A stretch of 64,000 nt of DNA from Actinomycetota bacterium (lineage in GTDB: Bacteria; Actinomycetota; Thermoleophilia; Gaiellales; F1-60-MAGs149). Both the position numbers and the translations under genes were made by a program. The notes beneath the pieces are model-generated. The model ran no database searches and was not told where the DNA came from. It saw only the letters and a list, made by a program, of their open reading frames with translations. The stretch spans positions 372,001-436,000 of the forward strand of contig JAPLCF010000030.1 in NCBI GenBank assembly GCA_026392355.1. The letters run 5' to 3'. Position 1 is the stretch's first letter; each line of letters opens with the position of its first letter. Positions 1 through 64,000 of the stretch are shown one piece after another.

Positions 1-906
1 CCACGTGCCGGGCGCCGTGCCGAACGTCGACTTGTAGTTCTTCACGTACGCGCGGCTGATCTTGTTGCCGAACTGCGTCGGCGTCGGCGAACCGCTGAAG
101 GTGCACCGATGCGCCGCGGTGTTACCGGCAGCGGAGATGAAGCCCGGGTCCTGATTGGCGAGACCCATGAAGCAGCGGGCGTCGTTCCCCGCCTTGGCCT
201 GAGCAGCGAGCTCTTTGGCGATGATCGCGCCCTGGGGGAAGTACGTCGACACGTAGACCGTGTCGGGGTTGTTCGTCAGCGCCTGCGCAACCTGAGCCGA
301 GAAATCAGTTGCCGTCGGATCGATCTCGATCTTCGTGACGAGCGCGCCCTGCTTATCGAGCGCGGAGTACATGCGATCAGCCATGCCCTTGGTGTAGGTC
401 GAGGGATCCCAGAGGATCGAGACCTTCTGCGCCTTGTTCGCCTTCATCCAATTGACCTCGGCCGGCGAGATCTGCGAGTTCTTCGGCTGCACCGTGGCAC
501 CCATACCTGTGGTGTCGTCGGTCGAGGTCAGCTGGACGGGGAACACGCCGCCCTTGATGTAGAGCGGGAGGTTCTTCACGCCAACGGACGAGTTAAACGG
601 TCCGATCACAGCGGACGGGTGCTTGGCGATGATCGACTTGGCAACCGTCACGCCAGTCGCAGGATCAGCCTTGTCATTGCCCGAGATCAGCACGACCTTC
701 ATGCCGAGCAGGCCACCAGCCGCGTTGATTTCCTTCACCGCAAGCTTCGTGCCGCGGAGCATGTCGTACCCGTTGGAACGCTGGTCGCCGGTCAACGGCC
801 CCTCATACGCAAGCAGGATGGTGCCCTTCGTCGCGGCAGACGCGAGCGGCGCGGCGACAGCCACCGCGATAAGCGATGCGAGCAAGATGAGCAGACGACG
901 TTGCAC
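1..906 (-). CDS. Branched-chain amino acid type ABC substrate-binding protein (3' end outside window)
   Basis: Periplasmic-binding-protein type I fold of the LivK/urea/amide family, an extracellular receptor for an ABC importer. I translated the minus strand by hand: a hydrophobic signal peptide ending near PLASA is followed by ILLAYEGPLTGDQ, then LRGTKLAVKEINAAGG, typical of Peripla_BP_6 proteins, and a later VIGPFNSS segment. About 300 residues are present and the C-terminus runs off the window. The GTG at 906 is chosen over ATG 945 because GGAGG lies 5 nt before it and because it begins a clean signal peptide. A TACGCT box at 934-939 could be the -10. Ligand and partner permeases are not visible. 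No Cys lipobox is seen, so it may be free or wall-associated. Confidence 0.88.
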   Translation of the reverse strand, partial: MQRRLLILLASLIAVAVAAPLASAATKGTILLAYEGPLTGDQRSNGYDMLRGTKLAVKEINAAGGLLGMKVVLISGNDKADPATGVTVAKSIIAKHPSAVIGPFNSSVGVKNLPLYIKGGVFPVQLTSTDDTTGMGATVQPKNSQISPAEVNWMKANKAQKVSILWDPSTYTKGMADRMYSALDKQGALVTKIEIDPTATDFSAQVAQALTNNPDTVYVSTYFPQGAIIAKELAAQAKAGNDARCFMGLANQDPGFISAAGNTAAHRCTFSGSPTPTQFGNKISRAYVKNYKSTFGTAPGTW

Positions 907-1027
907 AGTGGCCTCCGAGGCGTAGATAGCGAGAGCGTACTGCATGAATCCTGCAACAAGAATCGCGTTTTGTCTGCAGGGCCACCCCTTTGCGGGCGGT
1001 GAAGCCAATTCGAGCTCAAGGCTGACG

Positions 1028-1693
1028 CTAATCGCTCAAACCAGGGCGCCCAAACCCACCGATATCGCTATTGATACGCCACTGCGCGTAGGTTCGCCGC
1101 GTGACGGCGTCGCCAGCATTTCCTTCGATGGTGTGGAGATCGTCGCCACGAACGCGTTCGACGATGCCGACATGCCCGTGCTCGAACCACACGACATCAC
1201 CCGGTTGTGGGTCCGCACTCAGGCGATCCCGGTAGGCCGCACGCGCCACGAACCACGAGCGCACATCGCCCGTCCACGCGATACGCCAGCCACTGGATAA
1301 GCCACCACTGAATGGTTGTCCCGCAGCCCGGAGAACCCATGACACGAAGTCGGCACACCACGCCTCAGCGTTGCCATCGGTGAAGACATCAACGCCGGGC
1401 CCGCGATTTGACCCCGGTGGCGCTTCGGCGATGCCCGCCGCCGCCAGCTGTGCCGCAATCGACACGATCGAACCGCCGGCGACGAGCGGCAACTTGCCTG
1501 GCATCCCGCCGGATAGCTGCGCACCTTGGGCGGCGGATGATCCTGCCGACGCAATCGCATTGAGTGAGGCAACCGTCGAAGCAAAACGCTGCCCCAGACC
1601 ACGCATGCCCATGGCAATGCCCCCAGCCACAAGCGCGGTCACGATCAGCACCGCGAGCCATTCCACCGTGGCTTGCCCCTGCCGCGAGGTCAC
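1028..1693 (-). CDS. Pilin-like N-terminus fused to CHAP cell-wall hydrolase domain, last gene of Tad operon
   Basis: 221 residues. Residues 3-25 resemble a class III (Flp/TadE) prepilin signal: a short basic leader, Gly6, then QATVE, so that Glu11 is at +5 of the predicted mature protein, followed by a 17-20 residue hydrophobic helix. Residues about 40-100 are an Ala/Ser/Gly-rich stalk. Residues about 105-215 look like a CHAP amidohydrolase/endopeptidase domain: Cys113 in AWCADFVSWVL, His174 in GHVGIVE, and Glu190-Asn192 in TIEGN as the third catalytic position. The start overlaps the tadC stop by 4 nt (ATGA coupling). Known: CHAP domains cut peptidoglycan peptides or amide bonds, and prepilin leaders are cut by TadV/PilD-type peptidases. 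Inferred: the Tad apparatus exports or assembles a pseudopilin-anchored hydrolase that could open the wall for the machine. No Flp pilin gene is visible. Confidence 0.85.
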   Translation of the reverse strand: MTSRQGQATVEWLAVLIVTALVAGGIAMGMRGLGQRFASTVASLNAIASAGSSAAQGAQLSGGMPGKLPLVAGGSIVSIAAQLAAAGIAEAPPGSNRGPGVDVFTDGNAEAWCADFVSWVLRAAGQPFSGGLSSGWRIAWTGDVRSWFVARAAYRDRLSADPQPGDVVWFEHGHVGIVERVRGDDLHTIEGNAGDAVTRRTYAQWRINSDIGGFGRPGLSD

Positions 1694-2310
1694 CCCAAGA
1701 CACCCCCGGCGACGTCGCGTAGGACCAGCAGCTGCCCACCGATCACGATCAGCAGCGAGGCTGGGGCCAGGAGCGCACCGACCACGAGCAGCATCTTTGG
1801 CGCCGCTGCGGCAGCTCGCTCACGTGCAGTCGACCGCGCACGGGCGCGCGCATCTGCTGCCAAAAGACGCAATGCGCCGGCAATAGGTACACCCAACTCC
1901 TCGCTCTGTCGCAGCAGCGAACCCAGAGGCCGCAGCTCCGGGTGCAGTGCGCAGAGCCGCGCGCCGACCCCGAGCTCGCCACCGTGTTCAACTGCGTCGA
2001 GTAAGTGCCCTCTGAGCGGCTCATCGACGAAGTCCGCCACGCGAGCCAATGCGACGTCCGTCGCCACGCCGCCATCGACGGTTGCGGCGAGGAGATCAAT
2101 AACGTCCGGAATACCGGCTGCCAACGCGCGCTGCAGCGTGCGTTGCTCGGCCACACTGCGCCGCCGCCGTAGCCACCACAGCAGTCCCGAACCCGTCACG
2201 CCGGCAGCCAGTGCATGCACGATGCCCCCGCCCAGCAGCACGACGATCAGGACGAGAACAACGACCACTCCCACCGCCCGTAATGCCGGCTGAGCGCGCG
2301 GTCCGATCAC
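1690..2310 (-). CDS. tadC: TadC-like inner-membrane platform protein (T2SSF family)
   Basis: 206 residues. Membrane platform protein of the Tad/Flp system, which couples the ATPase to pilin movement. Hydrophobic segments lie at about 11-45 and 170-200, bracketing a cytoplasmic helical T2SSF domain (GIPDVIDLLAATVDGG, then LRQSEELGVPIAGALRLLA). Such P-D-x-x-D-L-L and SEELG-P patterns are typical of TadB/TadC. Overlaps tadB upstream and the pilin-CHAP gene downstream by 4 nt each. Shorter than many TadC proteins (usually near 300). Confidence 0.85.
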   Translation of the reverse strand: MIGPRAQPALRAVGVVVVLVLIVVLLGGGIVHALAAGVTGSGLLWWLRRRRSVAEQRTLQRALAAGIPDVIDLLAATVDGGVATDVALARVADFVDEPLRGHLLDAVEHGGELGVGARLCALHPELRPLGSLLRQSEELGVPIAGALRLLAADARARARSTARERAAAAAPKMLLVVGALLAPASLLIVIGGQLLVLRDVAGGVLG

Positions 2311-2861
2311 AGCCCGGCGCTCCGTGCGATGCGTCGCAACAGAACGACTGCCGCCCCCGTGATCGCACCTGCCACGCCAATGAGCGCAAGCCCCGGCGGT
2401 GAGCCCACCAGCACTCGAGCTGATTCGGGCGCGATCGCCAGCAGCATCACGAGTGATCCAACTGGCGCAAGCGGCACGATGCGGGCCGCAATCCGCGCTT
2501 GGGTCGTCGCTGCCCGCGCCTCGAGACGCAAGCGCTCGCGATCGGCCAGCCCCTCGGCAAGCCCCATCAACGAGGCGACCAAATCACCGCCCAACTCCTG
2601 GTGCAGATCGATCGCCGCCACCAACATGCGCCCCCCAGGAAAGGCCTCAAGTGATTGCAGCGCAACGCTCGTGGGATGCCCAGCGCGCAACGCATCAGCG
2701 CAGTGACGCATTGCCGCACCGCCCTCACCGTCAACGGCATCAGCTCCGCGAGCGAAGGCGTCGCTGAGCGGGAGCCCCGCTGCTGTACCTCGCGCAAGGG
2801 CACGCGCAATATCCGGAAGACACGCGCCATCCGCAGTCCGAGAACGGGTCAATCCGCGCAT
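2307..2861 (-). CDS. tadB: TadB-like platform protein, short form
   Basis: 184 residues. The T2SSF core is present (LPDIARALARGTAAGLPLSDAF, then LHQELGGDLVASLMGLAEGLADR), followed by two C-terminal hydrophobic helices at about 132-175. The N-terminal pair of membrane helices normally found in TadB (usually near 300 residues) is absent, so it is either a minimal form or starts at an unrecognised upstream site. The start lies inside tadA (13-nt overlap). The partner is TadC, with which it should form the inner-membrane platform. Confidence 0.8.
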   Translation of the reverse strand: MRGLTRSRTADGACLPDIARALARGTAAGLPLSDAFARGADAVDGEGGAAMRHCADALRAGHPTSVALQSLEAFPGGRMLVAAIDLHQELGGDLVASLMGLAEGLADRERLRLEARAATTQARIAARIVPLAPVGSLVMLLAIAPESARVLVGSPPGLALIGVAGAITGAAVVLLRRIARSAGL

Positions 2862-3799
2862 CGAGCATCCTCCCGAATCCGCCAGCCCGCGCCCGCCCGC
2901 TCGACGAGCACAATCGTCTCAACGCGTCGCTTCCCCCCGGCGTCCCGCACGAGATGCATGACGGCATGGACAGCGGATGCGACTTGCTCACGCACGGCAC
3001 TGTGCGGAACATCCACGCCGCCCATCAGCGCCATCGTCTCGAGCCTGCGCAGCGCGTCCTCGGGACCATTGGCATGCACGGTCGCGAGCGATCCATCGTG
3101 TCCCGTATTCATCGCGAGTAACAAGTCGAGCGCTTCGCCGCCACGAACCTCACCAACGACCAGGCGATCGGGGCGCATACGTAATGCGTTGCGGACGAGG
3201 AGACGAAGGTCGATCGCTCCGCGCCCTTCCACATTTGGCGGGCGTGACTCCAGCCGTGCCACATGCCGCGCCTGCACCGCCAACTCGGCCGCATCCTCCA
3301 CCGAGACGATGCGCTCCTGCGGAGGTATCAGTCCCGTCAACGCACTGAGCAGCGTCGTCTTCCCGGTTCCCGTTCCGCCGCTGATGACGATGTTGCGACG
3401 ATCAGCGATCAGTGCCTCAATGATCGGAATGAGCCCGCGGGCAATCGCCCCGTTGGCTACGAGATCGCTAAACGTCAGTGGTGCATTCCCGAAGCGACGG
3501 ATCGTGATCAGTGGCCCGTCGACAGCGAGCGGTGGGAGCACGACATTGACCCGCGATCCGTCGGGCAGGCGGGCATCCACGAGCGGCGATGCATCGTCGA
3601 TGCGTCGGCCGCAGGCCGCCACCAAGCGCACGGCCGTCTGGCGGAGCTCCACCGAGTCACGGAAGCGCACATCGACCGCCCGCAATCTCCCGTTAACCTC
3701 GATCCAGACATCAGACGGACCGTTGACGACAACCTCCCCCACCGACCCGTCCATCAACAATCCCGCCAGTGGCCCGGCAATGGCGGCAACGCTTGTCAC
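2849..3799 (-). CDS. tadA: TadA/CpaF-type secretion ATPase
   Basis: 316 residues. Hexameric ATPase of the VirB11/GspE superfamily that drives Tad pilus assembly or secretion. Visible motifs: Walker A GGTGTGKT at 141-148, the acidic VSVEDAAEL stretch near 165-173, the Walker B region DRLVVGEVRGGEALDLL starting at 211, and the His box GHDGSLATVHAN at 233-244. The N-terminal part (1-100) carries the usual small strand-rich domain (GEVVVNGPSDVWIE). CpaF proteins are commonly 400-450 residues; this one lacks their long N-terminal extension. Overlaps tadZ by 4 nt. Confidence 0.93.
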   Translation of the reverse strand: MTSVAAIAGPLAGLLMDGSVGEVVVNGPSDVWIEVNGRLRAVDVRFRDSVELRQTAVRLVAACGRRIDDASPLVDARLPDGSRVNVVLPPLAVDGPLITIRRFGNAPLTFSDLVANGAIARGLIPIIEALIADRRNIVISGGTGTGKTTLLSALTGLIPPQERIVSVEDAAELAVQARHVARLESRPPNVEGRGAIDLRLLVRNALRMRPDRLVVGEVRGGEALDLLLAMNTGHDGSLATVHANGPEDALRRLETMALMGGVDVPHSAVREQVASAVHAVMHLVRDAGGKRRVETIVLVERAGAGWRIREDARCAD

Positions 3800-4497
3800 G
3801 TGCGATCCCTGGGGCCGAGCGCCGCGAGCCGCCCTTCCACCATCAGCATCAGGCGATCGTCGTGCACCACGTCGATCAGCGCGATGTCGCGCCGCACGCG
3901 TCCAATGGCACGCTCGACGATCGACGGCGCGGTCGCGCAGTCCAAGATGCGCCGCTCATCCGCACCGGCCCGCACGAGGCGCTGGCGCGCGACATCAGCA
4001 GCCTCGTGACGCGTCGCATGCCACACCAGCACGATGACATCGGCGTCGAGCACCGGCTCGAACGACGGCCCGGTCGGCCTCCCAGCGTCGACCACGACGA
4101 ATGATGAACTCCGCATGGCGGTGCGAGTCAGGTCACGCCCGGCGCCATCACGAATCAACCACGCCAGTTCGGGTCGAGGACAGATTTCGAAGAGCGAGCC
4201 AAAGGATGTTCGTCGGAGTCCGTGCATGAGAACGCTCGTATCAATCTCCTGCGCAGCAGCGAGACCGACGTCGCCAGGCTGCTGTGCCATTCCGAGCGCA
4301 CGGCGTACGTCACCGCCTGCGAGGTCGGCGTCGATCAGGCACGCGTCGTGTGCCGCCTCACGCGCGATCGCGATTGCGGCAGTCGTCGTACCCGCGCCAC
4401 CATGGGCTCCGACGACGCAGACCAACCGCCCAAGCGCGGAGCGCCCGTCGCCGCTCAGGTCGCGCCCGCGCTCTGGTTGACGTAAGGCCCTGCTCAT
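3796..4497 (-). CDS. TadZ/CpaE-like ParA/MinD-family protein with degenerate P-loop
   Basis: 233 residues. TadZ/CpaE proteins position the Tad machine at a cell site. The P-loop at about 30-39 reads GAHGGAGTTT: both lysines of the deviant Walker A (KGGxGKT) are replaced, by His and Thr. LIDADLAGGDVRRALG matches the ParA-family switch region. No receiver domain is seen, so this is the short actinobacterial form. Known: many TadZ proteins deviate in the Walker A; inferred: nucleotide binding or hydrolysis is weak or lost. Lies between the kinase and tadA genes with 4-nt overlaps on both sides. Confidence 0.82.
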   Translation of the reverse strand: MSRALRQPERGRDLSGDGRSALGRLVCVVGAHGGAGTTTAAIAIAREAAHDACLIDADLAGGDVRRALGMAQQPGDVGLAAAQEIDTSVLMHGLRRTSFGSLFEICPRPELAWLIRDGAGRDLTRTAMRSSSFVVVDAGRPTGPSFEPVLDADVIVLVWHATRHEAADVARQRLVRAGADERRILDCATAPSIVERAIGRVRRDIALIDVVHDDRLMLMVEGRLAALGPRDRT

Positions 4498-5549
4498 CGC
4501 GGCGCGCTCCGTCGTGGCACGCGCAGTGAGACCACCGCGCCGCCGCCGACTCCCGCTCCGATACCGAGTGACCCACCAAGCCGCTCGAGAATGCGCCGGG
4601 AACTGGCCAGCCCAAGACCGGCACGCCCGGCGTGGATACCTCGAGCAAAGGCCCCAACGCGATAGGTCGGGTCGAATCCCTTTCCTGCATCCTCCACCAC
4701 GACCTCGACGGTGTCGTCATGGATGTCTGCTCGCAGACGCACAGGACACCCGGGAGGCGAATGGCGAGCGGCATTCTCGGCAACGTTGGCCACGGCACGC
4801 GCCAACTCGCGGTCTGCGCGCAGTCGCCGCGCATCGAGATTCGCATCAACAATCACGTCGCAGCCGTGCGTGACGCGGACACGCGCCGCCACGTCCTCGA
4901 GTACATCCGAAATGGACTCTTCAGGCCACCGCTCGTCCGTCGCGGCAGCCGTGCAGCAGACAGAGAGGATGTCGTCTGCGATGACCTGCAGGCGCTGGCA
5001 TTCCCGTGTAATCGCTGCGTGCGCGGCCACACGGGCCGCCGGTACGTCAGTCTGCGCAAGGCGCTCGGCCGCGAGCTGAATGCCTGTCAGTGGACTGCGG
5101 AGGTCGTGCGCGACCATGCCGACCGTTGCCACTTGGCGCTGCGCGGCAAGGTCTGCCTCGCGACGGCGAATGACGCCCGCCCACAGAGCCCATCCAGCAA
5201 TGCCCGCGACCCCACAGCCAGCCAGCAGAAGAACACGCCAGCGCAATGCCGTGGCGAGGGCGGGGATCGTCCGCACTGGCATCCACACCAGGCGACCATC
5301 TCCGACCGCTGCGAAGCCACCACCAAGCGGCATCCGAGCCGCCGACCGCGTCACGATCGCACCCTCAACCGGTTTCCCACCAGCACGCACGACCGCCGCG
5401 ACAAGCGCAGCTTCACGGGCGGCAGCAGTCCGGGCCGTTTGGCTCCCTGCGATCATCACCGGCTCGATGACGAGCACCTGGACGGCGATCGCCAGCGTGG
5501 CCAGCGAAGCGACCGTGGCCACGACACCACGTATCCAAAGGCGCATCAC
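4494..5549 (-). CDS. Membrane sensor histidine kinase of the Tad operon
   Basis: 351 residues. Membrane helices at about 9-29 and 106-126 enclose an extracytoplasmic segment of about 75 residues. HisKA domain with His148 in VAHDLRSPLTGIQLAAERL; HATPase_c domain with the N box NVAENAARHSPPG, G1 box VEDAGKGFDP and G2 box RAGLGLASSRRILERLGG. Overlaps the response regulator upstream and tadZ downstream by 4 nt, so it is co-transcribed with the secretion genes. Inferred: it senses an envelope cue and controls Tad expression through the adjacent regulator. Confidence 0.93.
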   Translation of the reverse strand: MMRLWIRGVVATVASLATLAIAVQVLVIEPVMIAGSQTARTAAAREAALVAAVVRAGGKPVEGAIVTRSAARMPLGGGFAAVGDGRLVWMPVRTIPALATALRWRVLLLAGCGVAGIAGWALWAGVIRRREADLAAQRQVATVGMVAHDLRSPLTGIQLAAERLAQTDVPAARVAAHAAITRECQRLQVIADDILSVCCTAAATDERWPEESISDVLEDVAARVRVTHGCDVIVDANLDARRLRADRELARAVANVAENAARHSPPGCPVRLRADIHDDTVEVVVEDAGKGFDPTYRVGAFARGIHAGRAGLGLASSRRILERLGGSLGIGAGVGGGAVVSLRVPRRSAPR

Positions 5550-6235
5550 TGCAGGACCGTCCGCAGCGAGTAACCGACGCTCCAGTTGTTAATCACCCAC
5601 GGACCGTCCGACGCAGCAACGAGCCGACGCCGTAGGCGTGACGCGTGGGAGTCGAGCGTGCGCGTGCCCGCATTGCGGTAGCCCCAGATCCGCTCCATCA
5701 GGTCCTCTTTCATGTGGACCTTGTGTGGGTCGCGTGCCAAGGCGGCCAGCAGCTCGTACTCCTTCGCGGGCAGATGCAGGAGCGCGCCGTTCACGGTTGC
5801 CGAGCGGGCGGCCAAGTCGACCGTGAGTGGCCCGACATGCAGTACCGACCCGACACGACCGCGGATACGAGATTCCAGCGCGGCGGTCCGCAGCAGAAGC
5901 TCGGGATAGCTGAATGGCTTCACGACGTAGTCATCGACACCGCGCTCGAAGGCCCGCACACGGTCCTGCTCGGTGTTTCGACCACTGACCATGATCACGC
6001 CAACGTCCGGCGAGCCGGCCTCGCCGCCGCGGATCATTCGCACCACATCGAGCCCGGAGCCGTCTGGCAGCGAGACATCAACGAGAGCAATCTCGGGGAC
6101 ACCGCGTCGCAATACGGCGACCGCGTCGGCAGCCGACGCCACCGTCGTAACCGCGTGGCCGTCTTGGCGCAAGTTATCGACGAGAAACTCGGCGATCGTT
6201 TCGTCATCTTCGACGATCAGCAAATGCGCACACAT
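5546..6235 (-). CDS. OmpR/PhoB-family response regulator
   Basis: 229 residues. N-terminal receiver domain with the acidic pair Asp10/Asp11, the phospho-acceptor Asp53 in LVDVSLPDGSG and a conserved Lys in VVKPFSYPE. C-terminal winged-helix domain (LHLPAKEYELLAALARDP, then RTLDSHASRLRRRL). A strong GGAAGGAGAG ribosome site lies just before the ATG at 6235. Cognate regulator of the kinase at 4494-5549. Its N-terminal codons overlap the 3' end of the DUF192 frame by 19 nt. Confidence 0.95.
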   Translation of the reverse strand: MCAHLLIVEDDETIAEFLVDNLRQDGHAVTTVASAADAVAVLRRGVPEIALVDVSLPDGSGLDVVRMIRGGEAGSPDVGVIMVSGRNTEQDRVRAFERGVDDYVVKPFSYPELLLRTAALESRIRGRVGSVLHVGPLTVDLAARSATVNGALLHLPAKEYELLAALARDPHKVHMKEDLMERIWGYRNAGTRTLDSHASRLRRRLVAASDGPWVINNWSVGYSLRTVLQ

Positions 6236-6762
6236 GGCGCTCTCCTTCCAGAGTGGTTTGTGCTCCCACCACGTCGTTGCGTGAGAGGCAGCACGCTAGG
6301 CAGCACCGCGCCTGCGACGCAACGCGAATGCGCTCGACTGTGATCCGCATCGCGCAGATCGGAGATCGCGAGTGGAGATTCGGGCAGGGCGTGTCCCCTG
6401 TGTTCGCCACTTTGCGCTTTCAAGGCAACACGGCGCCCGGGGACGAGACGCCGCTCAGAGGCAGTTCCCGCGGCGAGTTCCAGCTGGTGGCGCCCCGCAC
6501 GGCACCAGCGCAGCCGCCAGGGACGAACGTCCTCGGCGACGCGCACGACGCGGAGATCACGATCGAGAAAGACGATGTCGATCGCGAACCGCATCCCGAT
6601 GGTGTGAATGCACCGCAATGGGTCGGATAGGAGCAGCCCTGCGTGCTGGTCGATACCTGATCGCCCCAGGAGTCCCCGCGCGCCACGAGCACTGAAACAC
6701 GGTGCAACCTCGACCTGCGGTACCAACACCTGTCCCGTTTCGGTATCAATGAGTTCGAACAT
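6217..6762 (-). CDS. DUF192 family protein, first gene of the Tad-like operon
   Basis: 181 residues from ATG 6762. Residues 1-117 match DUF192: LLLSDPLRCIHTIGMRFAID (the family's M-x-F/W-x-I-D region), IVFLDRDLRVVRVAEDVRPW, and LELAAGTASERRLVPGRRVAL. Function unknown; the family often accompanies actinobacterial Tad/Flp loci. Residues about 118-181 look unlike coding sequence and run to a stop inside the response regulator gene, so the family domain probably ends near 6411 and a frameshift or readthrough tail is possible. The start has no clear Shine-Dalgarno; CACGAT six nt upstream is a weak leaderless candidate. Divergent from the gene at 6895. Confidence 0.7.
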   Translation of the reverse strand: MFELIDTETGQVLVPQVEVAPCFSARGARGLLGRSGIDQHAGLLLSDPLRCIHTIGMRFAIDIVFLDRDLRVVRVAEDVRPWRLRWCRAGRHQLELAAGTASERRLVPGRRVALKAQSGEHRGHALPESPLAISDLRDADHSRAHSRCVAGAVLPSVLPLTQRRGGSTNHSGRRAPCVRIC

Positions 6763-6882
6763 GGAGCGATCGTGGTGCGACGCGACACACAGCGGACGCG
6801 CCAATCGGTGGCGGAATGCAACGCCATGCGCGCGCACTGCGTTTCCCCCGTGCCCGAATGCCTTCCGCCGCTCCCCCTCCGC

Positions 6883-6897
6883 TACGCTCCGCGCATG
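6883..6897 (+). promoter_or_regulatory. Leaderless promoter: TACGCT box, 6-nt spacer, ATG
   Basis: TACGCT at 6883-6888 is followed by CCGCGC and the ATG at 6895. There is no Shine-Dalgarno. Same geometry as other starts in the window. Confidence 0.6.
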
Positions 6898-7326
6898 CTC
6901 TGTGAGGACTTTCACTCCGGCGATGATGTGACGCTCGGTTTCCTCGGACGGACGTATTCGTTCGCCCAGAAGGACTTCGAGCAGCGTGTCGTGCGCGCCG
7001 CTGTCGAGCTCGAACTTGCATCTAAGCCCGTCAGTCGTGGCGAGCGCAGCGATGTCGTGCAGGCCGCAATCGCGGGACAGGTTGATGAGCCGCGCAGCGA
7101 GGTCGGCGAGCGCATCATTGAGCTGCAGGCTCTCGGCGGCGAGGATCCGGTCTACTGGCTGCGCAAGCTCGTCTTCCGCTCCGCGTGGCTCGACCACCGG
7201 ATCAAGCACGGCCAGGTCGACGTTGCCTTTGACGACAGCGTCGGCGCCTTCCGCATTGAGCCTGGCAAGTATCCGCTGCCCGGCTCTGGGCACCCCTCCT
7301 TCGCCGTCACCGAGGCCTCCGCATGA
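6895..7326 (+). CDS. Hypothetical protein
   Basis: 143 residues, not recognised. Predicted soluble and mixed alpha/beta, with DVTLGFLGRTYSFAQKDFEQ near the N-terminus and RIIELQALGGEDPVYWLRKLVF in the middle. An upstream in-frame ATG at 6772 exists, but the 6895 start is preferred because it has a leaderless -10 box and avoids a low-complexity extension. Its stop overlaps the start of the coiled-coil gene (ATGA), so the two are probably translated together. Role unknown. Confidence 0.7.
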   Translation: MLCEDFHSGDDVTLGFLGRTYSFAQKDFEQRVVRAAVELELASKPVSRGERSDVVQAAIAGQVDEPRSEVGERIIELQALGGEDPVYWLRKLVFRSAWLDHRIKHGQVDVAFDDSVGAFRIEPGKYPLPGSGHPSFAVTEASA

Positions 7327-7769
7327 GCGAGCACGACGACAGCACCGACTTCAGCGACGTCACCGCCGAGATCGAAGAGGTGAAAGAGATCGCTGCCGAC
7401 CTGCGCAGCGTGCTCCCCACCCGCATCGAGGCCGCCGTCCAGCGCGCGCTGGACGCACATGAGGGCACCGGGCCCGACGCGCGGGTCGCCGAGCTCCACG
7501 CACTTGCGCTCGACACCGCACAGCGCACCCGTGCCCTCGCCGCCGACGTCCGCGCCGATCGCGTCTCGCGCATCGAGGACCTCGAGGTCGTCGTCGACCT
7601 GCTCGCAGAGGGACTGGGTGCCGTGCGAGGCGATGTCGCCAAGCTCGAGGCACGCTCCGTGCGCATCGAGAAAGAACTCGAGCGCCTCACCTGGGCCCTC
7701 GACCGCGTCGGCACACATCTTGAGCGCATGGCCGACGACGTCGATCCGCCGGCCGCTCCCTCCGTCTAG
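7323..7769 (+). CDS. Hypothetical coiled-coil protein
   Basis: 148 residues, almost entirely predicted helix with heptad-like spacing (VTAEIEEVKEIAADLRSVL, LEARSVRIEKELERLTWAL). No signal peptide or membrane segment. Translationally coupled to the preceding gene. The stop codon interlocks with that of the opposing gene in a shared CTAG. A partner or scaffold for the upstream protein is possible, but nothing shows it. Confidence 0.72.
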   Translation: MSEHDDSTDFSDVTAEIEEVKEIAADLRSVLPTRIEAAVQRALDAHEGTGPDARVAELHALALDTAQRTRALAADVRADRVSRIEDLEVVVDLLAEGLGAVRGDVAKLEARSVRIEKELERLTWALDRVGTHLERMADDVDPPAAPSV

Positions 7770-8194
7770 CGCTTGAAGCCGAGCCAGCCGTCGGGGCCGG
7801 GCTCGCCGACAGGCTGATCCCGCCGCTTCGCAAGCGTGTACGTGACCTTGTCGGCGAAGTAGAGAAGCGGGATCATCGCCGCCGTCAGGATCACTGCCTG
7901 CGTCAGATCCTCATTGATCGTGCGGGAGGCACCTGACAGGAGAAAGCGAGAGATAGCGAACCACATCAGACCGAAGATGGGGGCGCGGATCAGCGAACGA
8001 CGCAGCGTCGGATACGGCACGGGCTTGCGACCGCGCGGCGCGCTCGAGCGTGACTTCGAGCCGCTCTTGCCCTTGCCCTTGGCCGGCGCATCATCGGGAT
8101 GCGCTGCCTTGATCTCGCGTTGCGGGGACTCGGGTCGCTCTACGCCGTGGCGGCGGTACCGCTCCTCGCGCTCGCGCTGCTTCTTCTTCGCCAT
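7766..8194 (-). CDS. Small membrane protein with basic N-terminal tail
   Basis: 142 residues from ATG 8194. A Lys/Arg-rich tail (MAKKKQREREERYRRHG, then low-complexity KGKGKSGSKSRSS) precedes two hydrophobic segments near 75-95 and 102-120. Not assigned to a family. Start chosen by the TATGCT box with a 6-nt spacer. Divergent from 8256 across a 61-bp gap in which both promoters are leaderless. Confidence 0.72.
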   Translation of the reverse strand: MAKKKQREREERYRRHGVERPESPQREIKAAHPDDAPAKGKGKSGSKSRSSAPRGRKPVPYPTLRRSLIRAPIFGLMWFAISRFLLSGASRTINEDLTQAVILTAAMIPLLYFADKVTYTLAKRRDQPVGEPGPDGWLGFKR

Positions 8195-8206
8195 GCCCGC
8201 AGCATA
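8192..8206 (-). promoter_or_regulatory. Leaderless promoter: TATGCT box, 6-nt spacer, ATG
   Basis: On the minus strand TATGCT (8206-8201) is followed by GCGGGC and ATG 8194. Confidence 0.6.
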
Positions 8207-8243
8207 GTCATGGGCTCCCGTCCGCTTCCGATCGGGCGGTCGG

Positions 8244-8258
8244 TACACTCCGCGCATG
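8244..8258 (+). promoter_or_regulatory. Leaderless promoter: TACACT box, 6-nt spacer, ATG
   Basis: TACACT at 8244-8249, spacer CCGCGC, ATG 8256. Divergent partner of the promoter at 8192-8206. Confidence 0.6.
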
Positions 8259-9305
8259 AGCACGATGGAGCAGCAGCGCATCAGCTGGGGCGAGCTGCGT
8301 GAGCGCGCGCAGAGCCTCCGCACGAAGTCGGTCAAGGCAGGTGAGGCCGGCCTGAGCCTGCGCGTCGCCGATCTCCTTGAGACGCTGCCGCTGCCCTACG
8401 ACCCGGAGCCGCTGCCGGACGACGCCACGCCCGAAGAGATTCAGGAGGCCGAGCGCGAGCCCCTCGACTTCGCCGAGGACGTGTTGAAGCGCCATGGCGT
8501 GCGCACCCGCCCTGCGCCGGGCGATGTCGGCGAGAACGGCGTCGTCGTACTGCGCCCATCGAACCGCTACGCCGTGCAAGGCGCAGTCGCGATTGGCGTC
8601 CTTGCGCTGCTCGCCGGCGGCGCGATGAGCAAGATTGCCTTCATCGGTTTTCTGCCGTTCGTGATCGTCGGCATCTGGATCGCCTGGCGGCAGATGCATT
8701 TGCTCGACCGGTGGGTCCCGCGCGCGATCCCGCGCGGCCGCATCCTCGGCGCGCTGCTGATGATCGTCCTGCTTGCGATCTCTGCGATCGTCGTCGTGCA
8801 GCCGGCGCGCTCGTGGGCGCGACACCGCGGCGATGTGAAGAACGCCGTCGCACTGTCCGTGCAGGCCGAAGCGCAGCTGGCCGCTGGTGATATCGCCGGC
8901 GCCCGCGCCTCCGTTGACGGCGCGCTCCAGGCCGCGCCCGACCTCGGCCAGGTGATCGCTACCTCGCAGAAGGTGATGGTCGCGCAGATCACCGCCAACC
9001 AGAATGCGCAGTTCGCCGCGCAGGCCGCCTACAACCGCGCCGAAGCCGACTTCAAGGCCGGCAAGCGCGATCAGGCGATCGCGGAGATGACCGCACTCGG
9101 TGGCTTCGCCGATGCTCCCGCCCGCGTCGCCGCCTTCCGTAACCAGGCCGCCATGAACGAGATCCACAAGGCCGAAAAGGCCCTGGGGGCGGGCAATGCG
9201 GCCCAAGCATTCGACGCGTACAGCACGGCGTTGACGATCGATCCCAGCGTCAAGGACCCGGCGCTCATCAAGCGCATCTCCAAGGCGCTGCAGTCCGGCT
9301 CGTAG
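8256..9305 (+). CDS. Membrane protein with C-terminal TPR-like helical repeats
   Basis: 349 residues. An acidic N-terminal domain of about 105 residues is followed by membrane segments near 110-145 and 165-185, then a soluble C-terminus with TPR-like pairs (AEAQLAAGDIAGARASVDGA, AEADFKAGKRDQAIAEMTAL, AEKALGAGNAAQAFDAYSTA). TPR-like domains usually bind protein partners. Partner unknown. RNase Z follows 36 nt downstream with its own -10 box. Confidence 0.78.
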   Translation: MSTMEQQRISWGELRERAQSLRTKSVKAGEAGLSLRVADLLETLPLPYDPEPLPDDATPEEIQEAEREPLDFAEDVLKRHGVRTRPAPGDVGENGVVVLRPSNRYAVQGAVAIGVLALLAGGAMSKIAFIGFLPFVIVGIWIAWRQMHLLDRWVPRAIPRGRILGALLMIVLLAISAIVVVQPARSWARHRGDVKNAVALSVQAEAQLAAGDIAGARASVDGALQAAPDLGQVIATSQKVMVAQITANQNAQFAAQAAYNRAEADFKAGKRDQAIAEMTALGGFADAPARVAAFRNQAAMNEIHKAEKALGAGNAAQAFDAYSTALTIDPSVKDPALIKRISKALQSGS

Positions 9306-9325
9306 CCTGCTTGCGTCGACCGGGG

Positions 9326-9344
9326 TAGGCTTCTGCCCCGCGTG
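9326..9344 (+). promoter_or_regulatory. Promoter: TAGGCT box 10 nt before GTG of rnz
   Basis: TAGGCT at 9326-9331 precedes GTG 9342. The spacing is longer than the 6-7 nt used elsewhere, so a leader of a few nt is possible. Confidence 0.45.
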
Positions 9345-10301
9345 GACCTCGACGTCATCTTCCTCGGCACCGCTGGCTCGGTGCCTTCCGCCACACGGCA
9401 GACCGCGGCGACGCTTGTGCGCCGTGGCGGCGAGCGCATCCTGATCGACTGCGGCGAGGGCACGCAGCGACGCCTGATGCAGAGCGTCGCCGGCCTCTCC
9501 GATATCGACATCATCCTGATCACGCACGGCCACGCCGACCACATCCTCGGTCTACCTGGCCTGCTGCGCACCTTCGCGCTCCGCGAGCGCACGGCGCCGC
9601 TGGCGCTGTACGGCCCCGAAGGCATTAAGAAGGTCATGAAGGATCTCGATTCCGTGATCGGCAAGCTGCCCTACCCCTTTGCCGTCGTCGAGGTCGAGCC
9701 CGGCGGCGAAGTAGCCAGCGGCGACTACCGCCTCGAGGCGATCGGGACGCGCCATCGCGTCAAGAGCGTCGGCTGGGCACTGATCGAAGAAGATCGTCCT
9801 GGCCGCTTCGACGTCGATCGTGCCCGCGAGCTTGGCGTGCCGAATGGGCCGCTCTACGGACAGCTGCAGCGCGGCGAGACCATCACGCTCGACGACGGCA
9901 CCGTGATCGATCCCGCCGGCCTCGTTGGTGAGACGCGACTGGGACGCACCCTCGTGTTCTCCGGGGATACACGCCCCTGCGATGCGATTGTGGCGCGTGC
10001 CATCGACTGTGATCTGCTCGTGCACGAGGCCACGTTCCTCGATGAGGATCTGGAGCGAGCCCGCGAGACGCAGCACTCCACCGCCCGCGAGGCCGCCGAG
10101 ATTGCCGTCGAGGCCCGCGCCCGCATGCTCGCCCTGACGCACGTCTCCATGCGCTCGTCGCCGAAGCAGATCAAGGAAGAGGCGCAGGCCATCCACGACA
10201 ACGTGGTCGTGCCGCGCGACCTTGATCTGATCGAGATTCCGTTCCGCGAGCGCGGCGAAGCCGTCCTCGTCAAGAACGGCGGACGTCCGGCCGACCACTA
10301 A
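9342..10301 (+). CDS. rnz: Ribonuclease Z (tRNA 3' processing metallo-beta-lactamase fold)
   Basis: 319 residues. Zinc phosphodiesterase that trims the 3' trailer of tRNA precursors. Metal ligands lie in HGHADH at 62-67; further family motifs are SGDTRPC, HEATF and LTHVSMR. The substrate loop near residues 10-25 (AGSVPSATRQ) matches RNase Z rather than generic beta-lactamases. The GTG start gives MDLDVIFLGTAG, the normal beginning of the fold. Length is typical (300-330). Confidence 0.92.
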   Translation: MDLDVIFLGTAGSVPSATRQTAATLVRRGGERILIDCGEGTQRRLMQSVAGLSDIDIILITHGHADHILGLPGLLRTFALRERTAPLALYGPEGIKKVMKDLDSVIGKLPYPFAVVEVEPGGEVASGDYRLEAIGTRHRVKSVGWALIEEDRPGRFDVDRARELGVPNGPLYGQLQRGETITLDDGTVIDPAGLVGETRLGRTLVFSGDTRPCDAIVARAIDCDLLVHEATFLDEDLERARETQHSTAREAAEIAVEARARMLALTHVSMRSSPKQIKEEAQAIHDNVVVPRDLDLIEIPFRERGEAVLVKNGGRPADH

Positions 10302-10340
10302 GGACCAAGCGGCGCTTGACCCCTCTGGTTAGATGAGGAC

Positions 10341-10550
10341 ATGCGGCGCCTGACGTGGACCCCGGATCTCGTGGAGGCCGAGATGATCGCTGGCCTCCTC
10401 GAGGGTGAGGGCATCCCCGTCGTGATCAAGCGCCCCATCGGTATGGACGTCCCGGGCTTTCTCTCCATGGGCCCACGTGAACTGCACGTCGATGACGCCC
10501 AGTACGATGCAGCGGCGGAGATCGTCGAAGCGCACTTCGGGCTGCGATAG
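10341..10550 (+). CDS. DUF2007 family small protein
   Basis: 69 residues. Resembles DUF2007 (putative signal-transducing protein): LVEAEMIAGLLEGEGIPVVI, then PRELHVDDAQYDAAAEIVEA, a ferredoxin-like fold with the usual final helix. Function unknown. Preceded by TTAGAT six nt before the ATG and by a GAGGA stretch, so either a leaderless or a Shine-Dalgarno start is possible. Confidence 0.78.
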   Translation: MRRLTWTPDLVEAEMIAGLLEGEGIPVVIKRPIGMDVPGFLSMGPRELHVDDAQYDAAAEIVEAHFGLR

Positions 10551-10589
10551 ATCTCCGGGAAGCCGCGCGCGACGCGCAGCGTTCTCCTG

Positions 10590-12455
10590 ATGAGGCACCC
10601 CCGAGCCTCCACCATGCCCCAAGACCCACTCGAACTCACCTCCGGCGTCGAAGTACGCAAGGCCTTCTGGCCTACGCTACGACGCGCCATCGGCCTGATG
10701 CGGGACCACCGCCTTGTCCTGATCATCTCGATCGTGCTGGCGATCGCAGGACAGGTCTTCACGATCGCGATTCCGTGGGCCACCGGCCGCGTGGTCGACG
10801 AGGCAATGAAGCCGAAGGACACGGACCAGCTGAAGTATCTGATCGGACTGATTCTCGCCCTCGCCATCGGGCGCTTCGTCATCATGTACCTGCGCCGGAT
10901 CATCGCGGGCACGATGGCCGTCAACATCGAGCGCGATCTACGCAATCTGGTGTACCACCACCTGCTGTCGCTGTCGTTTCCGTTCTTCGACCGCAACCAG
11001 ACCGGCCAGATCATGAGCCGCGCGACCGTCGATCTGACGACGCTGCGCCTCTACCTCGGCTACGGCATCCTCTTCTTCACGCAGCACTCGGTCAGCATCA
11101 TCGCCGTGATGGTGGTGCTGTTCTGGATGAACCCACTGATCGCGCTGATGGTGCTCGTGATCGTGCCGCCACTCGCGGTTCTCGCGATTCTCTACTCGCG
11201 CCGCTCTCAGCCGATCGTGACCGAAGCCCAGCAGGCACTCGCGCAGGTGACGACGCAGGCCGAGGAGAGCGTTGTCGGCGTTCGCGTCATCAAGGCCTTC
11301 GGGCAAGAGACCCAGGAGGTCGACCGCTTCCGCGATCGCGCCAACGACGTCTTCGACTGGAACGTCGAGGCGACACGGCTGCGCTCGCAGTACGTGCCGA
11401 TCATGGACTTTTTGCCGACGATCTCGCTCGCGTTGCTGATCGCCGTCGGCGGCTACGCGGTGATCACCGATCGCATGAGCCTCGGCGACTTCGTCACGTA
11501 CAGCCTCCTCGTCGCGCTAATCGTGATGCCGCTGCGCATGCTCGGTAGCTGGATCGGTGACACGCAGCGCTTCGTCGCGTCCAGCCAGCGCATCTTCCAG
11601 ATGCTCGACATGCAGGCAAACATTGAAGACGCCGACGATGCGTTGCCGCTGCCCGCCGGCGGGGGCTCGATTCGCTTTGAAGACGTGACGTTCGGGTACC
11701 GCCCCGAGCAGCCCATCGTGCGCGACATCGACCTCAACATCGCACCCGGTACGACCGTCGCCATCATCGGACGCACGGGGTCGGGCAAGACCACGCTGAC
11801 GCAGCTGGTCCCCCGCTTCTACGACGTAACGGCCGGACGAGTACTCGTCGAAGGTGTCGATGTTCGACAGCTCCAGCTTGACGAGCTACGCGGCGCGATC
11901 GGCACCGTCGCCGAGGACACGTACCTCTTCAGCGCCTCGATTCACGACAACATCGCCTTCGGACGACCCGAAGCGACCGAGGCAGAGGTGCACCTGGCCG
12001 CCGAGCGCGCCCAAGCCGCGACCTTCATCGAGGAGTTGCCCGACGGCTACGACACGATGGTCGGCGAGCGCGGGCTGACGCTCTCCGGCGGCCAGCGCCA
12101 GCGCATCGCGATCGCCCGTGCGCTCTTGCTCGATCCGCGCATTCTGATCCTCGACGACGCTACTGCGTCCGTCGATGCCTCCACCGAGAGCCGTATCCGC
12201 GATGCCCTCGAGGAGGTCATGCAGGGCCGCACGACGCTGATCATCGCCCACCGCCTGTCGACGATCGCGCTGGCCGACCGCATCATCGTGCTCGACGACG
12301 GACGCGTCGTCGCGGATGGCACGCACGACGAACTCATCGACACGAACGACGTCTATCGCGAAATCCACGACCACGGCCTCGTCGATCGCCGCTTCGTCAA
12401 CGCCGACGGCGACCACGTGATCATCCCCGTCGGCCACGAGGACGGTGCGTCGTGA
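10590..12455 (+). CDS. ABC exporter half-transporter, degenerate-site subunit
   Basis: 621 residues, or 613 if the ATG at 10614 is used. Six-helix exporter membrane domain (about 25-330) fused to an ATPase domain with Walker A GRTGSGKTT, signature [15 protein letters not shown] and Walker B ILILDDATASVD. The catalytic glutamate after the Walker B Asp is Asp. Known: heterodimeric exporters (TM287/288 type) carry this substitution in one subunit, making one ATP site non-hydrolytic. Overlaps its partner by 4 nt. Substrate unknown (lipid, drug or peptide). Confidence 0.93.
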   Translation: MRHPRASTMPQDPLELTSGVEVRKAFWPTLRRAIGLMRDHRLVLIISIVLAIAGQVFTIAIPWATGRVVDEAMKPKDTDQLKYLIGLILALAIGRFVIMYLRRIIAGTMAVNIERDLRNLVYHHLLSLSFPFFDRNQTGQIMSRATVDLTTLRLYLGYGILFFTQHSVSIIAVMVVLFWMNPLIALMVLVIVPPLAVLAILYSRRSQPIVTEAQQALAQVTTQAEESVVGVRVIKAFGQETQEVDRFRDRANDVFDWNVEATRLRSQYVPIMDFLPTISLALLIAVGGYAVITDRMSLGDFVTYSLLVALIVMPLRMLGSWIGDTQRFVASSQRIFQMLDMQANIEDADDALPLPAGGGSIRFEDVTFGYRPEQPIVRDIDLNIAPGTTVAIIGRTGSGKTTLTQLVPRFYDVTAGRVLVEGVDVRQLQLDELRGAIGTVAEDTYLFSASIHDNIAFGRPEATEAEVHLAAERAQAATFIEELPDGYDTMVGERGLTLSGGQRQRIAIARALLLDPRILILDDATASVDASTESRIRDALEEVMQGRTTLIIAHRLSTIALADRIIVLDDGRVVADGTHDELIDTNDVYREIHDHGLVDRRFVNADGDHVIIPVGHEDGAS

Positions 12456-14248
12456 GTCGCGGCTGGGGCCCCGCGGGCGGCGAGGTTGTCTCCGGTAAGG
12501 GCCAGCGCAAGCAGGGCCTACTGCGCATCCGCCGCCTTGGCACCTACGTCGAGCCATACCGCCTGCGGCTGCTCGGCGCGATCGTCGCGATGTTCGGCGT
12601 CCTTGCCTGCACACTCGCGCTGCCGCTGCTGATGAAGTCGGCGATCGATTCCGCGATTATCCCGCGCGACACGCACCTGCTGGTGATCATCGCTGGCGTC
12701 GTGATCGGCGTCGGTATCGTCGGGATCGCGCTGTCGCGCGTCGAGACGTACCTGACCGGCTGGGTCGGCGAGCGCGTCCTCAACGATCTCCGCGTCGACC
12801 TCTTTCAGCACATGCAGAGCCTATCGATGGGGTACTTCGAGAAGCAGCGCACCGGCATCCTGATCTCGCGCCTGACCAACGACGTCGAGGCGCTCCAGCA
12901 GCTCGTCACCGATGGCCTCACCTCCACCGTGCGCAACGTGCTGACGCTTGTCGTGGCCGGCGGCATCCTGCTGTTCCTCGATTTCCGGCTCGCCCTCGCC
13001 ACGATCATCGTCTTCCCGCTGATGGCGATCCTGACGTTCATCTTCCGCGGCCAGTCGGCGAAGGCCTACGGCCAGATGCGCACGCGCCTCGCGCTCGTCA
13101 CCGCCTCGCTGCAAGAGGACCTCAATGGCATCCGCGTGATCCAGGCGTACCGTCGCGAGGCCAAGAGCCGCGCGCAGATCGCCGTGCTCAACGAGTCGTA
13201 TCGCGATGCCAACCGCACCACGGTGACATCGAGCGGTTGGTACTTCCCGACCGTCGAGTTTCTCGCCGCCGTCGCTACGTGCATCGTGTTCGGCTACGGC
13301 GGCTACCTGTACGTCGACGGCACCATCGAGATCGGCGTCCTGGTGGCCTTCATTGGCTACCTCGCCTCGTTCTTCGACCCGGTCCAGCAATTGAGCCAGG
13401 TCTACAACACGTTCCTTGCCGGCACGGCCGCCCTCGACAAGATCTTCGACGTGATGGACGATGCACCGACGCTGGTCGATGCGCCCGACGCAACGGCGCT
13501 GCCGGCACTTGCTGGCGCTGTGCGCTTCGAGCAGGTGCGCTTTGGCTACAACCCGGAGCGCCCCGTCGTCGATGGGCTCGAATTGGACGTCAAGGCCGGG
13601 CAGACCGTCGCGCTCGTGGGACACACCGGTGCCGGCAAGTCAACGATCATCAAGCTGCTGGCGCGCTTTTACGATCCGCAGTCCGGGCGCATCACCATCG
13701 ATGGGCATGATCTGCGCGCGGTGACGATCGAGTCGCTGCGTGAGCAGATCGCGATGGTGCCGCAGGAGGGCTTCCTCTTCAACGGCACGATCCACGAGAA
13801 CATCTCCTTCGGCCGGCCCGAGGCCTCGCGTGCCGAGGTCGAGGCCGCGGCCCGCGAAGTCGGTGCCGATCGCTTCATCAAGCAACTGCCCGACGGCTAT
13901 GACGAGAAGGTCGCCGAGCGCGGCAGCCGACTCTCGATCGGACAGCGACAGCTGATTGCCTTCGCCCGCGCACTGCTCGTGGATCCCCGCCTGCTGATCC
14001 TCGACGAGGCGACGTCGAGTGTCGACATTCAGACCGAGGCCCACATCGAAGAGGCGCTGGCTCGCCTGCTCGCAGACCGCACAGCGTTCGTCGTGGCGCA
14101 TCGCCTCTCCACCATCCGCAATGCCGACCTGATCGTGGTCCTCGAACACGGCAAAGTCGTGGAGGTTGGTTCACATGATGAGCTGCTCGAGCGCGGCGGT
14201 CGGTACCGCGGCCTCTACGGCGACTGGGCCGAAGCCACGGCCCGATGA
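12452..14248 (+). CDS. ABC exporter half-transporter, catalytic-site subunit
   Basis: 598 residues from GTG. Six membrane helices followed by an ATPase domain with Walker A GHTGAGKST, Walker B LLILDEATSSVD with the catalytic Glu intact, and an altered signature LSIGQRQLIAFARAL (LSIGQ instead of LSGGQ). The altered signature here and the Asp in the partner's Walker B fall in the same composite ATP site, as in known asymmetric exporters. Starts in the stop of the partner gene (GTGA). Confidence 0.93.
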   Translation: MSRGWGPAGGEVVSGKGQRKQGLLRIRRLGTYVEPYRLRLLGAIVAMFGVLACTLALPLLMKSAIDSAIIPRDTHLLVIIAGVVIGVGIVGIALSRVETYLTGWVGERVLNDLRVDLFQHMQSLSMGYFEKQRTGILISRLTNDVEALQQLVTDGLTSTVRNVLTLVVAGGILLFLDFRLALATIIVFPLMAILTFIFRGQSAKAYGQMRTRLALVTASLQEDLNGIRVIQAYRREAKSRAQIAVLNESYRDANRTTVTSSGWYFPTVEFLAAVATCIVFGYGGYLYVDGTIEIGVLVAFIGYLASFFDPVQQLSQVYNTFLAGTAALDKIFDVMDDAPTLVDAPDATALPALAGAVRFEQVRFGYNPERPVVDGLELDVKAGQTVALVGHTGAGKSTIIKLLARFYDPQSGRITIDGHDLRAVTIESLREQIAMVPQEGFLFNGTIHENISFGRPEASRAEVEAAAREVGADRFIKQLPDGYDEKVAERGSRLSIGQRQLIAFARALLVDPRLLILDEATSSVDIQTEAHIEEALARLLADRTAFVVAHRLSTIRNADLIVVLEHGKVVEVGSHDELLERGGRYRGLYGDWAEATAR

Positions 14249-14442
14249 GCCGTCGACACCTGCCGACCACGGTCACGCGGTTCGGTCTGACTGCGCTCGT
14301 GATCGCGATCGCGGTCTTGGGCCACTGGCTGATCCCCTCTGCGATCGGTCTGATTCCCAAGCTGGTCGCCATTGCCTTGCTGGTGCTTACCGCGCTGTGG
14401 TTTCTGCAGCGGTGGGAGAGGCGCCGGCGGGTGCGGCGCTAG
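14245..14442 (+). CDS. Small membrane protein coupled to the ABC exporter
   Basis: 65 residues with two hydrophobic helices (about 14-32 and 37-53), a basic N-terminus and a very basic tail ending RRRRVRR. ATGA overlap with the exporter gene suggests coupled translation; it may be an accessory subunit, but the family is not recognised. Its stop codon interlocks with that of the PIN toxin gene in CTAG. Confidence 0.65.
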   Translation: MSRRHLPTTVTRFGLTALVIAIAVLGHWLIPSAIGLIPKLVAIALLVLTALWFLQRWERRRRVRR

Positions 14443-14819
14443 ACCAGGATCACGTCGAGGCCGTCGAAGGCGAAGAAGCCCACGTCCTGCGTGACAACCG
14501 GCAGCTCGTGTTCGAGTGCTGTGGCGGCGATCAGCGTGTCCTGCATAGAGGGTCGGCGTCCACGACGGCGCTGAGCTCCCATCATGGTCCCGAAGCGACG
14601 CGCAACTGCTCGCGTCACGTCTAACACCTCCAACGTGTCCTCAACGGTAATCAGCGTATGACTCCGCACAGCGCGAACGTCAGGATCGGTGGCCATGTCG
14701 ACTCCGAGCGCCAGCTCGCACAGCGTGACAGAGGACACGCAACCGCGAAGCTGCCGATCAGGAACGAGACCGCGCTGTTCTCGCGCCACGAACACCGAAG
14801 TGTCGAGTACCGCTCTCAG
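14439..14819 (-). CDS. PIN-domain (VapC-like) toxin, apparent CTG start
   Basis: 126 residues if read from CTG 14819. PIN ribonuclease toxins use four acidic residues. Visible here: Asp6 in VLDTSVF, Glu in VTLCELALG, Asp in MQDTLIAATA and Asp in VTQDVGFFAF. The first conventional start in frame (GTG 14795) would remove LDTS and with it the first catalytic Asp, and no ATG, GTG or TTG occurs upstream in frame near the antitoxin end. The CTG at 14819 overlaps the antitoxin TGA as CTGA, mimicking the usual ATGA coupling. Either CTG is used or the gene is start-defective. Confidence 0.8.
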   Translation of the reverse strand: MRAVLDTSVFVAREQRGLVPDRQLRGCVSSVTLCELALGVDMATDPDVRAVRSHTLITVEDTLEVLDVTRAVARRFGTMMGAQRRRGRRPSMQDTLIAATALEHELPVVTQDVGFFAFDGLDVILV

Positions 14820-14995
14820 CGCGGAAGGTCCCGCCCCGCAAGGACCGCGTCTACATCCCGCAGCAGATTCGCGTCCGCCAGCGGAATGCGCTCAAGAATC
14901 TCGGAGAGAGGCAGTGTCTCGCCGGGCTTGAACATCGGGTTGCGTGGCTGCGAACCGCGGGGTTCGCGCCGCTCATTCGGAGTCTCGTCGGTCAT
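14816..14995 (-). CDS. Probable antitoxin partner of the PIN toxin
   Basis: 59 residues from ATG 14995 (an upstream frame to 15031 exists, but the leaderless box supports 14995). Basic, proline-rich N-terminus, then LPLSEILERIPLADANLLRDVDAVLAGRD. It resembles short VapB-like antitoxins in size and position, but no DNA-binding fold is evident. The stop overlaps the toxin start. Confidence 0.65.
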   Translation of the reverse strand: MTDETPNERREPRGSQPRNPMFKPGETLPLSEILERIPLADANLLRDVDAVLAGRDLPR

Positions 14996-15007
14996 GCCAT
15001 CAAGGTA
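14993..15007 (-). promoter_or_regulatory. Leaderless promoter: TACCTT box, 6-nt spacer, ATG
   Basis: Minus strand TACCTT (15007-15002), spacer GATGGC, ATG 14995 of the antitoxin. Confidence 0.55.
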
Positions 15008-15050
15008 GCACCGGCTTGTGTCACATGACACGCGCAGAGACGCGCAGCAT

Positions 15051-15839
15051 TCACAGCCTCTGCGGCCGGCGGCGGTCCGACATGAGCAGCACCAGCACGC
15101 CCGTCAACAGGAGCAGCACCGCGACGATCAGGTTGAGACGGAACGGCCCGACCATGTTGGACGGATCGATGCGCACGAGTTCCATGAGAACCCGCACAGC
15201 GCCGTACAGGACGAGGTAGGCGCCGACGATGCAGCCCGGCCGGAAGCGCTCGTGGAGCGGTCGCCACAGGAAGCCGAGCGCGAGGAAGATGCCGATGTTG
15301 AGCAGCGACTCGTACAGAAAGGCTGGGTGGAACTGCTCGTACGTGGCGTAGCCGTAGGGACGGAAGGCTTCGTCGACATGGAGCCCCCACGGCAGGCTCG
15401 TCGGCCAGCCGAAGAGTTCCTGATTGAAGTAGTTGCCCCAGCGTCCGATCGCCTGCGCCAGGGGAATGCCGACGATGGCACAGTCGAGGAACGTCGCAAT
15501 CGGCCAGCCGCGCACGTTGGCGTAGAAGACAAGAGCCAGCACGCCGCCCGCGACGGCGCCGAAGATACTCAACCCGCCGTGCGCGACGTCGAAGATCCCC
15601 GTCGGGTTCGACGAGTAGACGCCGTAGTCCGTGACCACGTGATAAAGCCGGGCACCAACGAAGGCCACGGGAGCCGCGAGCAGACACGCCCAGGCGGCCT
15701 CGATGCCGTCGCCGCCGCCACGCTGCCACAGTCGCGCGGTGATCACCACCCAGACGAAAAACCCGAGCAATACGAACACGCCATAGAGCTGAATGTGCAG
15801 CGGACCGAGATCGAGCGCTTCTCCGGGCGACGCGGGCAC
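15051..15839 (-). CDS. lgt: Prolipoprotein diacylglyceryl transferase
   Basis: 262 residues. Integral membrane enzyme that transfers diacylglycerol to the lipobox cysteine of prelipoproteins. Conserved features: LHIQLYGVFVLLGF near the N-terminus, HGGLSIFGAVAGG, the Lgt signature GRWGNYFNQELFG, and HPAFLYESL. Seven hydrophobic helices are apparent. Two in-frame GTG codons compete (15845 and 15839). TAGTCT sits exactly 6 nt before GTG 15839, the geometry used elsewhere, so 15839 is preferred. It matures the lipoproteins encoded at 28740, 53816 and 58214. Confidence 0.95.
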   Translation of the reverse strand: MPASPGEALDLGPLHIQLYGVFVLLGFFVWVVITARLWQRGGGDGIEAAWACLLAAPVAFVGARLYHVVTDYGVYSSNPTGIFDVAHGGLSIFGAVAGGVLALVFYANVRGWPIATFLDCAIVGIPLAQAIGRWGNYFNQELFGWPTSLPWGLHVDEAFRPYGYATYEQFHPAFLYESLLNIGIFLALGFLWRPLHERFRPGCIVGAYLVLYGAVRVLMELVRIDPSNMVGPFRLNLIVAVLLLLTGVLVLLMSDRRRPQRL

Positions 15840-15851
15840 GGACACAGACTA
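15837..15851 (-). promoter_or_regulatory. Leaderless promoter of lgt: TAGTCT, 6-nt spacer, GTG
   Basis: Minus strand TAGTCT (15851-15846), spacer GTGTCC, GTG 15839. The upstream GTG at 15845 would begin at about -6 of the inferred transcript start. Confidence 0.55.
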
Positions 15852-15878
15852 CGACGGCGGCACGCCGTCGGGGGGGGC

Positions 15879-16538
15879 TTAGCGACGCGCGCCGAGGATA
15901 AAGATCAGCATCGCGATCGACGTGAGCGCCGCCACGAGGTACGTGGTGGCGGCCGCCGTCAGCACGCCGCGCGCCACGGGCGCGGTCTGGGCATCGACCA
16001 TGCCGTCCTCGCGCAGGATCCGCATGGCGCGCCGCGAGGCGTCGATCTCGACCGGGAGCGTGACGAGGTGGAAGAGCAGGACGGCCGAGAACAGCGCCAC
16101 CGCGATCCAGATCAGGCCGGCGAAGCCCGCGAAGACACCGAGCATCAGTGGCAGCACCCAGAGTTGGCTGGCGATGGCCGCGCTCGGAGCGAGGGCCGAG
16201 CGGACGCGGAACATCGTGTGCGCGGTGTGGTGCTGCAACGCATGCCCGCACTCGTGCGCCGCAATCGCGACGGCCGCGGCGGACGAGCGGTTGTAGATCT
16301 GATCCGACAGCCGGATCACCTGCTCCCGCGGGTCGTAGTGGTCGGTCAGCGGACCGTCCTTCGACGTCTCCACCCGTACCTGCACGGCACCGTGACGGGC
16401 GAGAATACGGTGCGCGGCCTCGGCGCCGGTCATGCCCGTCGGCACGTCCTGCGCGCGCGCCACCGCGCGGCGTACCCACGCCTGCGCGGCGAAGCCCGCG
16501 ACCATCGGGAGGAGGAACAAGACGAGGAACATACTCAT
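15879..16538 (-). CDS. YugP-like membrane zinc metallopeptidase
   Basis: 219 residues from ATG 16538 (ATG 16532 also possible). N-terminal hydrophobic helix, then a soluble part with the zinc motif HECGHALQHHTA and preceding DHYDPREQVIRLSDQIYN, typical of the YugP/Zn_peptidase_2 family. Two or three further helices lie near 125-165 and 195-217, with PVEIDASRRAM between them. Probably membrane-bound with the active site near the membrane. Substrate unknown. Confidence 0.88.
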   Translation of the reverse strand: MSMFLVLFLLPMVAGFAAQAWVRRAVARAQDVPTGMTGAEAAHRILARHGAVQVRVETSKDGPLTDHYDPREQVIRLSDQIYNRSSAAAVAIAAHECGHALQHHTAHTMFRVRSALAPSAAIASQLWVLPLMLGVFAGFAGLIWIAVALFSAVLLFHLVTLPVEIDASRRAMRILREDGMVDAQTAPVARGVLTAAATTYLVAALTSIAMLIFILGARR

Positions 16539-16550
16539 GCCCTGAGTATG
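16536..16550 (-). promoter_or_regulatory. Possible leaderless promoter: CATACT box, 6-nt spacer, ATG
   Basis: Minus strand CATACT (16550-16545), spacer CAGGGC, ATG 16538. One mismatch to TAnnnT. Confidence 0.4.
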
Positions 16551-16633
16551 CCTCCCGTTTCGGCGGTTTTCCTGACGGATCGGCACCCTCTTGGCGGACC
16601 GGAGTAGCGGAACCGCATCCGCCTCCGCGTTGC

Positions 16634-16639
16634 TAGGCT
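16634..16639 (+). promoter_or_regulatory. -10 box for tRNA-Gln
   Basis: TAGGCT, ending 12 nt before the mature tRNA 5' end. This would give a 5' leader of about 6 nt. Confidence 0.5.
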
Positions 16640-16651
16640 TCGCCGCGTCAT

Positions 16652-16722
16652 TGGGGGATCGTCTAATGGCAGGACGACCGGTTCTGGTCCGGTTAATCGG
16701 GGTTCGAGTCCCTGTCCCCCAG
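16652..16722 (+). tRNA. tRNA-Gln (anticodon CTG)
   Basis: The acceptor arm TGGGGGA pairs fully with TCCCCCA and the discriminator is G. The anticodon stem ACCGG/CCGGT encloses loop TTCTGGT, giving anticodon CTG. The T arm contains GGTTCGAGTCC. CCA is not encoded. Confidence 0.95.
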
Positions 16723-16735
16723 CCTCGATCGACTG

Positions 16736-16765
16736 AAGGCCGGTTCGCACCCGCGAACCGGCCTT
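16736..16765 (+). terminator. 13-bp hairpin downstream of tRNA-Gln
   Basis: AAGGCCGGTTCGC and GCGAACCGGCCTT form a perfect 13-bp stem with an ACCC loop, 13 nt after the tRNA. No T tract follows, so it could terminate without a U run or protect the 3' end. Confidence 0.65.
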
Positions 16766-16790
16766 CGGCGCTTGGCACGCGATCGTGTTG

Positions 16791-16827
16791 AATATTCGAC
16801 TCAAGTGTCAATTTGAGTGCTAATATT
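16791..16827. promoter_or_regulatory. AT-rich extended dyad upstream of the secreted-protein gene
   Basis: AATATT, 2 nt, ACTCAA, 8 nt, TTGAGT, 3 nt, AATATT: an inverted repeat in unusually AT-rich sequence, 35 nt before the start at 16862. Possible operator; no regulator assigned. Confidence 0.45.
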
Positions 16828-16861
16828 TGATTCGAGTTCTACTTTGTGTAGTGCTTGATGT

Positions 16862-18340
16862 ATGCGTCCGTCTAGCCACCACTTCATCGTTATCTCGGTT
16901 ATCGCCGTCGCCGCCGTCGCGATGACCACCGTTGCCGCCTTCCTGCCCGCAACATCTGGAGCTCGGCCAGCCCTCACCGACATCGTGACGGAGCGGCCGC
17001 CGACGACCGTCCCGAGTCGCCCCACAGGGGCAGTCGCACAAGCCGCGCAGGCCGTGCAGGCCGCGGCCTCGAACACTCGCCCGATCACGAGCGGTGGAGT
17101 CACGCAACCCATTACGTGCGCCTGGCCGGTCGAGAGCACGCCATCGAAGGCAAACGTTGCGTATCCCGACTCGAACGCCACCTACTGGACGACGCCGTTC
17201 ATCGCCCAAGAGGGCATGACCATCACGCTCAAAGGCACGTTTCCAACCGCTCGTTTCTTCTCGTTCGTCGTCTACAACAGCGCCGGCCAGGACTTCACGA
17301 CCAACGGCATTCCCTCGTCGCTAACCGACTACCAGATGGTGCCGGATCCGGGCACGCAAAACCCGTGGGTCACCGCGAGCGCAGCTTCTGGCACGTATAG
17401 CGTTACGCTGATGAACGGCGTGACGTCGGGCATGACGAACGCGATTCCGCTGACGCCGTCGACGCCCTCCACGCCCCTCCTCAAGGGCATACCCGCCATC
17501 ACGGGCTTCGTGACCATGCGTGTCTATCTGCCGGCCAACAACAATGCCAATGCGATCCCGCTGCCGACGATGACCATCTCCACCGACAGCGGTGCCAAGG
17601 TCACGACGCTCAAGCAGTGCGCCAGCGCGCAGAAGACACCGTCAATGAAGACCCAGATCATGAAGGCGGCGATCGCCAAGATGCTCACCCAGACTCTGGC
17701 GGGTAAGGCCGGCACGCCGCCAACCACGTCGGGCACGTGCAGTGCCTCGCTGGTGTTCTGCAAGGCGGGCGGCTCCACCACGCCCTTCCCGAACAGCGAT
17801 TCGGGCTATGTCGCCGCGCGCTACCAGCCGGCGGCTGGGTACGTTACCGTCGTCAAAGCGAAGATGCCGAAAAGCGCCACTGCCTACGGCAACGGACCGG
17901 GCGTCTGGCCCGCATCAGGCATCAACCTGCGGTACTGGTCGTTCTGTAACTACGTCTACGCCAAGCCGTACCCGGTCGTCACCGTGGGCCCCATCATGGG
18001 CTGCACGGCTGATCAGGACATGCCGCTGGTCAATGGCACCGCCACCGTCGTGATCTCGTCTCTCAAGGACCGGCCGGTGTCGACCCTTGGCCCGAAGGCC
18101 AAGCTCGGCTGGCTGCCAACCTCGCCCACCAACACGACCGCTGAGGAGGTGATCGCGATCCGTAACATGCTGGCCGCGCCGACCTTCACCCAGTCCGTCA
18201 TGAACGCTGAGAACTCGAACCAGGCGTCTGCCCAGAGCACAATGGGGCCGTACTACCCCAGCGGCGTCCAGTGCACCACGGCGACGTTCGCGAAGGGTGG
18301 CGCGGCGGGGTGCTTCAAGAACCCCGCATCGCCAAGCTGA
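16862..18340 (+). CDS. Secreted protein of unknown function
   Basis: 492 residues. An N-terminal hydrophobic segment (about 9-28) ending near PATSGARP looks like a signal peptide, followed by a Thr/Pro/Ala-rich linker. The body is Thr/Ser/Asn-rich and beta-like, with WTTPFIAQEGMTITLKGTFP and ARFFSFVVYNSAGQDF early and YWSFCNYVYAKPYPVVTVGP late, which may be two related halves. Eight or so cysteines are present, suggesting disulfides. The family is not recognised. The dyad at 16791-16827 may control it. Confidence 0.75.
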   Translation: MRPSSHHFIVISVIAVAAVAMTTVAAFLPATSGARPALTDIVTERPPTTVPSRPTGAVAQAAQAVQAAASNTRPITSGGVTQPITCAWPVESTPSKANVAYPDSNATYWTTPFIAQEGMTITLKGTFPTARFFSFVVYNSAGQDFTTNGIPSSLTDYQMVPDPGTQNPWVTASAASGTYSVTLMNGVTSGMTNAIPLTPSTPSTPLLKGIPAITGFVTMRVYLPANNNANAIPLPTMTISTDSGAKVTTLKQCASAQKTPSMKTQIMKAAIAKMLTQTLAGKAGTPPTTSGTCSASLVFCKAGGSTTPFPNSDSGYVAARYQPAAGYVTVVKAKMPKSATAYGNGPGVWPASGINLRYWSFCNYVYAKPYPVVTVGPIMGCTADQDMPLVNGTATVVISSLKDRPVSTLGPKAKLGWLPTSPTNTTAEEVIAIRNMLAAPTFTQSVMNAENSNQASAQSTMGPYYPSGVQCTTATFAKGGAAGCFKNPASPS

Positions 18341-18343
18341 TCC

Positions 18344-18811
18344 TCAGCTATCGCGACGACGCGACACGCCGTAAAGCGCGATCAACTCGCCATCCGCACT
18401 CAGGTGCGGCAGCGTCTGGACGTCGCACAACACCGTTGAGCCGTCTTTGCACAGGTACTCCAGCTCGCCGATGAAGGTCTGCGGCTTGTCGCCGCGCTGC
18501 AGCGTCTCCATGAGCGACATGAAATAGGCAAATGAGACGGCCTGCGAAGCGGGCGTGAGGATCTCGTCGAGACCCTGCGTGATTGCCTCTTCCGGCGTGA
18601 AGCCACGCACGCTCTCGACCTCGCGGCTGACATGCGTGATGCGTCCGTCGGGCGACATCGACCACACGACGTCGTCATCGCGCAACTCCATCAAGACGTC
18701 ACGCTGATCGCTGCTCTGTACGAGATTCGTGGCCTGCACGCGCGCGAGCACGTCGGCTTCAGACGGTGCGACACCCTCGTAGAGTGGCTTCCCCTGTTCG
18801 TCTGCCGACAT
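18344..18811 (-). CDS. Stand-alone PAS-domain protein
   Basis: 155 residues. A single PAS domain (about 40-155): VVWSMSPDGRITHVSREVES, GFTPEEAITQGLDEILTPAS and the PAC-like YLCKDGSTVLCDVQTLPHLS. No output domain, so it would work through a partner such as a kinase or diguanylate cyclase. Start ATG 18811 is preceded by GGAGGGAG at 8 nt. Its stop lies 3 nt from that of the convergent gene ending at 18340. Confidence 0.85.
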   Translation of the reverse strand: MSADEQGKPLYEGVAPSEADVLARVQATNLVQSSDQRDVLMELRDDDVVWSMSPDGRITHVSREVESVRGFTPEEAITQGLDEILTPASQAVSFAYFMSLMETLQRGDKPQTFIGELEYLCKDGSTVLCDVQTLPHLSADGELIALYGVSRRRDS

Positions 18812-18872
18812 CGCTGCACTCCCTCCGCTTTCTTGCGACAACTGTAGCGCCCCGTGGCAATGGCATCGTGGT

Positions 18873-19274
18873 GTGCACGCGACCGTGCCGCCGCGACACC
18901 ACCAGTGGCTCGGCCACCACGCAGAAATCGGCGAAGATCTGTCTGTGGGCGTGATTCCTGGAGCACTGTTCCCCAATGCCGATCGTGTCCGGGCAGTTCG
19001 TGACGCGATCATCGCTATGGCCCCGCCGCTCGGCACGCCCCTGACCGATGACGAGGCGATTACGATCGCCGACCTCTTCGAAGGCGACGTCGGTCTACTC
19101 CTGTTCATGCGCGAGCACCCGGGCCACTGGATCTGCCTGTCGGGGAACGAGATGGGCGACGGCCCGGTCTCGGTCGACAAGGACGTCTGGCACTCGCGAC
19201 TGGTCGAGGCCGCCGAGGAGCACCACGCGTTCTGGACACGACTGTCGGAGACGACGCCGCCCACCAACTGGTAG
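18873..19274 (+). CDS. Hypothetical protein
   Basis: 133 residues from GTG 18873, or about 109 from GTG 18945. Not recognised. Acidic; GEDLSVGVIPGALFPNADR, then LTDDEAITIADLFEGDVGLL and MREHPGHWICLSGNEMGD. No signal peptide or membrane segment. Divergent from the PAS gene across about 60 bp. The start is uncertain because neither candidate has a good Shine-Dalgarno. Confidence 0.6.
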   Translation: MHATVPPRHHQWLGHHAEIGEDLSVGVIPGALFPNADRVRAVRDAIIAMAPPLGTPLTDDEAITIADLFEGDVGLLLFMREHPGHWICLSGNEMGDGPVSVDKDVWHSRLVEAAEEHHAFWTRLSETTPPTNW

Positions 19275-19305
19275 GCCGACGACGCAGCAGATGCGTGATT
19301 CTGGC

Positions 19306-19311
19306 TACACT
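19306..19311 (+). promoter_or_regulatory. -10 box for tRNA-Glu
   Basis: TACACT lies 22 nt upstream of the mature tRNA, leaving a leader of about 15 nt. Confidence 0.45.
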
Positions 19312-19333
19312 GCCGCTGCTCTTCGGAGCACCT

Positions 19334-19406
19334 GGCGCATTCGTCTAGGGGCCTAGGACGCCGCCCTCTCACGGCGGTAGCACGGGTTCGAATCCCGTAT
19401 GCGCTA
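19334..19406 (+). tRNA. tRNA-Glu (anticodon CTC)
   Basis: Acceptor GGCGCAT pairs with ATGCGCT (a G-U pair at 1-72), discriminator A. The anticodon stem CCGCC/GGCGG encloses loop CTCTCAC, giving anticodon CTC. The T arm contains GGTTCGAATCC. CCA is not encoded. Confidence 0.95.
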
Positions 19407-19488
19407 CTCGCGGAGCCCGTCGCACCTGCGGCGGGTTCTTCGCGTTTTTCGGGACACTCGCATCCACCCGGCGTGCGACCCTGTGCTC

Positions 19489-20073
19489 GTGGACACGGCT
19501 GACGGCAGCGGAATCCGCCGAGGGCGCCTCGAGGGCATCTCGGACGGGATCATGGCGGTGGCGATCACGCTGCTCGCACTTGGCATTGATGCGCCGACGC
19601 CGGAGCCCGGCGAGTCGCTGCTGCAGGCGTTCGACGCGCAGACGCTCGGCGCGATCGGGTTGTTCGCGCTCAGCTTCTTCCTGATTGCGCGATTCTGGTT
19701 GGTGCACCATCGCCTCTTCGCCGGGTTGCCCTCGACGCTCGCGCCACCGTTCGTGATTCTCAACTTCGCGTTCCTCGCCGCCATCTGCCTGGTGCCCTTC
19801 GCCACGACGACGTACTCGCGCAACCCGGACGACATGACGGCGCTCGCGATCTACACGGCAGTCGTCGCCGGCGCCACAATCCTGCTGTCGGTGATGTTCC
19901 GAGAGAGCGCGACGAGCACCTCCCGCCGCGGCGTGATCGTCCCGCTGATCCTGCTCAGCGCTATACCCGTCGGCCTGCTCGTCGGTCCCCGCTACGCGCC
20001 AATGGTGTGGATCCTGTTGCTGCTCGCCGACGGGATTCGTGCCCAGCGCCTCAGCCGCCGCCGGTCTGCCTGA
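19489..20073 (+). CDS. TMEM175-like (DUF1211) cation channel protein
   Basis: 194 residues from GTG 19489 (GTG 19483 also possible). GRLEGISDGIMAVAITLLAL matches the first-helix signature of TMEM175 proteins (R-x-x-x-[FI]-S-D-x-[IV]-x-A-[IV]-x-[IL]-T-L-L). Six hydrophobic segments, one repeat, as in bacterial TMEM175 potassium channels that assemble as tetramers. The usual Phe of the RxxxFSD motif is Ile here. Starts about 80 nt after tRNA-Glu and may share its transcript. Confidence 0.82.
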   Translation: MDTADGSGIRRGRLEGISDGIMAVAITLLALGIDAPTPEPGESLLQAFDAQTLGAIGLFALSFFLIARFWLVHHRLFAGLPSTLAPPFVILNFAFLAAICLVPFATTTYSRNPDDMTALAIYTAVVAGATILLSVMFRESATSTSRRGVIVPLILLSAIPVGLLVGPRYAPMVWILLLLADGIRAQRLSRRRSA

Positions 20074-20159
20074 CCTGCTGCGGCCGCTCCCGTTTTACTC
20101 GCTCGACCCGGTCGCCACGCATCACCGAACGTTCACCCAATTTCGTACGAAGTGAGTGC

Positions 20160-20174
20160 TACCGTTGCGCCATG
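20160..20174 (+). promoter_or_regulatory. Leaderless promoter: TACCGT box, 6-nt spacer, ATG
   Basis: TACCGT at 20160-20165, spacer TGCGCC, ATG 20172. Confidence 0.55.
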
Positions 20175-22178
20175 CGCGCCACGTTGGCTTTGGTCAGCGT
20201 CGTCCTCACGACGCTCGTCGCCGCCCCGACCGCGGTGGCGACGCCATCGCTCCTGACCGACACGATCGGGCCCTTCGGCCAGCCGTATGGCATCGCCGTC
20301 TCGCCGGACGGCTCGTCCGTGCGCGTGCTTGAAGTCATCGACGACGCCGTCCAGTACGTGGACCCGGTGACGAACACGATCAGCGGCGCCGAGGTGGGCG
20401 TGGGCAACGACCCGTACTTCGGCGCCTTCGACGCCTCGGGTTCCACGTTCTTCGCCGCCAACTGGAACAGCGGCACCGTGAGCGTAATCGTCGGTCGAGC
20501 GGTCGTGAGCACGATCGCCGTCGGCAATAAGCCGTACCTGATCAAGCCGGTGGCCGCCGGTGCGAAGCTCGTGACCCTGAACCAGGGCGCCGCCGGCGCG
20601 CCCGGCGTGAGCCTGATCGATGCGGCGACGCGCACCGTCGACCGCACCGTCAGCACGGGTACCGCGGGCAATCAAGTCACATCGCTCGCCGTTCACCCGG
20701 CCGGGACCACGGCCTGGGTAACATCGATTGCGGACCTATATCTGAAGAAGGTCACGCTCGCCACGGGTGCCGTCACGACCATCACTCCGTCTCTCGTCGG
20801 CGGCCAGGTCCCACGCGCAGTCTTCGCGTCACCAAGCGGTGCCACGCTGGCGCTGATCACTAGGGGTACCAACGAACTGATTCTCCTCGACGGCTCGACA
20901 GGCACCATTGCCCACCGCATCTCTCTCGGCACCCAGCGCGCCTGGGCGGTCGCCTTTTCCCCCGACGGCGCGACGGCGTACGCACTCGTCGACGACACCG
21001 GCGGGATCAATCCACAGGTACGGGCGTACACGGTCGCCACGGGAGCACTAAGCCGGTCGTTCCCGCTCTCGACGGACGACACGCTGCCCGGGGACGGCGA
21101 TCCTGCGGAGTGGTTCACAACGACCCCCGACGGCGTGAATCTCGTCGTCGCCACAATCGATGCCTCGGGGGACACAGCGGTCAACCTCATCGATACGCGC
21201 TCTGGTCGGCGTGACGCGGTCGCGCTACCCAACTTCATCGGTCGTTTCGGCTACCTCGCGCTCAACCCCGCCGGTACGCGGATCTACGTGTCCAACGGTC
21301 GGAGCACAGGCTTGCTCGCCGCGCTTGCCGCTGTCAGCACGCCAGGTGCACCCACCGCCGTGGCCGCCCGCGCCGGCAACGGTTCCGCGCTCGTGTCGTG
21401 GACCGCGCCGAGCGATGATGGCGGCGCGATCGTTTCCCGGTACACCGCTACGGCTGCGCCCGGTGGGCAGACCTGCGCCTGGACCACCGGTGACCTCGCA
21501 TGCACCCTGACCGGACTGACCAACGGCACCGGCTACAACGTCAGCGTCACGGCCACCACCGTCGCTGGCACGTCGGTAGCCTCCTCCGCCGTCGCCGTCA
21601 CACCAGCTGACGCCCCCGGTCGCCCAACGGCGGTGACTGCGGTCGCCGGGCTGCTCCGTGCGGTCGTCTCCTGGAAGGCCCCGACGGACACGGGTGGCGG
21701 TATCACGGGCTACACCGCCACCGCCAGCCCCGGCGGCGGGACGTGCACGACTACCGGCGCGCTCACCTGCACGATCACTGGCCTGCTGAATACGACGGCG
21801 TACACGATCACCGTCGTGGCGCGCTCGGCTGGCGGCACCGGTACCGCCTCCAGTGCCAGCACCGCCGTGCGCCCGTACAAGCAGCTCGCCATGCGGAAGC
21901 CCAGCGCCTCGGCCACCCGCATCCGCTCGAGCGTCCCAGCCACCGGTCCCTCCACCATCACCCAGCTCACCACGAGCGCAAGCGGCGCGACCATCTGCCG
22001 CGCTACCGCCGCGCCCAAGACGAAGGGCACGAGTACCCTCACCTGCACCGTCAACAAGGCCACCCGCACCGCCTTGAAGAAGAAGGCCGCGACCGTCACC
22101 GTCCTCACGACCCTGCGCACCAAACAGGGCGCGAGCTTCGGCGCCACACACCGTGTGACGCTCCCCAAGTCGGGCTGA
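20172..22178 (+). CDS. Secreted beta-propeller protein with fibronectin type III repeats
   Basis: 668 residues from ATG 20172. Signal peptide 1-23 (VVLTTLVAAPTAVA). Residues about 30-395 form YVTN-like propeller blades (GQPYGIAVSPDGSSVRVLEV, RAWAVAFSPDGATAYALVDD). Two FN3 domains follow (about 396-480 and 483-570), each with TAVAARAGNGSALVSWTAP or TAVTAVAGLLRAVVSWKAP and a GLTNGTGYNVSVTA-type end. The last 90 residues are Thr/Lys-rich beta. Such architecture suggests extracellular binding. No anchor is seen and the ligand is unknown. Confidence 0.85.
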   Translation: MRATLALVSVVLTTLVAAPTAVATPSLLTDTIGPFGQPYGIAVSPDGSSVRVLEVIDDAVQYVDPVTNTISGAEVGVGNDPYFGAFDASGSTFFAANWNSGTVSVIVGRAVVSTIAVGNKPYLIKPVAAGAKLVTLNQGAAGAPGVSLIDAATRTVDRTVSTGTAGNQVTSLAVHPAGTTAWVTSIADLYLKKVTLATGAVTTITPSLVGGQVPRAVFASPSGATLALITRGTNELILLDGSTGTIAHRISLGTQRAWAVAFSPDGATAYALVDDTGGINPQVRAYTVATGALSRSFPLSTDDTLPGDGDPAEWFTTTPDGVNLVVATIDASGDTAVNLIDTRSGRRDAVALPNFIGRFGYLALNPAGTRIYVSNGRSTGLLAALAAVSTPGAPTAVAARAGNGSALVSWTAPSDDGGAIVSRYTATAAPGGQTCAWTTGDLACTLTGLTNGTGYNVSVTATTVAGTSVASSAVAVTPADAPGRPTAVTAVAGLLRAVVSWKAPTDTGGGITGYTATASPGGGTCTTTGALTCTITGLLNTTAYTITVVARSAGGTGTASSASTAVRPYKQLAMRKPSASATRIRSSVPATGPSTITQLTTSASGATICRATAAPKTKGTSTLTCTVNKATRTALKKKAATVTVLTTLRTKQGASFGATHRVTLPKSG

Positions 22179-22233
22179 CCCGCCCGACGCTGGCTGGCGG
22201 AGCCACGCCCCGCCATCTGCGAGACTCCCGCCC

Positions 22234-23517
22234 GTGAGCGATCCTCGCCCTGACGCGCTCGCCGACGGCAGCAGCGCCCGCGAGTTGCTGCGCCACCCGA
22301 TGGTCCGGCGGCTGCTGATCTCCGAGCTCGCCGCCACGATGTCGTTCGGCGTGCTGACGGCGGCGCTCGGCTGGCAGGCCTACGCGCGCACCGGCGATCC
22401 GCTCGTACTCGGCCTGATCGGGCTCTTCGAGTTCATCCCCGCGCTGATCCTCGCGATTCCCGCCGGACAGCTCGCCGACCGCGTCGACCGGCGTTACGTG
22501 ACGGCCGCCGGCAACCTCGGCGCCTTTGTCTTTACCGGCCTGCTGCTGCTCGACGCCGCCGTCTGGGGCCTCGAGGCGTGGCCGCTCTACGTCCTTGCAG
22601 CCGGCCTCGGCGGCTCCCGCGCTTTCGCGGGCGCGGCCTTCAACCCGATGCTCGCCGCCGCGGTCACCCCGCGTGCGCTGCCTCGCACGATGGCGCTGTC
22701 GTCCTCGACTTGGCAGGGCGCACTGATCGTCGGCCCGCTGCTCGGTGGCGCCTTCCAAGCGCTCGGCGACGTGCCGCCGTACGCCGCCGCCATGGTGTTG
22801 GAGGCCACCGCCGGCATCCTCGTCCTGACGGTCACCCGGCGGATCGGCACGGACCACAAGGTCGTCGATGCGCCACCCGCGACGCTCCGCGACGCGACCG
22901 CTGGACTGCGCTTCATCATCGCCACACCAGCCCTGCTCGCCGCTATCTCGCTCGACCTCGTGGCCGTGCTGTTCGGCGGTGCGACGGCGCTCCTGCCTGT
23001 CGTGGCCCAAGACATTCTTCATGTCGGCGAGGTTGGTTACGGCGTGCTGCGCGCCGCCCCAGGCGTCGGCGCGGTGCTCGTCGGCATTCTGCTGTCCGCC
23101 CGACCGATCCAGCGCAAGGTCGGACCAGTGTTGCTCAGCTGCGTGGCGCTCTTCGGCCTGTTCACGATCATCTTCGGCCTGTCGACAAACTTCCTCCTCA
23201 GCATCGTGGCGCTGTCCTTTCTTGCCGCGAGCGACATGGTCAGCGTGTTCATCCGCGCGACGCTCGGGCCACTGCTCACTCCCGCAGCACTGCGCGGACG
23301 CGTCGGCGCCGCTGAGCGCGTCTTCATCGGCGCTTCGAACGAACTCGGAGCCTTCGAATCGGGCACGCTGGCCCGCTTTATCGGCACGGTGCCTGCCATT
23401 CTCGTAGGCGGCGTCGCATCGGTCGCCATCGCTGGCCTCTGGTTCGTGCTGTTTCCCTCCCTGCGACGGATCGACCGCTTCGAGGACATCAAGCCGACTG
23501 ACGCCAGCACGCTCTAA
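22234..23517 (+). CDS. MFS transporter, EntS-like exporter group
   Basis: 427 residues from GTG. Twelve hydrophobic helices are apparent; the loop 2-3 signature appears as PAGQLADRVDRRYV. ELAATMSFGVLTAALGWQAY near the N-terminus and the general pattern match the MFS_3 (enterobactin/macrolide exporter) group. Substrate unknown. GAGACT lies 7 nt before the start (weak -10). The following ATPase gene has its own promoter. Confidence 0.88.
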   Translation: MSDPRPDALADGSSARELLRHPMVRRLLISELAATMSFGVLTAALGWQAYARTGDPLVLGLIGLFEFIPALILAIPAGQLADRVDRRYVTAAGNLGAFVFTGLLLLDAAVWGLEAWPLYVLAAGLGGSRAFAGAAFNPMLAAAVTPRALPRTMALSSSTWQGALIVGPLLGGAFQALGDVPPYAAAMVLEATAGILVLTVTRRIGTDHKVVDAPPATLRDATAGLRFIIATPALLAAISLDLVAVLFGGATALLPVVAQDILHVGEVGYGVLRAAPGVGAVLVGILLSARPIQRKVGPVLLSCVALFGLFTIIFGLSTNFLLSIVALSFLAASDMVSVFIRATLGPLLTPAALRGRVGAAERVFIGASNELGAFESGTLARFIGTVPAILVGGVASVAIAGLWFVLFPSLRRIDRFEDIKPTDASTL

Positions 23518-23548
23518 CGGCCGCCGCGTGCCGGCGCCTCGAACCGGC

Positions 23549-23565
23549 TAGAATCCCGCGCAATG
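23549..23565 (+). promoter_or_regulatory. Promoter: TAGAAT box 8 nt before ATG
   Basis: TAGAAT at 23549-23554 precedes ATG 23563 with an 8-nt spacer; no Shine-Dalgarno. Confidence 0.55.
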
Positions 23566-24717
23566 GCGGGGATCGCACTTGAGGGAGTGGCGAAGGTCTA
23601 CGACGGCGGCGTTCGCGCGGTCGATGGCGTCGACCTGACCGTTGAGGACGGCGAATTCGTCGTCCTCGTCGGCCCCTCCGGGTGCGGTAAGTCAACCCTG
23701 CTGCGGATGATTGCCGGACTCGAACACATCACCGAAGGCGCACTGCGCATCGGCGACAAGGACGTCACCAACGCCGCCCCGCGCGATCGCGACATCGCGA
23801 TGGTGTTCCAGAACTACGCGCTCTACCCGCAGATGAAGGTGCGCGACAACCTCGCCTTCGGCCTCAAGCTGCGCAAGACGCCCAAGGCCGAACGTGAGCA
23901 GCGGGTCAACGAGGTTGCCAAGATCCTCGGTCTCGATGAGCTCCTAGACCGCAAGCCTGGTCAGCTCTCCGGTGGACAGCGCCAGCGCGTCGCCATGGGA
24001 CGCGCCATGGTCCGCGAGCCCGCCGTCTACCTGATGGACGAGCCGCTCTCGAACCTCGATGCCAAGCTGCGCGTCTCGATGCGCGCCGAGCTCGCCCGCC
24101 TGCACGAGCGCCTGCGCACCACCACGATTTACGTGACGCATGATCAGATCGAGGCAATGACGCTCGGCGAGCGCGTCGTCGTGCTGCGCGACGGCCTGAT
24201 CCAGCAGGTAGCCCCGCCGAAAGAGCTCTACGACCACCCGGCCAACCTCTTCGTCGCTGCGTTCATCGGTAGTCCGCAGATGAACCTGCTCGAGGCCACC
24301 GTTGATGGCGATCACGTCGTCAGTGCCGGGCTGCGTCTACCGGTGCGCAGCGGGCGTATACCTAGCGGCATTAGCCGGGTGATTCTCGGCATCCGCCCCA
24401 CAGACGTCGCCATCGCCGCCGGGGGCGACACCCGCCCCACGCTGACCGGCACCGTGGCCGTCTTCGAGGACCTCGGCGCCGAAGCGCACGCGATCATGCC
24501 CGTCGACAGCCCGCGCATCACGGCCGACGCGGCGCTTGCCGCTACGGAGGCAGAGGCCGATCACGACGGCACGCTGCTGGCCGGCGATGATCGCGCACAG
24601 TTCACGGCACGCCTCGATGCCCATTCCGGCGTCACCCAGGGCGCAGAGCTCTCGCTCGCTATCGATCCCAACCGGATCCACCTGTTCGACCCGGCGTCGG
24701 GCGCCGCGCTCGTCTAG
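23563..24717 (+). CDS. Sugar ABC importer ATPase (MsmK/UgpC type)
   Basis: 384 residues. CUT1-type ATPase: Walker [11 protein letters not shown] loop [16 protein letters not shown], signature [15 protein letters not shown], Walker [16 protein letters not shown], switch His in [11 protein letters not shown]. The C-terminal TOBE/MalK-like domain covers about 240-384. The importer operon at 26983-30137 has a binding protein and two permeases but no ATPase, so this gene is the likely energy source; such ATPases can also serve several importers. Its stop interlocks with that of the opposing kinase gene in CTAG. Confidence 0.93.
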
Positions 24718-25670
24718 CTCGTCGCGAAGACGGAGGCAGCGGGCAGCGACGCCTGCACCGCTTCATTCACGCTCACGCCAAGAGCATCGAACGCCCGCAG
24801 AAGGGCACCAACCGCGGGCTCGACGGCCGCCTCGACCGGCACACCCAGCGGTACCTCTGCCTGCACGGCCTCGCGCAGGAGCGAGGTCGGGTGACGGAAG
24901 ACGCCACCGACCAGCACGAGCGGGAAGGCCCCGGTGAAGCCGAGCTCGCGCGCGCAGACGGCCGCCTGTTCGCCGAGCACCTTGCCCTCGCGTCGTACGA
25001 TCGCCATCGCGATCGGGTCGCCCTCGGCCGCGACGTCCAACACATCAGGACAGAACCACCGGCTATCGGTGTTGCTGTCGCGGTCCCGTCGGGTCAACAG
25101 GTGCAACAGCGCATCTGGATCGGCCGCGTCGTAGCGCGCCAGCGCCCGCTCGGTGAGTGCCGTCGGCAGACCGATGCCCAGATACGCGCGCTGCACTGCG
25201 CTGAGCCCGAGGCGGCCGATCTCGCGGGCACCCGATGGCTCCGGCCAGAAGCCACGGTGGTAGATCGTCCCGTCCGCGCTCATACCGGCTGCTGTGCCCC
25301 CGGTTCCGCAGGACACGAGAATGCCGACGCCGTCTGGCGTCCCACAGCGAATCGCATTGACCGCGTCATTGAGGACCAGTACACCACCACCAATGGCACC
25401 GCGCATCGTCTCGTCGAGCAGCGCGAAATCCTCGGGCCAGTCCGCCCCCGCCAAACCGAACGCGGCGTGGCTGATGTCGGCCCCGGTACACCCGGCCATC
25501 GCGCAGGCGTCGGTGACAGCCCGCGTCAGCTCGTCGAGCGCGGCCGGATTGTCGTGCACGTCACTCGACCCTGCTCGCCCCCAGCCGACGATGGTCCCAT
25601 CGTCTCGCGCCACCAGCGCGATCGTCTTGGTGTTGCCACCGTCGCAGCCGAGGACGAACCGGTTGCTCAT
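24714..25670 (-). CDS. BadF/BcrA-type sugar kinase, probably N-acetylglucosamine kinase-like
   Basis: 318 residues. Actin-fold kinase of the BadF/BadG family that includes eukaryotic-type GlcNAc kinase: phosphate-1 loop [14 protein letters not shown], catalytic region [11 protein letters not shown], phosphate-2 loop [12 protein letters not shown], adenosine motif [12 protein letters not shown]. Starts in the stop of the GH4 gene (4-nt overlap), so it is co-translated with a glycosidase that normally acts on phosphorylated or oxidised sugars. Amino-sugar specificity is inferred from the family and neighbours. Confidence 0.88.
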
Positions 25671-26980
25671 CGCACCGACGGCGGAATCAGGCGCTCAGGC
25701 AGGTGCTCGCGATGCGCCGCGGCGAGTTCCGTGTAGATGATTTCGGCCTGGTCGATCGTGCGCACCAGCGGGTTCGAGGCGAGCGTGCGAATGCCCGCCT
25801 TCCAATCGCCCTCCCAGGCGACCTGGCCGGCGGAAGCCTGGTACTCGCCGAGCGCCAACACGAGACCACGCACGTCTCGCGCCAGCGGCGGCGCAGGCAG
25901 CGGCTCGATCCAGTTGGCGTTGCAGCGCCCATAGATCTCCACGACCAGATCTTCCGAGAAGCCGGGCAGCACGCCGCCGACATTCGGGACGTTGACCGGG
26001 TGGATCTCATCCTTGTCGTTGAAGACCGCGTCCATCACGTCGATCGCGAGCTCAAGCTCGTGGATGCCACCACGCGAACGCGCTGGATCGAGCTGCGGGT
26101 CGTCGGTCTGGGCCTGCTCCTCGTAGTGCTCCCAGTAGCCGGGTGCCCACGACAGGATGTCCTCAGCGCGCGACGTCGGCTTGGCCTTGAGCTCGGCGAC
26201 GACCTCGTCTTCGCAGTAGTAGTACTGGAAGTAGTGCGAGGGAATCGCGTTGAACGTCGTCGCAATGCGCAGACGGCGCAGCAGATCGGGCTCCTGGCTC
26301 GGATCGTCCTTGCGCCGCTCCCACTCCTCGCGCAGGATCGGCATCGCGTCCTTGCCCTGGTACGTCTGCTCAAACGCCCACGACGCATGGTTGAGGCCGA
26401 CCATCTTGGCGTCAACGTCGTCGTAGACGTAGCCGAGGTCGCGCATCAACTCGCGCGGGTAAACGATCGGCCCCTCACAGAGCGCCACGAGCGGGATGTC
26501 GCAGTGCGTCGTCCACGCCTGCGCCACGAGGTTGACGGGGTTCGTGTAGTTGAAGACCTTCGCCTTCGGCGCCACGGCCGCCAGATCGTCCGCAACGCCC
26601 ATCATCACGTTGACGGCGCGCAGGCACATGAAGAACCCGCCCGGGCCCTGCGTCTCCTGCCCGATCACGCCATGCTTGAGCGGAATCTTCTCGTCGAGCA
26701 CGCGCGCCTGGAACCCACCGGGACGGAAGCTCGACAGCACGGCATCGACATCGGTCAGGCCCGCGCGACGATCGGTCGTCGTCGTGACGGTCATGTCGAG
26801 GCCACGTGCGGCGATCATCTTGTCGGCAAGCGTCTTGACGAGATCGAGGCGCGAGCCCGGCAGATCGATCAGCACGATCTCCGAGCCGTTGAAGTCTGCC
26901 CCCTGATGAATGAACGACGCCATCGTGCCAACGGCACGGGTCGAGCCGCCACCGAGGTATGCCATCTTGATTCGAGCCAT
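25667..26980 (-). CDS. Family 4 glycoside hydrolase with atypical CEGP metal motif
   Basis: 437 residues. GH4 enzymes use NAD+ and Mn2+ in a redox-elimination mechanism. Visible: Rossmann start KMAYLGGGSTRAVG, NYTNPVNLVAQAW (144-156), the metal Cys168 in LVALCEGPIVY and His198 in GLNHASW. The tetrapeptide around the metal Cys, which usually tracks specificity (CHSV, CDMP, CHG, CNVP), is CEGP, so substrate cannot be read from known classes. ATG 26980 has AAGGAG six nt upstream, placed inside the end of the permease gene 3 nt away. Confidence 0.9.
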   Translation of the reverse strand: MARIKMAYLGGGSTRAVGTMASFIHQGADFNGSEIVLIDLPGSRLDLVKTLADKMIAARGLDMTVTTTTDRRAGLTDVDAVLSSFRPGGFQARVLDEKIPLKHGVIGQETQGPGGFFMCLRAVNVMMGVADDLAAVAPKAKVFNYTNPVNLVAQAWTTHCDIPLVALCEGPIVYPRELMRDLGYVYDDVDAKMVGLNHASWAFEQTYQGKDAMPILREEWERRKDDPSQEPDLLRRLRIATTFNAIPSHYFQYYYCEDEVVAELKAKPTSRAEDILSWAPGYWEHYEEQAQTDDPQLDPARSRGGIHELELAIDVMDAVFNDKDEIHPVNVPNVGGVLPGFSEDLVVEIYGRCNANWIEPLPAPPLARDVRGLVLALGEYQASAGQVAWEGDWKAGIRTLASNPLVRTIDQAEIIYTELAAAHREHLPERLIPPSVR

Positions 26981-26982
26981 GC

Positions 26983-27807
26983 CTACTCCTTGACCGCGCC
27001 CGCGGTAATGCCGCGAATGAAGTGCCGCTGCAGCAGCACGTACACGATAATGACGGGCAGGGCCACGATCACCGCGGCCGCTGCCACCGCCGTAGGATCG
27101 CCGGCACGGGTCGCCGTAGCGAAGAAGCTCAATCCCAGCGGCGCGGTCTGCTTGTCGGGGTCCTGGATCATCACCAGTGCGAGCAGAAACTCGTTCCACG
27201 TGTACATAAAGATGAGCGCGCTCAGCGTGAGCAGCGCGGGCTTCGCCTGCGGCAGCAGCACGCGCACAAGAATCGTGAAGCTCCCTGCCCCGTCGACCCG
27301 CGCAGCCTCAATCAGGCTCTTTGGTGTTGAGCGGAAAAACGCGCGCATCCAGAAGGTGCCAAAGGGTATCGAGAGCCCGATCTGCGGCAGGATCAGCGCC
27401 CAGTAGGTGTTCGTCAGGTCGAACGCCTGCAGGTCGTAGTAGAGCGGGATCACGGTCGCCTCGTACGGGAAGATCAAACCGAGCAAGATCAGCCCGAAGA
27501 TCACCGAGTCGCCCGGGAACCGCATCGTGCCGAACGCGTAGCCCGTGCCGATCGAGAGCACGACGGACACGACGGTGACGGCGACGGCGACGATGAAGCT
27601 CGACCAGAGGCCCGTCGCGAAGTTGCCGTCCGTCCACGCCTTCTCGAACGTCTCCAACGAGAAGGAGGTTGGCAGCGCGAAGCCCGTGATCTGATCGTCC
27701 TTCGTGTGCAGGGCAAGCCCGAGGATGCCCAGCACCGGATACAGCGCAAGAATCGAGAACAGCCCGAGGACCACGTAGGCCGTCCATTGGTCGCGACGGG
27801 TAATCAC
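26983..27807 (-). CDS. Sugar ABC importer permease (MalG/CUT1 type)
   Basis: 274 residues from GTG 27807, which overlaps the stop of the first permease gene (GTGA). Six hydrophobic helices; the EAA loop reads LIEAARVDGAGSFTILVRVL. The tail ends FIRGITAGAVKE, the usual MalG-type ending. Pairs with the permease at 27804-28736; substrate is likely an oligosaccharide or amino sugar. Confidence 0.93.
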   Translation of the reverse strand: MITRRDQWTAYVVLGLFSILALYPVLGILGLALHTKDDQITGFALPTSFSLETFEKAWTDGNFATGLWSSFIVAVAVTVVSVVLSIGTGYAFGTMRFPGDSVIFGLILLGLIFPYEATVIPLYYDLQAFDLTNTYWALILPQIGLSIPFGTFWMRAFFRSTPKSLIEAARVDGAGSFTILVRVLLPQAKPALLTLSALIFMYTWNEFLLALVMIQDPDKQTAPLGLSFFATATRAGDPTAVAAAAVIVALPVIIVYVLLQRHFIRGITAGAVKE

Positions 27808-28736
27808 GCGTGCTCTCCGCGATCGCCGATGCGCGTAATGACGAGCGCAACGGCGAAGATGATCAGCGTGAGGACCACTGCGACAGCGCACGCCATGCCG
27901 ACGCGTCCGTAGGAGAAGGCATTCAGGACGATCAGGACGCTCGGCACGCGCGTCTCGCCGCCGGGCCCGCCCTTCGTGGTGTTGTAGATGAGGTCGAACG
28001 AACGCAGCGCGGTGATGGTCGTGAGCGTGAGAACCACGGCGAGCTCATTGCGCAGCTGCGGCAGCGTGACGACGCGCATCTCCTGCCAGACGCTGGCGCC
28101 GTCGACGCGCGCAGCATCGTAGAGCGACTGGGGAATGCGTTGCATGCCAGCGAGGAAGAGGACAAACGCGAGACCGAAGGTGATCCACGAGCCGACGAAG
28201 CCCAGCGCTGGCAGCGCCGTATCGAAGTCGCCCAGCCATTGCCGATCGAGGCCCAAGGGTTCGAGCACCCGGTTGAGCGGACCATCGGGCGCGTAGATCC
28301 AGACGAAGGCCTGGGCGACCACGACGACGGCCACGGTCTGCGGCAGGAAGATCATCGTGCGAAAAACGGTTAGTCCGCGCGGCTTGGCGCGCTGCAGCAC
28401 GAGGATCAGAAGCAGTGCGATCAGTACCGCGATCCCTGAGTAGTAAAGGATCAGCTTGATCGAGTGGACGAACGAGCCACGGATCTCCTCGTCGGTCAGG
28501 AGCTCGCGATAGTTGGCCAGCCCGATCCAGTGCCCGAGCGTGATGCCGTCCCACTCAAAGAACGAGAGCCACACCGTATGCAGGAGCGGCAAAAACGTGA
28601 AGAGCAGATAGAACGCGAGGGCGGGCAGCAGAAACAGGAACGCCACGTAGCGCGGCTCGCCCGGCGCGCGACGACGACGGCCGCCCCGGGAAAAAATCCC
28701 GGGGCGGCGTCGATCGTTACTGGCGTTCGAAGCCAC
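27804..28736 (-). CDS. Sugar ABC importer permease (MalF/UgpA type)
   Basis: 310 residues from GTG 28736, about 3 nt after the binding-protein stop. A basic N-terminal tail is followed by six helices; the EAA loop reads LYDAARVDGASVWQEM. Codons for residues 10-19 coincide with the perfect hairpin at 28681-28707, so either the hairpin is coding or translation begins later, for example at the GTG of VAFLFLLP. Heterodimer partner of the following permease. Confidence 0.92.
   Translation of the reverse strand: MASNASNDRRRPGIFSRGGRRRRAPGEPRYVAFLFLLPALAFYLLFTFLPLLHTVWLSFFEWDGITLGHWIGLANYRELLTDEEIRGSFVHSIKLILYYSGIAVLIALLLILVLQRAKPRGLTVFRTMIFLPQTVAVVVVAQAFVWIYAPDGPLNRVLEPLGLDRQWLGDFDTALPALGFVGSWITFGLAFVLFLAGMQRIPQSLYDAARVDGASVWQEMRVVTLPQLRNELAVVLTLTTITALRSFDLIYNTTKGGPGGETRVPSVLIVLNAFSYGRVGMACAVAVVLTLIIFAVALVITRIGDRGEHA
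28681..28707 (-). other. Strong hairpin between binding-protein and permease genes
   Basis: CCGCCCCGGGA and TCCCGGGGCGG form a perfect 11-bp stem around a 5-nt A/T loop, starting 33 nt after the binding-protein stop and lying inside the permease 5' codons. No T run follows. Its place matches known hairpins that raise binding-protein mRNA over permease mRNA. Confidence 0.75.
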
Positions 28737-28739
28737 GCC

Positions 28740-30137
28740 CTACTTGAGGGTGTCGTGGAACTTCTGCCAGTCCGCCTGAATGGTCTTGGCGACCTCTTCA
28801 GGGGTGGCCTTGCCGGCGGCGAGCTTCTGGAACTCGGCGCCCATCGTGTCGTACATGCTGGGCGAGGACCAGTCGAGGAACAGCGTCAGACCGCCGTCCT
28901 TGACCAGCTGCTGCCAGCCAGTGGCAACCTGACCGAGGTACTCATCGCCCTCGGGCTGCGGTGCCGACTGCACGGCCGGGATCTGCACCTGGTCGTACAT
29001 CAGCTGGGCCGAGCCCTCGCCGTTGATCAGGTGGTTGATGAAGGCCGCGGCCACGTCCGGGTACTTCGACTTGGACGAGATGTGCCACGGCAGCGACGTC
29101 GAGCCGATCGCGATGTGCTTACCGCTGACGCCAGGAGGTCCGTTCATGAAGCCCGCATCCGCGCCGAGCCCCTCCTTGACGACGCCGGCCTGCCAGTTGC
29201 CGCCCATCAGGAACGCGCCCTGACCCTTGGCGAAGGCAGCCGCAGCATCGTTCTCGCCGACAGCGTTGTAGTCCTTGCCGAAGACGCCGGCATTGACCCA
29301 GTCCTGAAGCTGCTTCATCGCCGCGATGTTCTCGGCGTTGTCGAACGTCGCGCCATCCGCCTGGAAGACCCAGTCACGAATCGACTGAGGATTCGTTGAG
29401 TTGGCGCCCTGGAACATGCCCCAGGCATGCACGATTGCGTAACCGTCGAGGTTACCGATCGTGACGACCGGCTCGTCGGCGGGCAGCGAATCGCGGAGCT
29501 TCAGCACTGCCGCCTGGAACTCGTCCCAGGTCGTCAGCGAGGCCGGATCGATCCCGGCCTCAGCAAGCTTGGCCTTGTTGTAGAACACGCCCGTCGACTG
29601 GCCGAACTGGCCAACGCCGTAGACGGTGCCCTCGCCGAACTTGGAGCCATCATCGGCCCACTGGAACTGCTGGAACGTGTCCGGCGTGTACCAGTCCCTC
29701 CAACCCAGCGTCGCGAGCTGGTCGGTGAGCGGCAGGATCAGGCCCGACTTGACGAGCGCGCCGTCAATCTGCCAACCCTGGTTGCCCTCGGCCACGTCCG
29801 GCGCGTCATCGCTCGCCATCTGCAGCGGAATCACCTTGATGTAGTCGGAGAAACCCTTGAAGTCGATCTCAACGGTCACGTTGGGATACGCCTCCTCGAA
29901 CTGGCGTGCCAGCTCTTCGATCACAGGCTTCGGACCGGGATCCTGATTGTCCGCCGATGCCACGCGCAGCGTGATGTCGCCGTACTTGGCAAACGGATTA
30001 TCAGCGTCGGCAGCGCTGGTCTCGACCGTCGCAGCGGATTCTGCTCCGCCACCTCCGTCCGAACCTGGCGTCCCACCGCACGCAGCGATGATCGCGGCAA
30101 GCATTGCCACGAGCAGCGCGAGCATGAACTTCCTCAT
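28740..30137 (-). CDS. Sugar ABC substrate-binding lipoprotein
   Basis: 465 residues. Lipoprotein signal with lipobox IIAAC (Cys20), then a Gly/Ala/Ser linker. CUT1 family 1 solute-binding fold: ITLRVASADNQDPG, IEELARQFEEAYPNVTVEI, TWDEFQAAVLKLRDS, and LMGGNWQAGVVKE. First gene of the import operon, with TATACT at 30176-30181 and GGGAGGAG before the ATG. The ligand is inferred to be an oligosaccharide or amino-sugar glycoside from GH4, kinase and SIS neighbours. Confidence 0.94.
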   Translation of the reverse strand: MRKFMLALLVAMLAAIIAACGGTPGSDGGGGAESAATVETSAADADNPFAKYGDITLRVASADNQDPGPKPVIEELARQFEEAYPNVTVEIDFKGFSDYIKVIPLQMASDDAPDVAEGNQGWQIDGALVKSGLILPLTDQLATLGWRDWYTPDTFQQFQWADDGSKFGEGTVYGVGQFGQSTGVFYNKAKLAEAGIDPASLTTWDEFQAAVLKLRDSLPADEPVVTIGNLDGYAIVHAWGMFQGANSTNPQSIRDWVFQADGATFDNAENIAAMKQLQDWVNAGVFGKDYNAVGENDAAAAFAKGQGAFLMGGNWQAGVVKEGLGADAGFMNGPPGVSGKHIAIGSTSLPWHISSKSKYPDVAAAFINHLINGEGSAQLMYDQVQIPAVQSAPQPEGDEYLGQVATGWQQLVKDGGLTLFLDWSSPSMYDTMGAEFQKLAAGKATPEEVAKTIQADWQKFHDTLK

Positions 30138-30138
30138 C

Positions 30139-30161
30139 GATTTCTCCTCCCTGGTGAAATC
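30139..30161 (-). promoter_or_regulatory. Ribosome-binding site held in a hairpin loop
   Basis: On the minus strand GATTTC and GAAATC form a 6-bp stem whose loop contains GGGAGGA, directly before ATG 30137. It could present or modulate the Shine-Dalgarno of the binding-protein gene. Confidence 0.45.
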
Positions 30162-30175
30162 CTCGGGTGCAGGGG

Positions 30176-30181
30176 AGTATA
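30176..30181 (-). promoter_or_regulatory. -10 box (TATACT) of the sugar-import operon
   Basis: Minus strand TATACT gives a leader of roughly 30 nt containing the Shine-Dalgarno. A TTGGCA with 19-nt spacing is a weak -35. Confidence 0.6.
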
Positions 30182-30193
30182 GGGTGCGTCACC

Positions 30194-30212
30194 GTGCCAA
30201 TGCCAACGGCAC
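30194..30212. promoter_or_regulatory. Candidate operator between divergent sugar operons
   Basis: GTGCC and GGCAC arms separated by AATGCCAAC form a 19-bp dyad beside the -10 of the minus operon. A regulator could control both directions; none is encoded nearby. Confidence 0.4.
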
Positions 30213-30229
30213 CGCAATGCGCTCGGTGA

Positions 30230-30245
30230 TAGCCTGCCCGAGATG
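30230..30245 (+). promoter_or_regulatory. Leaderless promoter: TAGCCT box, 7-nt spacer, ATG
   Basis: TAGCCT at 30230-30235, 7-nt spacer, ATG 30243 of the SIS-protein gene. Confidence 0.55.
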
Positions 30246-31256
30246 CGCACGTCTGGACTGTGGCTGGATGTGTTGGAAATGCCGGAGGCACTCCAGCGCA
30301 CCCTCGATGCGAATGCGGGCGTCGACGATGCCATCGCAGTTCTGCGCGATCCGTCCGTGCGCCGCGTCATCGCGACGGGCAATGGCGCCGCGTACTACGT
30401 CGCCTTCGCCATCGCGCTGGCCGCACTGGAGTCCGGTAGCGGCCCCGAACTGGTGGCCTTGCCCGCCGGCGTCGTCGCCGATCCCCGCTTTGTCTGGCGC
30501 GAGGGCGACCGACTGCTGGCGATCTCGTCCTCGGGTGAGTTCAAGGATGTCGTGCGAGCCATCGAACAGGGCGCGCCGAAGCCGGTGGTTGCCATCACCG
30601 CAAATGCCGATTCGACACTCGGTCGCCTGGCCGACGCTGTGGCCCTTCAGACTGTCCTCCACCAGCGCGCCATCACGCACACGCAGGCGCTGGCTGGCGC
30701 CTTGGCGATCGGACTCCGCATCTGGGGTGGCGTCACGGGAGACACCGCACTCGCGCGTATTCCCGACAGCGGGCCGGCCGCGCTCGACGCCGCGATCGCG
30801 ATGAGCGCCGACTGGGCGGAGAGCGCGTTCGACACCACCGTACTGCCGGTCGCCGCTGCGTCATTTGGCGGCGGCCCTGCCTGGTCGTCTGCGCTCGAGA
30901 CCGCGCTGCTCCTCAAGGAGATCTCGCGCATTCCCGCCGAAGGCGCCGAGACCCGCGAAGGTGCGACGAGCGTGATGTACGGCCTCAATCCGCAGCACCT
31001 CGTACTGGCCCTCGAGACGACGGGCGACCCCGGGTTTACCGAGGCGGTCGATGTCTGCCGCGCGACGGGGGCGAACGTCGTTGTCGTTCCGGGCGGTACG
31101 GCCGTCGATCGTCGCTTTGCCTTCGCCACCCTCTTGCCCGCTACGAGCGCGGCGAGTGGCGTGCTGGCCAACCTCGGCGGACACGACATCGACAACCCCA
31201 CGTGGACCGACGCGTACTATGCAACGGCACGCAACAGCGGAAAGGCAACACCGTGA
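30243..31256 (+). CDS. SIS-domain protein (AgaS/GlmS-isomerase-like)
   Basis: 337 residues. Two sugar-isomerase (SIS) domains without the glutaminase domain of GlmS: RRVIATGNGAAYYVAFAIAL, ISSSGEFKDVVRAIEQG, then the second domain with GPAWSSALETALLLKEISRI and a GATSVMYG loop. Such proteins bind phosphosugars and include amino-sugar deaminases/isomerases (AgaS, FrlB, NagB-II). Heads the plus-strand operon. Next to a GlcNAc-kinase-like protein, deamination of a hexosamine phosphate is plausible but not shown. Confidence 0.85.
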   Translation: MRTSGLWLDVLEMPEALQRTLDANAGVDDAIAVLRDPSVRRVIATGNGAAYYVAFAIALAALESGSGPELVALPAGVVADPRFVWREGDRLLAISSSGEFKDVVRAIEQGAPKPVVAITANADSTLGRLADAVALQTVLHQRAITHTQALAGALAIGLRIWGGVTGDTALARIPDSGPAALDAAIAMSADWAESAFDTTVLPVAAASFGGGPAWSSALETALLLKEISRIPAEGAETREGATSVMYGLNPQHLVLALETTGDPGFTEAVDVCRATGANVVVVPGGTAVDRRFAFATLLPATSAASGVLANLGGHDIDNPTWTDAYYATARNSGKATP

Positions 31257-32350
31257 TCGGCATCGGCATCATCGGCCTTGGCAACGTCTGGGAAGGGCCC
31301 TACCGCACGGAAATCGCGCCGCTGATCCGCGCTGGCGCGGTGCGCGTGGTCACCGTCTGCGACACGGATCCCGCCAAGCGCGCCTTCGCTCTGACGCAGT
31401 ACCCGGGGGCAATAGAGAGCACCGAGGCCGAAGCGGTGATCGCGCATCCCGACGTCGACGTGGTGCTGATTCTCACCGCGATGCCCGCGCACGGCCCGCT
31501 CGCTGAGGCAGCGCTCCTCGCGGGCAAGCACCTGCTCGTCGAGAAGCCGATGGCGACCGATCTCGAGACCGCCGCTCGCCTCGTCGAGCTCGCCAAGACG
31601 GCGCCCGGGCACCTGATCCCCGCGCCGCACGTGATCCTCTCGCCCACGTTCCGCGCCATCCATGCGGACCTCCAGTCGGGCCGCATCGGCCAGACCACAC
31701 TGGCACGTGCGCGCTACGGCTGGGCCGGCCCCAACTGGGGCCAGTGGTTCTACCGCGCAGGCGGTGGCTCGCTGTTCGACCTCGGCGTCTACAACGTCGT
31801 CTCGCTCTGCGCACTGCTCGGATCGGCCAAGCGCGTCACCGGCATGGTCGGGACCGCGATCCCCGAACGCATCGTCGAAGGCGAGGCGATGCAGGTGGAG
31901 ACCGACGACAACGCGCACGTGCTGATCGACTTCGGCGCTGCAACGTATGCCGTCGTCACCACGGGCTTCACGATCCAGAAGTACCACTCCCCCGCGATCG
32001 AGCTCTACGGCACGCTCGGCACGATCCAGCTGAAGGGCGACGACTGGGCGCCCGACGGCTATGAGGCGTGGGAGAACGCGCGTAACGCATGGACCGTGCA
32101 TCCCGAATCGAATCCGACGTGGCGCTGGACGGCGGGCCTCGCGCACCTCATCGAGGCGATCGAGACGGATCGTGAGCCGCTGATTCGCCCGGAGCACGGC
32201 TACCACGCGCTCGAGATCATGCTCGCGGCCCAAGAGGCAGGCCGCACCGGCATGGCACAGAACATCACCAGCGAGTTCCCCGCCGTCACCTACGAGGGCT
32301 GGGACGCCGTTGCACCCGATCGGCGCGCGCGCCATGATCCACGGAGTTAG
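31253..32350 (+). CDS. Gfo/Idh/MocA-family sugar oxidoreductase
   Basis: 365 residues from GTG 31253, which overlaps the preceding stop (GTGA) and follows GGAAAGG. Rossmann fold IGIIGLGNVWEGPYRTEI, the EKPMA motif with the conserved Lys, then the alpha/beta substrate domain (FYRAGGGSLFDLGVYNV with the conserved D-x-G-x-Y/H). NAD(P)-dependent oxidation or reduction of a sugar or inositol; exact substrate unknown. Confidence 0.9.
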   Translation: MIGIGIIGLGNVWEGPYRTEIAPLIRAGAVRVVTVCDTDPAKRAFALTQYPGAIESTEAEAVIAHPDVDVVLILTAMPAHGPLAEAALLAGKHLLVEKPMATDLETAARLVELAKTAPGHLIPAPHVILSPTFRAIHADLQSGRIGQTTLARARYGWAGPNWGQWFYRAGGGSLFDLGVYNVVSLCALLGSAKRVTGMVGTAIPERIVEGEAMQVETDDNAHVLIDFGAATYAVVTTGFTIQKYHSPAIELYGTLGTIQLKGDDWAPDGYEAWENARNAWTVHPESNPTWRWTAGLAHLIEAIETDREPLIRPEHGYHALEIMLAAQEAGRTGMAQNITSEFPAVTYEGWDAVAPDRRARHDPRS

Positions 32351-32352
32351 CC

Positions 32353-33186
32353 ATGACCAAGTACTCGCCCTCCCCTCGCCCCACGTTCGACGGCCCGACG
32401 CGCATCACCCGCACCGACGTGACGCGCCATGTCTGGGGCGACCACGAGGCTGGCGAGGTCAACGACTGGATCTACGCCTCGACGGACAAGGTGCATTGCC
32501 TCGTGTTCGGCGTCGGCCCGCAGGGGTCGTACCGCCACTCCGAGGAGTTCCGCACGATCTTCGGTGCCGATGAGTATCTGCACGTGCTCGAAGGCGAGAT
32601 GATCCTGATGAGCCCGGAGACCGGCCACGTCGTGCACGTACCGACGGGGCATGGCGCGTCGTTCGGTCCCGACACCTGGCAACACGTCTACGCCCACGGC
32701 GGCCAGCCGCTGCGCGTTCTTGAGCTCTTCGCTCCGCAGCCGTCGGCCGGCACCAGCGGCGCCCACGCGCGAACCCGCCCCTATCTCGAAAAGGCGGACT
32801 GGCGCTACCAGCGCGACGAGGACCTCGCCGCCGGCACCGCAGCACCGGGACCGTTCCGTGTGCACGACGGGCGCGACGCGATCCTCCGCTACGAGCCGGG
32901 TGTCCTGACGGGCGTTGAACTCGCCGCTGAGCACCTCACCGCCGGCTGGATCGAGATCTCGCCAGGTGGCATCTCGCAGCAGCATGCGCACGGCGGCGAC
33001 CTGATCCTGTTCGCCCTCACCCCTGGCACCTACGTCCGTGCGAGCAAGGCCGACGGCGAGGTCGTGGCTGAACTCGGCCCCGAGGACGTCATGTACATCC
33101 CCGCTGGCTCGACGTACGACATCCGCAACGTCGGCGGCGAGACCTGCCGCCTCGTCTTCGGCGTCGCCCCCTCGTTTCTACCGTGA
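32353..33186 (+). CDS. Bicupin protein
   Basis: 277 residues. Two cupin barrels. First (about 50-125): SYRHSEEFRTIFGADEYLHV then LEGEMILMSPETGHVVHVPTG; second (about 180-270): GWIEISPGGISQQHAHGGDL then VMYIPAGSTYDIRNVG. His/Glu metal ligands are visible in both. GGAG lies 7 nt before the ATG. Position in the sugar operon suggests an isomerase- or dioxygenase-like step, or a sensor; unassigned. Confidence 0.82.
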   Translation: MTKYSPSPRPTFDGPTRITRTDVTRHVWGDHEAGEVNDWIYASTDKVHCLVFGVGPQGSYRHSEEFRTIFGADEYLHVLEGEMILMSPETGHVVHVPTGHGASFGPDTWQHVYAHGGQPLRVLELFAPQPSAGTSGAHARTRPYLEKADWRYQRDEDLAAGTAAPGPFRVHDGRDAILRYEPGVLTGVELAAEHLTAGWIEISPGGISQQHAHGGDLILFALTPGTYVRASKADGEVVAELGPEDVMYIPAGSTYDIRNVGGETCRLVFGVAPSFLP

Positions 33187-33980
33187 CCACACTGGTCGGG
33201 ATCGATGCCGGCGGCACCAAGCTGGCTGCTGGTCGCGTCGATGTCGAAACCGGAGCGGTGACCGACCGCACCGAGCAGCCCACCGATGCGGGTCGCGGCG
33301 GTGCTGCTGTATTGGCCGACATCGCAGCGCTGGCCCGCCAACAAGGCACGGATGCGGCTGGCGTCGGAATCGGGATCCCCGAGATGGTCGATGGTGATGG
33401 ACAGGTGCGCAGTGCCGCCAACTGGGACTGGCGGACACTCGATCTCACCGCGCCGTTCGAGGGATTGCCGCCCGTGCGCATCGTCTCGGACGTCCATGCT
33501 GCGGCACTGGCGGAGGCACGTTTCGGCGCCGGCCGCAGTCAGGCGTCGTTTCTCTACGTGAGCGTTGGCACCGGCATCTCCTCGTCGTTCGTCCTGGAGG
33601 GCGCGCCCTGGCCCGGCCACGACGGACGCGCAATCCTGCTCGGCGCCCCACTGGTCGAAGACCTCGCGAGTGGCCCGGCGATCGCGCACGCCGCAGGAAC
33701 GTCCACGGCGGAAGAGGCCTTCGCCGACCCATCGTGTGACGCCGTCATCGAACACGCCGCCGCCGCCCTTGGACTGGATCTCGCACGAGCGGTCCATCTT
33801 CTTGATCCAGCCGCCGTGGTGCTCGGCGGTGGGCTTGGCCTCAACGACCGCTATCGCGAGCTCGTCTCCGCCGCAATCGAGCGCTGCATCGATCGCACCT
33901 ACACGAACCTGCCCGCGGTCGTCCCCGCCGAACTCGGTGAGAATGCGGGCATCGTGGGCGCAGCACTGAGCGCCTACTAG
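33183..33980 (+). CDS. ROK-like sugar kinase, short form without zinc motif
   Basis: 265 residues from GTG overlapping the bicupin stop. ROK family features: LVGIDAGGTKLAAGRVD (DxGGTK phosphate loop), VSDVHAAALAEARFGAG with the catalytic Asp, VSVGTGISSSFVLEG, LASGPAIAHAAG, and LDPAAVVLGGGLGL. The CxCGxxGC zinc loop normally preceding LASGPAI is deleted, and the protein is about 50 residues shorter than usual. Likely phosphorylates the sugar handled by this operon. Confidence 0.86.
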   Translation: MTTLVGIDAGGTKLAAGRVDVETGAVTDRTEQPTDAGRGGAAVLADIAALARQQGTDAAGVGIGIPEMVDGDGQVRSAANWDWRTLDLTAPFEGLPPVRIVSDVHAAALAEARFGAGRSQASFLYVSVGTGISSSFVLEGAPWPGHDGRAILLGAPLVEDLASGPAIAHAAGTSTAEEAFADPSCDAVIEHAAAALGLDLARAVHLLDPAAVVLGGGLGLNDRYRELVSAAIERCIDRTYTNLPAVVPAELGENAGIVGAALSAY

Positions 33981-34020
33981 CCACCGCAACCGCAATCGTT
34001 GTCCGCACGAAAGGCACACC

Positions 34021-34785
34021 ATGAGCTTCTCCATCGGCATCGACGTCGGCGTCTCCAAGATCAGCGGCGCGCGGGTGAACATCGACACGGGCCGGATCGT
34101 CGATCGGCGCGTGATGGATACGCGGCCGAGCCGCGGCGCAGACGTGCTGCTGGGCGACGTTGTGGGCCTGTCTCGCGGTCTCGGTGCCGACGCGATGGGT
34201 ATCGGGATCGCGCTGCCCGAATCGATCGGAGCCGACAATGCGATTGAGAGCGCCGAGTTCTGGGATTGGCGCGAGGCCGACATGGAGACGGCGTTCGAGG
34301 AGATCAAGCCGGCGTGGCGCTTCGTCACCGACGCGCATGCCGGCGGCGTCGGCGAAGCCAAGCTCGGTGCCGGTCGAGACCGTGACGCCTTCCTCTACGT
34401 GCACGCCGGTCAGAACGTCTCGGCGGTGCTGATGCAGCGCACCCGCCCCGCCGAGAACTCTGCAACGGTCACGCAGGCGCTCAACGCAGCAGAGCTCGAG
34501 GCGACTGCCAGCGGCATCGCCATCGCCCGGGCCGCGGGCACCGTCACCGCGGCGCACGCTATCTCGGACCCGAGCAAGGCAGCCATCATCAGTGCCGCAG
34601 CGACGGCTCTGGCGGGTGCGATCGCCGCGACCAACACGAGCGTGGTCATCATGGGTGGTGTCGTCGGCCTCAACGACGCGTTTCGTGCGCTCGTCGCGGC
34701 AGAGCTTGGAGCCGGTCATGAGGTGGTGCCCGCCGAACTCGGTGCAGACGCCACGCTGATCGGCGCAGCGCTCTCCGCCTTTTAG
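34021..34785 (+). CDS. Degenerate ROK paralogue (probable pseudokinase)
   Basis: 254 residues, alignable with the preceding protein along its length (WDWREADMETAFEEIKPAWR against the paralogue's WDWRTLD segment; closing VVPAELGADATLIGAALSAF). The phosphate loop DxGGTK is DVGVSK, and the second loop VGTGIS is HAGQNVS. The catalytic Asp is kept in VTDAHAGG. Lost ATP-binding glycines suggest it no longer phosphorylates and may act as a regulatory subunit of the kinase. AAAGG lies 7 nt before the ATG. Confidence 0.82.
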   Translation: MSFSIGIDVGVSKISGARVNIDTGRIVDRRVMDTRPSRGADVLLGDVVGLSRGLGADAMGIGIALPESIGADNAIESAEFWDWREADMETAFEEIKPAWRFVTDAHAGGVGEAKLGAGRDRDAFLYVHAGQNVSAVLMQRTRPAENSATVTQALNAAELEATASGIAIARAAGTVTAAHAISDPSKAAIISAAATALAGAIAATNTSVVIMGGVVGLNDAFRALVAAELGAGHEVVPAELGADATLIGAALSAF

Positions 34786-35255
34786 CGCAGTGCCGCCGCG
34801 ATCGCGTCCCAGCCAGCGCCGGCGGGCTCGCCCGCGGCAGTAGCGAGGACTTCGCCCGATCGCCGCACCACGCGGGCCTGCACCTCTGCCGTGCTCGGCG
34901 CGCCGAGCGCCTGCAGCACTGCCCCCACATCTCCATAGACCGTGATGGTGCGCGCGAGGATCGGTGGTTGCGCAATCGACGAGGCCATGCCGCCGTCGAT
35001 GAATCGCCGGACCGGACGCCACTTGCGTCCGAGGCACGGCACCTCAATCACAGCCGTAGCGGCGGTGTCGCCGATGCCGAGCGGCGTTGACGCCACGCCG
35101 AGCTCATCCACGGCACGCGTGATCCAACGATCAACCTGTGCCTGCTGTCCCTGCTTGAACGCGCACAGGACAAGCGTGCGCTCCGCTGGCAGCTCGGCTG
35201 GCAGTTCCACGTGCTCGCCCAGGAGTGACGTGCCGTGGAGCGTCGGGAAGGTCAT
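34782..35255 (-). CDS. Hypothetical protein
   Basis: 157 residues, not recognised. FPTLHGTSLLGEHVELPAEL then RTLVLCAFKQGQQAQVDRW resembles the beginning of thioredoxin-fold proteins, without a CxxC pair; this is a weak impression. The leaderless box TAGGAT with a 6-nt spacer sets the start at 35255. Its stop interlocks with that of the ROK paralogue in TTAG. Confidence 0.7.
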   Translation of the reverse strand: MTFPTLHGTSLLGEHVELPAELPAERTLVLCAFKQGQQAQVDRWITRAVDELGVASTPLGIGDTAATAVIEVPCLGRKWRPVRRFIDGGMASSIAQPPILARTITVYGDVGAVLQALGAPSTAEVQARVVRRSGEVLATAAGEPAGAGWDAIAAALR

Positions 35256-35267
35256 ACCCCGATCCTA
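35253..35267 (-). promoter_or_regulatory. Leaderless promoter: TAGGAT box, 6-nt spacer, ATG
   Basis: Minus strand TAGGAT (35267-35262), spacer CGGGGT, ATG 35255. The box overlaps the 3' end of the gene upstream. Confidence 0.6.
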
Positions 35268-35570
35268 CGCCGGCGCCAACTTTCTTGCGTGCATGTGGAT
35301 CAACTCGAGCGCGCTGCGCTCAACGTCGACCTCAAGGCGGTCGCGCACGTTGCGATGAAAGTCGGCAACGACACTCACATCGGCCCCGTGTGCCGTGCCG
35401 TACACGCCGATGCTGCGGATCACGCGCTGCTCCGCATCGCCGGCAACCATCAGCAGGCGCACAGAGAGATCGTTGTCGGCGACATCATCGGCAAGGCGGA
35501 TGTACTGCCCGAGCAGCGTGTCGTACTCGGCCGGCTTGGGTCGGAGGGTGTACTCAATGACGGTGCTCAT
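35265..35570 (-). CDS. Hypothetical protein, possible alpha/beta (ferredoxin-like) fold
   Basis: 101 residues, not recognised. VIEYTLRPKPAEYDTLLGQY, then LLMVAGDAEQRVIRSIGVYG and DRLEVDVERSALELIHMHAR. AGGAGAC precedes the ATG by about 8 nt, so unlike its neighbour it uses a Shine-Dalgarno. Cytoplasmic; role unknown. Confidence 0.7.
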   Translation of the reverse strand: MSTVIEYTLRPKPAEYDTLLGQYIRLADDVADNDLSVRLLMVAGDAEQRVIRSIGVYGTAHGADVSVVADFHRNVRDRLEVDVERSALELIHMHARKLAPA

Positions 35571-35641
35571 AGGTCGTCTCCTGCGTGGACACGCTCACGC
35601 TATCGACGCGCCTCGCGCCGCCGTTGTGGCGATGTGGACTG

Positions 35642-37783
35642 CTACCTACGGAGAAGCCGCAGGCCGTTCATCGTCACGATGATGGTTGAACCCTCGTGCC
35701 CGAGCACGCCGAGCGGGAGCGGCACCTTGTCGAACAACGTCAGGATCGCGAGCGTGACGATCACGCTCCCGGCAAAGACAAGGTTCTGCCGCACGACACG
35801 ACGCATGCGTCGCGCCAGCTCGATCGCGTACGGCACATCAAGCAGCCGATCGGCCATCAGCACGACATCGGCAGTCTCCAGCGCCTGGTCGGTACCGCGA
35901 CCACCCATCGCGATACCCACGTCGGCCACCGCCAACGCCGGGGCATCGTTGACGCCGTCGCCGACCATGCCGATCTTGCCCTTGCCGGCGAGGAGGCGGA
36001 TACGTTCGACCTTGGCGTCGGGCAGGAGATCGCCAAGCGGCTCGTCGATACCGATGTCCGCAGCCACGCGATTGGCGACCGCCTGACGATCACCCGACAG
36101 CATCGCGGTCTCAATGCCGAGCTCCTTCAGACGACGAATCACCTCGGCCGATTCGGGGCGCAGTTCGTCGGCCACGGCAACCATGCCGATCAGGGCTCCA
36201 TCGCGCACGACGCCAACGATCGTGGCCGTGTCGATGCGGGTACGGAAGTCCTCGAACGGCCCTGCCGTGGCGATGCCGTGTTCCTGCAGAAAGTCGATAT
36301 TGCCAGCCAGCACGCGCTGCCCATCCACCTCGGCGGTGACGCCGCGTCCGACACTCGCCGCGAATGCCTCGCACTCCGGTACCTCGAGCTGACGCTCCGC
36401 TGCCTCGTTGACGATCGCCAAAGCCAGGTGGTGCTCGCTGCGACTCTCGACGGCAGCCGCGATGCGCAACACCTCATCCTCGGTTGTCTCACCGATCGTG
36501 CCAATCTCGACCACCGACGGTCGTCCCTTGGTGAGCGTGCCCGTTTTGTCGAAGGCGATCGTCGTGAGCCCCGCGATGCCCTCCATCGGTCCTGAGCCTT
36601 TGACGAGAATCCCATGACGGGCACCGGCGGCGATCGCAGACAGCATCGTTGCCGGCACCGAGATCACGAGCGCACACGGCGAGGCCACCACGAGCAGCGT
36701 CATCGCCTGCAGGAAGGCCGCAGAGAACGAGTGGCCCAGCAAGAGCAGCACTGCGAGTGCGCCACCGGAGATCCCCAGCACGCCGACGACATAAATCGGC
36801 TGGTAGCGATCGAGCATGCGCTGCGCTGGTGCCCGCTGCTCCCGCGCATCGCGCACGAGATCGATCACCTTGGCGAGCACTGTCTCATTGGCACGACGAT
36901 CGATCCGGATCTCGAGATACCCGTCGAGGTTTACCGACCCAGCCATCACCGCATCGCCTGCATCGCGCGGAACAGGCATGGACTCGCCGGTGATTGCGGA
37001 CTGATCCACCGCAGACCGCCCGTCCGCCACCGTCCCGTCCACGGGTATGCGATCACCCGGACGGACGATGGCGATCATCCCCACGTCGATGTCGTCGATC
37101 GGCAGTGTGCGCTCGGTGCCGTCCGCATCTTTGATCGTCACCGTCTCCGGACGCAGATCCATGAGTGCGCGAATCGAGGCTTCCGTCCGGCCGAGCGCGA
37201 ACTCCTCGAGCACGTTGCCGAGCGAGAACAGAAACAGCAGCACAGCGCCCTCCCAGAAGGCCTGGACGGAATACGCACCAGCGGCGGCGATCAGCATCAG
37301 CAGATCGACGTCCAACGAGCCGTGGCGCAGCGAGCCGATCGTGGTCCGCAGCGAGAACCACCCACCGGTGACGAACGCAAGCGCCCAGATCGGCAGCGCG
37401 GCGTCGAAGGAGAATCGCTCAACGATCACACCGATGATCAAGAGCAGCAGCGTGGCGACGACGAAACTAATGGCGATGCGGTTAGGCGCATGCGCAAGGA
37501 GCGAGATCGTGTGGCCGATCCGACGCGGAGCAAACGCGGCCGCAAGGCGCTTGCCCAGCGGCTCCTTCCCCGCCAGCCGCAGGTACGGACTCTCGAGTTG
37601 CAGGCGCAGGAGCTCGGGATTCAACTGCTCGGCGTCGTACGTGACCTCGACGAGTTGGGACGTCCGCCCGGGCGCGACGCCGATCACGTTCGGCACGAGC
37701 ATGGCGCGTCGTTCGATGTCGGAGATATCGACGGGACGCAATCCGCGGTCTGCGCTAAACACCATGATTGCTGGTGCGGCCAC
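35642..37783 (-). CDS. P1B-type metal ATPase, P1B-4-like
   Basis: 713 residues from GTG 37783. Metal-efflux P-type ATPase: TGES in ITGESMPVP, metal-binding SPC in VVASPCALVISVPA, phosphorylated Asp in AFDKTGTLTKG, hinge MVGDGVNDAPAL. The last helix contains GHEGSTIIVTMN; SPC plus HEG(G/S)T marks the P1B-4 group (Co, Fe(II), Zn; CtpD or PfeT type), not ZntA. Residues 10-70 look like an HMA domain that has lost its CxxC. Specificity is inferred from motifs only. Confidence 0.9.
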   Translation of the reverse strand: MAAPAIMVFSADRGLRPVDISDIERRAMLVPNVIGVAPGRTSQLVEVTYDAEQLNPELLRLQLESPYLRLAGKEPLGKRLAAAFAPRRIGHTISLLAHAPNRIAISFVVATLLLLIIGVIVERFSFDAALPIWALAFVTGGWFSLRTTIGSLRHGSLDVDLLMLIAAAGAYSVQAFWEGAVLLFLFSLGNVLEEFALGRTEASIRALMDLRPETVTIKDADGTERTLPIDDIDVGMIAIVRPGDRIPVDGTVADGRSAVDQSAITGESMPVPRDAGDAVMAGSVNLDGYLEIRIDRRANETVLAKVIDLVRDAREQRAPAQRMLDRYQPIYVVGVLGISGGALAVLLLLGHSFSAAFLQAMTLLVVASPCALVISVPATMLSAIAAGARHGILVKGSGPMEGIAGLTTIAFDKTGTLTKGRPSVVEIGTIGETTEDEVLRIAAAVESRSEHHLALAIVNEAAERQLEVPECEAFAASVGRGVTAEVDGQRVLAGNIDFLQEHGIATAGPFEDFRTRIDTATIVGVVRDGALIGMVAVADELRPESAEVIRRLKELGIETAMLSGDRQAVANRVAADIGIDEPLGDLLPDAKVERIRLLAGKGKIGMVGDGVNDAPALAVADVGIAMGGRGTDQALETADVVLMADRLLDVPYAIELARRMRRVVRQNLVFAGSVIVTLAILTLFDKVPLPLGVLGHEGSTIIVTMNGLRLLRR

Positions 37784-37795
37784 CCGTCAAGGATA
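37781..37795 (-). promoter_or_regulatory. Leaderless promoter: TATCCT box, 6-nt spacer, GTG
   Basis: Minus strand TATCCT (37795-37790), spacer TGACGG, GTG 37783. Confidence 0.6.
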
Positions 37796-37810
37796 CGTCG
37801 TGCGGCGCAT

Positions 37811-37851
37811 GTGACACCAACCACGTCACGACGCACGTGTCACGCTAGCGT
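37811..37851. promoter_or_regulatory. Cluster of GTCAC half-sites and a palindrome
   Basis: GTGAC (37811-37815) faces GTCAC (37825-37829); GTGTCAC follows at 37837-37843, overlapping palindrome ACGCTAGCGT (37842-37851). It lies between the metal ATPase and the giant gene and could regulate either. Confidence 0.4.
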
Positions 37852-37933
37852 CATACATAGGCTGTGCGACCTCGGGTATCGTCCATTTCTCTTCAGCCGG
37901 TAATCACTCGGTGAAGATGGGATTGAGGGATCC

Positions 37934-40900
37934 GTGAGCCGTCTTAGAGGTCTACAGCGCGCAGGAGTGGTTTTGCTCGCGTTGGCGACCCTTGCGCTGG
38001 TCGCTGCGGTCGGTACCGCCGGGGCACAAGACACCAGCACGACTGCCACGACGGTGGACCCAGGCGCGACAACTGCCGATGCCGGCGCACTGACGGTGGC
38101 TCCGAGCCCCGCAGCAACGACGGCGGCAACGACACCGGCCCTGACCTCCGAGCAGCCAGCGGCAGCGAGCCGCTCATCCTCCGCGCCCTACGCCTGGATC
38201 GAGGTCAAGCCCATCGGTCGCTCGAACTCCAATGGTCAGTCCAAGTCCAAGTACTTCACGATCGGGCAGGGCCGCACCGGTGTGATCCAGATGGCGATGA
38301 AGTACGACCACACGACGCTGTCCGGTGGCGCCCTCACGACCACCGTGACGTTGCCAACAGGCCTGACCTACATCGGCGTGCAGGCAGATGATCGCGATCA
38401 GGCGCGCATGAACGGTGCGTTCACGTGCACCACCGCCGGGCAGGTCGTGACGTGCACGATGAACAAGAGCCTCGACTCGACCGATGCCGCCGCAGTCCAA
38501 CCAAATCAGGTTGTCGAGCTGTTCCTGATCGTTAAGGCCGCCCCGAACCTTGTCCCGACGCCGCCGAAGAACGTCCCGAACCCGCCTGACCCGAGCGTCG
38601 CACAGCAGATCGCGCTGGGCGATATCACCGCAGCAGTCGCCGTCCCAACCGCCGCTGGCATTCTCAACGCCAGCAGCAAGGTGGGCGCGGAGGCAATCAC
38701 CGGCTTCGTCCAGCCGCTCATGCGCTCCACGATTGATGCCACGGATAGCGTCGGCAACGAGCGTGACTTCGTGATCCGCCTGCGCAACGTTGGCGGCCTG
38801 ACCGCACAGAGCGTCAACGGGAAGCCTTCCCTGATGGTGCAGGGCATCCTCCCCGAGGGCGTGCCGGACGTCGAGTTCACCGTCAAGGGCGATGGTTGGT
38901 CGTGCTCTGACGCCACGGGCGTCACGATCTGCACGTACCGCCGCCCGGTCGAGATCGGCGCGCAGGCCGAGTACCTGTACGTGCACTGGGTCCCCCTGTT
39001 GAAGGAATCCGACCGCCAGGCCAAGCGCATCAAGTGGCAGCTGAGCGGCAAGGTCAACTGGACGACCGTGGCCGATGAGGGAGCCACCCGCAAGCGGGAG
39101 ACGGGCACGACGTGCTTCACGCAGCGCTACAGCTGGAAGTTCCATGTCCTTCAACCCGCGACGATGACGGCGCGCGTCGAAGCCGCTAAGGGCATCGATG
39201 TCGCACAGGGCCGCACCACACACCTGCGCCTGCGCGTGCGCAACACCGGTGATGTCACTGCCACGCACCCCGGGGTGCGTATCGCGCTGCCCAAGGGTGT
39301 CACCCTCAAGAGCAAAACCGCGGGCTGGACCTGCACGCCCAACAGCCTCGGCGCCGAGTGTGTGAATTCGTCGATCTCGGTCGGCGTCGGCAAGTACACA
39401 ACCATCGAGGTTGATGCCAGTACGACAACTGCGACGCCCGCGGTGCACGGCAAGATCACGACGACGCCATACGCCGACAACAGCCGTAAGGACATCTCGC
39501 ACACCGTCCCGTTCGTGATCCAGGACATCGGCGATCCGCGAATCGCACCGACAATCCAATTCAAGAGTGACGGTCGTACGTGGAAAACCTGGAGCGACGG
39601 CGGCCGTACCAAGGTGCAGAAGGACGAGCCCTTCACGTACCGCGTTCAGCTCGTTAACCACGGTGGCGACGCGGTGCCCGCCGGCTCGACGGTGTCGATC
39701 TCACAGAAGATTGGCAGCGGCGTCAAGCTGATCAAGGCCGGCGTCAATGGCGAGGGCACCTGTGCCAGCGGTCACCTGGTCTCGTGCTCCCTGAGCCCGT
39801 CCTCGGCAGTTGCCCCGGGCCAGGTCGTTGGCACGCTCGACGTGACGATCGTCCCGACGCGCGAAACGAAGGATGCGCCCCTCGGGCCCGTCATCGCCAA
39901 GCTCTCCGGCGATCCGGGCGAGGATCGCGTGCCCGTGCGCCTGCGCGTCATCGCCAACGATCGGACGATTGCCATCTCCACCAATGTCCGACAGATCCCG
40001 GACGTCGGCGGCCGCGGCGAGCTCACCATGAGCGCGGCCAACAAGCAGAAGGACGCCGCCATTGACGAGCTCAAGGTGACCACTACCCTGCCGGCCGGCA
40101 TCTCGCTCGTCAGCGCTACAGGGTCGAATTGGGCGTGCTCGCAGAGCGGCCAGAACATCACGTGTGCCTTCGACTCCACGCTCAACAAGCGCACGCGCAC
40201 GCCGAAGGTCACGATGCTCATCGATGCACGCGGGAAGAAGCGTGTAGACGAAACGGTCTGGCGCGCCACCGCCCGCACGGTCTCGACGAAGCACCTTGCC
40301 GTTGGCGTCACCCGCCAGAAGCTGCCGGTTCGCGCGCCAATCACCGTCGTCGCCTCTGCCTCCCCCTCGACGCTCGCCGCCTCCAAGAGCCCGAAGGCAC
40401 TCCGTACCGTGGTCCTGAAGGGCAGCAAGAGCGCGAGCAATGGCGTCTCGCTCGACTACACGTGGGTGCAGCGCTGCACCACGGCTGATGACGTCAAGGC
40501 TTTCGACAAGTGCCCGACGAAGACGCCGACACCCGCAGTCCGCATCGAGCACCCCAATACCGCGACGGCTCGCGCGCTGATCCCGGGCGTCACCGAGCGC
40601 ACGACGTACGTCTTCGAACTGACGGTCACCGATCACAGCAGCACCCTCAGCGAGGTCGTCCGCACCACCGCCGTGCCGCCGCTGAAGCAGAAGCAGGGTG
40701 GCGAGCAGGGCTCCTCCGGCAAGACCAAGGACGCCACTTCCAAGAAGGCCGCGCAGACGGCCGCGCAGAAGGCCGCCGAAGCAGATCGCCGCAAGCGCGA
40801 TAACCAGCGTGCGAGCTCGGCGAAGGGCACGCAGAAGGCCAATGCCAGCAAGGGCAAGGCGGCGCTGAAGGGCGGCCCCAGCGTCACGATCGAAGGCGGC

Positions 40901-43900
40901 TCGCTCCAGAGCGCCGCAGTCAACGCCGAGATCACACTGCGCGCAGTCGTCAAGGGTGGCAGCGGCGAGCGTCGCTACGCCTGGAAGCAGTCTGCCGGCA
41001 GCGCTACAACCCTGTCCGACGCCACGGGCGAGAGCACGAGGGTGCGCCTGCCCGCAACCAAGGGCCTCGTCAGCTACACCGTCACCGTCACGGATAGCGC
41101 GGGCGCGCAAGGCTCGGCACGCGTCACGATCAACGTCGGCAGCGACGCGAAGGCCACCAATACCACGCAGGCGCTTGCCGCCAGCATCGTCGGCGGCCCG
41201 GCGCTCGGTGCCCTTCCCGGCACCAAGGTACTCCTGACTGCGCTGGCGCAAGGCGGAACCGGCAACGTCACCTACAGCTGGGCGCAGACCGCTGGCCCGT
41301 CCGTCTCGCTGTCGGCGAAGGTCGGCTCCACGGCCAGCTTCACGATGCCGAGCACGAGCGAGGGGATCACATTCCGCGTCACCGCGACGGACGCCAAGGG
41401 TACGCGCAGTACCGCCGATGCCACCGTCACCACGCAGGCCACACCGCCGAGTGTCTCTGTCGCCGGCGGTCCGCTCCTGACAGCTGCACCCAGCACGGAG
41501 ACCTCGCTCGAGGTGCGCGTCTCGGGCGGTAACGGGGAGCTGAAGTACAAATGGGCACAGGTCAGCGGCGCGAAGACGCCGATTACCGATGCCACCTCCC
41601 CCGTCGCGAAGATCAAGACCCCCGGCAAGAACGGTCTCCTCGTCTACACGGTCACCGCCACCGATAACACCGGCACGCAAGGCACCGGTACTGTCACCGT
41701 CTCGGTCGGCGCCGCCGCCGGCAAGGCGTACTGCTCGTTCCTCAAGCAGACCAGTAAGGCCTCGGGCAGTGGCACGCTTAACCTGCCGCTCGGCACCGGT
41801 ACGACGGCGACGTTCGGCACCATCACCCCGCCGAGCGCCACGCAACTGAGCGCCTGCTCCGGCGTGAGCACGAAGACAGCGCGGCAATCGACGACGCCGA
41901 GCGACGGTACGCCGTTCTCGGCCTCCAGCTTCACCGTTGGCGGTGTGTCCATCGCGAATGCCGCTGGCTACGTGATGCCCGCCGGTGTCGAGATCACGTC
42001 CGGCACCGTCACCACGCCGGCCAGCTGGCAGCTACCGGCGATTGCGATTGGCACCACCCCGCTCTCGCTCGTCTTCGCCGGCGGCAACAGCGCGAATGCG
42101 GAGCTCAGCGGATCGGTCACTGCCAAGGACTTCCCGTTCCTGACGCTGCCGAGCGGCTGGACCGGCAACACCACGCTGACCTTCACGCCTAGCGGCGCCA
42201 CGACCACCGGCACCGTGGACGCCACCGCCACGAATGGCAGCGGGCTGGTCAACGTGACGGGCTCACTGTCGACGACGGGCACCTTCACCGCGAGCGTCAC
42301 CGCCAACGACATCCTCACCATCGGCTCGACGTCGCTCGATATGAACGGCACCACGAGCAACGCCTCCGGCACCACCGTGTCGTCGATCACGGGCTCTACG
42401 ACGAGCTCCACCGCCCTCGCACCAGGCGTCGCGCTGTCCACACTGAAAGCCAACTGGACGACGGCGACCACTGGCCCGATCCTGACCGGCTCCGCCACGG
42501 TTGCGCTGAGCACTTCCGGCGCCACGCCAACGGCACTCAACGCGACGCTTTCGTACACCGATCCCTCCAACTGGGACGCGACGCTCACGGGTAGCGGCGG
42601 CCCCACGTGGCAACCGCTCAGCGGGCTCAGCATCTCCCCGTCGGACTTCTCGGGCAGCATTGCCCAGGACAACGGCGCCTGGCAGTGGGACGTCATCGCC
42701 AACGTCCCAACGTGGAAGGCTGCGTCGGTACTCACGCTGACCAACACCACCCTCGACCTGTCGAGCTCGTGCACGGTCGTTAAGGGCATCACGTGTCCGC
42801 AGTCGATGGTGTTCTTCAACGTCGACACGACGGCCGTGGTTGATCCGCCGCTCAGCGATCCGATCACGATCTCCGCCGATGCCGTGTTCGGGCTTGGTGG
42901 GACCCCCGCGTTCTCCATGACGGCAACGCTCAGCGGCTCCATCACTGCGATCCCCGGTCTCACCGCGACAATCACGAACGCGACGGTCAGCGTCAACGAC
43001 GTCGAGGGCACGTCGCTGAGCCCGACGATCACGATGCCGCAGGCCTCCCTCGCCCTCCCGAGCGCCTGGCGTCTGCCCAACATCTCGATCTCGAACAACC
43101 CGCTTTCGCTGGTCTTCATCTCCCCGTCGGGCGGCAGTGGCTCGTCGGGTGGTAGCGGCTCGTCCGGCGGCAGCGGCTCGTCGGGCAGCAGCGCCGTGAT
43201 CGCCCAGCTGATCGGCGACATCCCCGTCCCCCAGTTCCCGTTCCTGACGCTTCCCACCGGTTGGAGCGGTAACGCGAACCTTTCGTTCGGCCCCACCGCG
43301 AACGTCTACGGCTCCGCCACGGCGACCGCGAGCGACGGCAGCCATGGCGTGACGGTGAGCGGCACGCTCAACAACAACGGCACCTACAGCGCGTCGGTCT
43401 CAGCCGAGGACATCGTCACGGTTGGCAATGCCTCCGTTGATGTGTCGGGCAACGTCACCAATACGAGCGGCTCCGTCGTCTCGACGGTCACGGGCTCGAT
43501 CGGCTCGCCTGCCACGCTCGCGAGCGGTGTCCAGCTGACGACGCTCAGCGCGACGTGGACGTCGGCGACGACCGGGCCGATCTTCACCGGCAACGCCACC
43601 GTCGCAATCAGCAGCGGCAGCGAGACCCCGACGAACCTCAACGCGGCCTTCAGCTACACCGACACGACCAACTGGGACGTCACGTTGTCGGCGACCGGCG
43701 GCCCCACCTGGCAGCCGCTGCCGGGCCTCAACGTCACGCCGTCCGACTTCTCTGGCTCGATCGGCCAGACCAACGCGGCGTGGAATTGGGATATCAAGGC
43801 CGTCATCCCGTCCTGGACCGTCTCGTCGGTACTCACCCTGAACAACACCACGCTCGACATGGGTAGCTCCTGCACCCTGACGAATCTGGTCTGCCCGAAG

Positions 43901-46900
43901 GCTGATCTCTTCATGATGATCTCGACGACGGCGAATCTAAACCCGCCGGTCGGCGACTCGATCACCGCCGACGCCGACGCCGTATTCGGCATCGGTGGCG
44001 GTTCCGGCTTCTCGATGTACGCGGACGTTCCCAACGGCATCACTGTCGCGCCGGGCCTCTCGTTCTCGGCACCGTCGATCACCGTCGGCTACGACCTCCC
44101 GACGGGCAGCGTCACCCCGACGACTGGCGCACCCAGTTTCACGGGCGCAACGGAAAGCGGCTGGTCGATCAGCACGGCGGGCGGCCTGACCGTGCCGGGC
44201 CTCGGCGACTTCGCCGAGATCGCGACCAACATCACCTCCGCTGGCATCTCGATGGGCGGCTGGGACGCTGACGGCGTCTCGATCGCCTCCGGCAACGGCT
44301 CGCAGTCCGGTACAGCGTTCGGCTACTCGTCAATGCCCACCACGATGGCGTTCGATTTGCCGGGCTTCGGTGCCCAGTCGATCAAGATGACGCCCGGCCA
44401 GATCAGTGTGACCGGCGGCTTCTCGTCGCCGCAGTGGTTCTCGACGCTCACTGGCGCGTCGCTGCCGAGCGCCATCAGCACGATCCAGTTCGATCCGACC
44501 ACCGGCTTCTTCAACGCCATCGTCGACATCCCCGGCAGCTACTCGATCCCCTCCGGTGGCTCGAAGATCCAGATGCCGTCGCTCAACTTCGCGATCAGCA
44601 ACAACGCGCAGGGCTTGACTGTCACGGCCGGCGGCGTCGCGAACCTGAGTGCTGCGGCCGTCGGCGGCGGCACGTCCTCCCCGCCGCAGATGTCGGTCGA
44701 GGTGTCGTTCGACTTCACGACCGAACAGGTCTCCGCATCCTTTGGCATCGAGAACTGGAACAACGCCTTCGGCGATCAGGGCCTGACGATCAACGAGGCC
44801 GTGATCACCCTCGGCGCCGAGCTCGCCTCTGTGCCCTTCCCCACGCCCACCGTGGCGCTGTACGCAAGCCTCAATACCGGCTCGCTCCCACCGGCACTGG
44901 TAAGCACCTTCGGCGTCCCCGGCAACATCCCCGTCGCGATCGGCGCCGAGTTGTCCGAGGAGAACCCCTGCATCGAAGTGCAGGTCGGCTCTTCGACCGG
45001 CACGACGCCAATTCTCAGCGTCGGTGGCGGCTCGCTCCAGGCCACCTACTTCGAGTTCGTGCTCGCACCACTCGGCTGCACGCTTGGCAACGTCGGCGGC
45101 ACTCCAATTGTGATTCCGCCCGGCTTTTCGCTCGCGTTCGACGGCAAGCTGTTCGGCACCGAGGTCGATGTGCAGGCCTCGCTCAGCTTCGACCCGACGA
45201 TCTTCAACGCCAGCATCACCGTCGGCGCGTTCTCGATCCCGGGTACCGGTAGCGCGATGCAGTTCCAAGAGACGACCGTCACGGTGTCGCTGAACGAGCA
45301 GACGAATGTCGACTCCGTCACGTTTGCCGGCGGGTTCTCGATGTTCGGCACCACCATCGACGTCAGTGGCGACCTGATCTTCAACGGCACCACCGGCCAG
45401 ACGACAGCAGGCCTGAAGGTGTCACAACCGCAGGCGCTCAATGTCTCCGGGTTCTCGCTCAGCAACCTCTCGATCGCCCTCAACGTGACGTACGGCGGGT
45501 CGACGAACGACCTCTCGATCGCTGCCTCTGGTGACATGAACATCATGGGCAACACGGTCAACGTGGAGGCCTTCGACGCCACCATCGATAACGGCGTCGT
45601 TGAGTACGTCAACGTCCAAATCCAAGAGAACCTCAACTTCGGGCCTGCCGCCACTGCCAGCGGCATGTTCGACATGTCGTACACCCAATCGACCGGCGCC
45701 TTCGACCTGAATGCCTCGGTGGTCCTGACGACGGCCGCGGGCTTCAGTATCGGCACAACCGCGAATCCCGCAACGCTCGAGATCTCGCCGCAGTGCGTCG
45801 CCTTCTCTGGCTCCCTGGGCTACGCACCGTTCTTCACCGCCACCCTCGAGGGCACGCTCGTCTACCAGGCCGGCTGCGCCGAGACGGTCACGAATAGCGC
45901 TGGTCAGCAGGTGCAGGGCAACCCGGGCGACTTCAGCTTCTCTGCGACCAACGTGGCGATCGGCATCGACGGCTTCGGCCTAACGGGCGACGTGGGACTC
46001 GGCCATGTCGGCACCGATGACTACGCCAACCTCAACGCCACCATCGCGCTGTCGCCGCAGAGCACCAACAACGAGATCACGGTCGCCGGCGACTTCAACT
46101 CGAACGGCAACTTCACCTTCAACGGCAGCGGCAACCTCGACGTGGCGGGCTTCGTGCTCAACATGCAGGTGGCGGTCTCGAGCCAGAACGGCAACGAGAA
46201 CATCTCGGGCGCAGCGAGCTTCGATGTGGGCGGCACGACCCTCGCCTTCGCCGGTGACTTCTCGATGCAGAACGGCCAGCCCTCCACCTCGCTGACCGCA
46301 TCGGCCAACCTTGTCTTTGACGGCTTCAACCTCGGCAACACGACCGTCAACCTCAACCAGACGCCGTCGAGCTTCGGCATGAATGCCCAGATCGCGCTCA
46401 ACGCCGACCTGGCCACGCTCAATGGTGAGCTGACCTTCATCGAGAACGGCGGTGCTCCGCTGTTCTACTTGGCCGCGGCAGGCAACCTCAACATTCCGAA
46501 CCTCGCCGATGCCTCCATGTCCGGTGTCTTCACGAACTGCACCGACCCGACGTGTGCGCAGGCCACGACGGCGACGCTGACGATGTCTGGCTCGCTCGAC
46601 GTCTACGGCCTCACCTACAACTTCCCGACCATCGTGATCGGCGCCGACGGCTTCTTCAGCATCACGGCCGACTCCAGCGGTAGCTCCTGCACCGGCACGA
46701 CGGAGATCTGGCCCGCCAACTGGCAGGCCTGCTTCTCGTACACGGAGACGCTGCTGATCTCCGACGCCGCGCCGTACTTCTCGGTTTCCGCGAGCGCCGA
46801 TGCCGACGTTCAGGTCCAGTGGTACAACGCCTTCGCCAACTCCTACAGCTGCGCCTGCGTGCACTGGCCGTGGTGGCTCGGCGGCAAGACGACCTGCCTC

Positions 46901-47023
46901 ACGTGTTACAGCGGCGGCTGGGGCGGCTGGGGCACGTTCATCAACATCAGCGGCGGATTCAGCTTCAACGCCGATCCCTTCGAGCTCAGCATCGAAGCCG
47001 AGGGCGTCGACTTCTCGATCTAA
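37934..47023 (+). CDS. Giant secreted multidomain protein (DUF11/PKD-like/beta-repeat)
   Basis: 3029 residues from GTG, preceded by GAGGG. Signal peptide about 1-31. Thr/Ala linker to about 85. Residues about 90-815 hold five DUF11-like Ig-type domains, most ending in a W-x-C...C pair (GDGWSCSDATGVTICTY, TAGWTCTPNSLGAECVN). A PKD-like domain (about 818-914), a Lys/Ala-rich basic linker (916-980), then three PKD-like domains (981-1260). Residues 1367-1689 and 1714-2054 are two copies of a beta-rich module, the second interrupted by a (GGSGSS)3 linker. About 2060-2960 is further repetitive beta structure. Cysteines at 2973, 2975, 2988 and 2991 (CxC, CxxC) lie near the end. No sortase signal or C-terminal helix. 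Probably a surface adhesin or structural protein; function unknown. Confidence 0.88.
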   Translation: MSRLRGLQRAGVVLLALATLALVAAVGTAGAQDTSTTATTVDPGATTADAGALTVAPSPAATTAATTPALTSEQPAAASRSSSAPYAWIEVKPIGRSNSNGQSKSKYFTIGQGRTGVIQMAMKYDHTTLSGGALTTTVTLPTGLTYIGVQADDRDQARMNGAFTCTTAGQVVTCTMNKSLDSTDAAAVQPNQVVELFLIVKAAPNLVPTPPKNVPNPPDPSVAQQIALGDITAAVAVPTAAGILNASSKVGAEAITGFVQPLMRSTIDATDSVGNERDFVIRLRNVGGLTAQSVNGKPSLMVQGILPEGVPDVEFTVKGDGWSCSDATGVTICTYRRPVEIGAQAEYLYVHWVPLLKESDRQAKRIKWQLSGKVNWTTVADEGATRKRETGTTCFTQRYSWKFHVLQPATMTARVEAAKGIDVAQGRTTHLRLRVRNTGDVTATHPGVRIALPKGVTLKSKTAGWTCTPNSLGAECVNSSISVGVGKYTTIEVDASTTTATPAVHGKITTTPYADNSRKDISHTVPFVIQDIGDPRIAPTIQFKSDGRTWKTWSDGGRTKVQKDEPFTYRVQLVNHGGDAVPAGSTVSISQKIGSGVKLIKAGVNGEGTCASGHLVSCSLSPSSAVAPGQVVGTLDVTIVPTRETKDAPLGPVIAKLSGDPGEDRVPVRLRVIANDRTIAISTNVRQIPDVGGRGELTMSAANKQKDAAIDELKVTTTLPAGISLVSATGSNWACSQSGQNITCAFDSTLNKRTRTPKVTMLIDARGKKRVDETVWRATARTVSTKHLAVGVTRQKLPVRAPITVVASASPSTLAASKSPKALRTVVLKGSKSASNGVSLDYTWVQRCTTADDVKAFDKCPTKTPTPAVRIEHPNTATARALIPGVTERTTYVFELTVTDHSSTLSEVVRTTAVPPLKQKQGGEQGSSGKTKDATSKKAAQTAAQKAAEADRRKRDNQRASSAKGTQKANASKGKAALKGGPSVTIEGGSLQSAAVNAEITLRAVVKGGSGERRYAWKQSAGSATTLSDATGESTRVRLPATKGLVSYTVTVTDSAGAQGSARVTINVGSDAKATNTTQALAASIVGGPALGALPGTKVLLTALAQGGTGNVTYSWAQTAGPSVSLSAKVGSTASFTMPSTSEGITFRVTATDAKGTRSTADATVTTQATPPSVSVAGGPLLTAAPSTETSLEVRVSGGNGELKYKWAQVSGAKTPITDATSPVAKIKTPGKNGLLVYTVTATDNTGTQGTGTVTVSVGAAAGKAYCSFLKQTSKASGSGTLNLPLGTGTTATFGTITPPSATQLSACSGVSTKTARQSTTPSDGTPFSASSFTVGGVSIANAAGYVMPAGVEITSGTVTTPASWQLPAIAIGTTPLSLVFAGGNSANAELSGSVTAKDFPFLTLPSGWTGNTTLTFTPSGATTTGTVDATATNGSGLVNVTGSLSTTGTFTASVTANDILTIGSTSLDMNGTTSNASGTTVSSITGSTTSSTALAPGVALSTLKANWTTATTGPILTGSATVALSTSGATPTALNATLSYTDPSNWDATLTGSGGPTWQPLSGLSISPSDFSGSIAQDNGAWQWDVIANVPTWKAASVLTLTNTTLDLSSSCTVVKGITCPQSMVFFNVDTTAVVDPPLSDPITISADAVFGLGGTPAFSMTATLSGSITAIPGLTATITNATVSVNDVEGTSLSPTITMPQASLALPSAWRLPNISISNNPLSLVFISPSGGSGSSGGSGSSGGSGSSGSSAVIAQLIGDIPVPQFPFLTLPTGWSGNANLSFGPTANVYGSATATASDGSHGVTVSGTLNNNGTYSASVSAEDIVTVGNASVDVSGNVTNTSGSVVSTVTGSIGSPATLASGVQLTTLSATWTSATTGPIFTGNATVAISSGSETPTNLNAAFSYTDTTNWDVTLSATGGPTWQPLPGLNVTPSDFSGSIGQTNAAWNWDIKAVIPSWTVSSVLTLNNTTLDMGSSCTLTNLVCPKADLFMMISTTANLNPPVGDSITADADAVFGIGGGSGFSMYADVPNGITVAPGLSFSAPSITVGYDLPTGSVTPTTGAPSFTGATESGWSISTAGGLTVPGLGDFAEIATNITSAGISMGGWDADGVSIASGNGSQSGTAFGYSSMPTTMAFDLPGFGAQSIKMTPGQISVTGGFSSPQWFSTLTGASLPSAISTIQFDPTTGFFNAIVDIPGSYSIPSGGSKIQMPSLNFAISNNAQGLTVTAGGVANLSAAAVGGGTSSPPQMSVEVSFDFTTEQVSASFGIENWNNAFGDQGLTINEAVITLGAELASVPFPTPTVALYASLNTGSLPPALVSTFGVPGNIPVAIGAELSEENPCIEVQVGSSTGTTPILSVGGGSLQATYFEFVLAPLGCTLGNVGGTPIVIPPGFSLAFDGKLFGTEVDVQASLSFDPTIFNASITVGAFSIPGTGSAMQFQETTVTVSLNEQTNVDSVTFAGGFSMFGTTIDVSGDLIFNGTTGQTTAGLKVSQPQALNVSGFSLSNLSIALNVTYGGSTNDLSIAASGDMNIMGNTVNVEAFDATIDNGVVEYVNVQIQENLNFGPAATASGMFDMSYTQSTGAFDLNASVVLTTAAGFSIGTTANPATLEISPQCVAFSGSLGYAPFFTATLEGTLVYQAGCAETVTNSAGQQVQGNPGDFSFSATNVAIGIDGFGLTGDVGLGHVGTDDYANLNATIALSPQSTNNEITVAGDFNSNGNFTFNGSGNLDVAGFVLNMQVAVSSQNGNENISGAASFDVGGTTLAFAGDFSMQNGQPSTSLTASANLVFDGFNLGNTTVNLNQTPSSFGMNAQIALNADLATLNGELTFIENGGAPLFYLAAAGNLNIPNLADASMSGVFTNCTDPTCAQATTATLTMSGSLDVYGLTYNFPTIVIGADGFFSITADSSGSSCTGTTEIWPANWQACFSYTETLLISDAAPYFSVSASADADVQVQWYNAFANSYSCACVHWPWWLGGKTTCLTCYSGGWGGWGTFINISGGFSFNADPFELSIEAEGVDFSI
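42032..43000 (+). repeat. First copy of internal beta module in the giant gene
   Basis: Encodes residues about 1367-1689. Shares FPFLTLPSGWTGN, WTTATTGPILTG, GGPTWQPLSGL, SPSDFSGSI and DAVFGLGG with the second copy; the DNA is diverged. Confidence 0.75.
43073..44095 (+). repeat. Second copy of internal beta module in the giant gene
   Basis: Encodes residues about 1714-2054, with FPFLTLPTGWSGN, WTSATTGPIFTG, GGPTWQPLPGL, TPSDFSGSI and DAVFGIGG matching the first copy. It differs by a Gly/Ser insertion near its start. Confidence 0.75.
43130..43192 (+). repeat. 18-bp tandem repeat encoding (GGSGSS)3-GSS
   Basis: Three and a half in-frame 18-bp units (43130, 43148, 43166, partial 43184) with third-base differences. 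Encodes a flexible linker at residues 1733-1753. Confidence 0.9.
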
Positions 47024-47085
47024 CACTGCGGCGCGGCCGCAACACCGATGGGGAGAGGATCGTCGGTGTTACGGCCGCGCAGTGT
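47023..47085. terminator. Long bidirectional terminator hairpin
   Basis: Arms 47023-47048 and 47063-47085 (ACACTGC...GCGGCCG...AACACCGA and its complement) pair over about 22 bp with one 3-nt bulge and a 14-nt loop. It lies exactly between the convergent giant gene and carbonic anhydrase. Confidence 0.8.
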
Positions 47086-47088
47086 GGA

Positions 47089-47586
47089 TCAGGCGGGGTC
47101 GATCTCGCGGAGCGTGCCGTTCTCCACGTGGTACACGAAGCCGCGAATCTTGTCGCGGTGCGGCACGAACGGGCTGTTCTTGATGCGCACGATCGACTGG
47201 CGAACGTCGGCGTCGACATCGGGGAAGGCCTCGGCGGCCCACTCGGGGCGCGCACCGGTCTCCTGCTCAATGCCCTGGCGGAAGTCGTCGTCCTTGAACG
47301 TGAGCATGCCGCAGTCCGTGTGATGGATCAGCACGATCTCGCTCGTCCCGAGCAGGCGCTGGGAGATGGCGAGCGACCGGATCGCGTCGGCGGTGGCGAC
47401 ACCACCGGCGTTGCGGATCACATGCACGTCACCCTCTTCGAGCCCGAGCACGCGCGCCGGGTCGAGACGGGCGTCCATGCAGGCGAGTACGGCCGTCTTG
47501 CGGGCCGGCGGCATCGGCAGATCACCCTTGGTGAACTGCTCGGCGTAGGCCTTGTTGGCCTCAAGAAACTCATCAGTGACGCTCAT
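47089..47586 (-). CDS. Beta-class carbonic anhydrase
   Basis: 165 residues from ATG 47586, preceded by AAAGGAC. Interconverts CO2 and bicarbonate. Zinc ligands are Cys36 (in LACMDARLD with the Asp38-Arg40 dyad), His89 and Cys92 (HHTDCGM). The small single-domain form with DVHVIRNAGGVATADAIRSL resembles the mycobacterial Rv1284 type. Cytoplasmic. Confidence 0.94.
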   Translation of the reverse strand: MSVTDEFLEANKAYAEQFTKGDLPMPPARKTAVLACMDARLDPARVLGLEEGDVHVIRNAGGVATADAIRSLAISQRLLGTSEIVLIHHTDCGMLTFKDDDFRQGIEQETGARPEWAAEAFPDVDADVRQSIVRIKNSPFVPHRDKIRGFVYHVENGTLREIDPA

Positions 47587-47725
47587 TCGAGCCGTCCTTT
47601 CATTCGCTGGGCTAATGACTATCATCAGCATGCCATATGAATTTAGCCATGCAAAGTCACGCGTCGCGACCTAAGTGAAATCCGTCATGCCCGTAGCGCC
47701 CAGCCCAGCACGCACGCGGAGGGCG

Positions 47726-48889
47726 TTACTGCAGATCCAGCGAGCCGCTCGTACCGTCAGCGCTCTGTGGCACCTCGGCCTCTACCCCAGCCTGCTCGCG
47801 TTCTGCCTTCGCCTGCCTCCCGGCCGCACGCTTCTCGGCCAGTTCGGTTCGCGCACGCACCAGCGAGTTCGTCACGATCTCACGCCCGCCGGCCCACCCA
47901 AAGAAGATCGTCACGCACGCGACAGCGAAGAGGCAGTTCCAGGCGGTCAGGATCAGCTGCTGCGCGAGCGAGTACGCCGCAATCTGGGTCGGCGGGGCAA
48001 TGCCCGAGAGCGCGATCGTCGTGAGCCCCTGCGTCGCCCCCACGCCACCCGGCGTGACGGCCGTCAGCGTGGCAATCGAATTCGCCGCGTCATTGAGCAG
48101 AATCGCCTCAAGCGAGACCGGAATGCCATACCCGTGCATGAAGATCGCAACGGTCGTGATCTCGAAGCAGAACGCGATGGCGCACGGCAGGAACACCCGC
48201 AGCAGGAAGGTCCTCGGTGATTGCATGATCACCGTGCCCTGCTTGAGGTTCGCCGCACCGTCTCGGATCTTCTGCCGCAGCAGCTTGAACAGGACGATCA
48301 CGAGGATCACCACGCCAACCAGGATCAGCACGAGGGCCGGCAAGTGGTTACGGATGCCGCCGATGGCCTCATTGATCGCGCCGGACACCGTGATGAATAG
48401 GTACGTGTACGTGAAGGCGCTCGCCGACGCCCAGAAGATCTGGCCCACGCCATAGCCAGCCGCGACACCAGCAGCCGTGGCCCCCGGCAGGATCGCGATG
48501 AACATGAAGATCATGGTGATCGTGCCGAGACTCATCGGCAGGACACCATTGAGCGCGATCGAGACGATGTAGCACGTTGCGATCTGCATCACCGGGATCG
48601 ACACGGAACGGGGAAACGCCGCGCGCCAGATGGCGACGTAGGCCAGCCCAACCAGCAGCAGGTTGCAGGTCTGGGTGAAGATGCCCGCCGCGATGTACTG
48701 CGGTGGCACCTCTCCCATCGCGCGGAACACGGCTCGCAGCCAATTGAGCGGGCTAATGCCAATCAGCTCGAGCACGATGAGGATCGCCAGGAGGCCCCCA
48801 AGCCAGAGCGCGATGCGGAGCATTCGTGTCCGCAGTGGCGCGGCCTCGACCGCCATGAGCTCTACGTGATCAGCCGCCGGGACACTCAT
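47726..48889 (-). CDS. Lysylphosphatidylglycerol synthase TM-region/UPF0104 family protein
   Basis: 387 residues from ATG 48889. About eight hydrophobic helices of the YbhN/MprF flippase-like family: ISIALNGVLPMSLGTITMIF and the later TAVTPGGVGATQGLTTIALS (the G-G-x-G-x-x-[EQ] loop). The charged Ala/Glu-rich tail (TELAEKRAAGRQAKAEREQA) may be a coiled coil. No aminoacyltransferase domain, so lipid modification itself is not expected; lipid or polyprenol translocation is a possibility. Confidence 0.82.
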   Translation of the reverse strand: MSVPAADHVELMAVEAAPLRTRMLRIALWLGGLLAILIVLELIGISPLNWLRAVFRAMGEVPPQYIAAGIFTQTCNLLLVGLAYVAIWRAAFPRSVSIPVMQIATCYIVSIALNGVLPMSLGTITMIFMFIAILPGATAAGVAAGYGVGQIFWASASAFTYTYLFITVSGAINEAIGGIRNHLPALVLILVGVVILVIVLFKLLRQKIRDGAANLKQGTVIMQSPRTFLLRVFLPCAIAFCFEITTVAIFMHGYGIPVSLEAILLNDAANSIATLTAVTPGGVGATQGLTTIALSGIAPPTQIAAYSLAQQLILTAWNCLFAVACVTIFFGWAGGREIVTNSLVRARTELAEKRAAGRQAKAEREQAGVEAEVPQSADGTSGSLDLQ

Positions 48890-48917
48890 CGCGAGGATCA
48901 TCGCACGCGGCCTGCGG

Positions 48918-48932
48918 TACCGTGCACGCATG
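48918..48932 (+). promoter_or_regulatory. Leaderless promoter: TACCGT box, 6-nt spacer, ATG
   Basis: TACCGT at 48918-48923, spacer GCACGC, ATG 48930. Confidence 0.6.
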
Positions 48933-49286
48933 ATCGTCGTCGAGGTGATCGTACTGTTCGTCGCTCTGATCGTCGCGGCGCGCTCGCGGCCACCGCGGCG
49001 CCACGTCTCACCCCGCGTGATGTCGCTGCTCGCTGCCGTGGCACTCCTTGCCTTCGGCGTGGCGATGACGTCGATCGTGATCGTCTCATCCGAGCTCGTC
49101 TTCGGCATTGCCCTGCTCTTTGCCGGGGCCGCGGGCTGCGCATTCCTGTATCTGGCGCGCGGCTGGACCGATGATGACGAGGATGATGACGAGGGAGAGC
49201 CACCGGTCGAGCCCGCGGGCGACGATGGCGAGCACCGACGGTTCCAGCGCAAGGCGCGGGCGCCGAAGACGCCCGCGCCGCGCTGA
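48930..49286 (+). CDS. Small membrane protein with acidic tail
   Basis: 118 residues. Three hydrophobic helices (about 2-17, 32-50 and 55-76), then WTDDDEDDDEGEPPVE and a basic end. Not recognised. Divergent from the YbhN-like gene across 40 bp. Confidence 0.7.
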   Translation: MIVVEVIVLFVALIVAARSRPPRRHVSPRVMSLLAAVALLAFGVAMTSIVIVSSELVFGIALLFAGAAGCAFLYLARGWTDDDEDDDEGEPPVEPAGDDGEHRRFQRKARAPKTPAPR

Positions 49287-49295
49287 ACCGAGGGC

Positions 49296-49706
49296 CTAGA
49301 GCAGGCCGTCGGGGAAGTAGATCGCGAGCTCGCGCTCGGCCGACTCGACCGAGTCGGAGCCGTGAATGATGTTCTCGGCCAGTTCAAGGGCCAGATCGCC
49401 GCGAATCGTGCCGGGTGCGGAATCAAGCGGGTTGGTCTTGCCCATCATGTCGCGCACCGTCGCGACCGCACCGTTGCCCTCAAGGGCCAGCGCGACGATC
49501 GGGCCAGACGTGATGAAGTCGACGAGCTCGCCGAAGAACGGGCGCTCCGAATGCTCGGCGTAGTGCTTCTCGGCCGTCGCGCGGTCGAGCTGCAGCAGGC
49601 GCATGCCGCGGAAGTTGAAGCCACGGCGCTCGAAGCGACCGATGATCTCACTCATCAGATTGCGGCGGACGGCGTCGGGCTTGAGCAGGACGAGCGTGGT
49701 CTCCAT
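49296..49706 (-). CDS. ndk: Nucleoside diphosphate kinase
   Basis: 136 residues from ATG 49706, with AGGGG upstream. Transfers phosphate between NTPs and NDPs through phospho-His115 in NIIHGSDS. ETTLVLLKPDAVRR at the start and RDMMGKTNPLDSAPGTIRGD are invariant family stretches. Length normal. Cytoplasmic. Confidence 0.97.
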   Translation of the reverse strand: METTLVLLKPDAVRRNLMSEIIGRFERRGFNFRGMRLLQLDRATAEKHYAEHSERPFFGELVDFITSGPIVALALEGNGAVATVRDMMGKTNPLDSAPGTIRGDLALELAENIIHGSDSVESAERELAIYFPDGLL

Positions 49707-49798
49707 GGTTCCCCTGGTGCGTTCGAAGTCGGGCGCCAACACTGCTGGCGCTCAGGAATCATGACGGCCTGCGCCATCGCGGGGCGCAGGTCGCCCGG

Positions 49799-49814
49799 TA
49801 GGATCAGACCTGTG
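49799..49814 (+). promoter_or_regulatory. Leaderless promoter: TAGGAT box, 7-nt spacer, GTG
   Basis: TAGGAT at 49799-49804, spacer CAGACCT, GTG 49812. Supports the very small gene that follows. Confidence 0.55.
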
Positions 49815-49916
49815 AGAGGCCGTCCAACCGTCCTAATCTTCGCCGTGCTGATCCTTGCGGGCCTGATCGCGCTGGCCTACGTGCTCGGTTACACGTTCGG
49901 CCGCCTGCTGGTCTAG
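49812..49916 (+). CDS. 34-residue single-helix membrane peptide
   Basis: GTG-started frame: a basic VRGRPT start, then a hydrophobic helix (VLIFAVLILAGLIALAYVLG) and TFGRLLV. Supported by a leaderless -10 box, by codon choice and by its stop codon interlocking with the folC stop in CTAG, as several verified genes here do. Function unknown. Confidence 0.65.
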   Translation: MRGRPTVLIFAVLILAGLIALAYVLGYTFGRLLV

Positions 49917-51139
49917 CGGGCCAATTCCTCAAGCAGCGCCAGCGAGCCGCAGATCACAACGGCGCCTGCCGAGCCGGCACGGAAGCGCGCACGCGTGAGC
50001 GCCGCCTCGGGATCGGGAACAACCTCGGCCTCGATGCCGTGAGCGACACAGGCAGCGACCAGGCGGTCGGCTGGCAGTGCGCGCTCCGAATCAGTGGCCG
50101 TGGCCACGATCGCGTCGAACGAGCCAGCCAGCGCAGCGAGGACGCCATCAACGTCCTTGTCTGCCAGCAGCGCGAGCACTCCGATCACGGGCTTGGCGCC
50201 GCGCAACGCGCGCTCGAGCTCGCCCGCGAGGACACGAGCGCCATCGGGGTTATGCGCAGCGTCACGGATGACGAGCGGGTAGCGCCCCACCACTTCGAGA
50301 CGGCCGGGTACGACCACCTTGGCGACCGCCTCCATTGCCGCACGAGCATTGAATTCCTCGCCGACGAGCGCCGCCGACGCGCCGAGCGCCAGCATCGCAT
50401 TGCCGCGCTGAAAGCTACCGGCGGCAACGAGGTCGGGCAGCTCGTCATCGAGCATGCCGGGAGCCACCAACATTGCTCGCGCCACCTTGTGCTCTGCGGC
50501 CAAACGCTCCACGGTCGGACGGATCTCGTCATCCATGCCACCCGCCACCAGCACGGCACCGGGACGCAAGACGGCGAGTTTCTCCGCCACGATCAACTCG
50601 CGGGTGTCGCCGAGATGCTCGGTGTGCTCGAGTGCCACGCCGGTCAGGACCACGACGGGTGCGCCTAGGACATTCGTCGCGTCGAGCCGACCGCCGAGAC
50701 CGGCCTCGATTGCCGCAACCTCGACGCCCGCATTGCGTAGTGCCACGAAGGCGCCGGCGGTGAGCACCTCAAACTGCGTGCACGCGCCACCACGCTCGGC
50801 ATCGACCTTGACGGCGGCGGCTTCCGCTACCTCGATCGCATCGGCGAACATGGTGGCGTCAATCGGGGCAGGCAGGCGGCGCGGATCGGCGATCAACACG
50901 CGCTCATTCCAGCCGTTGATGTGCGGCGAGAGGTACGCGCCGGCCTTGGCGCCCTGAGCGGCCAGCGCCGCGGCAATGAAGCGCGTCGTTGAGGACTTGC
51001 CGTTCGTGCCGACGACGTGGATCGCATGGAACGAGCGCTGCGGGTTGTCGAGCAGCTCGAGGATCGCGGTGATGCGCTCGAGTCCGAGCTCCATCCCGAA
51101 CATCGTGCGGGTCTGCAGGATCTCGCCAGCGCGGTCCAT
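49913..51139 (-). CDS. folC: Folylpolyglutamate/dihydrofolate synthase
   Basis: 408 residues. Mur-ligase-type enzyme that adds glutamate to folates, or to dihydropteroate. ATP loop HVVGTNGKSSTTRFIAAAL, SPHINGWNERVLI, AIEAGLGGRLDATNV and the C-terminal IRDAAHNPDGARVLAGEL. Starts 5 nt after the valS stop, the common valS-folC order. Without a separate folP neighbour it cannot be called mono- or bifunctional. Confidence 0.93.
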   Translation of the reverse strand: MDRAGEILQTRTMFGMELGLERITAILELLDNPQRSFHAIHVVGTNGKSSTTRFIAAALAAQGAKAGAYLSPHINGWNERVLIADPRRLPAPIDATMFADAIEVAEAAAVKVDAERGGACTQFEVLTAGAFVALRNAGVEVAAIEAGLGGRLDATNVLGAPVVVLTGVALEHTEHLGDTRELIVAEKLAVLRPGAVLVAGGMDDEIRPTVERLAAEHKVARAMLVAPGMLDDELPDLVAAGSFQRGNAMLALGASAALVGEEFNARAAMEAVAKVVVPGRLEVVGRYPLVIRDAAHNPDGARVLAGELERALRGAKPVIGVLALLADKDVDGVLAALAGSFDAIVATATDSERALPADRLVAACVAHGIEAEVVPDPEAALTRARFRAGSAGAVVICGSLALLEELAR

Positions 51140-51144
51140 CAGGC

Positions 51145-53733
<2,589 letters not shown>

Positions 53734-53736
<3 letters not shown>

Positions 53737-53751
53737 TGAGGGCGCAGTGTA
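53734..53751 (-). promoter_or_regulatory. Promoter of valS-folC: TACACT box 9 nt before ATG
   Basis: Minus strand TACACT (53751-53746) then a 9-nt spacer to ATG 53736. Confidence 0.5.
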
Positions 53752-53803
53752 CCGAGGCGGTGATCGGCGCCCTTCAGGCCTTCCCGGCTGCCGCGTTCGA
53801 CTG

Positions 53804-53818
53804 TAGGCTGACTGCATG
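53804..53818 (+). promoter_or_regulatory. Leaderless promoter: TAGGCT box, 6-nt spacer, ATG
   Basis: TAGGCT at 53804-53809, spacer GACTGC, ATG 53816. Confidence 0.6.
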
Positions 53819-55501
53819 ATCAAGCTCCGCCGTGCGCTCCCCCTGCTCGCGCTCGTTGCTCTCGCAGTCACCCTCGCGGCCTGCGGCAGTGGCGCGTCCA
53901 CGACGCCCGGTGGCGGCGATAACAGCGCTCCGACCGACACCGCGAAGATCGTCGACGGCGGCATCCTCCGCATCGGCTACACCGATCCGCCCGATGGCAT
54001 CAGCCCGTTCGTCGGCTCGAACCAGGTGTCGTACGTGATCTTCCAGGAGATGTACCCCGCGCTCGTGCAGTACGACGAGAACTACCAGCTGACGGGCGAC
54101 TGGGCCGAATCCTGGACCGTCTCGGATGACAACCGCACGTACACCTTCAAGTTGCGCCCTGGCAAATGGTCTGATGGCCAGCCCCTCACAGCAGAAGACG
54201 CGGTCTGGACGATTCAGACCATCCTGAAGTACAAGAAGGGCGCGACGGGCCTGATGGCCGCCTACATCGCGGGCGTCGAGTCGGTCAGGGCACCTGATGA
54301 CCTCACGCTCGAGGTCACGTTCGCCGAGCCGAAGGCGACCGCTCTGTCCAACCTGCAACCGCTCTACATCCTGCCGCAGCACGAGTTCGAGCAGCACGTC
54401 GGCAACGGTGGCAAGGATCTCTTGACGTGGGATATGAAGGCCGAGGGCAAACTCGTCGGTGGCGGACCGTTCACGGTCAAGCAGTACGACGAGAAGGGCA
54501 CCACGCTGCTTGAGCGCAACCCCGGCTACTACGGCCCGAGGCCGCATCTCGACGCGGTCGGCATGACCGTCTACCAGAACCCGGACGCGATGGTCAGCGC
54601 CTTCAAGGCCGGCGAGATCGATGCGATGGACAAGGTACCCGTCACGCTCGTCGAGCAGGTTAAGGCCATGCCAGACGTGCAGGTCGTGGAGGGCCTCGTC
54701 CCCGACGTCGTCAACATCGGCTTCAACTCAAACCCGAAGAAGACCACGCACCGCGAACTGCTCGATCCGCAGGTGAAGCAGGCGATGGCGCATGCCGTCA
54801 ATCGCGAGAAAATCATCGCGACGGTCTACAACGGCTACGCCGAGCCCGCTGCGAGCATCCTCACGCCAATCGCTGGCGATTATCTCGACAAGACGATCAC
54901 GCCCGAGACCTACGACCTCGCGCTCGCCAACACGATGCTCGACGATGCCGGCTACACGAAGGGCGCCGACGGCATCCGCGTCACCCCCGACGGCGAGCGC
55001 ATGAGCTACGACGTGCTCCTGCCGACCGACATCCAGGGCCAGCAGCGCAAGTTCGAGATCGTCCAGAGCGACTGGAAGAACATCGGCATCGAGGTGACCG
55101 GAAAGCCGATGGACGGCTCGGCCGCGTGGGACGAGATGATGGCGCCCGACGGCAAGTACCTGAACTTCGATATCCACATGTGGTCATGGCTCGGCTACAT
55201 CGACCCGGACTTCATGCTGACGACGGTGATGTGCGACCAGTACGGCAACTGGTCCGACACGGGCTACTGCAACCCCGAGTACGACGCGCTTTACGCCAAG
55301 CAGGCGGCCGAGATGGACCCGGTCAAGCGACAGGCGATCGTGCATGAGATGCAGCAGATCCTCTACCGCGACCACCCGTACATCTTCATCGCGCAGTCGG
55401 AGTTCATCCGCGCCTACAAGGGCGGCTGGGCCGGCATCACGCCGCCGTACCTCGTGTACGTATCGAAGCTGCCGTGGGACACGATCGGCCGCACTGGCTG
55501 A
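53816..55501 (+). CDS. Peptide-type ABC substrate-binding lipoprotein (family 5), copy 1
   Basis: 561 residues. Lipobox TLAAC (Cys22) after a signal peptide, then a short Gly/Ser linker. DppA/OppA fold: PGKWSDGQPLTAEDAVWTIQ, DPQVKQAMAHAVNREKII, and IDPDFMLTTVMCDQYGNWSD followed by TGYCNPEYD, with a Cys pair. Closely similar to the protein at 58214. Monocistronic and leaderless, away from the permease genes, so it probably shares the importer at 59935-63753. Ligand unknown. Confidence 0.93.
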   Translation: MIKLRRALPLLALVALAVTLAACGSGASTTPGGGDNSAPTDTAKIVDGGILRIGYTDPPDGISPFVGSNQVSYVIFQEMYPALVQYDENYQLTGDWAESWTVSDDNRTYTFKLRPGKWSDGQPLTAEDAVWTIQTILKYKKGATGLMAAYIAGVESVRAPDDLTLEVTFAEPKATALSNLQPLYILPQHEFEQHVGNGGKDLLTWDMKAEGKLVGGGPFTVKQYDEKGTTLLERNPGYYGPRPHLDAVGMTVYQNPDAMVSAFKAGEIDAMDKVPVTLVEQVKAMPDVQVVEGLVPDVVNIGFNSNPKKTTHRELLDPQVKQAMAHAVNREKIIATVYNGYAEPAASILTPIAGDYLDKTITPETYDLALANTMLDDAGYTKGADGIRVTPDGERMSYDVLLPTDIQGQQRKFEIVQSDWKNIGIEVTGKPMDGSAAWDEMMAPDGKYLNFDIHMWSWLGYIDPDFMLTTVMCDQYGNWSDTGYCNPEYDALYAKQAAEMDPVKRQAIVHEMQQILYRDHPYIFIAQSEFIRAYKGGWAGITPPYLVYVSKLPWDTIGRTG

Positions 55502-55524
55502 CGCCCAACGATCGTCACTGACGT

Positions 55525-57039
55525 CTAGGCGGGCGGACCTGCCACCTTCACGCGTACGCGTGACATTGGCGGGTCGGTGTAGGCCAGTGGGACCTCATCC
55601 ACGCGAATCACCTCGAGGCGCGCGACTGACGCACCCGCGCGGCGCGCCCGCTCGACCGCATCGACGCGCACAGATTCGATTCCGGCCGCACGATCAGCAC
55701 CCAGATCCAGCACGTGCTCGGCATCGCCGCTGACGAGCCCGACCGCTGCGCCAATCGCGTTGGCGACGTCGTAGTTGGCAGGACGCACGACCTCTGCACA
55801 CCCGGGAATGCGGTCGGACAGCACCGCGCTACCCCCGCCCACCGCAATCAGTGGCGTGTCGCCCGCCACGAGCTTCATGCGATCGACTGCGTCGGCGACC
55901 AGTGCGTCGGCGGCAGCCAGCACGTCGGGTTGCGCTGTGCCGGCCCGTGTGGGGTCGCCCATCTCTGCGCGTCCGTCTGCCACGGCGAGATCGGACAGCG
56001 TCAGGACATCGCCACCGAAGATGCGTGCCTGCTCGGCGATGCGGTACCCCACGCTCTCCGGCCCCAGCGCGCCGTCGGGGTGAATGATCGTGCCACCACC
56101 GAGCGCGACGGAGACCACATCGGGCATGCGGAAGTTCGTCTGCACCTCGCCAAGCTCGACCCCGAATGCCGACTCACGCGGAAAGCCACCGCTGATCGCG
56201 CCAACATCGGTGCTCGTGCCGCCGACGTCGATCACCAACGCGTCCGTCAGGCCGGTCAGTACGCCGGCACCGCGAATCGAGTTGGAGGCGCCGCCACCGA
56301 TCGTGAGGACCGGCAACTCGCGCGCCTGGTCGATCGACATCAGCGTGCCGTCGTTCTGCGTGAGAAACGGTGTGGCGATGAGCCCACAGGCGGCGAGCGC
56401 CTGCTCGAAGCCGTCGATGACGCGCCGTGCCACGCCGCCGAGTGCGGCATTCAGGATCGCGGCATTCTCGCGCTCGAGCAGCCCGACGCCGCCGACGAGG
56501 TGCCCGAGTGAGATCCCCACACGATCGCCAAGCTCGGCACGTACCACCTCGGCAGCCTCGAGTTCCTGCGACGGATCCTGCATCGAGAACACGCCGCTGA
56601 TCGCCACTGCATCGATCGACCCACACGCCGCCAGCACACGGCGAAGCTCGTCGTGATCGAGCGCGTGCGTGCGGCCGTCGATCTCGACGCCACCGGCCAC
56701 GATGCCGCCACCGCCGTCGATCGCCGCACGGAGGTCGTCGGGCCAGTCCGCAAACAGCGGCACCGACAGCGTGGCGGGAGCGGCAAGGCGCAGCACCGCC
56801 ACACGACCGAGCTCGCGACGTCGCAGGATCGCGTTGAGCGCATGCGTCGTGCCGAGTGCCGCCATACCCACGGCTCTGCGATCATCCGGCGCGACCGCGC
56901 CCAGCGCCGTTGCGATGCCGTCGAGCGGGTCCGCAGTCGTGGGCGTCTTGCAGCGCGCGAGCAGCGTGTTGTCGGGACCGAGCAGCACCGCATCGGTATT
57001 GGTGCCACCCACGTCGATGCCGATGCGAAGGTCGCTCAT
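55525..57039 (-). CDS. Hydantoinase/oxoprolinase A-like protein
   Basis: 504 residues. HyuA/OplA family with two ATP-binding actin-like halves: RIGIDVGGTNTDAVLL at the N-terminus and ALVIDVGGTSTDVGAISGG in the middle; SGVFSMQDPSQELEA and GGTIIHPDGALGPESVGY are also family stretches. Such enzymes open hydantoin or 5-oxoproline rings with ATP, usually with a HyuB partner. No HyuB is present; the partner here is DUF917, overlapping by 4 nt. Substrate unknown. Confidence 0.88.
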   Translation of the reverse strand: MSDLRIGIDVGGTNTDAVLLGPDNTLLARCKTPTTADPLDGIATALGAVAPDDRRAVGMAALGTTHALNAILRRRELGRVAVLRLAAPATLSVPLFADWPDDLRAAIDGGGGIVAGGVEIDGRTHALDHDELRRVLAACGSIDAVAISGVFSMQDPSQELEAAEVVRAELGDRVGISLGHLVGGVGLLERENAAILNAALGGVARRVIDGFEQALAACGLIATPFLTQNDGTLMSIDQARELPVLTIGGGASNSIRGAGVLTGLTDALVIDVGGTSTDVGAISGGFPRESAFGVELGEVQTNFRMPDVVSVALGGGTIIHPDGALGPESVGYRIAEQARIFGGDVLTLSDLAVADGRAEMGDPTRAGTAQPDVLAAADALVADAVDRMKLVAGDTPLIAVGGGSAVLSDRIPGCAEVVRPANYDVANAIGAAVGLVSGDAEHVLDLGADRAAGIESVRVDAVERARRAGASVARLEVIRVDEVPLAYTDPPMSRVRVKVAGPPA

Positions 57040-58094
57040 TGCGCTCCCTCCTCAACGGGCCGCCAGGAGCCGGGATAGCCGAACCGCTCGGGCCCGGCGA
57101 CCTCGAGTCCACGCTGCGTGCGCCAGATTGGCGCACACGGGATGCCCACGATCGCCACACGCTGCCCGTAGCGCACGCGCTCGGTCGGCACCGCGCGCCC
57201 CGTACCGGCATCGAGGATGGTGATCAGGTCCGGCGTCGATGCCAGCACGCGGTCGCCCTCCATCGCGATCAGGTTCTCGTTCTGCACCTGGATTGCGAGC
57301 GAGCGCCCTGCATCGACTCCAGTGCCCTCGAGTCGTACGACACCACGAGCAAAGCCCCCCGACGTGAGGCGCTCCACATCGACGACTTTGCCCGTCGCGA
57401 TGCGCACGCCGCCCGTCGCCTCCAGCACGCCATCGACGCCACCCTGCTCGAGCGCCATGCCAATGCGCAACGCGAGCGAGACCGTGCCGTGGATCGTCGA
57501 GGTCTTCACAATCGCTCCGGCCATCGGATGATCGGCGCCGGCGCAGACGCCGCCCGACTCGATCACGAACTGGCGCGCAGCCTCCTCCAACCCGTGCGCA
57601 TCCTCTGGTGTGACGGTCACCACCCGGCCGCGCTCGTCGGCGAAGAAGCCAGGCGATGGCGGCACGCTCATCAGATGCATCGAGCACATGTCGCCTTCGG
57701 GGAACGCTCGCCCCATGCCGTCGGCATCCACCATCGGCAATCCAAGCCGCGCACACCACGAGACCAGCTGCACGCCGTTTCCCCCGCCGATCTCCGACGG
57801 CATCAACGCATCGACCTTGCGGCCAAACCACGCCTCGGCCGCCTCACACAGCAATCGGCCCTCGTCACCCGAGTCGAACTTCTCGATGCAGACCGTCGGT
57901 GCGCCCCAGCCCCCCACGGGGAGTACCAGCGCATCGTCCGGGAGGTCCGCAGCCGCAATCACTGGCACGGCGCCGCATTCGGCCAGTGCCTCGCGCGCAA
58001 TCAGCGTCGGCACGTAGATATCGCCACCACCGCCCGTACCGAGAATTGCACAGCCCTCGGCATAGAGCGAGATGACGTCAAGGTCCAGCTGCAC
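57036..58094 (-). CDS. DUF917 (S-methylthiohydantoin desulfurase-like) protein
   Basis: 352 residues. DUF917 features: YAEGCAILGTGGGGDIYVPT at the N-terminus, LMPSEIGGGNGVQLVSWCAR, VDADGMGRAFPE, and the C-terminal TPDLITILDAGTGRAVPTE. Known: the family pairs with HyuA-like proteins, and some act on S-methylthiohydantoin. Upstream gene of the two-gene minus-strand unit. The flanking peptide importers suggest uptake of a cyclic amide or modified peptide as substrate. Confidence 0.87.
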   Translation of the reverse strand: MQLDLDVISLYAEGCAILGTGGGGDIYVPTLIAREALAECGAVPVIAAADLPDDALVLPVGGWGAPTVCIEKFDSGDEGRLLCEAAEAWFGRKVDALMPSEIGGGNGVQLVSWCARLGLPMVDADGMGRAFPEGDMCSMHLMSVPPSPGFFADERGRVVTVTPEDAHGLEEAARQFVIESGGVCAGADHPMAGAIVKTSTIHGTVSLALRIGMALEQGGVDGVLEATGGVRIATGKVVDVERLTSGGFARGVVRLEGTGVDAGRSLAIQVQNENLIAMEGDRVLASTPDLITILDAGTGRAVPTERVRYGQRVAIVGIPCAPIWRTQRGLEVAGPERFGYPGSWRPVEEGAQ

Positions 58095-58162
58095 CGACCG
58101 ATTCTCGCACAGCGGAGACTGCGCTGATCATTCGATCAGTACACACCTCCTGACCAAGCGAT

Positions 58163-58168
58163 TAGACT
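58163..58168 (+). promoter_or_regulatory. -10 box (TAGACT) of the peptide importer operon
   Basis: TAGACT precedes a short leader with two GGGAGGG-type ribosome sites, before ATG 58196 and ATG 58214. Confidence 0.5.
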
Positions 58169-58213
58169 GCGAGGCAACCCTGAGGGAGGGGTCCCATGGA
58201 GAGGGAGGGTTCG

Positions 58214-59899
58214 ATGCGAAAGTTCATCCTCGGAGCGGTGCTGCTGCTCGCGATGACAGTGCTGGCTGCCTGCGGCGGCGGCGCGTCCACGACACCAGGT
58301 GGCGGCGGAGGCGGCGACAGTGCTGCGACCGGCGACACGCCCGTCAAGGAAGGCGGCATCTTCCGCATGGGTACGACGTCGTACCCCGACTCGATCAACC
58401 CGTTCGTGGGCTTCTCGGCGCTGTCCTACATCCTGTGGACCGAGACCTACCCCACGCTCGTCCAGTACGACGCGGACTACAAGATCGTTGGCGACTGGGC
58501 CGACTCCTGGGAGACCTCCGCTGATGGCAAGGTCTGGACCTTCAAGCTCGCCCCGGGCGGCAAGTGGTCCGACGGCAAGCCGATGACGGCAGCCGACGCG
58601 GCCTTCACCGGCAATCTGATCATCAAGTACGCCGACGGCCCCGCAGCCATGCTCGCACCGTTCCTCACCCACGCCACGAAGCTCGAGGCGCCGGACGACA
58701 CGACGGTCGTGATCACCTACGACAAGGCTGCCTCCAACGTGCTGCCGCAGCTGCAGCAGTTCTTCATCCTCCCGCAGCACGTCGTCGAACCCATCGTCGG
58801 CGATAAGGGCAAGGGCCTCAAGAAGTGGAACCCGACCGGCGACGGCCCGCAGGTCGGCGGCGGCTCGTTCTTCATCGACAAGTTCGAGAAGAAGGGCACC
58901 ACGTTCCTCAAGAAGAACCCGGGCTACTACCGCACCGCGCCGCATGTTGACGCGATCGGTATCACCGTGTACCAGAACGCCGACGCCATGCTGGCGGCGC
59001 TCAAGAGCGACCAGTTGGACTCGGCCGACACCGTGCCGCCGACGCTCGCCAAGCAGTGGTCGGCTGATCCCAAGTTCACGCTCCAGATCGGCGACTCGTC
59101 GTTCCTCTACGACATCCCGATCAACTCCAACAAGAACAAGAAGGACCACAAGGAGCTGCTCGACCCGAAGGTCAAGCAGGCACTCAACGTGGCGGTTGAC
59201 CGCCAGCAGATCATCGACACGGTGCTTGCCGGCTACGGCGTGCCCTCCGCGACACTGCTGACGCCGCTGTCCGCCCCGTACATGAACACCGACATCAAGC
59301 CGCCCGCGTACGACATCGCAGCGGCCAACAAGATGCTCGACGACGCCGGCTACAAGCGCGGCGCCGACGGCATCCGTGTCGGCCCCGACGGGTCGAAGTT
59401 CGAGTGGGAGGTGATCACCCCCGAGAACGTCGAGGGCATCGATCGCCTCTTCGAGATCCTCAAGACCTCGTGGGCCGAGCTCGGCATCACGATCACGTCG
59501 AAGAAGCTCGACTCGACCGCCGCGTTCGAGGCAATCGGCGCGCCGGATTGGAAGTACGAGGACTTCGACATGGCGATCTGGGACTGGGTCGGCTACATCG
59601 ATCCGGACTTCATGCTCTCCGTTGTGCTCTGCAACCAGCTCGGTGGCTGGAGCGACACGGGCTACTGCAACCCGGCGTACGACAAGCTCTACGAGGAGCA
59701 GGGCGTCACGCTGGATGCCGCTAAGCGCAAGGACATCGTCTGGCAGATGCAGGACACCCTCAACACGGACCTGCCCTACCTCTGGGTCGCCCAGAAGCAG
59801 TCGATCGCGGCCTACTCGAAGAATTGGGGCGGGCTGAGCGAGCCGTTCCTGATCGGCCTGTCCAAGATTCCGTGGGACGTCATCCACCAGAACGGCTGA
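58214..59899 (+). CDS. Peptide-type ABC substrate-binding lipoprotein (family 5), copy 2
   Basis: 561 residues from ATG 58214; ATG 58196, also with a GGGAGGGG site, would add six. The inner start gives a normal MRKF signal peptide and has GAGAGGGAGGG upstream. Lipobox VLAAC, a Gly-rich linker, then GGKWSDGKPMTAADAAFTGN, DPKVKQALNVAVDRQQIID, and IDPDFMLSVVLCNQLGGWSD followed by TGYCNPAYD. Heads the permease/ATPase operon. Paralogue of 53816. Confidence 0.94.
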   Translation: MRKFILGAVLLLAMTVLAACGGGASTTPGGGGGGDSAATGDTPVKEGGIFRMGTTSYPDSINPFVGFSALSYILWTETYPTLVQYDADYKIVGDWADSWETSADGKVWTFKLAPGGKWSDGKPMTAADAAFTGNLIIKYADGPAAMLAPFLTHATKLEAPDDTTVVITYDKAASNVLPQLQQFFILPQHVVEPIVGDKGKGLKKWNPTGDGPQVGGGSFFIDKFEKKGTTFLKKNPGYYRTAPHVDAIGITVYQNADAMLAALKSDQLDSADTVPPTLAKQWSADPKFTLQIGDSSFLYDIPINSNKNKKDHKELLDPKVKQALNVAVDRQQIIDTVLAGYGVPSATLLTPLSAPYMNTDIKPPAYDIAAANKMLDDAGYKRGADGIRVGPDGSKFEWEVITPENVEGIDRLFEILKTSWAELGITITSKKLDSTAAFEAIGAPDWKYEDFDMAIWDWVGYIDPDFMLSVVLCNQLGGWSDTGYCNPAYDKLYEEQGVTLDAAKRKDIVWQMQDTLNTDLPYLWVAQKQSIAAYSKNWGGLSEPFLIGLSKIPWDVIHQNG

Positions 59900-59934
59900 T
59901 GACGTCCGGCCTGCCCGCATCCAAGGAACACTGA

Positions 59935-60909
59935 ATGCGGGCAGGCTGGTCGTACGTCGGGCGGCGCGCGCTCTTCGCGCTGATCACGATCTTCGTCGCG
60001 GTCAGCCTCAACTTCGTGCTGTTTCGCCTTGCCCCCGGTGACCGCACGTCGGCCCTGCGCTGTCAGGGCTGCACCGAGGAGTTCAAGCAGAACCTCAAGA
60101 AGGAGTACGGGCTCGATAAGTCGATCCCGGCGCAGTACGTCATCTACATCAAGCAGACCGCGACGGGCGACCTCGGCCGCTCGTTCGTAACCGAGCAGCC
60201 CGTCATCGACGAGCTGTGGGAGCCGATCAAGAACACCGTGCCGATGATTCTGCTCGGCACGATCCTCTCGATCATGCTGGGCATCACCACGGGCGTCTTA
60301 GCCGCGTGGAGACGCGGGACCCTGTCAGACAAAGGTGTCGTCTGGGGAGGCCTGCTGTTCTACAGCCTGCCGACCCAGTGGCTGGCGTTGATGCTGATCC
60401 TCTACCTCGCCGGGCCGCTCCACCTGCCGACCAGCGACATCGCCGATCCGTACCTCGCCTACACCAATCCAGGTACCTGGAACGAGATAGTGGACCGCTT
60501 CAAACACATGATCCTGCCCGCCGCGACCATCGGGCTCGTGCTGTTCGGCGAGTACACGCTGATCGTGCGCTCCTCCATGCTCGAGGCGCTCGGCGAGGAC
60601 TACATCCTGACCGCGCGTGCCAAGGGCCTGTCCAACTGGGAGATCGTGCGTAAGCACGCCCTGCGTAACTCGATGCTGCCGATCGTCACGCTGATCTTCC
60701 TGTCGCTCGGCTTCATCCTCGGCGGTGCGATCCTGATCGAGACGGTCTTCAACTATCCCGGCATCGGCCTGCAGATCTACGAAAGCGTCGGCAACTGCGA
60801 CTATCCGGTTCTCCAAGGCGCCTTCCTCCTCCTGACCGTGCTGGTGATCGTGATGAACTTCATCGCTGACCTTCTCTACTTCAAGCTCGACCCGCGGGTG
60901 ACCGAATGA
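59935..60909 (+). CDS. Peptide ABC importer permease, DppB type
   Basis: 324 residues. Six helices with the DppB N-terminal pattern (LNFVLFRLAPGDRTSAL then KKEYGLDKSIPAQY). The EAA loop reads EDYILTARAKGLSNWEIV. A CQGC motif lies at about 43-46 in the first extracytoplasmic loop, where Dpp proteins differ. Overlaps dppC-like gene by 4 nt. Confidence 0.94.
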   Translation: MRAGWSYVGRRALFALITIFVAVSLNFVLFRLAPGDRTSALRCQGCTEEFKQNLKKEYGLDKSIPAQYVIYIKQTATGDLGRSFVTEQPVIDELWEPIKNTVPMILLGTILSIMLGITTGVLAAWRRGTLSDKGVVWGGLLFYSLPTQWLALMLILYLAGPLHLPTSDIADPYLAYTNPGTWNEIVDRFKHMILPAATIGLVLFGEYTLIVRSSMLEALGEDYILTARAKGLSNWEIVRKHALRNSMLPIVTLIFLSLGFILGGAILIETVFNYPGIGLQIYESVGNCDYPVLQGAFLLLTVLVIVMNFIADLLYFKLDPRVTE

Positions 60910-61859
60910 GCTTCGTCGATCCGCCCCAAGCCGCCCTGCCCGACGTCGTACGCCCATCGTCGCGCGTGCGCGCCACGCTGTCGTTCCTGCGCCATCACCC
61001 GCAGGCCGTTGTCGGCGCGATCATCCTGCTGGCGTTCGTGTTCATCGCGATCTTCGGTCCGTATCTCGCACCGTACGGCGAGCGCGAGCAGGTCGGTCCG
61101 CTGTTCGGTACGCCCTCGAGCGCCCACCCACTCGGCCTCGACGACGGCGGTATCGACATGCTCTCGCTGCTCATCTACGGCGCGCGCGTGACGCTGATCG
61201 TGGGCTTCGCCGGCGCGGTCGTCGCCATGCTCGTCGGCGGCACGATCGGCATCGTCGCGGGCTACTTCGGCGGCAAGATCGATAACGCGCTGATGCGCAT
61301 GACCGACTACTTCCTCGTCATCCCCGACCTGGTGCTGATGATCGTGATCGCCTCGATCTGGGGCCGTAGCCTCCGCAACATCATCCTGATCATCGGCCTG
61401 ATCTACTGGACCTTCATGGCGCGCCTGATCCGCTCGCAGGTGAAGGTCGTGCGCGAGCGCGCCTACGTGAAGCGCGCACAGGCCCTCGGCGCCTCGCACC
61501 TGCGCATCATCTTCAAGCACGTGATCCCGCAGATCATGCCGCTGCTGCTCGCGCAGACGGTCCTGATGGTCGCGTTGGCGATCTTCCTGGAGACCGCGAT
61601 CTCGTTCCTCGGGCTTGGCGATCCGAGCGTGACGAGCTGGGGCAAGATGATCGAGAACGCGTTCTCGCGCAGCGCGATCTCGTACGGCGCCTGGTGGGCG
61701 ATCGTGCCGCCGGGTATCGCCGTTGCCCTCGTGATCATGGCCTTCAACATGCTCGGGACCGCCGTCGAGGATTCGCTTAATCCGCGCCTCAAGGTGAGCC
61801 ACCTCTCGCGCCGCCACTTCCGCCTGCGCCCCCTGCCAGACAAGGAGGGTCGCTCGTGA
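60906..61859 (+). CDS. Peptide ABC importer permease, DppC type
   Basis: 317 residues. N-terminal cytoplasmic arm then six helices; HPLGLDDGGIDMLSLLIYGA and the EAA loop AYVKRAQALGASHLRIIFKH identify DppC. LGLGDPSVTSWGKMI is the family's late motif. Overlaps both neighbours by 4 nt. Confidence 0.95.
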   Translation: MSFVDPPQAALPDVVRPSSRVRATLSFLRHHPQAVVGAIILLAFVFIAIFGPYLAPYGEREQVGPLFGTPSSAHPLGLDDGGIDMLSLLIYGARVTLIVGFAGAVVAMLVGGTIGIVAGYFGGKIDNALMRMTDYFLVIPDLVLMIVIASIWGRSLRNIILIIGLIYWTFMARLIRSQVKVVRERAYVKRAQALGASHLRIIFKHVIPQIMPLLLAQTVLMVALAIFLETAISFLGLGDPSVTSWGKMIENAFSRSAISYGAWWAIVPPGIAVALVIMAFNMLGTAVEDSLNPRLKVSHLSRRHFRLRPLPDKEGRS

Positions 61860-62812
61860 GTGTGCTCGCCGTTGAGGATCTCCACGTCTGGTTTGAACTG
61901 CCGGACGACAAGGAGCTGCATGCGGTACAGGGCATCAGCTTCGGTCTCGAACGCGGCGAACGCATGGGGCTCGTCGGCGAGTCGGGGTGTGGCAAGACCA
62001 CCGCAATCCTGGCCATGATGGGACTCCTACCGCCCAACGCCAGCGCGGCCGGCCGCATTCTGCTCGACGGCGAGGACATCCTCGCTGGCGGGGACGCGAC
62101 GATGCGCCCGCACCGCTGGAACGACATCGCGATGGTCTTCCAGGGCGCGATGAACGCCTTCGATCCGGTCAAGACCATCGGCTCGCAGATCCAGGAGCCG
62201 ATCGAGACCGCCGGCCTCGCCAAGGGCAAGGCCGCGCGGGCCCGCACCGCCGAGCTGCTCGAGCTGGTTGGCATCAGCGGCGAACGCCAGGATCGCTTTC
62301 CCCATGAGTTCTCCGGCGGCATGCGCCAGCGCGCCGCGATCGCGATGGCGCTCGCCTGCCAGCCCAAGGTGCTGCTCGCCGACGAGCCCACCACCGCACT
62401 CGACGTGATGGTGCAGGCGCAGATTCTCGAGCTGCTGGTGCGCCTCACCGACGAGCTCGGCCTCGCGCTGATCATGGTCACCCACGACCTACCGCTTGTC
62501 TCGCAGATCTGCCAGCGCGCGGCCGTCATGTATGCAGGCCACATCACCGAGCTTGGCACCACAACCGAGCTGTACCACCGCCCGCTGCATCCGTACACGC
62601 GGATGCTGTTTGGTGCCACGCCCGACCTCCTAGCCCAGCGCGAGGTCACCTCGATCCCGGGTGCGCCGCCGCGCCTCGATCAGGAGATCACGGGCTGTCC
62701 GTTCCGTCCGCGCTGCGATTCCGCGATCGACGCTTGCGCCCTCTCCTATCCGCCCACCCGCACGGCCGAGCCCGGCCATAGCGGCGCGTGCTTCGTCGAG
62801 GCCCACGCATGA
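61856..62812 (+). CDS. Peptide ABC importer ATPase, DppD type
   Basis: 318 residues from GTG in the preceding stop. Walker [10 protein letters not shown], signature FSGGMRQRAAIAMALA, Walker B VLLADEPTTALDV. The C-terminal cysteine-containing oligopeptide/dipeptide transporter tail (ITGCPFRPRCDSAIDAC) is present and in this family can hold an Fe-S cluster. Overlaps the second ATPase by 4 nt. Confidence 0.95.
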   Translation: MSVLAVEDLHVWFELPDDKELHAVQGISFGLERGERMGLVGESGCGKTTAILAMMGLLPPNASAAGRILLDGEDILAGGDATMRPHRWNDIAMVFQGAMNAFDPVKTIGSQIQEPIETAGLAKGKAARARTAELLELVGISGERQDRFPHEFSGGMRQRAAIAMALACQPKVLLADEPTTALDVMVQAQILELLVRLTDELGLALIMVTHDLPLVSQICQRAAVMYAGHITELGTTTELYHRPLHPYTRMLFGATPDLLAQREVTSIPGAPPRLDQEITGCPFRPRCDSAIDACALSYPPTRTAEPGHSGACFVEAHA

Positions 62813-63753
62813 GCGAGACGCTGCTCACGATCGAGGACCTCGTCGTCCAGTACCGCCAGGGCCGCAAGAAGGTCGTCAAGGCCGTCGACGGTGTCTCGCT
62901 AACGGTTGCGGCGGGCGAGTTTGTGGCACTGGTCGGTGAGTCGGGCTGCGGTAAAACGACGACGGCGCAGACAGCCATGCGCATGGTCCCGGCGACGAGT
63001 GGGACGATTCGCTACCGCGACCGCGATATCACCAACGCGACGCAGAGCGAGATGCGCCCGATCCGGCGTGAGCTGCAGATCATCTTCCAGGATCCGTACG
63101 AGTCGCTCGATCCACGCTTTCGTGTGAAGGACATCGTCGCTGAGCCGCTTGAGATCCACGGCCTCGACAACCGCGACGAGCGCGTGCGCGCCGCCATGGA
63201 GCGTGCGGGCCTCACCCCTGCCGACCTCTACCTCGAGCGCTATCCGCACGAGCTGTCGGGCGGGCAGCGCCAGCGCGTCTCGATTGCCGCGGCCCTCGCG
63301 CTCGAGCCGACGATGCTGCTGGCCGACGAGCCCGTGTCCATGCTCGACGTGTCGGTGCGTGCCGGCATCCTCGGCCTGCTCAACGATCTGCGCACCAGTG
63401 GCCTGGGGATTCTGATGATCACGCACGATCTCTCCACCGCCGCTCACTTCGCCGACCGCATCTGTGTCATGTACCTCGGCCGGATCGTCGAGGAGGGTCC
63501 GGCCCATGAGGTGATCCGCAACCCGCAGCACCCGTATACGAAGGCACTCGTCTCCGTCGTCCCCCAGCCCGATCCCGAGCAGTCGATGCAGCCCGAGATC
63601 CTCCAGGGCGAGACGCCAAACCCGGCCGACGTACCTACCGGCTGCCGCTTCCACCCGCGCTGCCCCGTCGCCACGGCTGCCTGCTCGTCCGAGGATCCAC
63701 CGTTGCGCCCCGCCGGCAGCGATGGCCATCGCGCCGCCTGCATCCTCGTCTGA
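62809..63753 (+). CDS. Peptide ABC importer ATPase, DppF type
   Basis: 314 residues from ATG 62809 (ATGA overlap). Walker [11 protein letters not shown] loop [14 protein letters not shown], signature [16 protein letters not shown], Walker [15 protein letters not shown]-terminal [14 protein letters not shown] cysteines. Partner of the preceding ATPase; last gene of the importer operon. Confidence 0.95.
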
Positions 63754-63795
63754 AACCCGGCACATCCCGGCACAGCCGTGTGGGGACGCGGTTCG

Positions 63796-63811
63796 TAGAC
63801 TGCGGTACGTG
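63796..63811 (+). promoter_or_regulatory. Leaderless promoter: TAGACT box, 7-nt spacer, GTG
   Basis: TAGACT at 63796-63801, spacer GCGGTAC, GTG 63809. Confidence 0.55.
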
Positions 63812-64000
63812 ACTGCCGACCCGCATCAGCTGCTGCGCGAGGTCTTCGGGCACGACGACTTCCGTCCCGGGCAGGAGCAGGCGGTGCAGGCCGCACTCGA
63901 TGGCCGCGATGCGCTGGTCGTGATGCCCACCGGGTCGGGCAAGTCGCTCTGTTACCAGTTGCCAGCACTCGGCGCCCTGCGCCTCACCATCGTCGTCTCT
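63809..64000 (+). CDS. recQ: RecQ-type ATP-dependent DNA helicase (5' part only)
   Basis: 64 codons before the window ends. [20 protein letters not shown] contains the RecQ motif 0 (F-R-x-G-Q), followed by [20 protein letters not shown], motif I. RecQ helicases unwind recombination and fork intermediates. The C-terminal zinc and HRDC domains would lie outside. GTG chosen from the leaderless box. Confidence 0.9.

Follow-up and report, generated by a model that had tools for sequence, protein, structure and literature searches.

A predicted secreted protein of 3029 residues belongs to an undescribed family of giant proteins with an unusual architecture

The giant protein encoded in the window (the whole stretch of 64,000 nucleotides analysed here) is not an orphan, nor is it one of the known adhesins. 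Sequence comparison places it in a conserved family of giant proteins defined by its second half (residues 1266–3029), a family with an unusual predicted architecture of which we found no description in the literature. The architecture is well supported and suggests a possible function: a secreted, surface-held stalk carrying a long hydrophobic trough that may bind lipids or hydrophobic surfaces. We favour this reading as a whole tentatively, at somewhat under an even chance, and give a protein-only role (filament, coat or adhesin) almost as much weight as a trough binding lipids or other hydrophobic material. A single unexplained giant thereby leads to a previously undescribed protein family, delimited by sequence and specific in its predicted architecture. 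Should the trough prove real, unusually long lipid-binding beta-grooves would be exposed on the surface of bacteria that lack an outer membrane; such grooves have until now been associated with eukaryotes and double-membrane bacteria. Should it not, the second half would still be a new filament domain, and small-genome relatives invest about 0.4% of their genome in such a protein.

The gene (Table 1) is genuine. Its frame is uninterrupted from GTG to stop, the GC content at its three codon positions (0.55/0.56/0.87) is in line with that of adjacent genes, and GAGGGA upstream of the start is a plausible ribosome-binding site. The earlier note on this DNA had read the frame as a secreted protein with a signal peptide; the leader, RLRGLQR-AGVVLLALATLALVAAV-GTAGAQ, is indeed of the classical Sec type when inspected by eye.

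Table 1. Features of the giant-protein gene and its product (positions in the window, residues of the protein)
Feature	Position	Strand	Residues	Basis
Giant-protein gene, 3029 aa, GTG start	37934..47023	+		Single open frame, codon GC, RBS
Sec-type signal peptide, cut predicted near AGA-Q/D	37934..38029	+	~1-32	Read by eye
Five DUF11-like Ig domains, one Cys pair each	38200..40400	+	~90-820	Cys positions, PF01345 in aligned relatives
PKD domain 1	40419..40690	+	~829-919	PF22352, motif
Basic Ala/Lys/Arg/Gln-rich linker between PKD 1 and PKD 2	40691..40876	+	~920-981	Sequence
PKD domains 2-4	40877..41722	+	~982-1263	PF22352, partial NF038112, motifs
Beta module copy 1	42017..43027	+	~1362-1698	Self-comparison
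Beta module copy 2, with inserted Ser/Gly linker (~1722-1745)	43058..44122	+	~1709-2063	Self-comparison
Predicted amphipathic antiparallel beta region	43427..47020	+	1832-3029	Longer AlphaFold piece
Best-modelled beta-sheet core, 34 strands of at least 8 aa	45119..46828	+	2396-2965	Shorter AlphaFold piece
Module present once here and at 136-aa intervals in L070	45845..46069	+	2638-2712	E 4.2e-9
Cys/Trp-rich C-terminal tail, WGGWGTF...ADPFELSIEAEGVDFSI	46829..47020	+	~2966-3029	Family end conserved in genus

The first half reads as a stalk, and the domains that the earlier note had assigned to it hold on Pfam matches, motifs and Cys pairs. The four PKD-like domains correspond to four stretches matching the K319L-like PKD family PF22352 (Pfam, E 9.9e-29) and to PKD motifs at residues 842, 1015, 1114 and 1205. 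For the five DUF11-like domains the support is partly indirect: Pfam is silent on the copy in the window but scores DUF11 (PF01345) in aligned relatives with E-values down to 3.9e-11, and each of the five units contains a Cys pair (165/174, 324/333, 467/476, 610/618 and 735/744). A linker of the same basic kind as that between the first two PKD domains is present in relatives. The net charge of the protein is +47 in the first half and -91 in the second. This split (N +44 to +72, C -37 to -95) recurs in 17 of 17 measured members of f1 and f5, the two closest families, the N-terminal charges of some relatives counting residues upstream of the true start; it is lost in f2 and remoter kin.

The second half, which the earlier note could assign to no family, remained without a match above chance level when 23 family members were compared with Pfam and NCBIfam, and it matched no described adhesin family there; its core was unmatched in PHROGs, and second-half profiles found nothing among PDB sequences. 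PDB sequence matches of the whole protein were rejected as spurious, the Ser/Gly-rich residues ~1700-1768 being aligned to engineered fusion chains. A natural (SGG/SGS)n linker that looks like engineered fusion linkers lies at 43097-43170, in the second copy of the beta module. The two copies of this module, also recognised earlier, share 49% identity over 358 columns, and the long beta repeats described with them are supported by predicted strands and profile self-matches. The module is mostly single-copy among relatives. Its duplication is common to the window protein and that of locus L016, and the first copies of both cluster together (96/93), so that the duplication appears to predate the split of the two species. 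The C-terminal tail persists at contig ends or junctions in some relatives.

The host is probably an actinomycetote, perhaps of a Thermoleophilia-like class; its assembly (2.40 Mb, 93.7% complete) contains no paralogue of either half, which answers the earlier proposal to look for related giants in the genome. Relatives of the second half are present in 8 of the 13 species of the genus, including the window species (two of the eight having end fragments only), in two sister-family genomes (about 28% identity) and, elsewhere in the class, in 12 sampled genomes that belong to a single genus without covering all of it. Weaker relatives occur both within the class, in genomes of 4-6 Mb, and in further families of the phylum. 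With 26 of 399 genomes matched in the class and 7 of 396 in the phylum, the distribution is patchy. Plasmid and viral sequences yielded no relatives, and an apparent Limnohabitans relative (L002) was discarded as a chance match within a gene for a solute-binding-type protein. In the close families every complete copy is a giant (open frames of 2270-2810 aa, with a signal peptide), and three families of the class keep the arrangement in which the signal peptide is followed by DUF11, PKD and the beta half. Two diverged copies are present in some genomes (G011; G159, G207 and G235). A second, strongly diverged giant from the same genus (L020, G007:C284, 2-5518, minus strand; open at both ends and no shorter than 1839 aa) has only part of the core in common (E 1e-8).

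Two giants with signal peptides, the remote relative at L070 (3128-10300, minus strand, 2390 aa) and that at L072 (5934-11456, plus strand, 1841+ aa), consist mostly of tandem repeats and have no convincing Pfam match. Where the L070 array is regular, the spacing of its YYG motif is exactly 136 aa eight times in succession; its unit matches the window protein once and also almost all other family members. The duplicated module of the window protein and these 136-aa arrays together suggest that protein length evolves by module addition. Other relatives differ in build: the protein at L089 (G730:C19, 2-4777, plus strand) has many ~65-aa beta repeats of the NW(S/T) type followed by a long helical-looking C-terminal stretch, and that of the remote relative at L071 (3-9332, plus strand), in which Pfam scores no DUF11, has an N-terminus resembling a right-handed parallel beta-helix and an InlB B-repeat-like PF18998 match.

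The protein could be an ordinary fibrillar surface protein, whose stalk and long beta filament would bind cells, glycans or particles or self-assemble into a coat or sheath, with the hydrophobic face buried by packing and no lipid involved. DUF11 and PKD are stalk domains typical of surface proteins, and fibrillar adhesins combine stalk domains with adhesive domains that are mostly N-terminal (PMC9210967). Here a secretion signal, read by eye at the N-terminus, and repeated stalk domains (four PKD; DUF11 in relatives) are both found, and the varying number of modules suits a filament of tuned length. MORN repeats, a weak Foldseek match of the second half, were once assumed to bind lipids and proved to be protein-protein, dimerisation modules rather than membrane binders, a warning for any lipid reading (PMC7725318). 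However, Pfam and NCBIfam detect no known adhesive domain in the protein or its family, the uncharacterised part is C-terminal, and the C-terminal half, at 27-59% identity over about 1200 aa across families, is more constant than one expects of a fast-evolving adhesin. We regard this explanation as slightly less likely than the trough. The adhesin, sheath or stalk component suggested in the earlier note keeps its support in the stalk-like first half and finds none in a described adhesin domain.

The structure prediction in segments proposed earlier was carried out with AlphaFold on family alignments of two pieces. Residues 1832-3029 (1198 aa, 23 rows) gave a pLDDT of 72 and a pTM of 0.34, and residues 2396-2965 (24 rows) an open amphipathic sheet with a pLDDT of 83.1, a pTM of 0.54 and every residue at 50 or above. 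Both models consist of consecutive strands joined mostly by turns of 2-4 residues; the shorter contains only strands (mean length 11.9 aa) and short turns. The second half is thus predicted to form one continuous antiparallel amphipathic beta-sheet with strands of about 12 aa. In the family profile, the hydropathy gap between strand faces is 2.80 for residues 2396-2965 (1.07 ± 0.14 when shuffled) and 2.58 for the longer piece (1.06 ± 0.12), i.e., 12-13 standard deviations over shuffles. Glycine accounts for 24% of mid-strand positions and 2-6% of strand ends on the hydrophobic face, and for 3% of the mid-polar face, where large hydrophobic residues make up 4%. Such a glycine midline is what a sheet folding at its middle would need, and the sheet probably curls along it into a trough, hydrophobic inside and acidic outside, neither model including a ligand or being known to show a closed trough.

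Among the PDB matches listed by Foldseek, the best TM was that of the open ApoB100 belt (TMq 0.35, rmsd 16.8); a TM of 0.35 lies under the usual line for a shared fold. LptD, ushers and TonB-dependent receptors reached TMq 0.12-0.21 despite good E-values (rmsd 35-46 for LptD and ushers, 39-45 for LptD alone), and VDAC 0.13-0.15. These matches point to a long up-and-down amphipathic sheet, more open than closed, and imply no common ancestry. Viral-structure matches (BFVD) to tail-fibre and MORN-type beta repeats were set aside, with TM at most 0.10 of the query.

The open sheet might itself be an artefact, produced by a shallow alignment of low-complexity sequence rich in Ser, Thr, Gly and Asn; the protein would then actually fold into beta-sandwich or solenoid domains that serve as further stalk. 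The 23-24 alignment rows, the two pTM values and the repetitive composition would fit this, but the alternation is present in the family profile, confidence rose for the shorter piece and the hairpins are regular, with 2-residue turns; we consider such an artefact unlikely.

The genes next to the giant lie on the opposite strand and encode a P-type ATPase (35642-37783, minus) and a carbonic-anhydrase-like protein (47089-47631, minus), and the giants of relatives adjoin varying housekeeping genes. No dedicated secretion or anchoring partner was seen among the neighbours of the giant or its relatives, and no lipid-handling neighbour or partner gene is conserved at these loci. Conserved neighbours considered as operon partners (two-component kinase/regulator, ApbE, M3 peptidase, Ppx/GppA, Pro_CA and P-type ATPase) were rejected as housekeeping or general genes. 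The protein has no Pfam anchor domain and no SLH or other wall-binding Pfam domain that would mark it as an S-layer protein. It has no transmembrane end, and neither sortase nor Omp85 was found in the 93.7% complete genome, nor WhiB, sought as a taxonomic marker; the earlier remark that neither an anchor nor a secretion partner could be recognised thus stands. Since sortase and Omp85 were not found, the giant should be neither sortase-anchored nor an outer-membrane barrel, and an outer-membrane protein or autotransporter is also disfavoured by the low barrel matches (TMq 0.16-0.21 for LptD and ushers, 0.13-0.15 for VDAC).

Elsewhere in the window, a gene for a secreted YncE/fn3-like protein (20007-22178) is followed by an MFS gene (22234-23517). 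The giant locus occupies this site in two relatives (G005 and G008), which indicates at least two genomic sites for the giant in the genus. The whole giant adjoins the MFS gene in G008 (L019); in G005 (L022:4180-4350), its last ~50 residues are left between the fn3 and MFS genes, as a result of deletion or assembly collapse. The window also encodes, after a tRNA-Gln gene, a secreted-looking Thr/Ala-rich protein of 492 aa (16862-18340, plus strand) without a Pfam match at E 0.01.

In the stalk-and-trough reading that we favour, the signal peptide would send the protein out via Sec, the positively charged, disulfide-stapled Ig/PKD stalk would most likely hold non-covalently to the anionic wall, and the trough would bind extracellular hydrophobic material, e.g., lipids, hydrophobic surfaces or other copies of the protein. 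A more specific version, an ApoB-like belt secreted by a monoderm, extensible in tandem and sharing no sequence relationship with LLTP or RBG proteins, which would gather and shield extracellular lipids as a lipid-particle scaffold or trough, seems improbable. Least probable is a secreted bridge-like conduit of the AsmA/VPS13 RBG or LptA style, connecting the membrane to an outer layer or to the environment for the passage of lipids: a long one-face-hydrophobic sheet of modular length, as in U-shaped lipid bridges (PMC7613979), is found here in the profile and predicted strands, but the AsmA, TamB and chorein families are unmatched in Pfam, the sole NCBIfam AsmA match is marginal (1 of 23 members, E 0.3), RBG and Lpt-bridge proteins are absent among the 50 PDB matches listed (LptD at rmsd 39-45), and the genome, in which no Omp85 was found, gives no sign of an outer membrane for the conduit to reach.

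Compared with known systems, the giant resembles ApoB100 and the large lipid transfer proteins in its predicted very long, open amphipathic antiparallel sheet with one hydrophobic face. Unlike them, it is bacterial, carries a DUF11/PKD stalk, has no helical or vitellogenin-N domain and shows neither a sequence match nor a fold-level structural match, so that the likeness is one of analogy only. With the bridge-like lipid proteins (VPS13, AsmA/TamB and LptA) it shares the modular extension of a one-face-hydrophobic beta-sheet, whereas the RBG unit consists of five strands plus a loop, the strands predicted here being joined mostly by turns of 2-4 residues, and the giant, from a host in which no outer-membrane marker was found, matches these proteins neither in Pfam nor among the listed structures. 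MORN arrays likewise stack beta-hairpins with glycines, but the strands of the giant are longer (~12 aa) and the Pfam MORN family is unmatched. Fibrillar adhesins with DUF11/PKD stalks are similarly giant and secreted, and differ in their known adhesive or anchor domains and in the position of the uncharacterised half. Giant1-5 of Apilactobacillus kunkeei (PMC12863079), likened here by description and not by sequence, have an N-terminal beta-solenoid but, like the present protein, are secreted, thousands of residues long and encoded by a large share of a small genome.
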